A stretch of 46,035 nt of DNA, from contig NZ_RXOZ01000014.1 of assembly GCF_003991205.1 (NCBI RefSeq), positions 1-46,035 on the forward strand, given 5' to 3'. Shown piece after piece: positions 1 through 46,035 of this stretch. Under the pieces are notes generated by a model that was not told where the DNA came from, did not search any database, and saw only the letters and a list, made by a program, of their open reading frames with translations. Origin of the DNA: Georgenia sp. SYP-B2076 (GTDB lineage: Bacteria > Actinomycetota > Actinomycetes > Actinomycetales > Actinomycetaceae). Positions within the stretch are counted from its first letter, which is position 1. The number at the start of each line of letters is the position of its first letter. Position numbers and translations under genes: made by a program.

Positions 1-556
1 TGTTTTGGTACATGCCGGGTGCCCTGTCTCGTCGGGGTGGTTGGTGTGATGCCTGGATTGCCCCCCCGCCGGCGCGACGGCCGACCGGGCCGCCCCGGCG
101 GTCTCCCGCAGCGCCGCGCGCGCCCCCGTCGCCCGGGCGAGCGTCGCCCGGGCGAACGTCGCGGCCTCCCCCGCCTCCGCGCCCGCCGAGCCGCCGCCCG
201 CAGCGGCCCCGCCCGCGTCCCCCTCGGCGAGCGCGATCGTGAACGTCGCGCGCCAGTTCGTCGGGACCCCGTACGTGAGCGGCGGCAGCGGCCCCGGCGG
301 CTTCGACTGCTCCGGCTTCACCCAGTACGTCTTCGCGCAGGTCGGCATCTCCCTGCCCCGCACCTCCGGCGCGCAGCGCGGCGCCGGCACCGTCGTCTCC
401 GCGGCCGACGCCAGGCCCGGCGACCTCGTCTGGGGCCCCGGCCACGTCGGCATCTACACCGGCGGCGGCAACCACATCGCCGCCCGCAGCCCGGGCAAGG
501 CGCTGCAGGAGGGCCCGATCTACCTCGCCAACCCGGTCTTCATCCGGGTGTCCTGA
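1..556 (+). CDS. NlpC/P60 (C40) cell-wall hydrolase, 5' partial, apparent frameshift
   Basis: The C-terminal part is an NlpC/P60 domain, a family that cuts peptidoglycan peptides outside the cell. The catalytic Cys lies in FDCSGFTQYVF (codons near 302-334), the His in GHVGIYTGGG and a third polar residue in NHIAA. Upstream is an Ala/Pro-rich linker typical of secreted actinobacterial enzymes. The linker frame is closed by TGA at 47-49 and has no usable start before GTG 239. The frame open from position 1 reads like a signal peptide core (LVGVVGVMPGLPP) and joins the linker frame if one C is removed from the C7 run at 61-67. A sequencing error or a real frameshift would both explain this. The gene's start lies outside the window. 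Confidence 0.7.
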
Positions 557-567
557 GCGGCTCTGCC

Positions 568-613
568 GCCGGACGGCGGCCCGTCCCCGGCCGGGGATGG
601 GCCGCCGTCCGGC
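568..613 (+). terminator. Long perfect hairpin after the NlpC/P60 gene
   Basis: Arms 568-582 and 599-613 are exact reverse complements (GCCGGACGGCGGCCC). They are followed inward by TCCCC/GGGGA and a GGCC loop. No clear T-run follows, as is common for actinobacterial terminators. It starts 11 bases after the stop codon. Confidence 0.7.
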
Positions 614-656
614 GCGGGTACGCCGCGCCTCCTGCGATGCGGGACGGGCGTGCGCC

Positions 657-662
657 TAGGAT
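657..662 (+). promoter_or_regulatory. -10 box of a leaderless promoter
   Basis: TAGGAT ends six bases before the ATG at 669, which would place the transcription start on or next to the start codon. Confidence 0.45.
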
Positions 663-668
663 CGTCTG

Positions 669-992
669 ATGATGTTCAAGGCCGTGGGCGATGAGCGCCC
701 GTACCCCGAGCACGGCCTCGCCAGCCCGCGGGACTGGGCCGTGATCCCGCCCCGGCAGGTGCGGCTCGACCAGCTCGTCACGACCAAGAGCCAGCTCGAC
801 CTGCGTTCGCTGCTCTCCTCCGACTCGACGTTCTACGGCGACCTCTTCGCCCACGTCGTGTCCTGGCGCGGCACCCTCTATCTCGAGGACGGCCTCCACC
901 GCGCCCTGCGCGCGGCGCTCCACCAACGCCTCATCCTGCACGCGCGCATCCTCGAGCTCGACGACGCGGGGCAGCCGGTCCCGCAGGGCTGA
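669..992 (+). CDS. Conserved actinobacterial protein, ParB-like fold suspected
   Basis: A 107-residue protein with no signal peptide or membrane segment. The stretch YLEDGLHRALRAALHQR resembles the DG-x-HR motif of ParB/sulfiredoxin-like domains, preceded by a region reading RLDQLVTTKSQLDLRSLL. From memory, similar short proteins are widespread in actinobacteria and often sit next to LytR-C proteins, as here. No function is established from the sequence. A -10 box (657-662) ends six bases before the ATG and no Shine-Dalgarno sequence is present, so a leaderless start is likely. Confidence 0.75.
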   Translation: MMFKAVGDERPYPEHGLASPRDWAVIPPRQVRLDQLVTTKSQLDLRSLLSSDSTFYGDLFAHVVSWRGTLYLEDGLHRALRAALHQRLILHARILELDDAGQPVPQG

Positions 993-1090
993 CCCGCCGG
1001 GGAGGAAGGTCCCTCGGGCTCGCCACGCGAGCCGGGCTTGTGAAGTCATGCGGCCTCGCGAGGCAACCCGGTCGGCGGGGTCGGCTCCAC

Positions 1091-1096
1091 TACGGT
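1091..1096 (+). promoter_or_regulatory. -10 box of a leaderless promoter
   Basis: TACGGT ends seven bases before GTG 1104 and supports that codon as the start of the LytR-C protein. Confidence 0.4.
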
Positions 1097-1103
1097 GCTT
1101 GGT

Positions 1104-1727
1104 GTGACAGCCACCCCCAACGACGCCGACCAGCGCCGCGCCGCCCGGCGCCGCCACCTGCAGCAGCGCCAGACCCTCGTCTTCGGCGGCCTGATCACCG
1201 TGCTGGCGGTCGTCGGGCTCGTGAGCACCGCCATGTGGACCGGTCTCCTCCCCGCCCCGTTCGCGCGGGAGTTCAGCACCGCCGAGCCGTCCGACGCGAA
1301 CCTGGCGATCCCCTGCGTGCCGGCCGATGCCACCCCCGTGGCCTTCTCCGAGATCACGGCGAACGTGTACAACGGCACCGACCGCAACGGCCTGGCAGCC
1401 AGCTCCGCCGACTCGCTCACGCAGGTGGGCGTGGTGGTCAACCAGCAGGCGAACTGGCCGCAGGGCGCCTACTCCGGCGTCGTCCAGGTCGTGGTCGGGC
1501 CGCTCGGCGTGACGTCCGGGTACACGGTCGCCCGCCTCTTCCCCTCGGCGGTGGTCAGCCTCGACACCAGCCGGACCGACGAGACCGTCGACGTCGTCCT
1601 CGGCGCGACCTACGAGGCGATGCTCTCCGCGGACGAGATCGCCGCGCTCGACCCCGCCGCGCCGCTGGCCTCGCCGGAGGGCTGCACGCCCGTCGACGCC
1701 CCGGCCGGCGACGGCGCCGCCGCGTAG
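1104..1727 (+). CDS. LytR C-terminal domain protein, membrane anchored
   Basis: A 207-residue protein with a basic cytoplasmic head (RRAARRRHLQQRQ), one transmembrane helix (LVFGGLITVLAVVGLVSTAMW) and an extracellular domain. The ITANVYNGTDRNGLAASSADSL segment is the hallmark of LytR_C domains, found alone or at the end of LCP cell-wall ligases. It probably binds or senses envelope polymers; there is no LCP catalytic domain. GTG 1104 is chosen because a -10 box lies seven bases upstream. An in-frame GTG at 1095 would add three residues but overlaps that box. Confidence 0.8.
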   Translation: MTATPNDADQRRAARRRHLQQRQTLVFGGLITVLAVVGLVSTAMWTGLLPAPFAREFSTAEPSDANLAIPCVPADATPVAFSEITANVYNGTDRNGLAASSADSLTQVGVVVNQQANWPQGAYSGVVQVVVGPLGVTSGYTVARLFPSAVVSLDTSRTDETVDVVLGATYEAMLSADEIAALDPAAPLASPEGCTPVDAPAGDGAAA

Positions 1728-1787
1728 CCGCCGCGAAAGCGGGCCCGGCGGCCGCCGCGGCCGGCCGTCGCCGTCGCCGTGCAGTCC

Positions 1788-3131
1788 CTACTGCGTGCGC
1801 AGCGTCCCACGCTCGAGCTCCGCGCCGCCGGGCACCGAGGCGGGGCTGGCGGCCTCCTGGCCGGTGCCGCGGGCCCGGGAGAGCTGGCGCATGACGTGGT
1901 AGACGATGATCGCGGCCGCCGAGCCCAGCGCGATGCCCTCAAACTTCGCGCCGCCGATCACCCAGCTGAAGTTGGCGACGCCGATGATCAGGGCGATGGC
2001 GGCCGTGTTGAGGTTGACCGGGTCGGAGAAGTCCACGCGGTTCTGCACCCAGATCCGCACGCCCAGCATCCCGATCATGCCGTAGAGCACCGTCGCGGCC
2101 CCGCCCAGCACGCCGGGCGGGACGGTGGCGATGGCCTCGCCGAACTTCGGGGACATGCTCAGCAGGAACGCCACGACGGCCGCGACGAGGTAGGCGGCGG
2201 TGGAGTACACCCGGGTGGCCGCCATGACGCCGATGTTCTCGGCGTAGGTGGTGGTGCCCGACCCGCCGCCGGCGCCGGCGAGCAGGGTGGACAGGCCGTC
2301 GGCGAACAGGGCACGGCCGGTGACGTCGTCGAGGTTCCGTCCGGTCATCGCCGCCACCGACTTCACGTGCCCGACGTTCTCCGCGACCAGCACGAACACC
2401 ACCGGCAGGAACAGCCCGAGCGTGCTGGGGTCGAAGGTCGGCGCCGTGAAGTCGGGCAGCCCCAGCCAGGCGGCCTCGCCGACCTTGGCGTAGCTGACCT
2501 CCCCGCGGATCGTCGCGGTGACGTACCCGGCGACGACGCCGAGGAGGATGGACAGCCGCCCGAGGATCCCGCGGAAGAGCACGGTGCACAGGACGATCGC
2601 GGCGATCGTCACCATGGCGGTCAGCGGCGCCTTCTGGACGTTCGTCCAGGCGGACGGGGCGAGGTTGAACCCGATGAGCGCGACGATCGCGCCGGTCACG
2701 GTCGGCGGCATGATGACGTCGATCCAGCGGGAGCCGGCGAAGTGGACCACGAGGCCGACGACCGCGAGGAGCGCGCCGACGGCCATGATCCCGCCCAGCG
2801 CGGACGACATGCCGTGCGACGCCGTCGCCGCGGTGATCGGCGCGATGAGCGCGAAGCTGGAGCCCAGGTAGCTGGGGAGGCGCCCGCCGGTGATGACCAG
2901 GAACAGCACCGTGCCGACGGCGGAGAAGAACAGCGTCGTCGCCGGCGGGAACCCCGTGATCAGCGGGACCAGGAAGGTCGCCCCGAACATGGCGACCACG
3001 TGCTGCGCGCCGATGCCGATGGTGATCGGCCAGCTCAGCCGCTCCTCCGGCGCCACGACCTCGCCGGGCCCGATGCGCCGCCCGTCACCATGGACCGTCC
3101 ACCGACCAAATCCCTTGCCTGCTGCGCCCAT
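1788..3131 (-). CDS. Uracil/xanthine permease, NCS2 family (UraA-like)
   Basis: A multi-pass nucleobase:cation symporter of about 447 residues. Family features are visible: VVAMFGATFLVPLI in the first helix, GSSFALIAPI, the FVLVAENVGHVKSV segment with the substrate-binding Glu, and GGGSGTTTYAENIGVMAATRVYS. It is expected to bring uracil (or xanthine) across the inner membrane with protons, and could feed Upp at 14589. The start at 3131 is chosen for a GGGAGG ribosome site five bases upstream. The same frame stays open for 48 more codons upstream, but that stretch overlaps the promoter of the divergent amidotransferase gene and is basic and non-hydrophobic. A Gly/Ala-rich tail follows the last helix. 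Confidence 0.88.
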   Translation of the reverse strand: MGAAGKGFGRWTVHGDGRRIGPGEVVAPEERLSWPITIGIGAQHVVAMFGATFLVPLITGFPPATTLFFSAVGTVLFLVITGGRLPSYLGSSFALIAPITAATASHGMSSALGGIMAVGALLAVVGLVVHFAGSRWIDVIMPPTVTGAIVALIGFNLAPSAWTNVQKAPLTAMVTIAAIVLCTVLFRGILGRLSILLGVVAGYVTATIRGEVSYAKVGEAAWLGLPDFTAPTFDPSTLGLFLPVVFVLVAENVGHVKSVAAMTGRNLDDVTGRALFADGLSTLLAGAGGGSGTTTYAENIGVMAATRVYSTAAYLVAAVVAFLLSMSPKFGEAIATVPPGVLGGAATVLYGMIGMLGVRIWVQNRVDFSDPVNLNTAAIALIIGVANFSWVIGGAKFEGIALGSAAAIIVYHVMRQLSRARGTGQEAASPASVPGGAELERGTLRTQ

Positions 3132-3237
3132 GGCGCCCTCCCGAAGATCGTCCGATCCCGCGCCCACATCGTCGGGGGGCATGGCTCGGGGCCCAAGCGT
3201 AGCGATCGCGCCCGCGCCCGATCGCACCCGGCGCCGA

Positions 3238-3243
3238 TACGCT
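3238..3243 (+). promoter_or_regulatory. -10 box of a leaderless promoter
   Basis: TACGCT ends six bases before GTG 3250, the start chosen for the amidotransferase gene. Confidence 0.4.
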
Positions 3244-3249
3244 CTGCCC

Positions 3250-3984
3250 GTGAAGCCGTTCCTGCTCCTTGCCACGCGACCCGAGGACGCCGCCGCCGAC
3301 GCCGAGTACGCCGCGTTCCTGCGCTACGGCGGCCTCACCGAGGACGAGCTGGTGCGGATCCGGCTCGAGTCGACCCCGCTGCCGCCCCTCGCGCTCGCCG
3401 ACTACTCGGGCATCTTCGTGGGCGGGAGCCCCTTCACCGGGTCCATCCCGGCCGAGCACAAGAGCGACACCCAGCGGCGGGTGGAGGCCGAGCTCGCGGG
3501 GGTCCTCGACGTCGTCGTCGCGGCGGACTTCCCGTTCCTCGGCGCCTGCTACGGCGTCGGGACGCTGGGGCGCCACCAGGGCGCGACCATCGACGGCACG
3601 TACGCCGAGCCCATCAGCGCCGTGACCATCGCGGTGACCGAGGACGGCGCCCAGGACCCGCTCCTGGCGGGGCTGCCGCGCTCCTTCGAGGCCTACGTGG
3701 GGCACAAGGAGGCCATCAGCCGGCTGCCCGAGCAGGCCGTGCTGCTGGCCTCCTCGTCCACCTGCCCGGTGCAGATGTTCCGGATCAAGACCAACCTCTA
3801 CGGCACCCAGTTCCACCCCGAGCTCGACGTGGCAGGCATCCTGGAGCGCATCGCGATCTACCGGGACGCCGGCTACTTCCCGCCAGGAGAGCAGGAGGCC
3901 GTGGAGCGCGAGGTCGCCGCGGCCCAGGTGCACCTGCCGACGCGGTTGCTGCGCTCCTTCGTCGAGCGCTACGCCCGCGACTGA
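3250..3984 (+). CDS. Class I glutamine amidotransferase-like protein
   Basis: A 244-residue single-domain protein. The nucleophile Cys lies in FLGACYGVGTLG and the catalytic His in GTQFHPELD; the Glu two residues after that His completes the usual triad. It resembles the GMP-synthase amidotransferase half but has no synthetase domain, so it may release ammonia for a separate partner or hydrolyse a gamma-glutamyl compound. It is divergent from the permease gene. GTG 3250 is preferred because TACGCT lies six bases upstream; the long upstream open frame crosses the permease gene. Confidence 0.82.
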   Translation: MKPFLLLATRPEDAAADAEYAAFLRYGGLTEDELVRIRLESTPLPPLALADYSGIFVGGSPFTGSIPAEHKSDTQRRVEAELAGVLDVVVAADFPFLGACYGVGTLGRHQGATIDGTYAEPISAVTIAVTEDGAQDPLLAGLPRSFEAYVGHKEAISRLPEQAVLLASSSTCPVQMFRIKTNLYGTQFHPELDVAGILERIAIYRDAGYFPPGEQEAVEREVAAAQVHLPTRLLRSFVERYARD

Positions 3985-4530
3985 CCTGCCGCGGGCGCCA
4001 CGCGCGGCCGCGGCATCTCAGGACGTGGGATGCACTCACCTCGCGCCGGCGGGGCGGGCATGATCCTCCGCCATGAGCACCCCCGGACGCGGGACGAACC
4101 GCCCGCTGGCGGAGCGCCAACCGGGGGCCGCCTGATCGCCGAGGGCACAGCGTTGTGCCCGCCTTCGTGGGAGCCCCCGGTGCGTGCGCACCGGGGGCTC
4201 CCGCCGCGACGCGCGCCGGCAGCTCCCGCCGTGACGCGCACCGGCGCCCCGAGTGCCCCACGACTGGGACCGGTGTGACACATCCGGCCCGCGGCGGTGC
4301 CTCAGCAGTCTCACCAGCCCCGTTCGTGGGACAACCTCACAGGTGTCCTCCCGACCGGGCCCAACCGGCGGGCGACATCACCGAACAGACCGCCGCCCCG
4401 GCCCGGGGCCACGACCCAGCGGCGTCGGTGCACGGGGAACCGGACAGTGGCCGCAGGTTAAGGGGTGGAAAATGCCCCGACATGCCCGGATCGCCATGAC
4501 TGCGGGCGCCCGCCATGTCACAGTGTGCGG
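3985..4530. other. Gene-free stretch with hairpins and a 25-bp tandem repeat
   Basis: No convincing protein gene is seen. It holds two neighbouring stem-loops (4143-4160 and 4171-4200) and two adjacent 25-bp copies (4197-4221 and 4222-4246) differing at three positions. A 20-codon ORF starts at ATG 4072 and ends at 4134, shortly before the hairpins, but has no ribosome site. I looked for an FMN riboswitch ahead of the cyclohydrolase gene and did not find its conserved core. Confidence 0.5.
4143..4200. terminator. Two consecutive stem-loops
   Basis: GGGCACA/TGTGCCC with loop GCGT at 4143-4160, then a 14-bp perfect stem with arms GAGCCCCCGGTGCG at 4171-4184 and its complement at 4187-4200. There is no T-run. 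The second is strong enough to be a terminator in either direction. The pair could also be part of a structured leader. Confidence 0.5.
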
Positions 4531-5898
4531 ATGACCGACACGACACGGGTCGGCGCACGGCGCGTCGTCTCCACCACCCTTGCGACGGAGCACGGGACGT
4601 TCGCGATGCACGGCTACGACGGCGCGGGGGGACTGGGCCACGTCGCCCTCGTGATGGGTGACGTCACCGGCGAGGGTCTCGACGACCTCGCCCCGCTCGT
4701 CCGCGTGCACTCGGAGTGCCTGACCGGTGACGCGCTGGGCTCGAGGCGATGCGACTGCGGCGAGCAGCTGCAGGCCGCCCTGCACGAGATCAGCCTCGAG
4801 GGGCGCGGCGTGCTCATCTACATGCGCGGGCACGAGGGCCGCGGCATCGGCCTGCTCGCCAAGCTGGAGGCGTACGCGCTGCAGGACGCCGGCGTGGACA
4901 CCGTCGACGCCAACCTGCGCCTCGGCTACCCCGCCGACGCGCGCGAGTACGACGACGCGGCCGAGATCCTCTGTCACCTCGGGCTGGGACGGATCCGCCT
5001 GATGTCCTCCAACCCGGACAAGGCCGTCAAGCTCGAGGAGCTCGGCATCGAGGTGGTCTCCCGCCAGCCCCTGCCGGTGAACGACCGGCCCGAGAACGCC
5101 TACTACCTCACCACCAAGCGGGTGCGCATGGGCCACGACAGCGTCGGCGCCGTGCCGGACGTGTGGCACGAGCTCACCGAGGGACGGGTGCCCCGCAGCG
5201 CCGCCGCCGGCCTGGACTCCGTGCTCCTCGACCGCTACGGCTCCCTCGTCGCCACCGGACCCGTGACGATCGGCCAGCTCGGGCAGAGCGCCGACGGGTT
5301 CATCGCCGCGCGCACCGGTGACGCCGAGTTCGTCACGGGCGGGGAGGACCGCGAGCACCTGCACCGGCTACGGGCCCTGGTCGACGCCGTCGTCGTGGGG
5401 GCCTCGACGGTCGTGGCGGACGACCCGCGCCTGACGGTGCGGGCCGTACCGGGCACCTCGCCGGTGCGGGTCGTCCTGGACCCGAGCGCCCGGATCCCGG
5501 CCGGCAGCCGCGTGCTGGCCGAGCCCGAGAGCCCCACGTTGTGGTGCGTCGCGCCGGAGGCCGTCGTGCCCGCGTCCCTGCCGCCGCACGTGGAGGTGCT
5601 GCACCTGCCGCGCGGCCAGGCCGGCTTCGCGCCCGACGCCGTGCTGGGTGCCCTGCACCGCCGCGGCCTGGCGCGGGTGCTGGTCGAGGGCGGCGGGCGG
5701 ACGGTCTCCGCGTTCCTCGCCGCGGGGCTCCTGGACCGCCTGTTCCTCACCACCGCGCCGCTGCTCATCGGCGACGGCGTCCCCGGGATCCGCTTCACCG
5801 GCTCCGACCGGCTCGCGGGTGCGCTGTCCGCGCCCGTGCGGCGCTTCGTGCTCGGCGCCGACATCTGCACGGAGTTCGACCTCTCCGCACGAGCCTGA
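4531..5898 (+). CDS. GTP cyclohydrolase II fused to a RibD-type reductase domain
   Basis: A 455-residue two-domain enzyme. Residues about 10-200 are GTP cyclohydrolase II: zinc ligands Cys63, Cys74 and Cys76 (SECLTGD then RCDCG), the [11 protein letters not shown] loop at 99-109, and Tyr115 matching the Tyr that lets the E. coli enzyme complete the reaction to the diamino-pyrimidinone. Residues about 245-455 are a RibD C-terminal reductase domain ([37 protein letters not shown]). The deaminase half of RibD and a RibB domain are absent. The ribosylamino-pyrimidine could therefore be reduced before any deamination, as in archaea and fungi (inference). It converges on a glycosyltransferase/PTPS-like/dehydrogenase operon, so a specialised pathway is more likely than bulk riboflavin synthesis. 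ATG 4531 is favoured by a weak -10 (CACAGT) six bases upstream. Confidence 0.88.
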
Positions 5899-5903
5899 CG
5901 GGG

Positions 5904-5923
5904 CGGCCGGCGCCCACCGGCCG
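5904..5923. terminator. Short hairpin between convergent genes
   Basis: CGGCCGG (5904-5910) pairs with CCGGCCG (5917-5923) in the 27-bp gap between the cyclohydrolase fusion and the glycosyltransferase; it could stop transcription from both sides. Confidence 0.4.
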
Positions 5924-5925
5924 GC

Positions 5926-6987
5926 CTAGCCGGCGAGGTGCGCCAGGACCTGCTCCGCGGTGACGTCCCACCCCGGCAGCCGGCCGCGCCGCTCGCGGGC
6001 CGCGGCGCGCCATGCCTCGCGCAGCCCCGCGTCGGTCAGCCACTCCCGCAGGGCGCCGGCGAGCGCGCCGGTGTCGCGGGCTGCCACGGCTCGGCCCTGC
6101 GCCCGCTCGCCGGGACCACCCGCCGACCCAGCCTGCAGCGCCTCCACCGCGCCGGTGCCGGCGGGGACGATCGCGGGGATCCCGCGGGACAGCGCCTCGG
6201 TGACCACCAGCCCATAGGTCTCGGTCCGTGACGTCAGCACCAGGAGGTCCGTCGCGGCCCACTGCGCCTCGAGGTCCGCGCCCGTCTGCGCGCCGGTGAG
6301 GTGCACCCGCGCCGTGAGGCCCGCCTCCTCGATCTGCGCCCGGACCCGGCGGGCGTAGGCCGGGTCGCCCTCGGGGCCGACGAGCCGCGCGCTCCACGGG
6401 AGGCCTTGCACACGCGCGAGCGCCCGCACGAGGGCGACCTGATCCTTGGTGGGCGTCAGGGCCGCGAGCGCCAGCAGCCCGGGCGGGTCCGGGGGCCGGG
6501 TCCCGGTCGCCTGCGGAGCGGGGCGCACACCGGGCAGCGCCACCCGCACGTCCTCCAGGGAGTAGCGGCGGGCGACCTCGGCGGCCGCGCCGTGGCTCGT
6601 GCAGATCACCACGGAGGCGCCGCGGAGCGCGTCCCGCTCGCGGGCCCCGCGCTCCGCACGCCGGGCGGCGCCCGGCCCGACCTCGTCACCGATGGGCATG
6701 TGCCCGAGCACGGCCACGGCGCACCCGGCGTCGACCGCGCCCCGCACGGCGGCCGGGGCGGCGCTGGCCACGATGCCGTCCACCAGCGACACCTCGTGCC
6801 CGCGGAGCACGCCGGCGAGGCGGGCCACGTCCCGCGCCGAGGGGTCCGGCCAGTCCCCCGGCAACTCGTGCACGTCGACGGCGGCACCGGCGGCCCGCAG
6901 CGCGGTGACGAGCTCCTGGTTGTAGGTGTTGCCGCCGCTGGGGACGTGGCTGGCCCACGTGACGAACCCCAGCCGCGCGCCGGCCAC
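5926..6987 (-). CDS. Glycosyltransferase family 4
   Basis: A 353-residue GT-B enzyme. The N-terminal part starts with GFVTWASHVPSGGNTYNQEL, where the Gly-Gly-Asn loop usually contacts the acceptor. The C-terminal part has LVGPEGDPAY and the E-x7-E motif ETYGLVVTE followed by ALSRGIPAIVPAGTGAVEAL, which binds the donor sugar nucleotide. It should move a sugar onto a small molecule or lipid; the acceptor is not shown by sequence. The GTG start lies seven bases after the stop of the PTPS-like gene, so it is the last gene of a three-gene operon. Its partners suggest a pterin- or pyrimidine-derived acceptor (inference). Confidence 0.85.
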   Translation of the reverse strand: MAGARLGFVTWASHVPSGGNTYNQELVTALRAAGAAVDVHELPGDWPDPSARDVARLAGVLRGHEVSLVDGIVASAAPAAVRGAVDAGCAVAVLGHMPIGDEVGPGAARRAERGARERDALRGASVVICTSHGAAAEVARRYSLEDVRVALPGVRPAPQATGTRPPDPPGLLALAALTPTKDQVALVRALARVQGLPWSARLVGPEGDPAYARRVRAQIEEAGLTARVHLTGAQTGADLEAQWAATDLLVLTSRTETYGLVVTEALSRGIPAIVPAGTGAVEALQAGSAGGPGERAQGRAVAARDTGALAGALREWLTDAGLREAWRAAARERRGRLPGWDVTAEQVLAHLAG

Positions 6988-6994
6988 GCCGTCC

Positions 6995-7375
6995 TCAGCC
7001 CAGGTCGCGCGAGTACGTCGCCCAGGCGTCGGGGTGCTCGCGCAGCGTGACGTCGAGCCCGGCGTAGGTCCCCGGAGCCAGGCGGGCCGCCACCCGGTCG
7101 GCGACGACGCGGGCGAGCGCCTCCGTCGTCGTCAGCGTCCCGCCGAGCTCGGGGTGGTCGTCCAGGTTGGTGTACGTCAGGTCGGCCAGGGCGTCGCCCA
7201 GCAGGGTGGTGGCCTCGCCGATGTCGATGACGATCGCCTCGGGGCCAAGCTCGGCGCGCCGGATGGTCAGCTCGACGACGAAGGTGGCGCCGTGGAGCTG
7301 CTGCGCGGGCCCGAACGCGGGGTGCGGCAGGCTGTGGGCGATCATCATGTGGTCGCGCACGGTCAGGCTGTACAT
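6995..7375 (-). CDS. 6-pyruvoyltetrahydropterin synthase/QueD-like protein, divergent
   Basis: A 126-residue protein of the PTPS/QueD fold. Conserved elements are His14 (IAHSL), His28 (LHG), the catalytic His74 in LDDHPEL, Thr/Glu in TTTEALA (Glu85) and Glu113 in LREHPDAW. The usual His-Gly-His zinc pair reads His28-Gly29-Ala30, so one of the three zinc-ligand positions is lost. The Cys or Glu normally just before this motif is also missing. It may bind a pterin-like substrate without standard chemistry, or use a different metal site. Start ATG 7375 has AGGAGG seven bases upstream. It is the middle gene of the operon, 23 bases after the dehydrogenase. Confidence 0.85.
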   Translation of the reverse strand: MYSLTVRDHMMIAHSLPHPAFGPAQQLHGATFVVELTIRRAELGPEAIVIDIGEATTLLGDALADLTYTNLDDHPELGGTLTTTEALARVVADRVAARLAPGTYAGLDVTLREHPDAWATYSRDLG

Positions 7376-7398
7376 GGGGCTCCTCCTGGGAGATCGGG

Positions 7399-8361
7399 TC
7401 ACGGGTACTCGACGACGTGGCACAGCGCGTCCGGGTCGGCGGCCAGCGCCGTCATGGTCGCCGGCAGGTCGGCGAATGCGGACCGCCCGGTGAGGAGGGC
7501 GTCGAAGGCCGGGTCGCCGAGCCGGCGCAGCGCCAGGTCGAGTCGGTCCGCCGTCGTGCGCCGGGCCCGGCGGGCGGCCGCGACGGCGCCGACCTGGCTG
7601 GCCCGAATGCTCAGCCGCCGGGCGTGGAAGCCCGCCCCGAGCGGCACCCGCGGCGCGCGCGTGCCGTACCAGGACATCTCGACGAGCTCGCCCTCGTCGC
7701 CCAGGAGCTGGAGGCCGCGGGCCAGGCCCTCCTCGGAGGCCGAGCAGTGGATGACGACGTCGCACCCGTCGGCGGCGTCGTCCGGGTGGCGCCACGTCAC
7801 GCCCAGGGCAGCGGCCAGCTCGGCGCGGGCGGGGTTGACGTCGAGGAGCTCGAGGCGGTCGAGCGGGAAGGCGCGCAGCAGGGCAGCCACCACGCCGCCG
7901 ACCATCCCCGCGCCCACGACGGCGATCCGGTCACCGAGCCGGGGCGCGGCGTCCCACAGGGCGTTGACGCCGGTCTCCACGGTGCCCGCGAGGACGGCAC
8001 GGTCGGTGGGCACGTCGTCGGGGACGGGGGTGAGCACCGCGGCGGGCACGACGTAGCGGTCCTGGTGGGGGTACAGGCAGAACACGCGCCGGCCGGCCAG
8101 CCCGGGCGGCCCGGCCTCGACGACGCCGACCGAGAGGTAGCCGTACTTGACCGGGCCGGGGAGCTCGCCGGCCTGGAACGGGGCCCGCATCACGGCGGCG
8201 ACCTCGGCGGGGACGTCGCCGCGGTGCACGAGCAGCTCGGTCCCCCGGCTGATGCCGGAGGCCAGCGTGCGCACCAGAGCCTCGCCGGGGCCGGGGTCAC
8301 GGGCGCGCTCGGGCCGGAGCTCTCCCCGGCCCGGCGACGTCGTCCAGTAGGCGGTCCACAT
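7399..8361 (-). CDS. MDR-family dehydrogenase, zinc-dependent-alcohol-dehydrogenase-like
   Basis: A 320-residue medium-chain dehydrogenase/reductase. The Rossmann motif is VVGAGMVGGVVAALL (near residue 150) with LLDVNPAR for the cofactor ribose. The position of the catalytic Cys reads Ser38 in SGISRGTE, as in threonine-dehydrogenase- or BchC-like members, and the structural zinc loop with four Cys is missing. It is short for the family. It probably oxidises or reduces a side-chain hydroxyl or keto group with NAD(P). First gene of the operon with the PTPS-like protein and glycosyltransferase. GAGAAT six bases before the ATG fits a leaderless start. Confidence 0.82.
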   Translation of the reverse strand: MWTAYWTTSPGRGELRPERARDPGPGEALVRTLASGISRGTELLVHRGDVPAEVAAVMRAPFQAGELPGPVKYGYLSVGVVEAGPPGLAGRRVFCLYPHQDRYVVPAAVLTPVPDDVPTDRAVLAGTVETGVNALWDAAPRLGDRIAVVGAGMVGGVVAALLRAFPLDRLELLDVNPARAELAAALGVTWRHPDDAADGCDVVIHCSASEEGLARGLQLLGDEGELVEMSWYGTRAPRVPLGAGFHARRLSIRASQVGAVAAARRARRTTADRLDLALRRLGDPAFDALLTGRSAFADLPATMTALAADPDALCHVVEYP

Positions 8362-8479
8362 GTTCCGATTCTCTCGGTCCCGGGGGATCTCGCCACCAGA
8401 ACGGCGGGCAGGCCGCCGGGGCGACCGTACGCCGCGCGCCGGTTACCGTGGAGGGCCGCCACCCGAGGAGTACCCCAGC

Positions 8480-9364
8480 ATGGACCTGCCCGCCGATCTG
8501 CCCGCCGATCTGCTCGGCATCCGCGCGATCGCGTTCGACGTGGACGGCACCCTCGCGGGCAGCGACCACCACGTGAGCCCGCGGTCCCTGCGTGCCCTGG
8601 CGGCGCTGCGCCCGGCGGGCATCGAGCCGATCATCGTCACCGGCCGCATCGTCGACGCCGCGGTCGACATCCTCCAGCGCGCCGGGATCGACGGGTACGC
8701 CGTCGCCTCCAACGGCGCGGTCGCCGTCGACACGCGCACGGCCGCGCCCCTGCACACCGCGACGATGGACACTCGCGACGTCGAGGCCCTCGTCGAGTTC
8801 GGGCTCGCCCGCGAGGTCGAGCCGCTCGTGTTCACCGACCGGGAGATGGTGGTCATGGACGGCAGCGTCGCCCACGCCTACCTCGTGGCCGCGAACCCCA
8901 CCGCCGTCACCCGCGTGGTCCCGAGGGTCGACCTCCCGCTGGCGGGCATCACCAAGGCGATGCTCTTCGGCGCCGCGGACCGCCTCGACGAGCTGGACGC
9001 CGAGATCCGCGCGGCCTTCCCGCGGGCGGTGCGCTCGATGGACTACGTCTTCGAGCTCGGCCCCGCGGGCGCCGACAAGTGGCAGGCCCTCGGCGCCATC
9101 CTGGACCGCCTCGGCATCGACCCGGGCGAGGCGGCCGGCGTCGGCGACGGCGAGAACGACCTCCCGTGGCTCGCGCGCGTGGGGTGGCCGGTCGCCATGG
9201 AGAACGCCCGGGAGCCGGTCAAGGCGATCGCGCGCCTGCAGATCGGCCACCACGGCGACGACGCCGTCGCGGCCTTCGTCGAGGAGCTCCTCGACGCCCG
9301 GGCCCGGCAGGTGCCCGGTCAGGTGTCCCAGCGGGTGCCCAGACGGGTGCCCGGACCGGTGTAA
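8480..9364 (+). CDS. HAD-superfamily phosphatase, Cof type
   Basis: A 294-residue haloacid dehalogenase hydrolase with a C2 cap. Motif I is FDVDGTL (nucleophile Asp20, acid Asp22), motif II is IIVTGR, and motif IV is GVGDGENDLPWL. Members dephosphorylate sugar phosphates, nucleotides or flavin precursors in the cytoplasm. Its place beside the cyclohydrolase/PTPS-like group makes a phosphorylated intermediate of that pathway a possible substrate (inference). The ATG has GAGGAG upstream. The last 25 residues contain a Val/Pro/Arg/Gln repeat (RQVPGQVSQRVPRRVPGPV) that looks like recent repeat growth outside the fold. Confidence 0.85.
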   Translation: MDLPADLPADLLGIRAIAFDVDGTLAGSDHHVSPRSLRALAALRPAGIEPIIVTGRIVDAAVDILQRAGIDGYAVASNGAVAVDTRTAAPLHTATMDTRDVEALVEFGLAREVEPLVFTDREMVVMDGSVAHAYLVAANPTAVTRVVPRVDLPLAGITKAMLFGAADRLDELDAEIRAAFPRAVRSMDYVFELGPAGADKWQALGAILDRLGIDPGEAAGVGDGENDLPWLARVGWPVAMENAREPVKAIARLQIGHHGDDAVAAFVEELLDARARQVPGQVSQRVPRRVPGPV

Positions 9365-9377
9365 GCGACGGCGCGCC

Positions 9378-10295
9378 TCACTCCCCGCGCCCGGGTCCGT
9401 ACAGCTCGCCCCACGGCGTGGTCCTCACCGCCGCGAGCTCGGCGACCGTGGGGGCGAGCGCCCGCACCGCGTCGCCGGTCCACGCGCCGGCCGCCAGGAC
9501 GACGACATGGTCGATCCCGAGGCCGGCGAGATCGGCGCAGTGGCGGGTGAAGGCGCCCGGCGGCTGCCCGGGCATGACCCGCGTGCTCAGGGTGGTCTCG
9601 ACCTGCCCGGTGGGGCGACCTGCCGCGTCGCAGTGCCGGGCCAGGACGGCCAGCTTGTGCCGGACGGTGGCGCCGTCGTCGGGGATGTCGAAGAGGTTGC
9701 ACGCATCCGCGTAGCGGGCCACCAGCGCCAGGGTGCGGCGCTCGCCGGTACCCCCGACCAGGATCGGCGGGTGCGGCACGGACGCGGGCGCCGGGGCGGA
9801 GGCCGGCGCCTCCAGCCGATGGTGCGTGCCGACGAACGGCGACGTGTCCCCGGCCCACAGGTGGTGCGCGATGCGCAGGAGGTCCTCGAGGTGTTCGAAG
9901 CGCTCAGCCACCGGCGGCAACGGCAGCCCCATGGCCCGCGCCTCGTCCTCCTGGTAGCCGGCGCCGACGCCGAGCCACGCCCGGCCGCCGGACAGCACGT
10001 CCAGCGTGGTGACCGCCTTGACGAGCAGGGCCGGCGGGCGGAAGGTCGCTGCGGCGACCAGAGTGCCCAGCCGCACACGGGTGGTACGCGCCGCGAGATA
10101 GCCGAGGGTGGTAAACGCCTCCAGCATGTCCGTGTCCGCGGGCACGGTGGGGTCGGCCTGGATGAGGTGGTCGGCCACCCAGACCGTGTTGATACCGGCC
10201 TCGTCGGCGGCCTCGACCACCTGCCGGAGGCCGGCCGGGATCCCGGCCGGGCCCGCGGGCCAGGTGTAGTCCGTGACGCTGACGCTGACTTGCAC
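9378..10295 (-). CDS. LLM-class F420-dependent oxidoreductase
   Basis: A 305-residue bacterial-luciferase-like TIM-barrel protein. Visible features are the N-terminal barrel strand SVSVTDYTW, ADEAGINTVWVADHL, LGTLVAAATFRPPALLVKAVTTLDVLSGGRAWLGVGAGYQEDEA and ILVGGTGERRTL. These match the actinobacterial F420 or FMN branch of the family. Substrate is unknown. The GTG start is chosen because the upstream part of the open frame runs through the tRNA-Ser gene. It converges with the HAD gene, 13 bases apart. Confidence 0.83.
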   Translation of the reverse strand: MQVSVSVTDYTWPAGPAGIPAGLRQVVEAADEAGINTVWVADHLIQADPTVPADTDMLEAFTTLGYLAARTTRVRLGTLVAAATFRPPALLVKAVTTLDVLSGGRAWLGVGAGYQEDEARAMGLPLPPVAERFEHLEDLLRIAHHLWAGDTSPFVGTHHRLEAPASAPAPASVPHPPILVGGTGERRTLALVARYADACNLFDIPDDGATVRHKLAVLARHCDAAGRPTGQVETTLSTRVMPGQPPGAFTRHCADLAGLGIDHVVVLAAGAWTGDAVRALAPTVAELAAVRTTPWGELYGPGRGE

Positions 10296-10390
10296 AGGAC
10301 GCCTCGCTCTGTAGCGCTCCGACACGCACGGCTGACGCTTCGCGAGCCCATCCTCGGCCCCGCCGTCGACGACCACCACCACAGGAGACA

Positions 10391-10424
10391 GAAAAGCCCG
10401 GGCCCTCGACCGAGGGCCCGGGCT
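10391..10424 (-). terminator. Rho-independent terminator of tRNA-Ser
   Basis: A 14-bp perfect stem (AGCCCGGGCCCTCG at 10395-10408 with its complement at 10411-10424) is followed on the minus strand by TTTT. It lies 25 bases after the tRNA 3' end. Confidence 0.85.
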
Positions 10425-10449
10425 GTCCGGGATGTCTCGCGACATCGTG

Positions 10450-10538
10450 TGGCGGTAGCGGTGGGATTTGAACCCACGGAGGCTGTTAACCTCACACGCT
10501 TTCGAGGCGTGCTCCTTAGGCCGCTCGGACACGCTACC
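10450..10538 (-). tRNA. tRNA-Ser(CGA)
   Basis: Minus strand. The acceptor stem GGTAGCG pairs with CGCTACC, followed by the discriminator G and an encoded CCA (10450-10452). The anticodon loop reads CTCGAAA, anticodon CGA at 10502-10504, decoding UCG. A long variable arm typical of class II tRNAs and the T-loop GTTCAAAT are present. Confidence 0.96.
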
Positions 10539-10673
10539 TCGCCGAGTGATGTTACCCGCGGAAGAGGCGGTGCCCCAAACCGGACGCCAGTGGCACGCCT
10601 CACGCCCCTTCCACCGGGCACGGCGCGCCGGTAGCCTCGGCCGCACCAAGGAGACCCGACCGGGGAGCGCGCC

Positions 10674-11255
10674 ATGGGTGAGACCACCATCCCGGGATAC
10701 GGCTACGGCAATGCCGCGCCGTCGCCGGTGAGCGTCGAGGAGCTGGGTCTCCTCAAGGCGTCCGTGCTGTTCGGGCCCGAGGACGAGGCCGCGTTGCGCC
10801 GGGCGGGCGAGGTGCTCGCCGACCAGGTCGAGGAGATCCTGGACGTCTGGTACGCCTTCGTGGGCGCCAACCCCCAGCTGCTGGCGGAGTTCTCCACGCC
10901 CGACGGCAAGCCGATCACCCCGTACCTCGAGCGCGTCCGCGCCCGGTTCGGCCAGTGGATCCGGGACACCTGCACCCGGCCCTACGACGAGGCGTGGCTC
11001 GCCTACCAGGAGGAGATCGCCGAGCGGCACACCCCGGCGAAGAAGAACACGGCCGACGGCGTCGCCTCCGTGCCGTACGTGCCGCTGCGCTACCTCATCG
11101 CCCTGATCTACCCGATCACTGCCACGGTCCGGGACTTCCTCGCCCGCGGCGACCGGCCCGCCGAAGAGGTCGACGCGATGCACGAGGCCTGGCGCAAGTC
11201 GGTGATCATGCAGGTCGCGCTCTGGTCCCGGCCGTACGCGCCCGACACCTGGTAG
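10674..11255 (+). CDS. Protoglobin-domain protein (haem sensor/globin)
   Basis: A 193-residue single-domain protoglobin. The order of helices and the phrase LDVWYAFVGANPQLLAEF match the family. EEIAERHT carries the expected proximal haem His, followed by VPYVPLRYLIALIYPITATV. No signalling or enzymatic domain is attached, so it most likely binds O2, NO or CO in the cytoplasm. A nitric-oxide or oxygen-handling role would fit a nitrate-respiring cell (inference). A -10-like box is not clear. The 3' side has a 17-bp direct repeat (11255-11271 and 11275-11291). Confidence 0.85.
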   Translation: MGETTIPGYGYGNAAPSPVSVEELGLLKASVLFGPEDEAALRRAGEVLADQVEEILDVWYAFVGANPQLLAEFSTPDGKPITPYLERVRARFGQWIRDTCTRPYDEAWLAYQEEIAERHTPAKKNTADGVASVPYVPLRYLIALIYPITATVRDFLARGDRPAEEVDAMHEAWRKSVIMQVALWSRPYAPDTW

Positions 11256-11291
11256 CGCCGCACCGTCGTCTGGCAGCGCCGCACCGTCGTC
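11255..11291. repeat. 17-bp direct repeat, two copies
   Basis: AGCGCCGCACCGTCGTC occurs at 11255-11271 and again at 11275-11291, just after the protoglobin stop codon. It is a small local duplication. Confidence 0.6.
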
Positions 11292-11346
11292 GCGGGCGCG
11301 CGCCGCGTCCCCTCCCCTCAGCGACCGCTCCCCTCGGCGCGCACGC

Positions 11347-12486
11347 TCACCGCCCCAGCACGTGCTCGGTGACCTCGGCCCCTTCCGCGAACCGCGCAAG
11401 GGAGAAGGTCGCGACGTCGGCGTCGGCCGTGCCGCCCTCGGCGAGGTCGGCGAGCACCAGCCCCATCAGGGCGGAGAACTTGAAGCCCTCGCCCGAGTCC
11501 CCGCAGGCCACCACCACGCCGCCGGGCAGGCGGTCGACGACGAACCGGCCGTCCGGGGACAGCGTCCACGAGCACACCTGGGCGTCGATGGCCCGCGGCA
11601 CGAGCGCGGTGAGGTCGCGCCGGACCCGCTCGACCGTCTCGTCGACCAGCGGCCGGTCCGGGCTGCGGTCGGTGTCCCCCGGGGCGAGGTCACGCACGGG
11701 CCGGTCCAGGCCCAACTTGTAGCCCACGCCGGGCGTCGGCATCGAGTACAGACCCGGTTCGCCCTCCCGCGGGCCGTCGAACAGGCACGGGAAGTCGTCG
11801 GCCGCGCCGGGGGACGCCGGGTCCCCCACGTGCACCACCTGCTCCAGGCGCGGGCGCAGCGGCAGGTCGACGCCGAGGCCGGTGAGCAGCGGGCCCGCGC
11901 CGGGCCCGGGCGCCAGCACGACGACGTCGCCCTCGAAGACCTCGCCGTCCGCGCAGCGCACGGTCACCCCGTGGCTCGTCGTGCGCACGTCGCGGACGTC
12001 CGGACCGATGACGAGCTCCCCGCCGGCCGCCTCGAACAGGGCCGCCTGCGCGCGCAGGGACGCCGCGGCGAGCACGGGCCCGGCGTCCTCCTGCCACACG
12101 GCGGGGCGGCCATCGGGGCGCAGGCCGGGGAAGAACCGCGCCACGTCGTCGGGCTCGACGACCTCGTGGGCGACCCCCTCGGAGCCCAGGGCATCCAGCA
12201 CCGCCGGGACGGTCACGTCGTCGCGCCACAGGAGGCCGCGGCGCAGGAACACCTCTGCCGAGGCGCGGTTCGCGAGGCGTTCCATGGCCTCGAGGCTGCG
12301 CCGGGCGAGGCGCACCCGCACGGCGTCCGGGTGCGTCAGCCGCCACAGCCGCGTCGGCCCGGAGGACGAGGCGAGCGGGTTGCCCACCCCGTACCGATCC
12401 ACGAGCACGACGTCGTGCCCCCGGCCGGCCAGCTCGGCCGCCGCCGGCAGCCCCCATGCTCCTGCACCCACCACCACGCAACGCAT
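11347..12486 (-). CDS. FAD-dependent amine oxidase, monomeric sarcosine oxidase type
   Basis: A 379-residue flavoprotein with N-terminal VVVGAGAWGLPAAAELAGRG (FAD ADP-binding fold) and the sarcosine-oxidase-like SGPTRLWRLTH segment. The C-terminal VCSWTLSPDGRFVVDR holds the Cys that carries covalent FAD in monomeric sarcosine oxidase, followed by GDSGEGFKFSALMG. It should oxidise an N-methyl or secondary amino acid and release H2O2. The exact substrate cannot be read. CAGGAT six bases before the ATG suggests a leaderless start. It is divergent from the Sir2 gene. Confidence 0.83.
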   Translation of the reverse strand: MRCVVVGAGAWGLPAAAELAGRGHDVVLVDRYGVGNPLASSSGPTRLWRLTHPDAVRVRLARRSLEAMERLANRASAEVFLRRGLLWRDDVTVPAVLDALGSEGVAHEVVEPDDVARFFPGLRPDGRPAVWQEDAGPVLAAASLRAQAALFEAAGGELVIGPDVRDVRTTSHGVTVRCADGEVFEGDVVVLAPGPGAGPLLTGLGVDLPLRPRLEQVVHVGDPASPGAADDFPCLFDGPREGEPGLYSMPTPGVGYKLGLDRPVRDLAPGDTDRSPDRPLVDETVERVRRDLTALVPRAIDAQVCSWTLSPDGRFVVDRLPGGVVVACGDSGEGFKFSALMGLVLADLAEGGTADADVATFSLARFAEGAEVTEHVLGR

Positions 12487-12580
12487 GAGCCGATCCTGGC
12501 AGAGGCGGCGGGCAGGCGACGGCGGACGACGGCTGGCGCGGCGGGCGGCACACCGGGCGCCGGGCGCGCCGGGGGCCGGT

Positions 12581-12586
12581 TACGCT
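12581..12586 (+). promoter_or_regulatory. -10 box of a leaderless promoter
   Basis: TACGCT ends seven bases before GTG 12594 and only one base before the alternative GTG 12588, so it favours the former. Confidence 0.4.
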
Positions 12587-12593
12587 CGTGGGC

Positions 12594-13436
12594 GTGGTCG
12601 AGGCGACGCAGCAGAGCACGGTCGACGACGCCCACCGGTTGCTCGCCGGCAGGCGGCTGAGCGTGCTGACCGGTGCGGGGATCTCCACCGACTCGGGGAT
12701 CCCTGACTACCGCGGGCCGGACTCGCCGCCGCGGAACCCGATGACCTACCAGCAGTTCGTCGGCGACGAACGGTTCCGCCGCCACTACTGGGCGCGCAAC
12801 CACGTCGGCTGGGGGCACATGCGGCGCAGGGACCCCAACGCCGGCCACCGTGCCCTGGCAGCCCTGGAGGCCGGGGGCGTCGTCCTCGGCGTCATCACGC
12901 AGAACGTCGACCGGCTGCACCAGGCCGCCGGCTCCCGCAACGTGATCGACCTGCACGGCCACTACAACGAGGTCGTCTGCCTGCGCTGCGGCGCGGTCAT
13001 CTCGCGCGCTGAGCTGCACGGTCGCCTCACGGCGCTCAACCCCGGGTTCCTCGAGAGCGTCGGGGCGGTGGCCGACGTCGAGATCGCCCCCGATGCCGAC
13101 GCCGTCATCGAGAGCACCCAGTCCTTCCGGGTGGCCGACTGCGAGCGCTGCGGCGGGATGCTCAAGCCCAACATCGTCTACTTCGGCGAGAACGTTCCCA
13201 AGCCACGGGTGGCCGCTGCGTACGCGATCGTCGACGACAGCGACGCGCTGCTCGTCGCGGGTTCGTCGCTGACCGTCATGAGCGGGCTGCGGTTCGTGCG
13301 CCACGCGGCCAAGACGGGCAAGCCGGTGGTGATCGTGAACCGCGGTGCCACGCGCGGAGATGAGCTGGCGACGCTCAAGGTCGACGCCGGAACGTCCGAG
13401 ACGCTGACCGTCCTCGCGGCCGCCCTCGCCGGTTGA
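12594..13436 (+). CDS. Sir2-family NAD-dependent protein deacylase
   Basis: A 280-residue sirtuin. Signature motifs are GAGISTDSGIPDYRG near residue 28, TQNVDRLHQAAG near 103 and catalytic His121 in DLHGH. The zinc-binding cysteines form two pairs, CLRC (129, 132) and CERC (183, 186), followed by GGMLKPNIVYFGE. It removes acyl groups from lysine using NAD. The first zinc pair and the second are separated by about 50 residues, within the range of bacterial sirtuins. GTG 12594 is preferred over GTG 12588 from the -10 box spacing. Confidence 0.88.
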   Translation: MVEATQQSTVDDAHRLLAGRRLSVLTGAGISTDSGIPDYRGPDSPPRNPMTYQQFVGDERFRRHYWARNHVGWGHMRRRDPNAGHRALAALEAGGVVLGVITQNVDRLHQAAGSRNVIDLHGHYNEVVCLRCGAVISRAELHGRLTALNPGFLESVGAVADVEIAPDADAVIESTQSFRVADCERCGGMLKPNIVYFGENVPKPRVAAAYAIVDDSDALLVAGSSLTVMSGLRFVRHAAKTGKPVVIVNRGATRGDELATLKVDAGTSETLTVLAAALAG

Positions 13437-13504
13437 CCCTGGGCGGGCCGGCCGCTCCGCCGGCGCGCGGTCCCACCCGGCCCGCTCCGCCGTCGGGCTG
13501 CGAA

Positions 13505-13545
13505 CGGTGAGGGTTCGCTGGTCTATGACCGGCAAGTCCTCACCG
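13505..13545. repeat. Dispersed 41-bp palindromic element, copy 1
   Basis: Arms CGGTGAGG and CCTCACCG flank a 25-bp centre that includes TGACC on the plus strand. The reverse complement aligns over all 41 bases with the element at 40482-40522 (31 of 41 identical by my count). It sits between two convergent genes, so it may also act as a terminator. Confidence 0.65.
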
Positions 13546-13589
13546 CTGAGAGGCCGGCAGCGCGGCTGGCGAGCGCCGGGCGCGGTTGG

Positions 13590-13856
13590 TCAGCGCGTGT
13601 CGAAGCCGACGAGTCCCTCCGGCCGCTCCTCGACCACGTCGACCCGCGTCACGTCGGCGTGCCGGGGCCCGCGGCGCGTCCAGGCGATGAGCGCGTCCAC
13701 CGCGGCCTCGTCGCCCTCGAGGACCGCCTCGACCGTGCCGTCGTAGCGGTTCCCGACCCAGCCGTGCACGCCGAGACGCTCGGCCTCGTTCTGGCACGAG
13801 AACCGGTACCCCACGCCCTGGACGAGCCCGTGGATGGTGAGTCGGCGGCGGATCAC
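13590..13856 (-). CDS. acyP: Acylphosphatase
   Basis: An 88-residue protein matching the full acylphosphatase fold. The phosphate-binding loop is VQGVGYR with catalytic Arg18, and Asn36 lies in GWVGNRYDG, the second catalytic residue. The segment [21 protein letters not shown] follows the family's second half. It hydrolyses acyl phosphates such as carbamoyl- or acetyl-phosphate in the cytoplasm. Start GTG 13856 gives the normal family length. It ends 44 bases from the 41-bp palindromic element. Confidence 0.9.
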
Positions 13857-13929
13857 GTGTCCCAGTGTGCCCGGGCGGGACCCGCCGCGCGCCCGCAGCT
13901 GGAGCCGCGACGCCGTCGCCCCGACCCGG

Positions 13930-14487
13930 CTACCGGCGCCCCGCGAAGAAGTCCCGGAGCAGCGCGGCGCACTCGGCCTCGCGCACCCCGCCGACCACCT
14001 CCACCCGGTGGTTGAGCCGGGCGTCGCGCACCACGTCCCGCACGGACCCGGTCGCGCCGGCCTTGGGGTCCCACGCGCCCAGCACCACGCGGTCGAGCCG
14101 GGAGAGGACCACGGCACCCGCGCACATCGTGCACGGCTCGAGGGTGACGACCAGGGTGCAGCCCTCCAGGCGCCACGTGCCCAGCGCGGCCGCGGCCTCC
14201 CGCAGGGCCAGCAGCTCGGCGTGGGCCGTGGGATCGGCGTCGGCCTCGCGCCGGTTGCGGCCCCGCCCGAGCACCTGCCCCGCCGGGCCCAGGACGACGG
14301 CGCCCACGGGGACGTCGTCGGTGCCCAGCGCGTCACGCGCGAGGTCCAGGGCCAGGGCCATCGCCGCGTCGACGGCGGACCGGTCGGGGGCGGCCTGGTC
14401 GGCAGCGGCCCGGCCGTCGGCCACGGCGTCACCCGTCGCGTTACCGGGCCGGGCCGGGATGGGGGCGACGTCCACGCGCCCCATCAT
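13930..14487 (-). CDS. tadA: tRNA-specific adenosine deaminase
   Basis: A 185-residue cytidine-deaminase-fold protein. The active site is His89-Ala-Glu91 (PTAHAEL) and Cys119/Cys122 in EPCTMC, which bind zinc. It converts the wobble adenosine of tRNA-Arg(ACG) to inosine. The N-terminal 40 residues are Ala/Asp-rich and not part of the fold, so the true start could be internal. Start ATG 14487 is one of two adjacent ATGs. It is divergent from upp with a 101-base gap. Confidence 0.87.
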
Positions 14488-14576
14488 GGCCCAGCGGCGG
14501 GGTCAGGCATCCTCGCGGGCTCGCGCATCGCCAGCGGCGGCCGACCGGCCACGCACCAGCCGGTCGCGGCAGAAGA

Positions 14577-14582
14577 TAGATT
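14577..14582 (+). promoter_or_regulatory. -10 box of the leaderless upp promoter
   Basis: TAGATT ends six bases before ATG 14589, and no Shine-Dalgarno sequence is present. Confidence 0.45.
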
Positions 14583-14588
14583 CACCCC

Positions 14589-15224
14589 ATGCGCCTGCAC
14601 GTCGCGGACCACCCGCTCATCGCCCACAAGCTCACCGTCCTCCGTGACCGGGACACCGAGTCCCCCACCTTCCGGCTCCTGGTCGACGAGCTCGTGACCC
14701 TCCTGGCCTACGAGGCCACCCGGGACGTGCGCGTGCAGCCGGTGGAGATCACGACGCCGGTCGCCGCCACCGTCGGCACGCACCTCGCCGCGCCGCGCCC
14801 CATCGTGGTGCCGATCCTGCGCGCGGGCCTCGGCATGCTCGAGGGGATGACGCGGCTGCTGCCCACGGCCGAGGTGGGCTTCCTCGGGATGCAGCGCGAC
14901 GAGCGGACCTTCGAGACGATCACGTACGCGAACCGGCTGCCGGAAGACCTGTCGGGGCGCCAGTGCTACGTCCTGGACCCCATGCTCGCCACCGGCCACA
15001 CCCTCATCGCCGCCATCAACTACCTGCTCGAGAAGGGCGCGCGGGACGTCACCGCGATCTGCCTGCTCGCCGCGCCCGAGGGGCTGCGGACGCTGGACGA
15101 GGCCATCGGGGACCGCGGCGAGGTGACGATCGTGACCGCGGCCGTGGACGAGCGGCTCGACGAGAACAAGTACATCGTCCCCGGGCTGGGCGACGCGGGC
15201 GACCGCCTCTACGGCGTCGTCTGA
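14589..15224 (+). CDS. upp: Uracil phosphoribosyltransferase
   Basis: A 211-residue enzyme, the usual family length. It makes UMP from uracil and PRPP. Visible are [13 protein letters not shown] (substrate loop), GMQRDERT, the PRPP-binding [13 protein letters not shown] (Asp130 to Gly136) and the C-terminal [15 protein letters not shown] that binds uracil. The uracil permease at 1788-3131 could supply substrate. It overlaps the 3' end of the convergent GST-like gene by 16 bases. Confidence 0.95.
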
Positions 15225-15733
15225 CCGGGGCGGGCCGCCAGCACGTCGGCGACGACGGCACCGGTCAGGTCGGGGTGCGCGCGGCACAACCGCAGCGACC
15301 ACGCCTTCAGGCGGCGCAAATCCTCGACGAGCGTCACCCCGCCGGGCACTTCGCTGACGCGGACCAGGACGGACCACAGGTGCAGGTCGGCGATCGTGAG
15401 CCGGTCGCCGACGAGGTACCGGTGACGTTCCAGGTGGTGGTCGAGGCGCTCCAGGACGTCCCGGTGCTCCCCGCGGGGGGCGACCACGCTCTCCCCCGGC
15501 GGCCCGACGACGGGCGAGAGACGCTCGATCGCCTCCACGACGGCGCACTCGAGGTGGCCGGGCAGGAGGTCGACGCTGGTCAGCGGGGCGAGCCGGGCGA
15601 GTCCCGCGCGCAGCAGCGACGCCGTGGCGGACGGTCCTGTCGCGGTCGGACCGGCTGCGCGTCGGGCGACGGCGGGACCGGCGTCGGGTCGGGCGGCGGC
15701 TTTGCCGCGGCGGTCGCGGACGGGAACGGGCAT
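15209..15733 (-). CDS. GST C-terminal-domain protein, short form
   Basis: A 174-residue protein. Residues about 90-160 ([33 protein letters not shown]) match the helical C-terminal domain of glutathionyl-hydroquinone reductases and other glutathione S-transferases. The N-terminal thioredoxin-like domain with its catalytic Cys is not present; instead there are about 45 Ala/Arg/Pro-rich residues. It may be a reduced family member or a gene remnant. Start ATG 15733 has GAGGAG seven bases upstream. The gene for a 64-residue repeat protein lies 81 bases upstream on the same strand. Confidence 0.65.
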
Positions 15734-15814
15734 GGTGGTGCTCCTCGATGCTGCCGGGGACGCCCGGCGGGTGCCTGGTGTGCCCTCCTGGACGGAGGCG
15801 GGGCGGGCGCGCGC

Positions 15815-16009
15815 TCAGCGGCCGGCCGGCGCGGCGCCCCCGGGCATGCACGTGCAGGACTGCCCCGCACGGCGGCGCGGGAGCGAGTGGGCCGGCGGGA
15901 GCGCGTAGACACACGTGAGCGAATAGGCACGTGAGAGCGCGTACGCCTGTGGGAGCGCGTAGGCGCGCGAGAGCGAGTCGGTACGGCTGCGGACCGGCTG
16001 CTCCGTCAT
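15815..16009 (-). CDS. Small 64-residue protein with six-residue repeats, unknown
   Basis: Start ATG 16009 has GGAGAG five bases upstream. The middle consists of five hexads of the form L-(S/P/T)-x-(A/V)-(Y/H)-(A/S), such as LSRAYA, LPQAYA, LSRAYS, LTCVYA and LPPAHS. The tail has a Cys-Thr-Cys motif (GQSCTCMPGGAAPAGR). There is no signal peptide. I do not recognise a family. It is probably co-transcribed with the GST-like gene. It could be a repeat-grown small protein or a peptide precursor; nothing nearby is a clear peptide-modifying enzyme. Confidence 0.5.
   Translation of the reverse strand: MTEQPVRSRTDSLSRAYALPQAYALSRAYSLTCVYALPPAHSLPRRRAGQSCTCMPGGAAPAGR
15881..15988. repeat. Six tandem 18-bp repeats inside the small protein gene
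   Basis: Units start at 15881, 15899, 15917, 15935, 15953 and 15971, each beginning GAGCG. Eighteen bases equal six codons, so the reading frame is kept and the protein repeat follows from the DNA repeat. Confidence 0.75.
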
Positions 16010-16198
16010 GGTCGCTCTCCTGGGTGGGTCCCCGCCGAGGCGGGTGCTGGTGCTGGTACTGGTGCTCGTGCTGGCACCGACGCTAGCCGGGGCGGCGCCG
16101 CCGCGGCGCGCGCGGACGGGGATGACCACCATCTGGACCAGCCACAGGCCAGGGCCCAGGTCGTTGGCAGCACGCACGCGCCCTGACATGATCGGTCC

Positions 16199-17260
16199 AT
16201 GAGTCTGTCCGACGCCGACGTGGACCGCTCCGCCCCGACCACTCCCACGGCCCCGCCCGATCCCGGCCAGGCCCCCGACTCCCCCGACGTGGTCCAGGAC
16301 CTCCTGGGCCCGCCCTGGGTGGCCCGCACGCTCCGGCTCGGCCGCCTCACCGACGGCGGCGAGGAGCCGTCGGCGCCGGACGTCGCCACGCTGGTGCACC
16401 ACGACGACGCCGGCGGCCGCGCCCGGGCCGTGCTGTACCTGCCGGGGTTCACCGACTACTTCTTCCAGGCAGACCACGCGCAGGCGTGGATCGACGCCGG
16501 GTACGACTTCTACGCCCTCGACATGCGCCGCGCGGGGCGTTCCACGAACGGCCACCCCCGCCCCGACGACGTCCGGGACCTGCGCGTGCACGACGAGGAG
16601 ATCTCGGCCGCGCTGGACCTCGTGCGCGCCGCGGGCGCGCGCCAGGTGGTGCTGCTCGGGCACTCCACCGGCGGCCTGCAGGCGGTCCTGTGGGCGGCCG
16701 GCCACCCCCGCACGGTCGACGCCGTCGTCCTGAACTCCCCGTGGCTGGACCTCAACGCCGGCTGGCTCCAACGGGTACCGCTGACCGCGGCCCTCGACCG
16801 GCTGGGCGCGTGGCTGCCGAGCGTGCAGGTCGGGGCCCTCGGGGAGGCGTACGGGCGGCACCTGCACGCGTCCACCGGCGGGGAGTGGGACTTCGACCTC
16901 GGCCTCAAGCCCCACGCCGGCTTCCCGGTGCGGGCGGGGTTCATCCGGGCGGTCCGGCGCGCACAGGCGGAGATCGGCCGGGGCCTGGACGTCGATGTCC
17001 CGGTGCTGCTGTGCTGCTCGACGCGGTCGGGAGACCGCAAGCACCCCGGGCCGGCCCAGCTCTCCACCACCGACGTGGTGCTCGACGTTCAGCAGATGCT
17101 CGCGCGGGCGCCCATGATCGGCCCGGACGTGACGATCATGCAGGTGCCCGGCGGCACCCACGACCTCGCGCTCGCGCCGAGCACCGCGCGGGAGTACTAC
17201 ACGCGCGGCGCCATCGAGTGGGCCGGGTCGCGGCTCGACGAGGAGGTCCGGGCGGGCTGA
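16199..17260 (+). CDS. Alpha/beta hydrolase, monoacylglycerol-lipase-like
   Basis: A 353-residue serine hydrolase. The nucleophile Ser lies in LLGHSTGGLQA, the strand before it is YDFYALDMRRAGRS, and the C-terminal His is in VPGGTHDLAL. LVHHDDAGGRARAVLYLPGFTDYFFQADH carries the oxyanion-hole region. It resembles lysophospholipases or monoacylglycerol lipases and likely acts on an ester in the cytoplasm. The first 35 residues are Pro/Asp-rich and disordered. CATGAT six bases before the ATG may be a -10 box. Confidence 0.83.
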   Translation: MSLSDADVDRSAPTTPTAPPDPGQAPDSPDVVQDLLGPPWVARTLRLGRLTDGGEEPSAPDVATLVHHDDAGGRARAVLYLPGFTDYFFQADHAQAWIDAGYDFYALDMRRAGRSTNGHPRPDDVRDLRVHDEEISAALDLVRAAGARQVVLLGHSTGGLQAVLWAAGHPRTVDAVVLNSPWLDLNAGWLQRVPLTAALDRLGAWLPSVQVGALGEAYGRHLHASTGGEWDFDLGLKPHAGFPVRAGFIRAVRRAQAEIGRGLDVDVPVLLCCSTRSGDRKHPGPAQLSTTDVVLDVQQMLARAPMIGPDVTIMQVPGGTHDLALAPSTAREYYTRGAIEWAGSRLDEEVRAG

Positions 17261-17347
17261 ACGGCCGCGGCGGACGCCGCGCGCGGAAACGAGAGCGGCC
17301 GCGCCCGGGAACCGGCGAGGCCGGCCGAGCCGCACCCCCGAAACCAG

Positions 17348-17389
17348 CGAGGCCCCGCCCGACCGCGTGAGCGGACGAACGGGGCCTCG
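17348..17389. terminator. Hairpin between convergent genes
   Basis: CGAGGCCCCG (17348-17357) pairs with CGGGGCCTCG (17380-17389) around a 22-base loop. It lies between the hydrolase stop and the efflux pump stop and may serve both genes. Confidence 0.5.
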
Positions 17390-17407
17390 GCGCGTCAGGC
17401 GGGAACG

Positions 17408-19198
17408 TCAGACCCTGCCGCGCTGCCGGGCACCGACGGGCCGGGTGGCCGCGCCGTCGGCCTCCGGGGAGCTCGCGTCACGCGCCGGCGTCCCCACGGC
17501 GTCCGGGGAGGGCGCCGAGGCCCTGGGCACGGCGTCCGGCACGATCGCCGTCGCACCCGGGACCCCGCTCGCGTCCACGGCGGCGAGCGACCCGGTGATC
17601 TCCGCGACGGCGTCGCGGCTCTCAGCCGGCACGGCCCACGTGTTGCGCAGCTCGGTGCCCCGCATGAAGAACGCGGCGACGAAGCCGAGGACCGCGATCA
17701 GTGCCGCGACGCCGAAGACGAGGCCGATCCCGTCCCCGTACGCGCCGCGCACGACCTCGGCGACCGCCGGGGGCACCTGCGACAGGTCCAGGGACGACGT
17801 CGACGCGTCCACGCCGGCGGAGCCGGCCCCCAGGTCGCCGAGCCCCTCGTTCGTCAGTCCGGTGACCCGCTGGGCGTAGACGGCCCCGAGCACCTGGATG
17901 CCGATCGCGCCGCCCAGCGTGCGGAAGAACGTCACCGACGAGGTCGCCGCCCCGACGTCGTCCACGGACACGGTGTTCTGCACCGCGAGCACGAGGTTCT
18001 GCATCGAGGCGCCGAGGCCCACGCCGGCCACCAGCAGGTACAGGCTGATCAGGCCGAGGTTGGTGTCGCCGCCGACCGTGGCCATCATCCCCATGCCGAG
18101 CGCCAGCAGCCCGACGCCGCCGACGACGTACGGCTTCCACTTCCCGCTCGCGGTCACCCAGCGGCCGGCGACGGTGGAGGAGACCAGGAGGCCGACCATG
18201 AGGGGCAGGCCGAGCCAGCCCGCCACCGTCGGCGAGTAGCCGCGGCCGATCTGGAAGTACTGGCCGAGGAAGACGTTCGCGCCGAACATCACCGTGCCCA
18301 CCGCGAGGCTGGCGACGATCGCCAGCGCCGTGGTGCGCTCGGTGAGGATGTTCAGCGGGACCACCGGCTCGCTCACCCGCCGTTCGACGAGCACGAACGC
18401 GACGGCGGTCACGACCACCACGGCGAGCATCGCGGCGGTCTGCCAGGAGAGCCACGCGAACTCGTGGTTCGCGAAGGAGACCCAGACGAGCAGCACGGCC
18501 GCGGACACCGAGATGAGGATGGCGCCCAGGTAGTCGACCTTGGCGCCGGGCCGCCCCGCGCCCGGGATATGGAGGTTCTTGACCACCACGGCGATGGCGG
18601 CGAGCATGAACGGCACGGTCGCCCAGAAGCACCAGCGCCAGCCCAGCCACGGCGTGTCGACGATCAGGCCGCCGGCGAGGGGGCCGGAGACGGTGGCCAC
18701 CGCGATGACGGCACCCATGTAGCCGTTGTACCGGCCGCGCTGACGCGGCGGGATGATCGTCGCGATGATGATCTGGGTGAGGACCATGTTGGCCCCCATC
18801 CCGAGCCCCTGGAGCACGCGGACGGCGATGAGCATCCCCGCCGAGGTCGACAGCCCGGCGAGGACCGAGCCGGCGATGAAGACCACCATCGAGGCGATCA
18901 GGAGCTTCTTCTTGTCGAAGAGGTCCGCGAGCTTGCCGGCGATCGGCGTGACCGCCGTGGAGGCCAGGATCATCGAGGTGATGATCCAGGTGTACTGCTG
19001 CTGCGTGCCGCCGACCTCGCCGACGATCACCGGCAGCGCGTTGCCGACGATCGTGCCGGAGAGGTTTCCGACGAACATCGCCATGAGCAGGCCGGTGAGC
19101 ACCTTGAGGATGCTCCGGTGCTCGTGGTGCGCGGCCGCCGCCTGCGCGGCACTCATCCCGGCATAGACCTTCTTGGTCGCCGGGTCCTTCTTGCTCAA
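17408..19198 (-). CDS. DHA2-family MFS drug efflux transporter
   Basis: A 596-residue, probably 14-helix proton-driven exporter. Motifs seen are GKLADLFDKKKLL (motif A), VRVLQGLGMGANMVLTQIIIATIIPPRQRGRYNG, and GPLAGGLIVD (motif C). The last 75 residues are a Pro/Ala-rich tail. The start is TTG 19198, whose TTGA overlaps the TGA stop of the upstream MarR gene, with GGAG upstream, so translation is coupled. The MarR protein most likely controls this pump and is released by its substrate (inference from the standard arrangement). Confidence 0.88.
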   Translation of the reverse strand: MSKKDPATKKVYAGMSAAQAAAAHHEHRSILKVLTGLLMAMFVGNLSGTIVGNALPVIVGEVGGTQQQYTWIITSMILASTAVTPIAGKLADLFDKKKLLIASMVVFIAGSVLAGLSTSAGMLIAVRVLQGLGMGANMVLTQIIIATIIPPRQRGRYNGYMGAVIAVATVSGPLAGGLIVDTPWLGWRWCFWATVPFMLAAIAVVVKNLHIPGAGRPGAKVDYLGAILISVSAAVLLVWVSFANHEFAWLSWQTAAMLAVVVVTAVAFVLVERRVSEPVVPLNILTERTTALAIVASLAVGTVMFGANVFLGQYFQIGRGYSPTVAGWLGLPLMVGLLVSSTVAGRWVTASGKWKPYVVGGVGLLALGMGMMATVGGDTNLGLISLYLLVAGVGLGASMQNLVLAVQNTVSVDDVGAATSSVTFFRTLGGAIGIQVLGAVYAQRVTGLTNEGLGDLGAGSAGVDASTSSLDLSQVPPAVAEVVRGAYGDGIGLVFGVAALIAVLGFVAAFFMRGTELRNTWAVPAESRDAVAEITGSLAAVDASGVPGATAIVPDAVPRASAPSPDAVGTPARDASSPEADGAATRPVGARQRGRV

Positions 19199-19698
19199 AC
19201 GAGCTCCTTCACGAGTTCCATAGCCGGCTCGGCGCCGGTGAATCTTTCGTATGCCTGCTCCGCCGCCCCGACCAGCTCCTCGAGGTCGGCCGCCAGGCGG
19301 TCCATCCGCTCGACGGGCCAGTCCCGCAGGGACTCCGCGACGGCCTGGACGTGCAGGGCCCGCACCTGCTTCACCTTGGCCAGGCCGGCGTCCGTGAGGG
19401 AGACCAGGGCGGCGCGGCCGTCCGCGGGGTCCGGCCGGCGCGCGAGCAGGCCGTCCTTCACGAGGGCGGTGATCTGCCGGCTGGCCACCGACGGGTCCAC
19501 CAGCTGCTGGTCCGCCAGGGCCGCCACGCGGCACTCGGTCGCCCGGTAGAGGCTGAAGAGCACCTGGACCTGCGCCGGCTGGAGGTCGGCGCGGTGCGCG
19601 ACCATCGTCGCGAAGGTCCGCGAGCGCCGGCTCAGGCTGGACATCTGGTCGAGGACGCGCGCCGAGGCGTCGCGGCGGGTTTCGGGTAGTTCGGGCAC
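19195..19698 (-). CDS. MarR-family transcriptional regulator
   Basis: A 167-residue winged-helix protein. The recognition region reads LADQQLVDPSVASRQITALVKDGLL and the wing is RRPDPADGRAALVSLTDAG, the MarR hallmark. It heads an operon with the efflux pump. GTG 19698 is chosen because TACTGT lies seven bases upstream; a possible ATG at 19731 lies inside the likely operator and lacks a ribosome site. The protein probably represses its own operon. Confidence 0.86.
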   Translation of the reverse strand: MPELPETRRDASARVLDQMSSLSRRSRTFATMVAHRADLQPAQVQVLFSLYRATECRVAALADQQLVDPSVASRQITALVKDGLLARRPDPADGRAALVSLTDAGLAKVKQVRALHVQAVAESLRDWPVERMDRLAADLEELVGAAEQAYERFTGAEPAMELVKELV

Positions 19699-19705
19699 CC
19701 AACGC

Positions 19706-19731
19706 ACAGTACGCCTACATGCACCATGCAT
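19706..19731 (-). promoter_or_regulatory. Leaderless promoter and likely MarR operator
   Basis: On the minus strand TACTGT (19706-19711) is the -10 box. Immediately upstream, 19719-19731 is a palindrome with arms ATGCA and TGCAT around a three-base centre, in the spacer between -10 and -35, a usual place for repression. Confidence 0.4.
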
Positions 19732-19820
19732 CTATCTGAACGCGTGTGCGCTTGCTCATAGGCGCCGGGGCGACGCCGGTCGAGGGACCTTGGTCCCGGC
19801 CCGCGCGCCCGGGCGCGAGG

Positions 19821-20339
19821 TCAGCCGCGCACGTCGTGGAGGTGGTGGAGGACGTCGTGGACGAAGTACTGCGCCAGCGTCAGGACGGTGAACTCCGCGC
19901 CGTTGCCGCGCAGGCCGCGCCGCTGCCAGCGGTCCCGGGGCACGGCGGCGAAGGCACCGGCCACCGCGGCGCCAGCCGCCGCGAGCTCCTCCCCCACCAC
20001 GGCCGGGTCCTGCTCGCCGTACGCCTGCGCCACGGCCGCGGCGTCCTGGTCCCAGTTGGGGAACGTCGGCTCGTCCTCGTCGAGCATGAGCCGCAGGCGC
20101 TGGTCGAAGATCCGGAAGACGTCGCGCACGTGCGCGGCGTACTCCAGCGGCGACCAGGTGGCGGGGTCGGGCCGCACGGCCACATCGGGCCGGCGCAGCA
20201 CCGCCTCCCAGCGCCCGACGGCGTCCCGCACCAGGGCGGGCACGGTGCTCGGGTCCTCGGCGCCCGCCTCGACGCCGCACTCGTCGCAGCGGCGCCGCAG
20301 CACCCAGGTCCAGTCCTTGGTGTCCGGCTCGATCTCCAT
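19821..20339 (-). CDS. DinB-family protein
   Basis: A 172-residue four-helix-bundle protein. Helix motifs SPLEYAAHVRDVFRIFDQRL and FVHDVLHHLHDV carry the His residues that bind the metal in DinB/thiol-transferase proteins. Some actinobacterial members use mycothiol or bacillithiol as cofactor; the specific reaction here is unknown. An N-terminal CDECG motif may add a metal or redox site. Start ATG 20339 gives the family length. Confidence 0.82.
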   Translation of the reverse strand: MEIEPDTKDWTWVLRRRCDECGVEAGAEDPSTVPALVRDAVGRWEAVLRRPDVAVRPDPATWSPLEYAAHVRDVFRIFDQRLRLMLDEDEPTFPNWDQDAAAVAQAYGEQDPAVVGEELAAAGAAVAGAFAAVPRDRWQRRGLRGNGAEFTVLTLAQYFVHDVLHHLHDVRG

Positions 20340-20402
20340 GGCGCTGCCCTTCGTCCGTGCGCGGCCCGTCCGCCCGGGACGCACTGTACGGCGGGACACC
20401 GC

Positions 20403-20448
20403 GGCGGCGGTGGAGGGGGCGAGGCGGGCTCCCTCCACCACCGCCGCC
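20403..20448 (-). terminator. Terminator after the dicarboxylate transporter gene
   Basis: GGCGGC plus GGTGGAGGG (20403-20417) pairs with CCCTCCACC and GCCGCC (20431-20448), with a three-base bulge on one side. It begins 14 bases downstream of the transporter stop on the minus strand. Confidence 0.55.
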
Positions 20449-20461
20449 GGGCGGGCGAACG

Positions 20462-21778
20462 TCAGATCACGACGGACCCGAAGAGGAAGCCGAACCCCAC
20501 CGCCAGGACGATGTTGACCATCCCGGGGACCAGGAAGGAGTGGTTGAAGACGTACTTCCCGATCCGGGTGGTCCCCGTGTCGTCCATCTGCACCGCCGCG
20601 AGCAGCGTGGGGTAGGTCGGCAGCACGAACAGGGCGGAGACCGCGGGGAAGGCGGCCACCGCCGCCACCGGGGCGACGCCGAGGGCGAGCGCGGTGGGCA
20701 TGAGCGCCTTCGTCGTCGCCGCCTGCGAGTACAGCAGCATCGCCGCGAAGAACAGCACGACGGCGAGCAGCCAGGGCTGGCTGGTCAGCACGCCCTCGGC
20801 CGCGGTCATGATCTCCTCCTCGTGCGCGGCGACGAAGGTCGCGCCGAGCCAGGCCACGCCGAGGACGCAGATGGCCGCGCTCATGCCCGACTTGAAGGTC
20901 GGCGCCGAGAGGATCTCCGCCGTCGGCACCTTGCACGCCAGGACGATGACCGCGGCGATCGCGAGCATGAACGTGATGATCGCCTGGTCGCGCGCCATCA
21001 CCGGCTCCGCGATGAGGCCCACCTGCTCGCTGATCGCGGTGGCGTAGCCCATGACCGCGACCAGGCCGATGAGGAAGATGACCACCGAGAGCTTGGCGCG
21101 CGGCGGGATCTGCCGCTCGAGGCGCCCGGTGGTGCTGACCTTGCCGTCGGCCCAGCGCCGGAGGTACTCGGGGTGGGTGTGCAGGGCGCCCGTGCCGCGG
21201 ACCTTGTCCACGAGCATCATGATGGCGGCGGTGCCCATGCAGGCCAGGAAGGTCGAGGGGATGGCGACGGCGAGCAGCTGGAGGTAGTCCACGCCCGCCT
21301 TTTCCTCGAGGAGGGAGGAGAAGAAGACGACCGCGGCCGAGATGGGCGAGGCGGTGATGGCCATCTGCGAGGCGACGACCGCGATGGACAGCGGCCGGGA
21401 GGGCCGGATGTCGTTCTCCTTCGCCACCTCGGTGATCACCGGCATGGTGGAGAAGGCGGTGTGCCCGGTGCCGGCCATGAGGGTCATCAAGTAGGTGATC
21501 ATCGGCGCCAGGAACGTCAGGAACCGGGGGTTCTTGCGCAGCACGCGATCGGCGAGGTCGACCAGGTACTCCATGCCGCCGGCCACCTGCATCGCCGCGA
21601 TGGCGGTGATGACGCTCATGATGATGGAGATGACGTCGAGCGGCATGGCGCCCGGGGTCACCCCGAGCAGGGCCAGGACCAGGACGCCGAGGCCGCCGGC
21701 GAAGCCGATGGCGATGCCGCCCAGGCGCGCGCCGAGGAAGATCGCGGCGAGGACGACGGCGAGCTCGACGACGATCAT
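20462..21778 (-). CDS. Anaerobic C4-dicarboxylate transporter (DcuA/DcuB type)
   Basis: A 438-residue multi-pass transporter for aspartate, fumarate, malate and succinate, usually run as a fumarate/succinate or aspartate/succinate antiporter in low oxygen. Family segments include [35 protein letters not shown] and [15 protein letters not shown]. Its ATG overlaps the aspartase stop (ATGA), so the two are co-translated. Aspartase makes fumarate from imported aspartate, and the carrier swaps it or its product outward. Confidence 0.9.
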
Positions 21779-23265
21779 CGGGTCACCCCCGCCTCGGTCG
21801 CGCCGTAGCGGCGGCCGTTGTACTGCGGGCGCAGGAGGTTCTCGGTCGACAGGACGACGTCGAGCGTGGCCTCGTCGACGAGGCCCATCTCGAGGACGAC
21901 CTCGCGGACGGTGCGGCCGCTGCGCGCGCACTCCTTGCCGACGAGGTCGCCGCCCTGGTGGCCGATGATCTCGTTGAGGAAGGTGATGATGCCGATGGAG
22001 TTCAGCACGTAGCCCTTGCAGGTCTCGGGGTTGGCGGTGATGCCGTCGACGCACCGCACGCGCAGGCTCTCGGCGGCGTTGCGCAGCAGGCTGACGGACT
22101 CGAAGATCGCCTGGGCGATGACCGGCTCCATGACGTTGAGCTGGAGCTGCCCGGCCTCTGCGGCCATGGTCACCGTGACGTCGTTGCCGATGACCTTGAA
22201 GCAGACCTGGTTGACGACCTCGGGCAGGACGGGGTTGACCTTGGCGGGCATGATCGAGGACCCGGCCTGCAGCTCGGGCAGGTTGATCTCGCCCAGCCCG
22301 GCGCGCGGGCCCGAGGAGAGCAGGCGCAGGTCGTTGCAGATCTTGCCGAGCTTGACCGCGACGCGCTTGAGCGCGGCGTGCAGGGAGACGTACGCGCCGG
22401 CGTCGGACGTGGCCTCGATGAGGTGCTCCGCGCCGACCACGGGGAGCCCGGTGACCTCGGCCAGCTTGGCCACGGCCACCGCGGAGTACCCGTCCGGGGT
22501 GTTCAGGCCGGTGCCGATCGCCGTCGCCCCGAGGTTGACCTCCAGCAGGAGCGCACCCTGCTTGGCGAGGTGGCCGATCTCCTCGCGGACGTTGACCGCG
22601 AAGGCGGCGAACTCCTGCCCGAGGGCCATCGGCACGGCGTCCTGGAGCTGGGTGCGGCCCATGGTGAGGACGTCCTCGAACTGGGTCGCCTTGGCGTCGA
22701 AGGCCGCGGCGAGGCGGCCGAGCTCGGCCTTCAGGCCCTCGACGACGGCGAAGACCGCGATGCGGAAGCCGGTCGGGTAGGCGTCGTTGGTGGACTGGCA
22801 CTTGTTGACGTGGTCGTTGGGGTTGACGACGTCGTAACGGCCCTTGGGCAGGCCGAGGTGCTCCAGCGCGAGGTTGGCGATCACCTCGTTCGTGTTCATG
22901 TTCACCGAGGTGCCGGCGCCGCCCTGGAAGACGTCGACCGGGAACTGGTCGAGGCAGCGCCCCGCGACGAGGACCTCGTCGCAGGCGGCGACGATCGCGT
23001 CGGCCATGTCGGCGGGCATGGTGCGCAGCTCCTTGTTGGCCAGCGCCGAGGCCTTCTTGACCATGACCATCGCCCGGACGAGCTCCGGGGTGTCGCTGAT
23101 CGTGGCGCGGCTGAGCCGGAAGTTCTCCATGGCTCGCAGGGTGTGGATCCCGTAGTACGCCTGGGCGGGGACCTCGCGGGCGCCGAGAAGGTCCTCCTCG
23201 GTGCGGGTGGCGCCGCCGGCCGCGTCGCTCGCGGCGGCGGCCGTGGTGGCCGGAGTGGTTCTCAC
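21775..23265 (-). CDS. aspA: Aspartate ammonia-lyase (aspartase)
   Basis: A 496-residue fumarase/aspartase-superfamily enzyme that turns aspartate into fumarate and ammonia. The signature [11 protein letters not shown] is present, along with [33 protein letters not shown] and [17 protein letters not shown], which favour aspartase over fumarase. GTG 23265 has AGGAGA six bases upstream. The N-terminal 20 residues are Ala/Thr-rich and precede the usual family start. First gene of an operon with the Dcu carrier. A possible short leader ORF lies 82 bases upstream. Confidence 0.9.
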
Positions 23266-23699
23266 GATAATTCTCCTGGAAAGCGGTGGGAGCGGGGCCG
23301 TTGCGGCCCCGGCGGGCGCGAGTGCGGAGCGACGAGTTCGCGGGCACTCACCCGCCCCCTGGCCGGTTCGACGTCGTTGTCGCGGCACGGGACAGCCGGC
23401 TGGGTCCGCGCAGGTGGTGGCGGCACATCGGCGACTCCTGGGAGGTCCACGGCTCCGATGACGGGATCTTGACGCCCCGTCGATATTCAGAAACGTAGGG
23501 CCTGGAAAATCACCGCACGTGGGACGTGCGGCCCAGTTCGCCGTAGTGGGTGGCTCGGGGCGCCCGGTGTGGCCACGCTCGACCCGCCGCGCCCTCATTC
23601 CGGCCGTCGCCAACGACCACTCCGCCGCTCGCGAGCCCGGACAAGCCGGGCCGGCGCACAGCATCCGCCGTGCGCCGGCCCGGGCCGTGCGTCAGGCGC
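23266..23699. other. Intergenic leader and promoter region of the aspartase operon
   Basis: Apart from the candidate leader ORF at 23348-23428, no convincing gene is seen. The stretch near 23478-23515 is locally AT-rich and is the likely promoter area. No clear operator is readable. Confidence 0.4.
23348..23428 (-). CDS. Possible 26-residue leader peptide upstream of aspA
   Basis: An ATG at 23428 has AGGAG six bases upstream and opens a 26-codon frame beginning [14 protein letters not shown] and ending at TGA 23348. The clean ribosome site is the main support. The start is Cys/Arg/His-rich, in the way of actinobacterial leader peptides that respond to amino-acid supply. Absence of a known terminator pair between it and aspA argues for caution. 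Confidence 0.35.
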
Positions 23700-24020
23700 T
23701 CAGTTGAGCCCGTCCGCCCGGAGGGCATCCGCCAGCACGGGCGCCGGGGCGACGGCGTAAGCGGTGGCCCCGCCGAGGCCGTCGGCCTTGATGAGCTCGG
23801 CGAGCGGTGCCGCCGCCACGGCGGTCGCCGCGTTGGCGCCGAGGCCGTCGGCGATGGTGAGGTCCGGTACGTGAGGGGCCGGCGTCGCGGTGGGCGCGGC
23901 GAACCCCAGACCGTCGGCCCGGATCAGGTCGACGACTCCCGGGACGGCAACGTCAGTGCGCGCGGCGGCGGCGGTGACGGTCGAGGTGGCGGTGGCGGTG
24001 GCGGTGGCGGTGGCGGTCAT
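23700..24020 (-). CDS. Small 106-residue protein with four ADGLG repeats, unknown
   Basis: AAGGAG lies four bases before ATG 24020, so translation is well supported. After a Thr/Ala run (from a GGTGGC-type DNA repeat) come four units about 22 residues apart: VVDLIRADGLG, VPDLTIADGLG, LAELIKADGLG and LADALRADGLN. Linkers are Ala/Pro/Thr-rich. There is no Cys, signal peptide or membrane helix. I do not recognise the family. Repeats with an Asp-Gly pair could be short amphipathic binding elements or repeated peptide cores. No modifying enzyme is adjacent. Confidence 0.55.
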   Translation of the reverse strand: MTATATATATATSTVTAAAARTDVAVPGVVDLIRADGLGFAAPTATPAPHVPDLTIADGLGANAATAVAAAPLAELIKADGLGGATAYAVAPAPVLADALRADGLN

Positions 24021-24332
24021 GGTGCTCCTTGCAGTGGCCCGGGGGCGCTGCCGGCGGCCGAGGAGTGTCCGCGCGGCACCCGGATGGTCAGGTGGGGCGG
24101 TGCGTCGTCACACCGGGGATGCGGTGCCGGGCGGGACCGGGGCCGGTGGGCCGCAGGTGTCCCTGATCGGAGGAACCGCTACACATGACGGTAATCGCGC
24201 GCGAGCGGTGAGACGAAGCTTGAGCGGTGTGAGATCGCCCTCCCGCAGTGGCGTGCCTGGCGAGCGTGACCGGTCCCGGGCCGTGACCTAGGGCCGCGGT
24301 CCCGGCCCCGTCGGGGCGCCTACAGTGAGGTC
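24021..24332. other. Divergent intergenic region
   Basis: No gene, hairpin or clear operator is seen except the leaderless promoter of moeB at its right end. An eight-codon ORF near 24185 has a distant GGAGG and is not supported. Confidence 0.4.
24321..24326 (+). promoter_or_regulatory. -10 box of the leaderless moeB promoter
   Basis: TACAGT ends six bases before ATG 24333. Confidence 0.45.
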
Positions 24333-25583
24333 ATGCCGCTAGCGCCCCTGGTCGAGCCCGGCCCGCCGCTGACAAAGGCGCAGGTCGAGCGCTACTCGCG
24401 CCACCTGCTCCTCGGCCAGCTCGGCGAGCTGGGTCAGCGGCGGCTGATCGCCGCCCGCGTCCTGGTCGTCGGCGCCGGTGGGCTCGGCGCGCCCGCGCTG
24501 CTCTACCTCGCCGCCGCGGGCGTGGGCCACCTCGGCATCGTCGACGACGACGTCGTCGACGCGTCGAACCTCCAGCGCCAGGTCATCCACACGACGGGCG
24601 ACGTGGGCCGGCCGAAGGTCGACTCCGCCGCCGAGAAGGTCGCCGCGCTCAACCCCGACGTCGCCGTGACGCGTCATCACCTCCGCCTGGACGCGAGCAA
24701 CGCCCGCGAGGTCATCGCCGGCTACGACATCGTCCTGGACGGCACCGACAACTTCCCCACCCGCTACCTGGTGAGCGACGTCTGCGCCGAGCTCGGCGTC
24801 CCGCTGGTGTGGGGCTCCATCCTGCGGTTCGACGCCCAGGTCTCCCTGTTCTGGTCCCGTCCGCCGGGCGGGGTCGCGGGCGTCACCCTGCGTGACCTGT
24901 TCCCCTCGCCGCCCCCGGCCGGGACCACACCCTCGTGCGGGCAGGCCGGGGTCCTCGGGGCGATGTGCGGGCAGGTCGGCTCGGTCATGGCGACCGAGGC
25001 GGTCAAGGTCGTCACGGGGACTGGCGAGGCGCTGCTCGGTCGTGTCCTGGTCCTAGACGCCCTGGCCGCACGCTGGGCGGAGCTGCCCGTGCGGCCGCGC
25101 CCCGCGCGGCGCCCGCCCGCCAGCGTGGCCGAGCTCGGCTATGACCCGGCCGGCAGCCCCGCCGGCTCCCTCGGCGCGCCACTGTGCGCCCTGCCGGCGC
25201 CCGCACCCCGGGAGCGGTCCGGACCGCTGCCGGCGATCACGGCGCGCACGCTCGCGGAGCGGCTGGCCGCCCGCGAGCGCGGCGCCGACGACTTCGTGCT
25301 GCTGGACGTTCGCGAGCCCACCGAGCGGGGCATCGTCGCCATCCCCGGTGCGGTGGGCATCCCGCTCGGAGAGGTCCTGGCCGATCCCGAGGCCGCCGTG
25401 CACCGCCTGGCCCTCGGGCGCCCCGGCGGGGTGGGGCGCGACCTCCTCGTGCACTGCCGCAGCGGGCAGCGCTCCGCCGAGGCAGCGCGCGCCCTGACCG
25501 ACGCCGGCGCCCGCGCCGTCAACATCGAGGGCGGCGTGCTGGCGTGGGTCGCCGACGTCGACCCGTCCCTGCCGACCTACTGA
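24333..25583 (+). CDS. moeB: Adenylyltransferase/sulfurtransferase MoeB with rhodanese domain
   Basis: A 416-residue E1-like enzyme that activates the C-terminus of MoaD- or ThiS-type sulfur carriers. The ATP-binding ThiF domain has VVGAGGLGAPALLYLAAAGVG, DDDVVDASNLQRQVIH and VLDGTDNFPTRYLVSD. Residues about 310-416 form a rhodanese domain with LLDVREPTERG and active-site Cys in VHCRSGQRS, which can pass on the sulfur. It heads the molybdenum-cofactor group. No MoaD is encoded in the window. Confidence 0.9.
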   Translation: MPLAPLVEPGPPLTKAQVERYSRHLLLGQLGELGQRRLIAARVLVVGAGGLGAPALLYLAAAGVGHLGIVDDDVVDASNLQRQVIHTTGDVGRPKVDSAAEKVAALNPDVAVTRHHLRLDASNAREVIAGYDIVLDGTDNFPTRYLVSDVCAELGVPLVWGSILRFDAQVSLFWSRPPGGVAGVTLRDLFPSPPPAGTTPSCGQAGVLGAMCGQVGSVMATEAVKVVTGTGEALLGRVLVLDALAARWAELPVRPRPARRPPASVAELGYDPAGSPAGSLGAPLCALPAPAPRERSGPLPAITARTLAERLAARERGADDFVLLDVREPTERGIVAIPGAVGIPLGEVLADPEAAVHRLALGRPGGVGRDLLVHCRSGQRSAEAARALTDAGARAVNIEGGVLAWVADVDPSLPTY

Positions 25584-25627
25584 CCGAGCCCGTGAGAGCG
25601 GCCCCCGGGCCGCGCCAAAGGAGTGCC

Positions 25628-26989
25628 ATGATCACCGTCGAGGACCACCTGGCTCGGATCCTGGCGGCGGTCGCGCCGCTGCCGCCGCGCCGCCTGCCCC
25701 TGGCCGAGGCCCAGGGCTGCGTCCTGGCCCAGGACGTCACCGCCGTCCTGGCCGTCCCGCCCTTCGACAACTCGGCGATGGACGGCTACGCGGTGCGCGC
25801 CGCGGACGTCGCCGGCGCCGACGAGTCGCCGGTGCGGCTCCGCGTGGTCGCCGACCTGCCCGCCGGCTCCGGGGACCGCCCCCAGGTGCTGCCCGGGACC
25901 GCGGTGCGCATCATGACGGGCGCCCCCGTCCCGCCCGGCGCGGACGCCGTCGTCCCCGTGGAGCACACCGACCAGGTGGCCGGCCCGGGCGAGGGCAGCG
26001 CGCTGCCCGAGACGGTCGAGATCCGCCGGGCGGCCCGGGAAGGCGCGCACGTGCGCCGCCGGGGCGACGACCTGCGTCCGGGAGACCGGGTACTGCGGGC
26101 CGGCACGCACCTGCGGGCCCGGGACCTCTCGGCCGCGGCGTCGACCGGCCACGGCGCGCTGCTCGTGCACCCGCCGGTCCGGGTCGGGGTGCTCTCGACC
26201 GGTGCGGAGCTCGTGGCCCCCGGTGAGGAGCCCGCGTACGGGCAGATCCCCGACTCCAACTCCACGCTGGTCGCCGGCCTGGTCCGCGAGTCCGGGGCCG
26301 TGCCAGTGCCGCTGGGGGCCGTCGACGACGAGCCGGAGACGCTGCGCCGCCGGCTCGCCCAGAACCTGGGCCGGGTCGATGCCGTCGTCACCACCGGCGG
26401 CGTCAGCGCCGGGGCGTACGACGTCGTCAAGGAGGTCCTCGCACCGCTCGGCGACGTGACCTTCGAGCAGGTGGCGATGCAGCCGGGCAAGCCTCAGGGG
26501 TTCGGCGTGCTCGCCCGCACCATGCCGGACCCGGCCGCCGCGCCGGACCCGGGCGCCGCGCCCGGCGCCTCTGCCGGGCGGGAGCTTGGCGCCGCGCCGG
26601 GCCCGTCCCACGGGCCGGCCGACGCCGGCGTGCCCATCTTCTGCCTGCCCGGTAACCCGGTCAGCGTCTTCGTCAGCTTCGAGGTCTTCGTCCACCCCGC
26701 CCTGCAGCGCCTGCGCGCCCTGCTCGCCGACGCCGCGCCCCGCCGCACCCACGAGGCCGTGGCGGCCACCGGCTGGCGCACGCCGCCGGGCCGGCGCCAG
26801 TACATGCCGGTGGTCCTCGACGACGGCGGGACGGAGGGGGACGTCGTGCGGGTGCGGCCCGCGACGGCCGGCGGCTCGGGCTCCCACCTCGTCGCCTCGC
26901 TGGGCCGGGCGGACGCCCTCGCGGTGGTCGACGCCGACGTCGACGCGGTGACGGAGGGGGACGTCGTGCGCGTCATGATGGTGCCATGA
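25628..26989 (+). CDS. moeA: Molybdopterin molybdenumtransferase
   Basis: A 453-residue MoeA that inserts molybdate into adenylylated molybdopterin. Seen are PPFDNSAMDGYAVR at residues about 45-58, MTGAPVPPGADAVVPVE, GVLSTGAELVAPGE, TTGGVSAGAYDVVKEVL and CLPGNPVSVFVSFEVFV. Between QPGKPQGFGVL and the last motif is an Ala/Pro/Gly-rich insert of about 30 residues not usual in the family. ATG 25628 has GGAG upstream. Its stop overlaps moaC (ATGA). Confidence 0.92.
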   Translation: MITVEDHLARILAAVAPLPPRRLPLAEAQGCVLAQDVTAVLAVPPFDNSAMDGYAVRAADVAGADESPVRLRVVADLPAGSGDRPQVLPGTAVRIMTGAPVPPGADAVVPVEHTDQVAGPGEGSALPETVEIRRAAREGAHVRRRGDDLRPGDRVLRAGTHLRARDLSAAASTGHGALLVHPPVRVGVLSTGAELVAPGEEPAYGQIPDSNSTLVAGLVRESGAVPVPLGAVDDEPETLRRRLAQNLGRVDAVVTTGGVSAGAYDVVKEVLAPLGDVTFEQVAMQPGKPQGFGVLARTMPDPAAAPDPGAAPGASAGRELGAAPGPSHGPADAGVPIFCLPGNPVSVFVSFEVFVHPALQRLRALLADAAPRRTHEAVAATGWRTPPGRRQYMPVVLDDGGTEGDVVRVRPATAGGSGSHLVASLGRADALAVVDADVDAVTEGDVVRVMMVP

Positions 26990-27489
26990 ACGACACCACC
27001 GCGGCCCCGGCCGGCCTGCGCCTGACCCACCTCGACGAAGCCGGGCACGCCCGGATGGTCGACGTGACCGCCAAGCAGCCCTCCGTGCGGGAGGCGGTGG
27101 CCACCGGGGAGGTGCGCTGCAGCCGCACCGTCATGACCGCCCTGCGCGAGGGCACCGTCCCCAAGGGCGACGTGCTCGCCGTCGCCCGCATCGCCGGCAT
27201 CGCCGCGGCGAAGAAGACCCCCGACCTGCTGCCGCTGGCGCACGTGATCGGCGTGCACGGCGCGAGCGTGGACCTCGAGCTCGCCGAGGACCGGGTCCTC
27301 ATCACCGCCACGGTGCGCACCGCGGACCGCACGGGCGTGGAGATGGAGGCCCTCACGGCCGTGTCCGTGGCGGCGCTTGCGGTGGTGGACATGGTCAAGG
27401 GCGTGGACCGCTCCGCCGAGATCACCGCCGTGAAGGTCGTCGCCAAGTCGGGCGGGCGCTCCGGCGACTGGCACCGCCCCGTCGGCTGA
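26986..27489 (+). CDS. moaC: Cyclic pyranopterin monophosphate synthase
   Basis: A 167-residue MoaC, full length for the family. It acts after MoaA to form cyclic pyranopterin monophosphate. Motifs MVDVTAKQPSVREAVATG, KGDVLAVARIAGIAAAKKT, LLPLAHVIG and TGVEMEALTAVSVAALAVVDMVKG are all present. It overlaps moeA by four bases. MoaA itself is not in this window. Confidence 0.95.
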   Translation: MNDTTAAPAGLRLTHLDEAGHARMVDVTAKQPSVREAVATGEVRCSRTVMTALREGTVPKGDVLAVARIAGIAAAKKTPDLLPLAHVIGVHGASVDLELAEDRVLITATVRTADRTGVEMEALTAVSVAALAVVDMVKGVDRSAEITAVKVVAKSGGRSGDWHRPVG

Positions 27490-27525
27490 CCCGCGAGCCC
27501 GGCACCGCCCAGACGGGAGCAGCCC

Positions 27526-28239
27526 ATGACGACGGCCCGGACACCCACCACCGTGCCCGCCTTCGACGCCATCGTGCTGGCCGGCGGGACCGCCCGCCGC
27601 CTCGGCGGGGTCTCCAAGCCCGACGTGCTCCTCGCCGGCCGCCGCCTGCTCGACCACGCCCTGGCCGCGACGACGGGCGCCGGCCGCGTCGTCGTCGTCG
27701 CCCCGCCGTCGGTGGAGGTCCCCGCCGGCGTCGCGCGCACGCTGGAGGACCCGCCGCACGGCGGCCCGGTCGCGGGCATCGCCGCGGGGCTGGCGGCCCT
27801 GGCCGCGATGGCACGCCTGGATGGCGACCGCGGCCCGGCGGGTGCGGCCGGCGACGGCGGCGCCACCGCCGCGCCGCTTGGCGGGCCGCGGCGGGCCGTG
27901 GCGCCGCTGCTCCTGGTCCTCTCGTGCGACGTCCCCCGCGCCGCCGGTGCGGTGCCGCGGCTGCTGGCCGCCGCGAGCACGTCCGGCGGGGACGGCGCCT
28001 GCCTCGCCGACGGCTCCGGGCACCTGCAGTGGCTCGTCGGCGCCTACCGCACCGCGTCGCTGCGCCGGCGGCTGGACGAGCTCGGTGCCGACGTCCGCGG
28101 CGCCTCCGTGCGGGCGTTGACCACCCCGCTGACGCTCGCCGCCGTCCCCGCCACGGGCCTGGAGTCGGCGGACGTCGACACCTGGGCGGACCTCGCCGCC
28201 CTGGACGCGCCGGAGCGGCCGGGAGGGTCCGGGCCCTAG
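27526..28239 (+). CDS. mobA: Molybdenum cofactor guanylyl-/nucleotidyltransferase (MobA-like)
   Basis: A 237-residue NTP-transferase with the LAGGTARRLGGVSKPDVLL nucleotide-binding loop, PPHGGPVAGIAAGL and the metal-binding LVLSCDVPRA. It should join GMP to molybdopterin to give the bis-MGD cofactor that NarG needs. A Gly/Ala-rich insert of about 30 residues precedes the catalytic Asp. The stop codon overlaps that of the convergent mogA gene by CTAG. Confidence 0.86.
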   Translation: MTTARTPTTVPAFDAIVLAGGTARRLGGVSKPDVLLAGRRLLDHALAATTGAGRVVVVAPPSVEVPAGVARTLEDPPHGGPVAGIAAGLAALAAMARLDGDRGPAGAAGDGGATAAPLGGPRRAVAPLLLVLSCDVPRAAGAVPRLLAAASTSGGDGACLADGSGHLQWLVGAYRTASLRRRLDELGADVRGASVRALTTPLTLAAVPATGLESADVDTWADLAALDAPERPGGSGP

Positions 28240-28871
28240 TGCGCGCCGCCGCCGAGCTGGTCGAGGACGTGGGGCACGAGCGGGGCCAGGACGGCGACGG
28301 CGTCGCGCACGGCACCGGGGGACCCGGGGACGTTGACCACGAGCGCCTCCCCCGCGGCACCCGCCGCGATCCCGGCAAGGCCGCGGGAGAGCACCGCAAA
28401 GGGCACCGCCGCGGCGCCGCGGGCGCGGATGGCCTCGGCCACGCCGGGGAGCTCGCGCGCAAGCAGCGGCCGGGTGCCCTCGGGCGTGGCGTCGCGCGGC
28501 CCGACGCCGGTGCCGCCGGTGGTCAGCACCAGGCGGGCGCCGTCGTCGAGGGCGCCGCGGACGGCCGCGCGCACGCTCTCCGCGCCGTCCGGGACGACGA
28601 CGACGGCCGCGGCCACCCCGACCTCGGCGAGGAGGGCGGCGGCCAGCGGGCCGGAGCGGTCCTCGGCCTCGCCCCGGGAGCAGCGGTCGGAGACGGTGAT
28701 GACGGCGCCCCGGACGCCGGCCGCGTCCGCCGACGCGCCGCCGGCGGCGGGGCGCGGGGCGGGGTCGACGGGATCGCCGGGCGCTGAGTCGCCGACGTGC
28801 GGGACGGCATCGACGGGCGCAGTGCGGCCCGGGCCCCCGATGGGCGGCGGGGGGACGGCTTCGCGGGTCAC
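28236..28871 (-). CDS. mogA: Molybdopterin adenylyltransferase (MogA/MoaB type)
   Basis: A 211-residue protein whose C-terminal 165 residues are the MoCF domain: GAVITVSDRCSRGEAEDRSG, LVLTTGGTGVGPRDATPEGT and LVVNVPGSPGAVRDAV. It adenylylates molybdopterin before MoeA inserts molybdate. The first 45 residues are Pro/Ala/Asp-rich and outside the domain. GTG 28871 fits a leaderless start with TACCGT six bases upstream. It is the only cofactor gene here on the minus strand. Confidence 0.88.
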   Translation of the reverse strand: MTREAVPPPPIGGPGRTAPVDAVPHVGDSAPGDPVDPAPRPAAGGASADAAGVRGAVITVSDRCSRGEAEDRSGPLAAALLAEVGVAAAVVVVPDGAESVRAAVRGALDDGARLVLTTGGTGVGPRDATPEGTRPLLARELPGVAEAIRARGAAAVPFAVLSRGLAGIAAGAAGEALVVNVPGSPGAVRDAVAVLAPLVPHVLDQLGGGAH

Positions 28872-28877
28872 CGCCCC

Positions 28878-28883
28878 ACGGTA
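28878..28883 (-). promoter_or_regulatory. -10 box of the leaderless mogA promoter
   Basis: TACCGT on the minus strand ends six bases before GTG 28871. Confidence 0.4.
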
Positions 28884-29220
28884 GCGGCCAGGGGCGGCAC
28901 CGGCCCGGACGTCCCGTCGTGACCGCCGGATGAATTCCGTGAAAATGCCTGCGGAACACTTCCGGCGCGGCATTCCGCCCGCCCGGGAACCCGCGGCGCG
29001 CAATGGCAGCACCATTCGTCCAGAAGCGGGGGCCGGCAATTCCGGACGACTACCGACTCAGCGTCTCGCACGGGCCGCCGGGGCGCAACCGGAAGGCCGG
29101 AGCACGCGGAAGACGGCGGACCCGGCCCCTCGATTGCGCAGGTCCGCGAGCAGCTTGGTGGCGCGGGACACTGCCGCAACGGAAGGCCGAGATATAGAAA
29201 AACGTTCAACAAAACATTCG

Positions 29221-29287
29221 TGTGACGTAATTCGAAACGACGAAAAACCACGCGTGGCTAGAAACAACGATCACCCCCGTGCATAAT
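29221..29287 (+). promoter_or_regulatory. Possible narK promoter with activator sites
   Basis: A pair TAGAAA (29259-29264) and CATAAT (29282-29287) is spaced by 17 bases. TGTGA-N6-TCGAA (29221-29236) keeps the left CRP/FNR-family half and three of five right-half positions, about 65 bases before the expected start. CCACGCGTGG (29248-29257) is a perfect palindrome just upstream of -35. Confidence 0.35.
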
Positions 29288-29343
29288 CGCTCACGAGGCC
29301 GCCGCCGCGGCCGAACGCCAATCGCGAGCAGGGGACCAGGTTG

Positions 29344-29457
29344 ATGCCCGCTGGAACTGCCCTCACGGGCCTCATGCGTCCGACCGCGCCGAGCCGGGCG
29401 CCCGTACCGCGGCCCTCGACGGCGCGCGTCCGCCCGGCCGGGCCGGTGACCCGATGA
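29344..29457 (+). CDS. Possible 37-residue leader ORF coupled to narK
   Basis: ATG 29344 with AGGGGA upstream opens a 37-codon frame ending in a TGA that overlaps the narK ATG (ATGA). The peptide is Pro/Arg/Ala-rich and unlike any family I know. The overlap suggests translational coupling; codon bias alone could produce such a frame in this GC-rich DNA. Confidence 0.25.
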   Translation: MPAGTALTGLMRPTAPSRAPVPRPSTARVRPAGPVTR

Positions 29458-30710
29458 GCGCCGTCCCGTCGCCCGGCGGCGACGGCGGAGCCGGCACCTC
29501 CGGCCGGCCGGCGCCGGAGGCCACCGGCACCCAGGCGCCGCAGGGCCCGCAGACCCGCATGCTCGCCCTCGCGACGCTGGGCTTCCTCCTGAACTTCTGG
29601 GCGTGGTCGCTGATCGGCCCGCTCGGCAACCTCTACGGCGAGGCGCTCGGCCTCACGGCGTTCCAGGTCTCCGTGGCCGTGGCGGTCCCGGTCATCGTCG
29701 GTTCCCTGGGCCGCATCCCGATCGGCGCGCTCACCGACAGGTTCGGGGCCCGCGTGATGTTCCCCGCGGTGTCCGTCGCGACCATCGTCCCGACCCTGTT
29801 CGTCGGCCTCGTGGCGAACAGCTTCCCCATGCTGCTCCTCGGCGGGTTCTTCCTCGGGCTGGGCGGGACGGCCTTCGCCGTCGGCGTCCCCTTCGTCAAC
29901 GCCTGGTTCGCCCCCCAGCGCCGCGGGACCGCGCTCGGGATCTTCGGCATGGGGACCGCCGGCACCGCGGTGTCCGCGTTCACCACGGTGCACATCGTCG
30001 ATGCCTTCGGCCGCCCGGCGCCCTTCGTCCTGGTCGCGGTGCTGCTCGCCGCCTATGCCGCCCTAGCGCGGGCGGCGCTCCGCGACGCCGCGGGCCGCCA
30101 GGCGCCGGCCGGCTCGTTGGCGGCCCGCACCCTGGCCACCCTGAAGATCCCCGCGACGGGACAGCTCTCGCTGATCTACGCCATGGGCTTCGGCGGGTTC
30201 GTCGCGTTCAGCGTCTACCTGCCCACCTACCTGATCAACGCGTACGACCTCACCCGCGGTGACGCGGCGCTGCGCACCGCCGGGTTCGTGGTCCTGGCGG
30301 TGGTGGCCCGCCCGGTGGGCGGGTGGCTCTCGGACCGGTGGCACCCCATCCCGGTGCTCACGGTCTGCTTCGTCGTCGCCGGCGCCGCGGCCGCCCTGGC
30401 CGCGGCCGAGCTGCAGCTGCTCCCCGCGGGCACGGTGGCGTTCCTCGTGCTGGCCGCCACGCTCGGCGCCGCGTCGGGCGCCTGCTTCGCGCTCGTCTCC
30501 AAGGTGGCGCCGGCCGACAAGGTCGGGTCGGTCACCGGGATCGTCGGCGCCGCCGGCGGCCTCGGTGGCTTCTTCCCCCCGCTGGTGATGGGCCTGGTCT
30601 ACGGGCGGACCGGCGACTACAGCCTGGGTCTGGTCCTCCTGGCGATCGCCGCGCTCGGGACCGCGGCGTTCACGTGGTGGCCCGTGCGCCGCGCGGCCCG
30701 GGCCGCCTGA
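29454..30710 (+). CDS. narK: Nitrate/nitrite transporter (NarK type, MFS)
   Basis: A 418-residue, 12-helix major-facilitator protein. NFWAWSLIGPLGNLYGE in helix 1, GRIPIGALTDRFGAR (motif A) and FALVSKVAPADKVGSVTGIVGAAGGLGGFFPPLVMG, the nitrate-signature region of NarK proteins, are present. It brings in nitrate and expels nitrite. The first 33 residues are a Gly/Pro-rich cytoplasmic tail. It is 94 bases upstream of narG and most likely in the same operon. Confidence 0.92.
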   Translation: MSAVPSPGGDGGAGTSGRPAPEATGTQAPQGPQTRMLALATLGFLLNFWAWSLIGPLGNLYGEALGLTAFQVSVAVAVPVIVGSLGRIPIGALTDRFGARVMFPAVSVATIVPTLFVGLVANSFPMLLLGGFFLGLGGTAFAVGVPFVNAWFAPQRRGTALGIFGMGTAGTAVSAFTTVHIVDAFGRPAPFVLVAVLLAAYAALARAALRDAAGRQAPAGSLAARTLATLKIPATGQLSLIYAMGFGGFVAFSVYLPTYLINAYDLTRGDAALRTAGFVVLAVVARPVGGWLSDRWHPIPVLTVCFVVAGAAAALAAAELQLLPAGTVAFLVLAATLGAASGACFALVSKVAPADKVGSVTGIVGAAGGLGGFFPPLVMGLVYGRTGDYSLGLVLLAIAALGTAAFTWWPVRRAARAA

Positions 30711-30804
30711 TGGGCCCCGCCACGACCACCGCCGCGAGGCCGGCACCGAGCCGTCCCGCCGCTGCCCGCCCGCACCGCCCCCCGCACCGGAAGGACACAC
30801 ACCG

Positions 30805-33800
30805 ATGACGTCGACGAAGCCCGAACGCGGACACCGGGCCCACGAGGCCGCCCCGGAGGAGGCGCTGCTCCGGCTCGGCACGTTCCTGCGCCGCGGCGAG
30901 GCGTCAGAGGACCTGCGCCAGCTCTTCCTCACGGGCGGGCGGGAGGGGGACGCGTTCTACCGGGACCGGTGGAGCCACGACAAGGTCGTGCGCTCGACGC
31001 ACGGCGTGAACTGCACCGGCTCGTGCTCGTGGAAGGTCTACGTCAAGGACGGGATCATCACCTGGGAGTCGCAGCAGACCGACTACCCCACGGTGGGGCC
31101 GAACTCCCCCGAGTACGAGCCCCGCGGCTGCCCGCGCGGCGCCGCGTTCTCCTGGTACACCTACTCCCCCACCCGGGTGCGCTATCCCTACGTGCGCGCG
31201 ACCCTGCTGAACCTGTTCCGCGAGGCCAGGGCCCGCCTGGGCGACCCCGTGCTCGCGTGGGAGTCGATCGTCGAGGACCCGGAGCTCTCCCGCCGGTACA
31301 AGTCGGCCCGCGGCAAGGGCGGCCTGGTGCGCGCCACGTGGGACGAGGTCGAGGAGATCATAGCCGCCGCGCACGTCTACACCACCAAGGCGTACGGGCC
31401 CGACCGGCTGGCGGGCTTCTCGGTGATCCCCGCGATGTCGATGGTCTCCTACGGCGCCGGCTCGCGGTTCTACTCGCTCATGGGCGGGCAGATGCTCTCC
31501 TTCTACGACTGGTACGCGGACCTGCCGGTGGCGTCGCCGCAGGTCTTCGGCGACCAGACGGACGTGCCGGAGTCGGCCGACTGGTTCAACGCCGGGTACC
31601 TGATCATGTGGGGCTCGAACATCCCGGTCACCCGCACCCCGGACGCGCACTTCATGACGGAGGCGCGCTACCACGGGCAGAAGGTCGTGGCCATCTCCCC
31701 GGACTACGCCGACAACACGAAGTTCGCGGACGAGTGGCTCGCCGTGCACCCCGGCACGGACGGCGCGCTCGCCATGGCCATGGGCCACGTCATCCTCAGC
31801 GAGTTCCACGTCCGCGAGCGCACCCCCCGCTTCCTGGAGTACATGGCGCGCTACACCGACTCCCCGTTCCTCGTGAGCCTGGAGGAGCGCGGCGACGCGC
31901 ACGTGCCCGGGAAGTTCCTCACCGCCGCGGACTTCGTCGAGGAACCCGGCCACCGCGCCATGGCCGAGACCGCGAACGCCGCCTTCAAGACGGTCCTCCT
32001 GGGCACCGACGGCGCCCCGGTGGTCCCGAACGGCACCCTCGGGGACCGGTTCGGGCCCGAGGGCGCCGGGAAGTGGAACCTCGACCTCGGCGACGTCACG
32101 CCCGCGCTGAGCCTGCTCGACGTCACGGACGGCGCCACCGAGGCGGTCGAGATCGACCTGCCGCGCTTCGACGTCACCCCGCCCGACGGGTCCGACCTCG
32201 GCGCGCACACCGGCGGCTCCGGCGTCGTGCGCCGCGGCGTGCCGGTGCGCCGCGTCGCGGGCCGGCTCGTCACGACGGTCTACGACCTCCTCCTCGCCCA
32301 GTACGGCGTCGCCCGCCCCGGCCTGCCGGGCGCGTGGCCCGCCGGCTACGAGGACCCGACGACGCCGGGCACCCCGGCCTGGCAGGAGGAGCTGACCGGC
32401 GTGCCCGCCGCGGCCGCGATCCGCATCGGCCGGGAGTTCGCCGACAACGCGGTGCGCTCGAAGGGCCGGTCGATGATCGTCATGGGCGCCGGGGCGAACC
32501 ACTGGTTCCACTCCGACACCATCTACCGCACGTTCCTGGCCCTCGTGACGATGACCGGCTGCCAGGGCGTCAACGGCGGCGGGTGGGCGCACTACGTGGG
32601 CCAGGAGAAGGTCCGCCCCATCACCGGCTTCCAGCAGTACGCGTTCGGCCTGGACTGGCACCGCCCAGCCCGGCAGATGATCGCGACCGCCTTCTGGTAC
32701 CTCGCCACCGACCAGTGGCGCTACGACGGGCTGCCCGCCGACGCCCTCGCCTCGCCCCTGGCCACGGGCACGTTCGCGGGGCGCACCACGGCCGACACGC
32801 TCGTGGAGTCCACCAAGCGCGGCTGGATGCCCAGCTTCCCCACGTTCAACCGCAACCCGCTGGACCTGACCGACGAGGCGACCGCGGCGGGCAAGGAGGT
32901 GCCCGACCACATCGTCGACGAGCTCGGGGCCGGGCGGCTGCGCTACGCCGTCGAGGACCCGGACGCCCCGGAGAACTTCCCCAGGGTGCTCACCGTGTGG
33001 CGCTCGAACCTCCTGGGCTCCTCCTCCAAGGGCAACGAGTACTTCCTCAAGCACCTCCTGGGCACGGAGGCCTCCGTGCGGGCGGCCGAGTCCCCGCCGG
33101 AGCGGCGGCCCCGGGACATGGTCTGGCGGGACCAGGCCCCGGAGGGCAAGGTCGACCTGCTCACGTCGATCGACTTCCGGATGACCTCCACGACGCTGTT
33201 CTCCGACATCGTCCTGCCGGCAGCCACCTGGTACGAGAAGTTCGACCTGTCCAGCACGGACATGCACCCGTTCGTGCACGCCTTCACCCCGGCCATCAAC
33301 CCGCCCTGGCAGACGCGCTCGGACTACGCCATCTTCCAGGCCCTGGCCCGCAAGGTCGGCGAACTGGGCGCCGTGCACCTGGGGGTGCGCCGCGACGTCG
33401 TCGCGACGCCCCTCCTGCACGACAGCCCGGACGAGCTGGCCACCCCGCACGGCGCGGTCGCCGCCATGGACGCCCTCCCGCCCACGCCGGGCGTGACGAT
33501 GCCCCGTCTCACCGTCGTCGAGCGCGACTACCCGAACCTGCTCGCGAAGTTCAACGCGCTGGGGCCGCTGCCGGGCACGGTCGGCATGGCGACCAAGGGG
33601 GTGGCCTTCGACCCCACCGAGGAGATCCACGCCCTGGGCGAGAAGAACGGCCGCGCGGGCTCCGGCGTCGCCGCGGGCCGGCCGCTGCTGGACAAGGACG
33701 TCAAGGCCTGCGAGATGATCCTCGCCTTCTCCGGCACCACGAACGGGCGCCTGGCCACGCAGGGCTTCGAGAACATGGAGAAGCGCACAGGCACGGCGCT

Positions 33801-34584
33801 GGCGGACCTCTCGCGCGACGCCGCCGGCACGCGCATCACCTTCGCCGACACCCAGGCCCGCCCGGCCGCCGTCGTCACGTCCCCGGAGTGGTCGGGCTCC
33901 GAGCACGGCGGCCGCCGCTACTCCGCCTTCGTCATCAACGTCGAGCGGCTCAAGCCCTGGCACACCCTCACCGGGCGCCAGCACTTCTACCTCGACCACG
34001 ACTGGATGAGCGAGATCGGGGAGACCCTGCCGGTGTTCCGGCCCCCGCTGGACATGCACCGCCTCTTCGGCGACGCCGTGCCCGGTGACACATCGGCCAC
34101 CGGCGCCGCCGGCTCGGCCGGGTACGCGGAGGTGGCCGTGCGCTACCTGACGCCGCACTCGAAGTGGTCGATCCACTCGGAGTACCAGGACAACCTCTTC
34201 ATGCTCTCCCTGTCCCGCGGCGGGCCGAACGTGTGGATGTCCCCGCAGGACGCGGCGAAGATCGGCGTCAAGGACAACGAGTGGATCGAGTCCTACAACC
34301 GCAACGGCGTGGTCGTGGCCCGCGCGGTTGTCTCGCACCGCATGCCGGAGGGCACGGTGTACATGCACCACGCCACCGACCGGGTCATCGACGTGCCCCG
34401 GACGGAGACGTCGGGCCTGCGCGGCGGCATCCACAACTCGCTGACGCGGGTGCTGCTCAAGCCCAGCCACCTCATCGGCGGGTACGCCCAGCTGTCCTAC
34501 GGGTTCAACTACATCGGCCCGACCGGTAACCAGCGCGACGAGGTCACGGTCATCCGCCGCCGCAGCCAGGAGGTGCAGTACTGA
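30805..34584 (+). CDS. narG: Respiratory nitrate reductase alpha subunit
   Basis: A 1259-residue catalytic subunit that reduces nitrate to nitrite on the cytoplasmic side with bis-MGD molybdenum. The FS0 [4Fe-4S] site has His66, Cys70, Cys74 and Cys109 (HGVNCTGSCSWK then PRGCPRG). The expected Mo-ligand Asp region is WGSNIPVTRTPDAHFM. C-terminal PHSKWSIHSEYQDNLFMLSL and ISPDYADNTKFADEWL also match the family. GGAAGGA lies nine bases before ATG 30805. Full length, with no disruption. Confidence 0.96.
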   Translation: MTSTKPERGHRAHEAAPEEALLRLGTFLRRGEASEDLRQLFLTGGREGDAFYRDRWSHDKVVRSTHGVNCTGSCSWKVYVKDGIITWESQQTDYPTVGPNSPEYEPRGCPRGAAFSWYTYSPTRVRYPYVRATLLNLFREARARLGDPVLAWESIVEDPELSRRYKSARGKGGLVRATWDEVEEIIAAAHVYTTKAYGPDRLAGFSVIPAMSMVSYGAGSRFYSLMGGQMLSFYDWYADLPVASPQVFGDQTDVPESADWFNAGYLIMWGSNIPVTRTPDAHFMTEARYHGQKVVAISPDYADNTKFADEWLAVHPGTDGALAMAMGHVILSEFHVRERTPRFLEYMARYTDSPFLVSLEERGDAHVPGKFLTAADFVEEPGHRAMAETANAAFKTVLLGTDGAPVVPNGTLGDRFGPEGAGKWNLDLGDVTPALSLLDVTDGATEAVEIDLPRFDVTPPDGSDLGAHTGGSGVVRRGVPVRRVAGRLVTTVYDLLLAQYGVARPGLPGAWPAGYEDPTTPGTPAWQEELTGVPAAAAIRIGREFADNAVRSKGRSMIVMGAGANHWFHSDTIYRTFLALVTMTGCQGVNGGGWAHYVGQEKVRPITGFQQYAFGLDWHRPARQMIATAFWYLATDQWRYDGLPADALASPLATGTFAGRTTADTLVESTKRGWMPSFPTFNRNPLDLTDEATAAGKEVPDHIVDELGAGRLRYAVEDPDAPENFPRVLTVWRSNLLGSSSKGNEYFLKHLLGTEASVRAAESPPERRPRDMVWRDQAPEGKVDLLTSIDFRMTSTTLFSDIVLPAATWYEKFDLSSTDMHPFVHAFTPAINPPWQTRSDYAIFQALARKVGELGAVHLGVRRDVVATPLLHDSPDELATPHGAVAAMDALPPTPGVTMPRLTVVERDYPNLLAKFNALGPLPGTVGMATKGVAFDPTEEIHALGEKNGRAGSGVAAGRPLLDKDVKACEMILAFSGTTNGRLATQGFENMEKRTGTALADLSRDAAGTRITFADTQARPAAVVTSPEWSGSEHGGRRYSAFVINVERLKPWHTLTGRQHFYLDHDWMSEIGETLPVFRPPLDMHRLFGDAVPGDTSATGAAGSAGYAEVAVRYLTPHSKWSIHSEYQDNLFMLSLSRGGPNVWMSPQDAAKIGVKDNEWIESYNRNGVVVARAVVSHRMPEGTVYMHHATDRVIDVPRTETSGLRGGIHNSLTRVLLKPSHLIGGYAQLSYGFNYIGPTGNQRDEVTVIRRRSQEVQY

Positions 34585-34638
34585 TGACGGAACGGCGAGC
34601 TCCGCAGCCAGGCACGAGCGAAGGGGGTGCGTGACCAT

Positions 34639-36504
34639 ATGAAGGTCATGGCGCAGATGTCGATGGTGATGAACCTCGACAAGTGCATCGGGTGCCACAC
34701 GTGCTCGGTCACGTGCAAGCAGGCGTGGACGAACCGGACGGGTATGGAGTACGTCTGGTTCAACAACGTCGAGACCCGGCCCGGGCTGGGTTACCCGCGC
34801 ACCTACGAGGACCAGGACCGGTGGGCCGGCGGCTGGGTGCGCACGAAGCGGGGCCGCCTCAAGCTCCGCGCGGGCGGGCGCGCGAAGAAGCTGGCGACCA
34901 TCTTCTCCAACCCCAAGATGCCCACCATCCACGACTACTACGAGCCGTGGACCTACGAGTACGACATGCTGCTCTCGGCGCCGGCCAACACGCGCCACAC
35001 CCCGGTGGCCCGGCCGAAGTCGCTGCTGACGGGCGAGCCGACGACGATCGAGTGGTCGGCGAACTGGGACGACGACCTCGGCGGGTCCCAGGAGATCGCC
35101 GTGAAGGACCCCGTGCTCCAGCAGATGAGCGAGCACGTCAAGATGGACTTCGAGAACACCTTCATGTTCTACCTGCCGCGCATCTGCGAGCACTGCCTCA
35201 ACCCCTCCTGCGTGGCCTCCTGCCCCTCCGGGGCGATGTACAAGCGCGCCGAGGACGGCATCGTCCTGGTGGACCAGGAGCAGTGCCGCGGCTGGCGCAT
35301 GTGCGTGACCGGGTGCCCGTACAAGAAGGTCTACTTCAACCACAAGACCGGCAAGGCCGAGAAGTGCACGATGTGCTACCCGCGCATCGAGGTCGGCCTC
35401 CCGACCGTGTGCTCCGAGACGTGCGTGGGGCGCCTGCGCTACCTCGGGCTCGTCCTCTACGACGCGGACCGCGTGGGCGAGGCCGCCGCAGTGGAGGACG
35501 AGAAGGACCTCCTCGCCTCGCAGCGCTCGGTGTTCCTCGACCCCTTCGACCCCGACGTCATCGAGGCGGCCGAGCGCGAGGGGATCCCGGCGGACTGGAT
35601 CGACGCCGCCCAGGCCAGCCCCATCTGGCGGCTCATCACCGAGTACGAGGTGGCCCTGCCGCTGCACCCCGAGTACCGCACCCTGCCGATGGTCTGGTAC
35701 ATCCCGCCGCTGAGCCCCGTCGTCGACGTCGTCACCGCCTCGGGCAACGACGGCGAGGACCACAAGACCCTGTACACCGCGATCTCGACCATGCGGATCC
35801 CGCTCGAGTACCTGGCCGGGCTGTTCAGCGCCGGGGACACCGCCCCGGTGGAGAAGACGCTGCGCCGCCTGGCCGCCATGCGCTCGTACATGCGCGACCT
35901 CAACCTCGGCGAGGAGCCCCGCGAGGAGATCGCCGCGGCCGTGGGCATGACCGGTGCCGCCGTGCAGGAGATGTACCGGCTCCTGGCCATCGCGAAGTAC
36001 GAGGACCGGTACGTCATCCCCGCAGCGCACGCCGAGACCGCGCGCGGGCTCGAGGAGATGGCCTGCTCCCTGGACTTCGAGGGCGGCCCCGGCATGGGCG
36101 GCGCGGGGCCCTTCGGCTCCTCCTCGGGCCAGCCGGCGCCGGCCAGCGTGGAGACCTTCCACGCGCTCAAGGAGCGCCAGACCGCCGACTCGCCGCACAC
36201 GCCGTCGGGGCCCAGCCGCGTCAACCTGCTCAACTGGGACGGGCGCGGCAGCACGGAGGGGCTCTTCCCGCCCGGGTCCGGCACCGCGCCGGACCCCGCC
36301 GCGCTCGAGGCGACCGGCCCCGACGCCGCGCCGGGCACCTACCGGAACGACCCCCACCCGGGCGGGGACCCGGGCCCGTCGGCCGGCGGGACGAGCAACG
36401 CCGCGGACCTGGGCAGCGGCGAGGGGATCCTCTACACGGGCGAGGGCCGCCCGGGGCCCGGCGAGGGCCCCGGCCCGGACGTCGCGGACGGCGGCGCGCG
36501 ATGA
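34639..36504 (+). CDS. narH: Respiratory nitrate reductase beta subunit
   Basis: A 621-residue iron-sulfur subunit that carries electrons from NarI to NarG. Cys groups are CIGCHTCSVTCKQ at the start, CEHCLNPSCVASCPSG, CRGWRMCVTGCPYKK (Trp replaces one Cys, giving the [3Fe-4S] centre) and CTMCYPRIE. The last 110 residues are a Gly/Pro-rich tail beyond the normal end. Between narG and narH lies a 16-codon frame (34584-34634) whose ATG overlaps the narG stop; it may couple translation. ATG 34639 is chosen over GTG 34627 by alignment with the family start. Confidence 0.93.
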   Translation: MKVMAQMSMVMNLDKCIGCHTCSVTCKQAWTNRTGMEYVWFNNVETRPGLGYPRTYEDQDRWAGGWVRTKRGRLKLRAGGRAKKLATIFSNPKMPTIHDYYEPWTYEYDMLLSAPANTRHTPVARPKSLLTGEPTTIEWSANWDDDLGGSQEIAVKDPVLQQMSEHVKMDFENTFMFYLPRICEHCLNPSCVASCPSGAMYKRAEDGIVLVDQEQCRGWRMCVTGCPYKKVYFNHKTGKAEKCTMCYPRIEVGLPTVCSETCVGRLRYLGLVLYDADRVGEAAAVEDEKDLLASQRSVFLDPFDPDVIEAAEREGIPADWIDAAQASPIWRLITEYEVALPLHPEYRTLPMVWYIPPLSPVVDVVTASGNDGEDHKTLYTAISTMRIPLEYLAGLFSAGDTAPVEKTLRRLAAMRSYMRDLNLGEEPREEIAAAVGMTGAAVQEMYRLLAIAKYEDRYVIPAAHAETARGLEEMACSLDFEGGPGMGGAGPFGSSSGQPAPASVETFHALKERQTADSPHTPSGPSRVNLLNWDGRGSTEGLFPPGSGTAPDPAALEATGPDAAPGTYRNDPHPGGDPGPSAGGTSNAADLGSGEGILYTGEGRPGPGEGPGPDVADGGAR

Positions 36505-37199
36505 GCGGCTTCGTGCGCGTCGCCTCGCCGGGCACCCTGCGGCCCGTGCCGGTCACCGCCCGCGAGCGCGCGCTGACCTGCATGGCCGCCTCCGTGCTGC
36601 TGGACTACCCCACGCCTGAGCAGCTCGCCCGCCTCGCCACCGTGCGCGACGGCGTCGCGAACCTGCCCGAGCCCGTCCGCGACCGGCTGGTGGCGTTCAC
36701 CGACCACGCCCGCGCGCACGACCCACAGGACCTGGCCCGGACCTATGTCGACACGTTCGACCTGAAGCGCAAGTGCTCGATGTACCTCTCGTACTTCTCC
36801 ACGGGAGACACCCGCCGCCGCGGCACGGCGCTGGTCCGCTTCGTCGAGGCCTACCGGGCCGCGGGCTGGGAGGTGGGGCGCGACGAGCTGCCCGACTTCC
36901 TCCCGATCGTGCTGGAGTTCACCGCCACCGGCGACGCCGAGCTGGGCACGGCGCTGCTGGCCGCCCACCGCGAGGGGATCGAGGTGCTGCGCTCCGCGCT
37001 GCTGGCGATGCGCAGCCCGTACGCCGGCGTCGTCGAGGCGGTGTCCCTGGTGCTGCCCCGGCCCACGCCCGACGTCGAGGACCGGCTGCTCCAGCTGATC
37101 ACCGCCGGTCCGCCGACGGAGATGGTCGGGCTGAGCGCGCTCGGACCGTTGGAACCCTTCGCCCCCGCCGGGGCGGCAAGCTCGGAGGTGAGGCAGTGA
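36501..37199 (+). CDS. narJ: Nitrate reductase assembly chaperone
   Basis: A 232-residue all-helical TorD/NarJ-family protein. It binds NarG and holds it until the cofactor and iron-sulfur clusters are in place; it is not part of the final enzyme. Seen are CMAASVLLDYPTPEQL, VDTFDLKRKCSMYLSYFSTGDTR and DELPDFLPIVLEF. ATG overlaps the narH stop (ATGA) and its stop overlaps the narI GTG. Confidence 0.92.
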   Translation: MSGFVRVASPGTLRPVPVTARERALTCMAASVLLDYPTPEQLARLATVRDGVANLPEPVRDRLVAFTDHARAHDPQDLARTYVDTFDLKRKCSMYLSYFSTGDTRRRGTALVRFVEAYRAAGWEVGRDELPDFLPIVLEFTATGDAELGTALLAAHREGIEVLRSALLAMRSPYAGVVEAVSLVLPRPTPDVEDRLLQLITAGPPTEMVGLSALGPLEPFAPAGAASSEVRQ

Positions 37200-37978
37200 G
37201 CGCCGCAAGCACCCTGCTGTGGGTCGTGTTCCCGTACGTCGCCATGGCGGTCTTCGTCGTCGGGACGTTCTGGCGGTACCGGTACGACAAGTTCGGGTGG
37301 ACCACCCGCTCCTCCGAGCTGTACGAGAAGAACGTGCTGCGGCTGGGCTCCCCGCTGTTCCACTTCGGGATCATCTTCGTCGCGCTCGGGCACTTCATGG
37401 GCCTGCTCGTCCCCAAGAGCTGGACCGAGGCCGTCGGGATCGGCCCCACCTTCTACCACGCCATCGCCACGTACATGGGCTCGGTCGCGGCCCTGGCGAC
37501 CATCGTGGGCCTCGCGCTGCTCATCTACCGCCGGCGGGTGACGGGGCCCGTGTTCCTGGCCACCACCCGGGTGGACAAGCTCATGTACGTCCTCCTCGCG
37601 GTGCCGATCCTGCTGGGGAGCTGGGCGACCGTCCAGACGCAGCTGCTCGGCGGGGAGCACGGGTACGACTACCGCGAGACCATCTCGCCGTGGCTGCGCT
37701 CGCTGTTCTACCTCAGCCCGAAGCCGGAGCTCATGGCCGGCGTCCCGCTGGCCTTCAAGCTGCACATCGCCGCGGCGTTCCTCCTGTTCGCCGTGTGGCC
37801 GTTCACCCGCCTGGTGCACGCGTTCTCCGCGCCGGTGCAGTACTCGACCCGGCCGTACATCGTCTACCGCTCACGCGACGCCGGCCACGGCACGGGGGCG
37901 CGGGAGCCGCGCCGCGGCTGGGAGCCGTCGGTGGCGCCGAAGACCCGCCGGGACCGCCCGTCCAGCACCAGCACCTGA
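37196..37978 (+). CDS. narI: Respiratory nitrate reductase gamma subunit
   Basis: A 260-residue membrane cytochrome b with five predicted helices. It oxidises menaquinol and passes electrons to NarH. YVAMAVFVVGTFWRYRYDKFGWTTRSS, FHFGIIFVALGHFMGLLVP, FYHAIATYMGSVA and FKLHIAAAFLLFAVWPFTRLVHAFS hold the expected haem-binding His residues. GTG 37196 overlaps the narJ stop. The basic tail after the last helix is cytoplasmic. Confidence 0.94.
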   Translation: MSAASTLLWVVFPYVAMAVFVVGTFWRYRYDKFGWTTRSSELYEKNVLRLGSPLFHFGIIFVALGHFMGLLVPKSWTEAVGIGPTFYHAIATYMGSVAALATIVGLALLIYRRRVTGPVFLATTRVDKLMYVLLAVPILLGSWATVQTQLLGGEHGYDYRETISPWLRSLFYLSPKPELMAGVPLAFKLHIAAAFLLFAVWPFTRLVHAFSAPVQYSTRPYIVYRSRDAGHGTGAREPRRGWEPSVAPKTRRDRPSSTST

Positions 37979-38022
37979 CCGGCCGGCCACGCCGGCCAGG
38001 TGCTGGCCACTGGCACGACCTG

Positions 38023-38061
38023 CCCCGGGTGCCCGTCGGAAGACGGGCACCCGGGGTTTTT
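38023..38061 (+). terminator. Rho-independent terminator of the nar operon
   Basis: A 15-bp perfect stem with arms CCCCGGGTGCCCGTC (38023-38037) and its complement (38042-38056), loop GGAA, followed by TTTTT. Nothing else in the window is as clear a plus-strand terminator. Confidence 0.92.
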
Positions 38062-38143
38062 CGGCGCCCGGGCGCGCGGCGGCCGCGGTTGGTGGCGCCC
38101 GGGCGACACCACCTCGCGCTCCGCAGTTTCGGATTCCAGGCAC

Positions 38144-38172
38144 TTATTGGTACGCACATGCGTGTCTATACT
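38144..38172 (+). promoter_or_regulatory. Promoter with palindrome ahead of the molybdate regulator
   Basis: TTATTG (38144-38149) and TATACT (38167-38172) are spaced by 17 bases. The -10 ends seven bases before ATG 38180, so the message is probably leaderless. ACGCA-CA-TGCGT (38152-38163) lies in the spacer and is a good candidate operator for the regulator it precedes. Confidence 0.55.
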
Positions 38173-38179
38173 GCGTCCC

Positions 38180-38590
38180 ATGCCGCAGTACCGGATCAGT
38201 GAGGCCGCGGGGCTGCTCGGCGTCAGCGATGACACCGTGCGCCGCTGGGTCGACGACGGACGCCTGAGCGCCGGCGTGGACGACGCCGGCCGCAAGGTCG
38301 TCGACGGCGCCGACCTCGCCCGCCGTGCCGTCGAGCACGCCACCGCCGTCAGCGGCCCGGGCGCCGACGGCGTGGGCCGCTCGGCGCGCAACCGCTTCAC
38401 CGGGCTGGTCACCCGGGTCGTCGCCGACGGCGTCATGGCGCAGGTGGACCTGCAGTGCGGTCCCTACCGGGTGGTCTCGCTGATCAGCAGCGAGGCGGCC
38501 CGCGAGCTCGGGCTCGTGCCCGGGTCCTTGGCGACCGCCGTCGTCAAGGCCACGACCGTCATCATCGAGACACCGCGCGAGAGGCCCTGA
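38180..38590 (+). CDS. HTH-TOBE molybdate-responsive regulator
   Basis: A 136-residue two-domain protein. Residues 1-50 are a MerR/excisionase-like helix-turn-helix ([26 protein letters not shown]). Residues about 70-135 form one TOBE (molbindin) domain, [22 protein letters not shown] to VKATTVIIE, which binds molybdate. It heads modABC and overlaps modA by a base (TGATG). It likely senses molybdate and controls the operon. Its role is like E. coli ModE but the architecture differs. Confidence 0.88.
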
Positions 38591-39447
38591 TGAACCTCGC
38601 CACGCGCCGCGCGCGCGCCGCCCGCACCCGCCGCGCCCGCGCCGCCGCCCTGCCCGCCCTGCTGCTGCCCGCCCTGGCGCTGGCCGCCTGCGCCGGCTCG
38701 GCGGACACGCGGGCCGAGACCTCCCCGGCCGGGACCTCCTCGGCCGCGGCGACGGCGCCCGCCGCGGCCGGGCCGAGCGGCGACCTCACCGTCTTCGCGG
38801 CGGCGTCGCTGCACGGGGTGTTCGAGCAGATCGGCGAGTCCGTCGAGCGGGAGCACCCGGGGGTGTCCGTCACCTTCTCCTTCGCCGGCTCCTCGGACCT
38901 GGTCACGCAGGTCCTCGCCGGCGCCCCCGCCGACGTCCTGGCCACCGCGAACGAGTCCACCATGGACGACGCCATCGCGGGCGGCGCCCTCACTGGCCGG
39001 CCGACCGTCTTCGCCGAGAACGTCCTGACGCTGGTCGTCCCGCCGGGCAACCCCGCGGGGATCACCGGGCTGGACGCCAGCCTCGACGGCAAGGCGCTCG
39101 TCGTGTGCGCCCCGCAGGTCCCGTGCGGCGCGGCCTCCCAGGAGCTGGCCGGGAAGCTCGGCGTCACGCTGAGGCCCGTGAGCGAGGAGTCCGCCGTGAC
39201 CGACGTGCTCGGCAAGGTCACCTCCGGCCAGGCCGACGCCGGCCTCGTCTACACCACCGACGCGGTCGGCGCGGGCGGCGCCGTCGAGGTGGTCGAGGTG
39301 CCCGGCGCCGACCAGGTGGTCAACAGCTACCCCGTTGCCGCGCTCGCCGACAGCGCGAACCCCGCGCTCGCCGACCTGTGGATCGAGACCCTCACCGGCG
39401 AGCTCGCCCGCCACATCCTCTCGGACGCGGGCTTCACGCTTCCGTGA
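38590..39447 (+). CDS. modA: Molybdate ABC transporter substrate-binding lipoprotein
   Basis: A 285-residue lipoprotein with signal [11 protein letters not shown] (lipobox Cys) after a long Arg/Ala-rich N-terminus. The binding domain has [44 protein letters not shown] and [14 protein letters not shown], typical of ModA. It captures molybdate outside the membrane. A Ser/Ala/Thr linker follows the lipobox. Starts one base inside the regulator's stop, so translation is coupled. Confidence 0.92.
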
Positions 39448-40391
39448 CCGGCACGGGGGAGCGGCCGCGGAACCCGGCGAGCGGCGGTGGACCGGCGCCG
39501 GGCGTCGCCGCGGGCGCCGGGGGCCGGGCCTCCTCCGTGGCAGCGCGGGGGTCCGCGGGCGACGGCGGCTTCCCCCGCTGGGTCTTCGTGCCGGCCGCCG
39601 CCGCGGTGGCGCTCGTCGCGGTGCCGGTGCTCGGCATGCTGCTGCGGGTGCCGTGGTCGCGGTTCCCGGAGCTGGTCTCCTCCGAGGCGTCGGTGGCCGC
39701 CCTCGCGCTGAGCCTGCGCACCTCGGTGGCCGCCACGGCGGCGTGCGTGGTGCTCGGCGTGCCGCTCGCCCTCGTGCTGGCCCGCGCGCGCCTACCGGGA
39801 CGCCGCGCGCTGCGCACGCTTGTCCTGCTCCCCCTCGTGCTCCCGCCGGTCGTCTCCGGGCTCGCGCTGCTGACCACGCTCGGCCGGCGGGGGCTGCTTG
39901 GCGCGCACCTCGAGACGCTCGGCGTCCAGCTGGCCTTCTCCACCGCCGCCGTCGTGGTCGCGCAGACCTTCGTCTCGCTCCCGTTCCTGGTCATCTCCCT
40001 CGAGGGGGCGGTCCGCACGGCGGGGCGCCGGTACGAGGACGTCGCCGCCACCCTCGGGGCGCGGCCCACCACCGTGCTGCGCCGGGTGACCCTGCCGCTG
40101 CTGCTCCCGGCGCTGGGCTCGGGCACCGCGCTGGCCTTCGCCCGGTCGCTGGGCGAGTTCGGCGCCACGCTCACCTTCGCCGGGTCCCTGCAGGGCGTCA
40201 CCCGAACCCTGCCGCTGGAGATCTACCTCCAGCGCGAGACCGACCCCGACGCGGCCCTCGCGCTGTCGGTGGTCCTCATCGCCGTGGCCGCGGTGATCGT
40301 GGTGCTCACCCAGGGCGAGGTCGTCGGGCGGCGCGCACGCCGGCCGCGGCCGGCCATGGCCGACGCCGCCGAGCAGGGGCTGGCCCGATGA
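39444..40391 (+). CDS. modB: Molybdate ABC transporter permease
   Basis: A 315-residue inner-membrane permease with six helices. The EAA loop is [41 protein letters not shown], followed by [15 protein letters not shown], a segment characteristic of ModB. The first 45 residues are Gly/Ala-rich. GTG overlaps the modA stop (GTGA) and its stop overlaps modC (ATGA). It forms the channel for molybdate. Confidence 0.92.
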
Positions 40392-41731
40392 GCGCGCCCG
40401 GTCCCGCGCCCGCGCCCCATCCCGCGCCCGGCCCCGCGCCCGCGCCCCATCCCGCGCCAGCGCCGGGTTTCGGGCTCGGATCGGTGAGGATTCGACGGTC
40501 ATCAGGCGTCGAATCCTCACCGGTAGCCCCACCGGGCCTATCGGTCCATGCCGCGGTGCCCGACCGGGACGTGCGCCTCGACCTCGACCTGGTCGCCGGC
40601 CAGGTCCTCGGGGTGCTCGGCGCCAACGGCGCGGGCAAGTCCACCCTCCTGGGTCTGGTGGCCGGGCTCGTGCGACCCGCCTCGGGCGCGGTCCGGATCC
40701 ACGGCCGCACGGTGGCCGACGCCGGCACGTGGGTGCCGCCGCACGCGCGCCGCGTCGCGCTGCTTGCGCAGGAGCCGCTGCTCTTCCCGCACCTGGACGC
40801 CCTGGCCAACGTGGCGTTCGGGCCGCGCGCCGCGGGCGTCCCGCGGGCCGCGGCGGAGCGGGTGGCGCGCGAGCGCCTGGACCAGGTGGGCGCCGCCGAC
40901 CTGGCCGGCCGCCGCCCGCACGAGCTCTCCGGCGGGCAGGCGCAGCGCGTGGCCCTGGCACGCGCTCTCGCGCCCGACCCCGAGGTCGTGCTGCTCGACG
41001 AGCCGCTCTCCGCCCTCGACGTCGACGCCGCCGCGGCCATGCGCCAGCTGCTGCGCGCCGTGCTGCGCGACGCCGGGCGCACGGCCGTGCTGGTCACCCA
41101 CGACCTGCTCGACGTCCTCGCCGTCGCCGACGTGGTCGTCGTCCTGGACGGCGGCCGCGTCGTCGAGAGCGGCTCGACGCTCGACGTGCTCACGCGCCCC
41201 CGCTCGTCGTTCACGGCGAGCCTGGCCGGCGTGAACCTCGTGGGCGGCACCCTCACGCCCGGCGGGGAGCTGGTGGCTCCCGCGGTCGGCGGGGAGCTGG
41301 TGGCTCCCGCGGTCGGCGGGCCGCGCGCGGGCACCACCGACGCCACGGACGCCACGGACGCCGCCGACACGACCGCCCCCGCGGGTGCCGTGGCACCCTC
41401 CGACACGACCGCCCCCGACGGCGCCCTGGTGCTCCACGGCCTCGTGGACCCGGCCTGCCGTCCCGGCACGGCGGTGGCCGCCACCTTCAGCCCCCGGGCC
41501 GTCGCGGTCCACCTCACGCCCCCGGGCGGCAGCCCGCGCAACACGGTGACCGTCACGGTCGCCACGCTCGAGCACCAGGGCGAGCTGGTGCGGATCCGCG
41601 GCACCGTGCCGAGCGGGCACCTGCTCGCCGCCGACATCACGCCGGCATCCGTCGCCTCCCTCGGGCTCGCCCCTGGCGCGTCGGCCATCTTCTCGGTCAA
41701 GGCTGCCGAGGTGGCGATCTACCCGGCGTGA
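40388..41731 (+). CDS. modC: Molybdate ABC transporter ATPase with TOBE domain
   Basis: A 447-residue ATPase. Walker [11 protein letters not shown]-loop [10 protein letters not shown], signature LSGGQAQR, Walker [13 protein letters not shown] and H-loop LVTHD are intact, followed by a TOBE domain ([21 protein letters not shown]). It is longer than usual. The first 50 residues are a Pro/Ala/His repeat plus a 41-bp palindromic element that stays in frame. The linker before TOBE has a 27-bp tandem duplication (GELVAPAVG repeated). Both extra parts lie outside the catalytic core. Confidence 0.92.
40482..40522. repeat. Dispersed 41-bp palindromic element, copy 2, inside modC
   Basis: Perfect 15-bp arms GGTGAGGATTCGACG and CGTCGAATCCTCACC (40483-40497 and 40507-40521) around a nine-base loop, flanked by C and G. 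It matches the element at 13505-13545 on the opposite strand over the same 41-bp length, and encodes part of ModC's extended N-terminus. Confidence 0.75.
41261..41314 (+). repeat. 27-bp tandem duplication in the modC linker
   Basis: Units 41261-41287 and 41288-41314 are identical; each adds nine codons without breaking the frame. Confidence 0.75.
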
Positions 41732-41840
41732 GCGCGCCGCGGGTCGCGACGCGCCACGGCACGGGCGGGTACTGCTCCCGGTCACCGCGCAGCCCGGGCA
41801 GGGAGCGTCCCGGTCACACCGTGCCGCAGGAACGGTCCCG

Positions 41841-42773
41841 TCACGCCGCGGTCTGGGCGCGGGCCGGACGACCGGCGGGGTCCGGAGCCCCGTTCGATGC
41901 TGCGTGGTGAGCCGGCTCGCCGGCTGCTGGCTGCGCCACCGGAGCCGCGCCGCCGCCGTCGCCGCTTGGGGCCGCACCTACCGCGCCATGGGCGACGGCG
42001 GCGTCGGCCTCGCGGGCGATGAAGGAGCCGAGCTCGCCGATGGTGCTCATCAGGGGAGCCGGGAACACGACCGTGGTGTTCTTGTCCACGCCGATCTCGA
42101 TCAGGCTCTGCAGGTTCCGCAGCTGCAGCGCGAGCGGGTGGGCCATCATCGTGTCCGACGCGTCACCGAGCGCCGCGGCAGCCAGGGACTCACCCTCGGC
42201 GTTGATGATCTTCGCGCGCTTCTCCCGCTCCGCCTCCGCCTGCTTCGCCATCGCGCGCTTCATGCTCTCGGGCAGCTGGATGTCCTTCAGCTCCACCAGC
42301 GTCACCTCCACGCCCCACTCCACCGTGGTGACGTCGAGGATCTTGCGGATGACCTGGTTGATGCGGTCGGTCTCCGAGAGCGTCTCGTCGAGGGTGTGCT
42401 GACCGACGACCTTGCGAAGGGTCGTCTGGGCGATCTGGTCGATCGCGGAGTACACGTTCTCGATCGCGATGACCGACTTCACGGCGTCGACCACGCGGAA
42501 GTAGGCCACCGCAGAGACGCCGACGCTGACGTTGTCCCGCGTGATGATGCCCTGGGACTGGATCGGCAGCGTGATGATCCGGAGCGAGACCCGCCGCAGG
42601 ACGTCAACGATCGGGATGATGAGCCGGAAGCCGGGGGCTCGGACGCCTACCACCCGGCCGAACCGGAACAACACCCCTCGCTCGTACTGCTTGACGATCC
42701 GCACGGACAGCGCCGCGAGTACGAGGATCACGGCGACGATGACGACGACGGTGATGACGGCTGCTGCACTCAT
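41841..42773 (-). CDS. Slipin (SPFH/band 7 membrane protein)
   Basis: A 310-residue stomatin-like protein. An N-terminal membrane helix (VITVVVIVAVILVLAALSV) is followed by the SPFH domain: QYERGVLFRFGRVVGVRAPGFRLIIPIVD, VLRRVSLRIITLPIQSQGIITRDNVSV and VLELKD-like QLPESMKRAMAKQAEAEREKRAKIINAEGE, which forms the coiled-coil. The tail is Ala/Pro-rich. Such proteins organise membrane patches; the partner protease often found beside them is not here. Confidence 0.9.
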   Translation of the reverse strand: MSAAAVITVVVIVAVILVLAALSVRIVKQYERGVLFRFGRVVGVRAPGFRLIIPIVDVLRRVSLRIITLPIQSQGIITRDNVSVGVSAVAYFRVVDAVKSVIAIENVYSAIDQIAQTTLRKVVGQHTLDETLSETDRINQVIRKILDVTTVEWGVEVTLVELKDIQLPESMKRAMAKQAEAEREKRAKIINAEGESLAAAALGDASDTMMAHPLALQLRNLQSLIEIGVDKNTTVVFPAPLMSTIGELGSFIAREADAAVAHGAVGAAPSGDGGGAAPVAQPAAGEPAHHAASNGAPDPAGRPARAQTAA

Positions 42774-43041
42774 GACGGTTCTTTCCGCAGGACGAGCCTG
42801 AGACGATCATCGCCTCAATTTTACGCCTCCTTAAGGGGCCCGGCCCCGGTGGGGCAACCACGGCCCGGCGACCCCGGCGCCGCGGTGTCGGGCACCCGAT
42901 CTCCACCGCGGCCCGGGTCTTGGGCGTCGGCCCCTATGCGCCGGCGCGTGGGGTCCCGCAGAATGTGTCCCGACCTTCCCCCGGCCGGCGCCACACCTCC
43001 AGGTCCCGCCGGCTTGGTCCCTCGACCCGACGGAGTGAGCC

Positions 43042-43737
43042 ATGTACACCCTCACCGGCGTCAGCAAAATCTTCCGGAACAGCGGGGAGACCGTCCACGC
43101 GCTGCGGGCGGTCGACCTTGAGATCGGTGACGGCCAGATGGTCACGATCCAGGGACGGGCCGGCGCGGGCAAGTCCGCGCTGGTCCGCATCCTCGGCGCG
43201 GCGGACCGGCCCACGTCGGGCTCCGTGCTCCTCGGTCAGGAGGACCTGGCCGAGGCCACGGACAAGCGCCTGGACCTGTTGCGTGCCGGTGACATCGGGG
43301 TCGTCAGTGGGTCGCCCCGCCTGTTCCCCACACTCACCGCGGAGGAGAATGTCGAGCTCACGCTCGTGCGGCTCGGCATCGCCGCGCCTGCCCGCCGCGG
43401 CGCGGCGCACGCGGCGCTGGTGGCCGTGGGAATGGCCGATCACGCGCGTGAACTCGCGGCACGGCTGACCGGCGTCGAGCGGCAGCGTGTGGCCATCGCG
43501 CGGGCGATGGTGCGAAGTCCCCAGGTGCTGCTCGCGGACGAGCCAACCGGCGGCCTCGACGAGGCCGGCCGGGAGGCGATCCTTGCGGTCATCGACGGCG
43601 TGCGGCGCGAGCCCGAGCACGGGGTGACAGTCGTCGTCGCCACCCGTGACCCTGCCGTCGCCGCCCGTGCCGAGCGGCTGCTCCTCCTCGACCGCGGCAC
43701 GGTCCTCGAGGCCGCCCCCATGTCCCGGGCTGCCTGA
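43042..43737 (+). CDS. Orphan ABC ATPase, LolD/MacB-like, with altered motifs
   Basis: A 231-residue ATPase resembling export-type ATPases such as LolD. Walker A is GRAGAGKS (38-45) and Walker B is LLADEPTGGLDE. The Q-loop Gln is replaced (VVSGSPRLFPTL at 88-99), the signature reads LTGVERQ (142-148) instead of LSGGxQ, and the switch His is Arg202 (ATRDPAV). No permease gene is near. It may have lost normal coupled ATPase activity or work as a regulatory or partner subunit. ATG 43042 has GGAG six bases or so upstream. Confidence 0.83.
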   Translation: MYTLTGVSKIFRNSGETVHALRAVDLEIGDGQMVTIQGRAGAGKSALVRILGAADRPTSGSVLLGQEDLAEATDKRLDLLRAGDIGVVSGSPRLFPTLTAEENVELTLVRLGIAAPARRGAAHAALVAVGMADHARELAARLTGVERQRVAIARAMVRSPQVLLADEPTGGLDEAGREAILAVIDGVRREPEHGVTVVVATRDPAVAARAERLLLLDRGTVLEAAPMSRAA

Positions 43738-43897
43738 GGGGCGTCCGAAGTCGCAGGGCCCTGCGCGGGTCTACGCCCAACCCAGTCGGTGCGGCAGTTC
43801 GCGTTCCCTGGTCGGGGCCGCAGAACTCGCCTGACCTGGGACGTGTGCGGCAAGGCTGCGAGCGGGTGTGGTGGTGCAGCGAGATCCTGCCCGTTCC

Positions 43898-44260
43898 TCA
43901 TCCCGGCACGCCGGCGCCCCGAAGGTACTCGGCCAGCACCACGGCCTGGTTGTGCTCGGTGTCCTTGGCGCCGTACAGCAACGTCAGGGAGCCACGCTCA
44001 CGCTCGAGCCGGCGCAGCGTCTCGACCGCGGGGTTCGCCTCGAGCTCGGCGCGGTAGCGGCTGGCGAACTCGGCGAAGCGCGCCGGGGCGTGGCCGAACC
44101 AGGTGCGCAGCTCGTCCGACGGCGCGACCTCCTTCAGCCAGAGGTCAAGATGAACGTCGGCCTTGGCAAGCCCGCGGGGCCACAGGCGGTCCACGAGAAC
44201 CCGGGCGCCGTCGGCATCGCCCTGCCGGTCGTCGTAGATGCGAGCGATGGAGATTGCCAT
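43898..44260 (-). CDS. DUF488 family protein (YeaO-like)
   Basis: A 120-residue protein. The family core is VLVDRLWPRGLAKADVHLDLWLKEVAPS and LRTWFGHAPARFAEFASRYRAEL, followed by LTLLYGAKDTEHNQAVVLAEYL. Function of the family is not established; a conserved Arg/Asp/Tyr cluster suggests a small enzyme. GGAC lies upstream of ATG 44260; the longer open frame in the same phase crosses the parS site and repeats and is not real. Confidence 0.88.
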   Translation of the reverse strand: MAISIARIYDDRQGDADGARVLVDRLWPRGLAKADVHLDLWLKEVAPSDELRTWFGHAPARFAEFASRYRAELEANPAVETLRRLERERGSLTLLYGAKDTEHNQAVVLAEYLRGAGVPG

Positions 44261-44280
44261 GTCACGTCCTTTCAGGGCCG

Positions 44281-44304
44281 GGCCGGTTTCACGTGAAACC
44301 GGCC
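44281..44304. promoter_or_regulatory. parS-like centromere site
   Basis: The core GGTTTCACGTGAAACC (44285-44300) differs only at the outer bases from the bacterial consensus TGTTTCACGTGAAACA and holds the 14-base core used by ParB in actinobacteria. GGCC on both sides extends a perfect palindrome to 24 bases. It lies between genes, 21 bases before the DUF488 start. Confidence 0.8.
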
Positions 44305-44352
44305 AACGACTGTCCGTAACACATGGGAAGCGCACTACTCGCGGGGCGGCTT

Positions 44353-44390
44353 GCCGCTGCCGCTGCCGCTGCCGCTGCCGCTGCCGCTGC
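44353..44390. repeat. (GCCGCT)6 microsatellite
   Basis: Six full hexamers plus two bases. It is non-coding as far as I can see. Confidence 0.8.
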
Positions 44391-44534
44391 GACGATCGTG
44401 CCCGTGCGACGCGGCAGCAGCAAGCGCCGCCCACTCGGCAGGCCGATCCCGGGGTGCGCCTCCCCCACGCACCATCGGACTGCCCGGCCACAGGCGGCAC
44501 CGGGCACGGCACTGACGGACTCGACGCGCTGGAC

Positions 44535-44584
44535 ATTCTCGGATGCGGGCGGCCGTGGAATTCTCGGATGCGGGCGGCCGTGGA
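44535..44584. repeat. 25-bp tandem duplication upstream of the monooxygenase
   Basis: Units 44535-44559 and 44560-44584 are identical, each ending in GGCCGTGGA, and are followed by a short third partial copy. It lies directly before the ribosome site of the gene at 44603. Confidence 0.8.
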
Positions 44585-44602
44585 ATTGGAGAGGCTTCCC
44601 GT

Positions 44603-45898
44603 GTGGGCACCAGCACCGACGACTCGGTCGTTCCCGACACCACCACCTGCTGCATCGTGGGCTGTGGACCGGCAGGCGCGATGCTCGGGCTCATGCTCGC
44701 CCGGGCCGGCGTCGACGTCGTCGTGCTCGAAAAGCACGCGGACTTCTTCCGCGACTTCCGCGGCGACACCGTCCACGCCTCCACGCTCACCGTGCTCGAT
44801 GAGCTCGGCCTGATCGACCGCTTCGCACGGGTTCCCCAGCAACGGACCACCGCCATTGCGGTGATGACCGACGACGGGACTACGACGATGGCCGACTTCA
44901 CCGGCCTTCCAGGGAAGTACCCGTACATCACGATGGTCCCCCAGTGGGACTTCCTCGACTTCGTGACCGGGGAGGCATCGCGCTACCCGTCGTTCCGGCT
45001 ACTGCGTAACGCGGAGGCCTACGGGCTCATCACGCAGGACGGCGCCGTCCGTGGCGTCCGGTATCGGGACGCCCGGGGCACCCACGAGCTCCGAGCCCTG
45101 CTCACGGTGGCGGCCGACGGCCGGAGCTCCGTGCTCCGGCGGGCCGCGGGCCTACCCGTCATCGAGCTCGGTGCGCCCATGGACGTGCTCTGGTACCGGC
45201 TGCCCAAGACGGCGTCCGACCCGCCTGGATCCTTCGCACGGCTCACACCCGGCCGGATCCTTCCGATGCTAGACCGCGGCACCTATTGGCAGGGCGCATA
45301 CACGATGCCGAAGGGAAGCTTCGCCGAGCTCAAGGCTCGCGGGATCGACGCCCTCCACCAGGACCTCCGCCAGTGGCTACCGTTCATGGCCGACCGGGTC
45401 GAGAGCATCACCGACTGGGACGACGTCGGCTTCCTCGAGGTGCGGATGAACCGCCTGCGGCGATGGCACCGCCCCGGTTTCCTGTGCATCGGCGATGCCG
45501 CCCATGCCATGTCCCCCGTCGGCGGAGTGGGGATCAACATGGCCGTCCAGGACGCGGTCGCCGCGGCGAATGCGCTCATCGGGCCGCTGCTGGCGGGGCA
45601 GCTGACTGAGGACGACCTCCGGGCAGTCCAGCGCCGGCGCGAGTTCCCAACCCGGATGACCCAGCGCATGCAGCGCATCATGCAACGCGCCATGATCTCG
45701 CCGGCGCTGGAGGCAAGACACGCCGCACAGTTGCCCACCGCGGCGCGTGCCGCGCTTCGGGTGAGCCTCCTCCGACGACTTCTCTCCCGACTGATCGGGA
45801 TCGGATTCCGCGCCGAGCACGTGAGGGACATTCGCCACGCCGCCTCGCCACACGCGCCAAAAAGCCGGCCGATCATCGGGCCGTCATGGCGCCGGTAA
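44603..45898 (+). CDS. FAD-dependent monooxygenase (class A, aromatic type)
   Basis: A 431-residue flavoprotein. N-terminal CIVGCGPAGAMLGLMLARAGVDVVVLEKH binds FAD. LTVAADGRSSVLRRAAG is the DG motif. FLCIGDAAHAMSPVGGVGINMAVQDAVAAANAL is the GD motif with the flavin-ribityl contact. These match phenol- and salicylate-type hydroxylases. Its substrate is unknown. GTG 44603 gives the fold a normal start; GGAGAGG lies upstream. The C-terminal segment after residue 370 is Arg-rich. It converges on the rRNA operon. Confidence 0.85.
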   Translation: MGTSTDDSVVPDTTTCCIVGCGPAGAMLGLMLARAGVDVVVLEKHADFFRDFRGDTVHASTLTVLDELGLIDRFARVPQQRTTAIAVMTDDGTTTMADFTGLPGKYPYITMVPQWDFLDFVTGEASRYPSFRLLRNAEAYGLITQDGAVRGVRYRDARGTHELRALLTVAADGRSSVLRRAAGLPVIELGAPMDVLWYRLPKTASDPPGSFARLTPGRILPMLDRGTYWQGAYTMPKGSFAELKARGIDALHQDLRQWLPFMADRVESITDWDDVGFLEVRMNRLRRWHRPGFLCIGDAAHAMSPVGGVGINMAVQDAVAAANALIGPLLAGQLTEDDLRAVQRRREFPTRMTQRMQRIMQRAMISPALEARHAAQLPTAARAALRVSLLRRLLSRLIGIGFRAEHVRDIRHAASPHAPKSRPIIGPSWRR

Positions 45899-45914
45899 TT
45901 CGGGTGCTGGGATG

Positions 45915-45950
45915 CAGAAAGGCCCCCACCGGTGGTGGGGGCCTTTCTGT
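45915..45950. terminator. Strong hairpin between the monooxygenase gene and the rRNA operon
   Basis: A 16-bp stem with arms CAGAAAGGCCCCCACC (45915-45930) and its complement (45934-45949) around a three-base loop. It lies just after the 5S 3' end on the minus strand and after the monooxygenase stop on the plus strand. AT-rich arm ends make it usable in both directions. Confidence 0.85.
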
Positions 45951-45958
45951 TGATGGGT

Positions 45959-46035
45959 GTTCGGCGGTGTCCTACTCTCCCACACAGTCTCCCGTGCAGT
46001 ACCATCGGCGCTGAGGGGCTTAGCTTCCGGGTTCG
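45959..46035 (-). rRNA. rrf: 5S ribosomal RNA, 3' part
   Basis: Minus strand. It contains the 5S segments CGAACCCGGAAGCTAAGC, GCGCCGATGGTACTGC and GTGGGAGAGTAGGACACCGC, ending near GAACA. The 5' part and presumably the rest of the rRNA operon lie beyond the window edge. Confidence 0.95.

Follow-up and report, generated by a model that had tools for sequence, protein, structure and literature searches.

Four genes of the window (the whole stretch of 46,035 bp analyzed here, from Georgenia sp. SYP-B2076) probably represent a compact version of a widespread and uncharacterised actinobacterial pathway leading to a glycosylated, GTP-derived 2-amino-4-oxo-pyrimidine or pteridine. That the core genes work together is well supported, and a glycosylated product of pteridine or pyrimidine type is moderately supported; the product itself and each of the reactions described below are those that we infer.

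Gene organization of the locus

The first gene (4531–5898, plus strand) encodes a 455-aa fusion of a GTP cyclohydrolase II and a RibD_C reductase, with Pfam scores of 208 bits for GTP_cyclohydro2 and 124 bits for RibD_C. The other three form an operon on the minus strand, beginning with the gene of an MDR-type dehydrogenase (7399–8361), which matched PF00107 weakly (22 bits against a cut-off of 31.8), followed by that of a PTPS-like protein (6995–7375; PF01242, 80 bits) and by a family 4 glycosyltransferase (GT4) gene with a GTG start (5926–6987; Glycos_transf_1, 78 bits). The gaps inside the operon are of 23 and 7 bases, as an earlier note on this DNA had indicated. Fusion and operon are convergent, their ends being 27 bases apart.

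A Cof-type HAD hydrolase gene (8480–9364, plus strand; assigned by family match) is a neighbor only. All five genes announced by the earlier note are present and their families agree with the Pfam and NCBIfam matches; its inclusion of the HAD phosphatase among the linked genes had to be abandoned. A one-sequence model made from this protein matched the window alone among 93 loci (control included) and found no homologue in 34 further loci. The uracil/xanthine-permease-like and amidotransferase-like genes were discarded as parts of the cluster in the same way, since their one-sequence models also matched the window alone among the 93 loci. A different HAD-type gene was seen 6–7 kb from the core in six Arthrobacter-type loci. 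Elsewhere in the window, a tRNA gene (10453–10538, minus strand, 52.5 bits) was identified, and visual inspection pointed to a series of ThiF/MoeB-, MoeA-, MobA- and NarGHJI-like genes (24333–37978; molybdenum cofactor and nitrate reductase).

Conservation of the core genes in Actinomycetota

Conservation was studied in 92 MDR-anchored loci, made up of 80 named relatives (the best 80 of at least 567), to which the window and a further 11 obtained by searching the phylum were added; one locus (L078, the same as L033) is counted twice. Searches of 93 loci refer to this set with the control included. The PTPS-like gene was found in 90 of the 92 loci and GT4 in 88, with 80 of the loci being the best of at least 567. 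The linkage proposed in the earlier note is borne out for the four core genes. Both loci lacking PTPS (L076 and L119) are cut off by a contig edge, and in L022, also at a contig end, GT4 matched at 30 bits. Within the same selection of best relatives, cyclohydrolase II was present in 56/92 loci, RibD_C in 28/92 and a creatininase-family gene in 49/92. The MDR-PTPS-GT4 order is the same across Actinomycetota.

A PTPS-family match was obtained in 80 of 296 genomes of the phylum, and 30 of these loci were fetched. The 24 PTPS genes of the Cys-less FGPA type all had both MDR and GT4 adjacent, and none of the six of the Cys type had either. In addition, 31 of the 46 genomes of the same order with a strong PTPS-like gene were newly mapped, and in all 31 MDR and GT4 were located at fixed distances. 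The window, with its adjacent MDR, Cys-less PTPS-like and GT4 genes in this order, belongs to the same SCO6650-type loci.

The full fusion was detected in 22 of 297 same-order genomes at E ≤ 1e-60, a cut-off at which weaker fusions may be missed. In 20 of the 22 it shares a contig with the core PTPS-like gene, at 1.0–4.0 kb (Fisher p 1.8e-16; this and all other Fisher values ignore relatedness). G360, with the reductase half only and no cyclohydrolase found nearby, was left out of the count, as was a 21-bit PTPS match in G438; L249 has no core gene. The genes are thus neither scattered nor next to riboflavin genes, the arrangements that the earlier note regarded as contrary to a linked function. 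The four core genes form a real group, far beyond chance.

The extent of the locus varies. Streptomyces loci contain the core and a separate cyclohydrolase II, and further genomes of the window's own order have up to eight genes, with cyclohydrolase and reductase fused or separate. Georgenia satyanarayanai (L052) has the nearest named layout among the loci listed, with the same core and a convergent fusion. Most Arthrobacter-type loci consist of MDR-PTPS-GT4 alone, and the fusion was found elsewhere in none of 17 such genomes examined; these three-gene loci, devoid of dedicated ring-opening enzymes, weaken the proposed pathway. So do two full fusions (L216 in G358 and L217 in G429) that have a LysR-type gene as neighbor; in 16–17 kb, none of the MDR, PTPS-like and GT4 genes was seen.

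Some loci presented particular arrangements. The core with RibD_C was observed on three contigs labelled proteobacterial, namely Kushneria aurantia (L112), a betaproteobacterial MAG (L118) and a Burkholderiales MAG (L125). In Nocardiopsis flavescens (L120 and L258) MDR and PTPS are set apart by other DNA of about 6.6 kb, the remaining genes and the creatininase being nearby. In Saccharothrix sp. NRRL B-16348 (L107) the PTPS-GT4-methyltransferase-flippase block is inverted with respect to MDR, with the creatininase gene in between.

The cyclohydrolase II-reductase fusion

In the alignment to 2bz0, the E. coli enzyme, the three zinc Cys and Tyr105 match residues of the window protein, in which the switch residue is Tyr115. 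The best solved match of the reductase half was 6p8c, a 2,5-diamino-6-ribosylamino-pyrimidinone 5'-phosphate reductase (100 bits, against 57–82 for RibD chains). A family search found no deaminase domain in the fusion, with which the 6p8c match is in agreement. The same half reached 99 bits on TIGR01508, below its cut-off of 186, and 112 bits on the ribD_Cterm model. It also matched the 5xux/5xv0-5xv5 chains, named 'Conserved protein', at 54–57 bits; we take these to be Rv2671, a reported dihydrofolate reductase stand-in.

Because both halves belong to riboflavin families, it was considered whether the fusion serves riboflavin synthesis as a back-up or as a regulated copy, next to an operon unrelated to it; this is very improbable. 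The fusion lacks the deaminase domain and is not beside rib genes, since in this genome a separate ribBA-type cyclohydrolase is encoded at C1:457673 and ribD-type matches lie at C1:459678-460181 (G000:C1:457673-460181). The fusion is beside the core in 20/22 genomes, and no riboswitch, FMN type included, was matched in window bases 1–16000.

The PTPS-like and MDR proteins

The PTPS-like gene of the window is the sole PF01242 match in its genome. Among solved chains, its protein is closest to 3d7j, which is named 'Uncharacterized protein SCO6650', of S. coelicolor (E 1.8e-34). In the comparison of 120 cluster rows (L078 was dropped from tally and tree, and L041 served as QueD-like control), the position of the catalytic Cys is occupied by Ala in 119 rows and that of the dyad His by Tyr in 117; the Asp-His pair is gone. 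Four rows, those of the deep branch, retain the third zinc His, which is replaced by Ala in 113 rows and by Val in 3. Glu85 and Glu113 are invariant in the 120 rows; Glu113, which is also found in the QueD-like control, is presumably the pterin anchor. The family proposed earlier, PTPS/QueD-like, was right, and identity as an ordinary PTPS or QueD was rejected on these residues. Queuosine or 7-deazapurine synthesis, with the protein acting as QueD, would share its family and a weak match to the QueD model (34 bits against 89). However, the replacement of Cys, dyad and third zinc His, together with the absence of the core beside the six Cys-type homologues, makes it barely credible.

The four deep-branch sets (L039, L040, L042 and L043) keep the HGH zinc motif and are organized as RibD_C-MDR-PTPS-GT4-methyltransferase, with GT4 and methyltransferase fused in L042. 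A divergent FolB-like gene adjoins these sets and was confirmed as FolB by Pfam in L040, the one tested, so a folate-derived entry is conceivable, a point that speaks against the main reading. In the corresponding alternative, resembling the making of a tetrahydrobiopterin glycoside, folate-derived dihydroneopterin triphosphate would enter at the PTPS-like protein, MDR would act as sepiapterin reductase, the reductase half would reduce a dihydropterin and GT4 would add the sugar, leaving cyclohydrolase II a side role. It would account for the grouping of PTPS, reductase and glycosyltransferase, for the Arthrobacter-type loci devoid of cyclohydrolase II, and for the match to the presumed Rv2671 chains. 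Nevertheless, nearly all of the 120 rows carry other residues in place of the PTPS Cys and of the Asp-His pair, and the enzyme in the 56 of 92 loci (80 being the best of at least 567) and in the same-order fusions is cyclohydrolase II, not I. We consider this alternative unlikely.

The best NCBIfam model for the MDR protein was BchC, at 36 bits against 291. Ten MDR sequences share the motif SG-I/V-S-x-GTE at the place of the catalytic Cys of zinc-MDR, and no recognisable catalytic-zinc motif was found in them; the alignment to 4cpd, the one solved match, is not significant at this place. Judging from these residues, the protein may be an MDR without catalytic zinc.

The switch residue and the creatininase gene

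At the position of E. coli Tyr105, the non-Tyr cluster cyclohydrolases of the 92 loci (80 of them the best of at least 567) have Met (36), His (11) or Leu (1). SCO6655, with Met at the switch, reportedly releases a formylated pyrimidine, a result attributed to Spoonamore et al. 2006. A creatininase-family gene was present at 48/48 non-Tyr loci, a count which includes L033 twice (as L078) and comes mostly from the best 80 of at least 567 relatives, and at 0/28 Tyr loci (0/8 in the 92-locus set, 80 of which are the best of at least 567, and 0/20 in the order sample). In L120, the locus with Leu, this gene is 11.4 kb from MDR, 0.4 kb beyond the end originally fetched; for L226 and L237 the switch residue was assigned by visual reading. 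At genome level, a cluster-type creatininase (≥265 bits) was found in all six non-Tyr genomes searched and in none of 17 Tyr genomes, where the best family match was of 87 bits, in the window's own genome.

In the tree, the 26 unlinked cyclohydrolases all carry Tyr and the non-Tyr enzymes are one clade (98/90), which implies few independent events and an overstated Fisher value for the creatininase rule. The Tyr-type cluster enzymes appear in three places, but starred branches leave room for a single origin, which they may have had.

One cluster creatininase was a full PF02633 member (213 bits) and fell below all NCBIfam cut-offs, from MftE, the nearest (132 bits), to ArfB, the weakest (32 bits against 180); this one protein thus gave no ArfB match above cut-off. 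From its pairing with non-Tyr cyclohydrolases, the creatininase is a candidate deformylase. In our reading, one intermediate would be reached by either of two routes, through a formylated product and a deformylase or by direct release. A point that weakens the main reading is that RibD_C was not found within 10 kb of 38 of the 48 non-Tyr cyclohydrolases (most from the best 80 of at least 567 relatives).

Additional genes of the fuller loci

The earlier note had missed the fuller versions of the locus, with methyltransferase, CDP-alcohol phosphatidyltransferase, flippase-like and creatininase genes. The CDP-alcohol phosphatidyltransferase was present in 66 of the 93 loci searched, with its motif intact in 66/66, and the methyltransferase and the flippase-like protein in 63 each (80 of the loci being the best of at least 567). 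In core-positive genomes devoid of a linked copy, an unlinked CDP-alcohol phosphatidyltransferase was found in 14/30, against 0/23 core-negative genomes (p 7.5e-5, relatedness ignored); when the window's own copy, a query row, was left out, the values were 13/29 and 0/23 (p 1.7e-4, again ignoring relatedness). The copy of the window genome, at C3:110 kb, was also found independently. For the methyltransferase, the best match elsewhere in this genome was of 24 bits.

These data would fit a lipid or envelope pathway, in which GT4, the CDP-alcohol phosphatidyltransferase and the flippase-like protein make a glycolipid with the GTP-derived part as head group. Against this, the invariant core is MDR-PTPS-GT4, and no CDP-alcohol phosphatidyltransferase was found in any of the three Georgenia-group genomes tested or in 10 of the 17 from Arthrobacter/Sinomonas; this enzyme is therefore not obligatory. 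A pathway of this kind is quite improbable.

Proposed pathway

The synthesis of a glycosylated pyrimidine or pteridine is supported by the order and spacing of the core, the linkage of the fusion, the separate rib genes, Glu113, the 6p8c match and the creatininase rule. The Tyr-type cyclohydrolase half would open GTP to give 2,5-diamino-6-ribosylamino-pyrimidinone 5'-phosphate, whose ribosyl chain would be reduced to ribityl by the fused reductase half, unless this acts later on the pteridine ring. The rebuilt PTPS-like protein would then grip a guanine- or pterin-like edge via its conserved Glu and form or rearrange a ring or side chain. MDR would perform one redox step and GT4 would attach the sugar. 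In relatives, the methyltransferase, CDP-alcohol phosphatidyltransferase and flippase-like protein may extend the pathway to a product that is perhaps lipid-linked. More speculatively, and with the chances rather against it, the full pathway might yield a glycosyl-pteridine phospholipid anchored in the membrane. Such a molecule would represent a new class of lipid-bound cofactor, of redox or light-absorbing type, and would be carried from one side of the membrane to the other. The first intermediate of the pathway would come by interchangeable routes, a formylating cyclohydrolase with a creatininase-type deformylase or a Tyr-type enzyme, here fused.

The strict order across many actinobacteria suggests that the product is very likely used by the cells. 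The non-Tyr/creatininase pairing provides an exact biochemical prediction that would give SCO6655, a known odd enzyme, both a partner and a pathway, and the small size of the compact and fused versions would permit in vitro rebuilding. In the openly licensed literature we found no title describing the MDR-PTPS-GT4 set or an assigned product, and no description of the fused Tyr-type version or of the creatininase rule. The set, presented earlier as unrecognised, indeed appears without an assigned product, but its Streptomyces orthologues are known (the structure of SCO6650 is solved), so that orphan is the better term.

Comparison with known systems

Cyanobacteria differ from the present cluster in relying on cyclohydrolase I and on a PTPS that is active. 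The pathway proposed here would resemble that of the cyanobacterial pterin glycosides, mentioned in the available part of PMC13259868, in that a GTP-derived pterin would receive a sugar, a likeness by function alone.

In the part of PMC5041015 available, the COG0720 subfamilies PTPS-I, II and III are given the signatures CxxxHGH, CxxxxxHGH and ExxHGH, and PTPS-IV and V (function unclear) and VI are also named. The window protein has none of these three signatures, the comparison covering PTPS-I, II and III as that part describes them. Fold family and conserved Glu are common to it and to these three subfamilies.

The archaeal-type entry to riboflavin uses a different cyclohydrolase family. It includes a formylating cyclohydrolase, the ArfB deformylase and a reductase acting before the deaminase (names and EC numbers from the accessible portion of PMC7017516). 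Ring opening, deformylation by a creatininase-family protein and early reduction would follow the same idea in both systems. Unlike that entry, the window locus has no creatininase, and the creatininase of its relatives, at 32 bits on ArfB (cut-off 180), is nearer to MftE.

The Streptomyces coelicolor PTPS homologue SCO6650 (3d7j) is closely related to the PTPS-like protein encoded in the window. It is said to lack zinc, triad and PTPS activity and to keep the pterin-binding residues. As the Streptomyces relatives are known proteins, the locus is not of a new kind. SCO6655, the GTP cyclohydrolase II homologue, appears once, in a table, within the available part of PMC2853524. In contrast to Streptomyces, the window locus has no creatininase, methyltransferase or flippase-like gene, and its cyclohydrolase has the Tyr switch, is fused to the reductase and is convergent with the operon.
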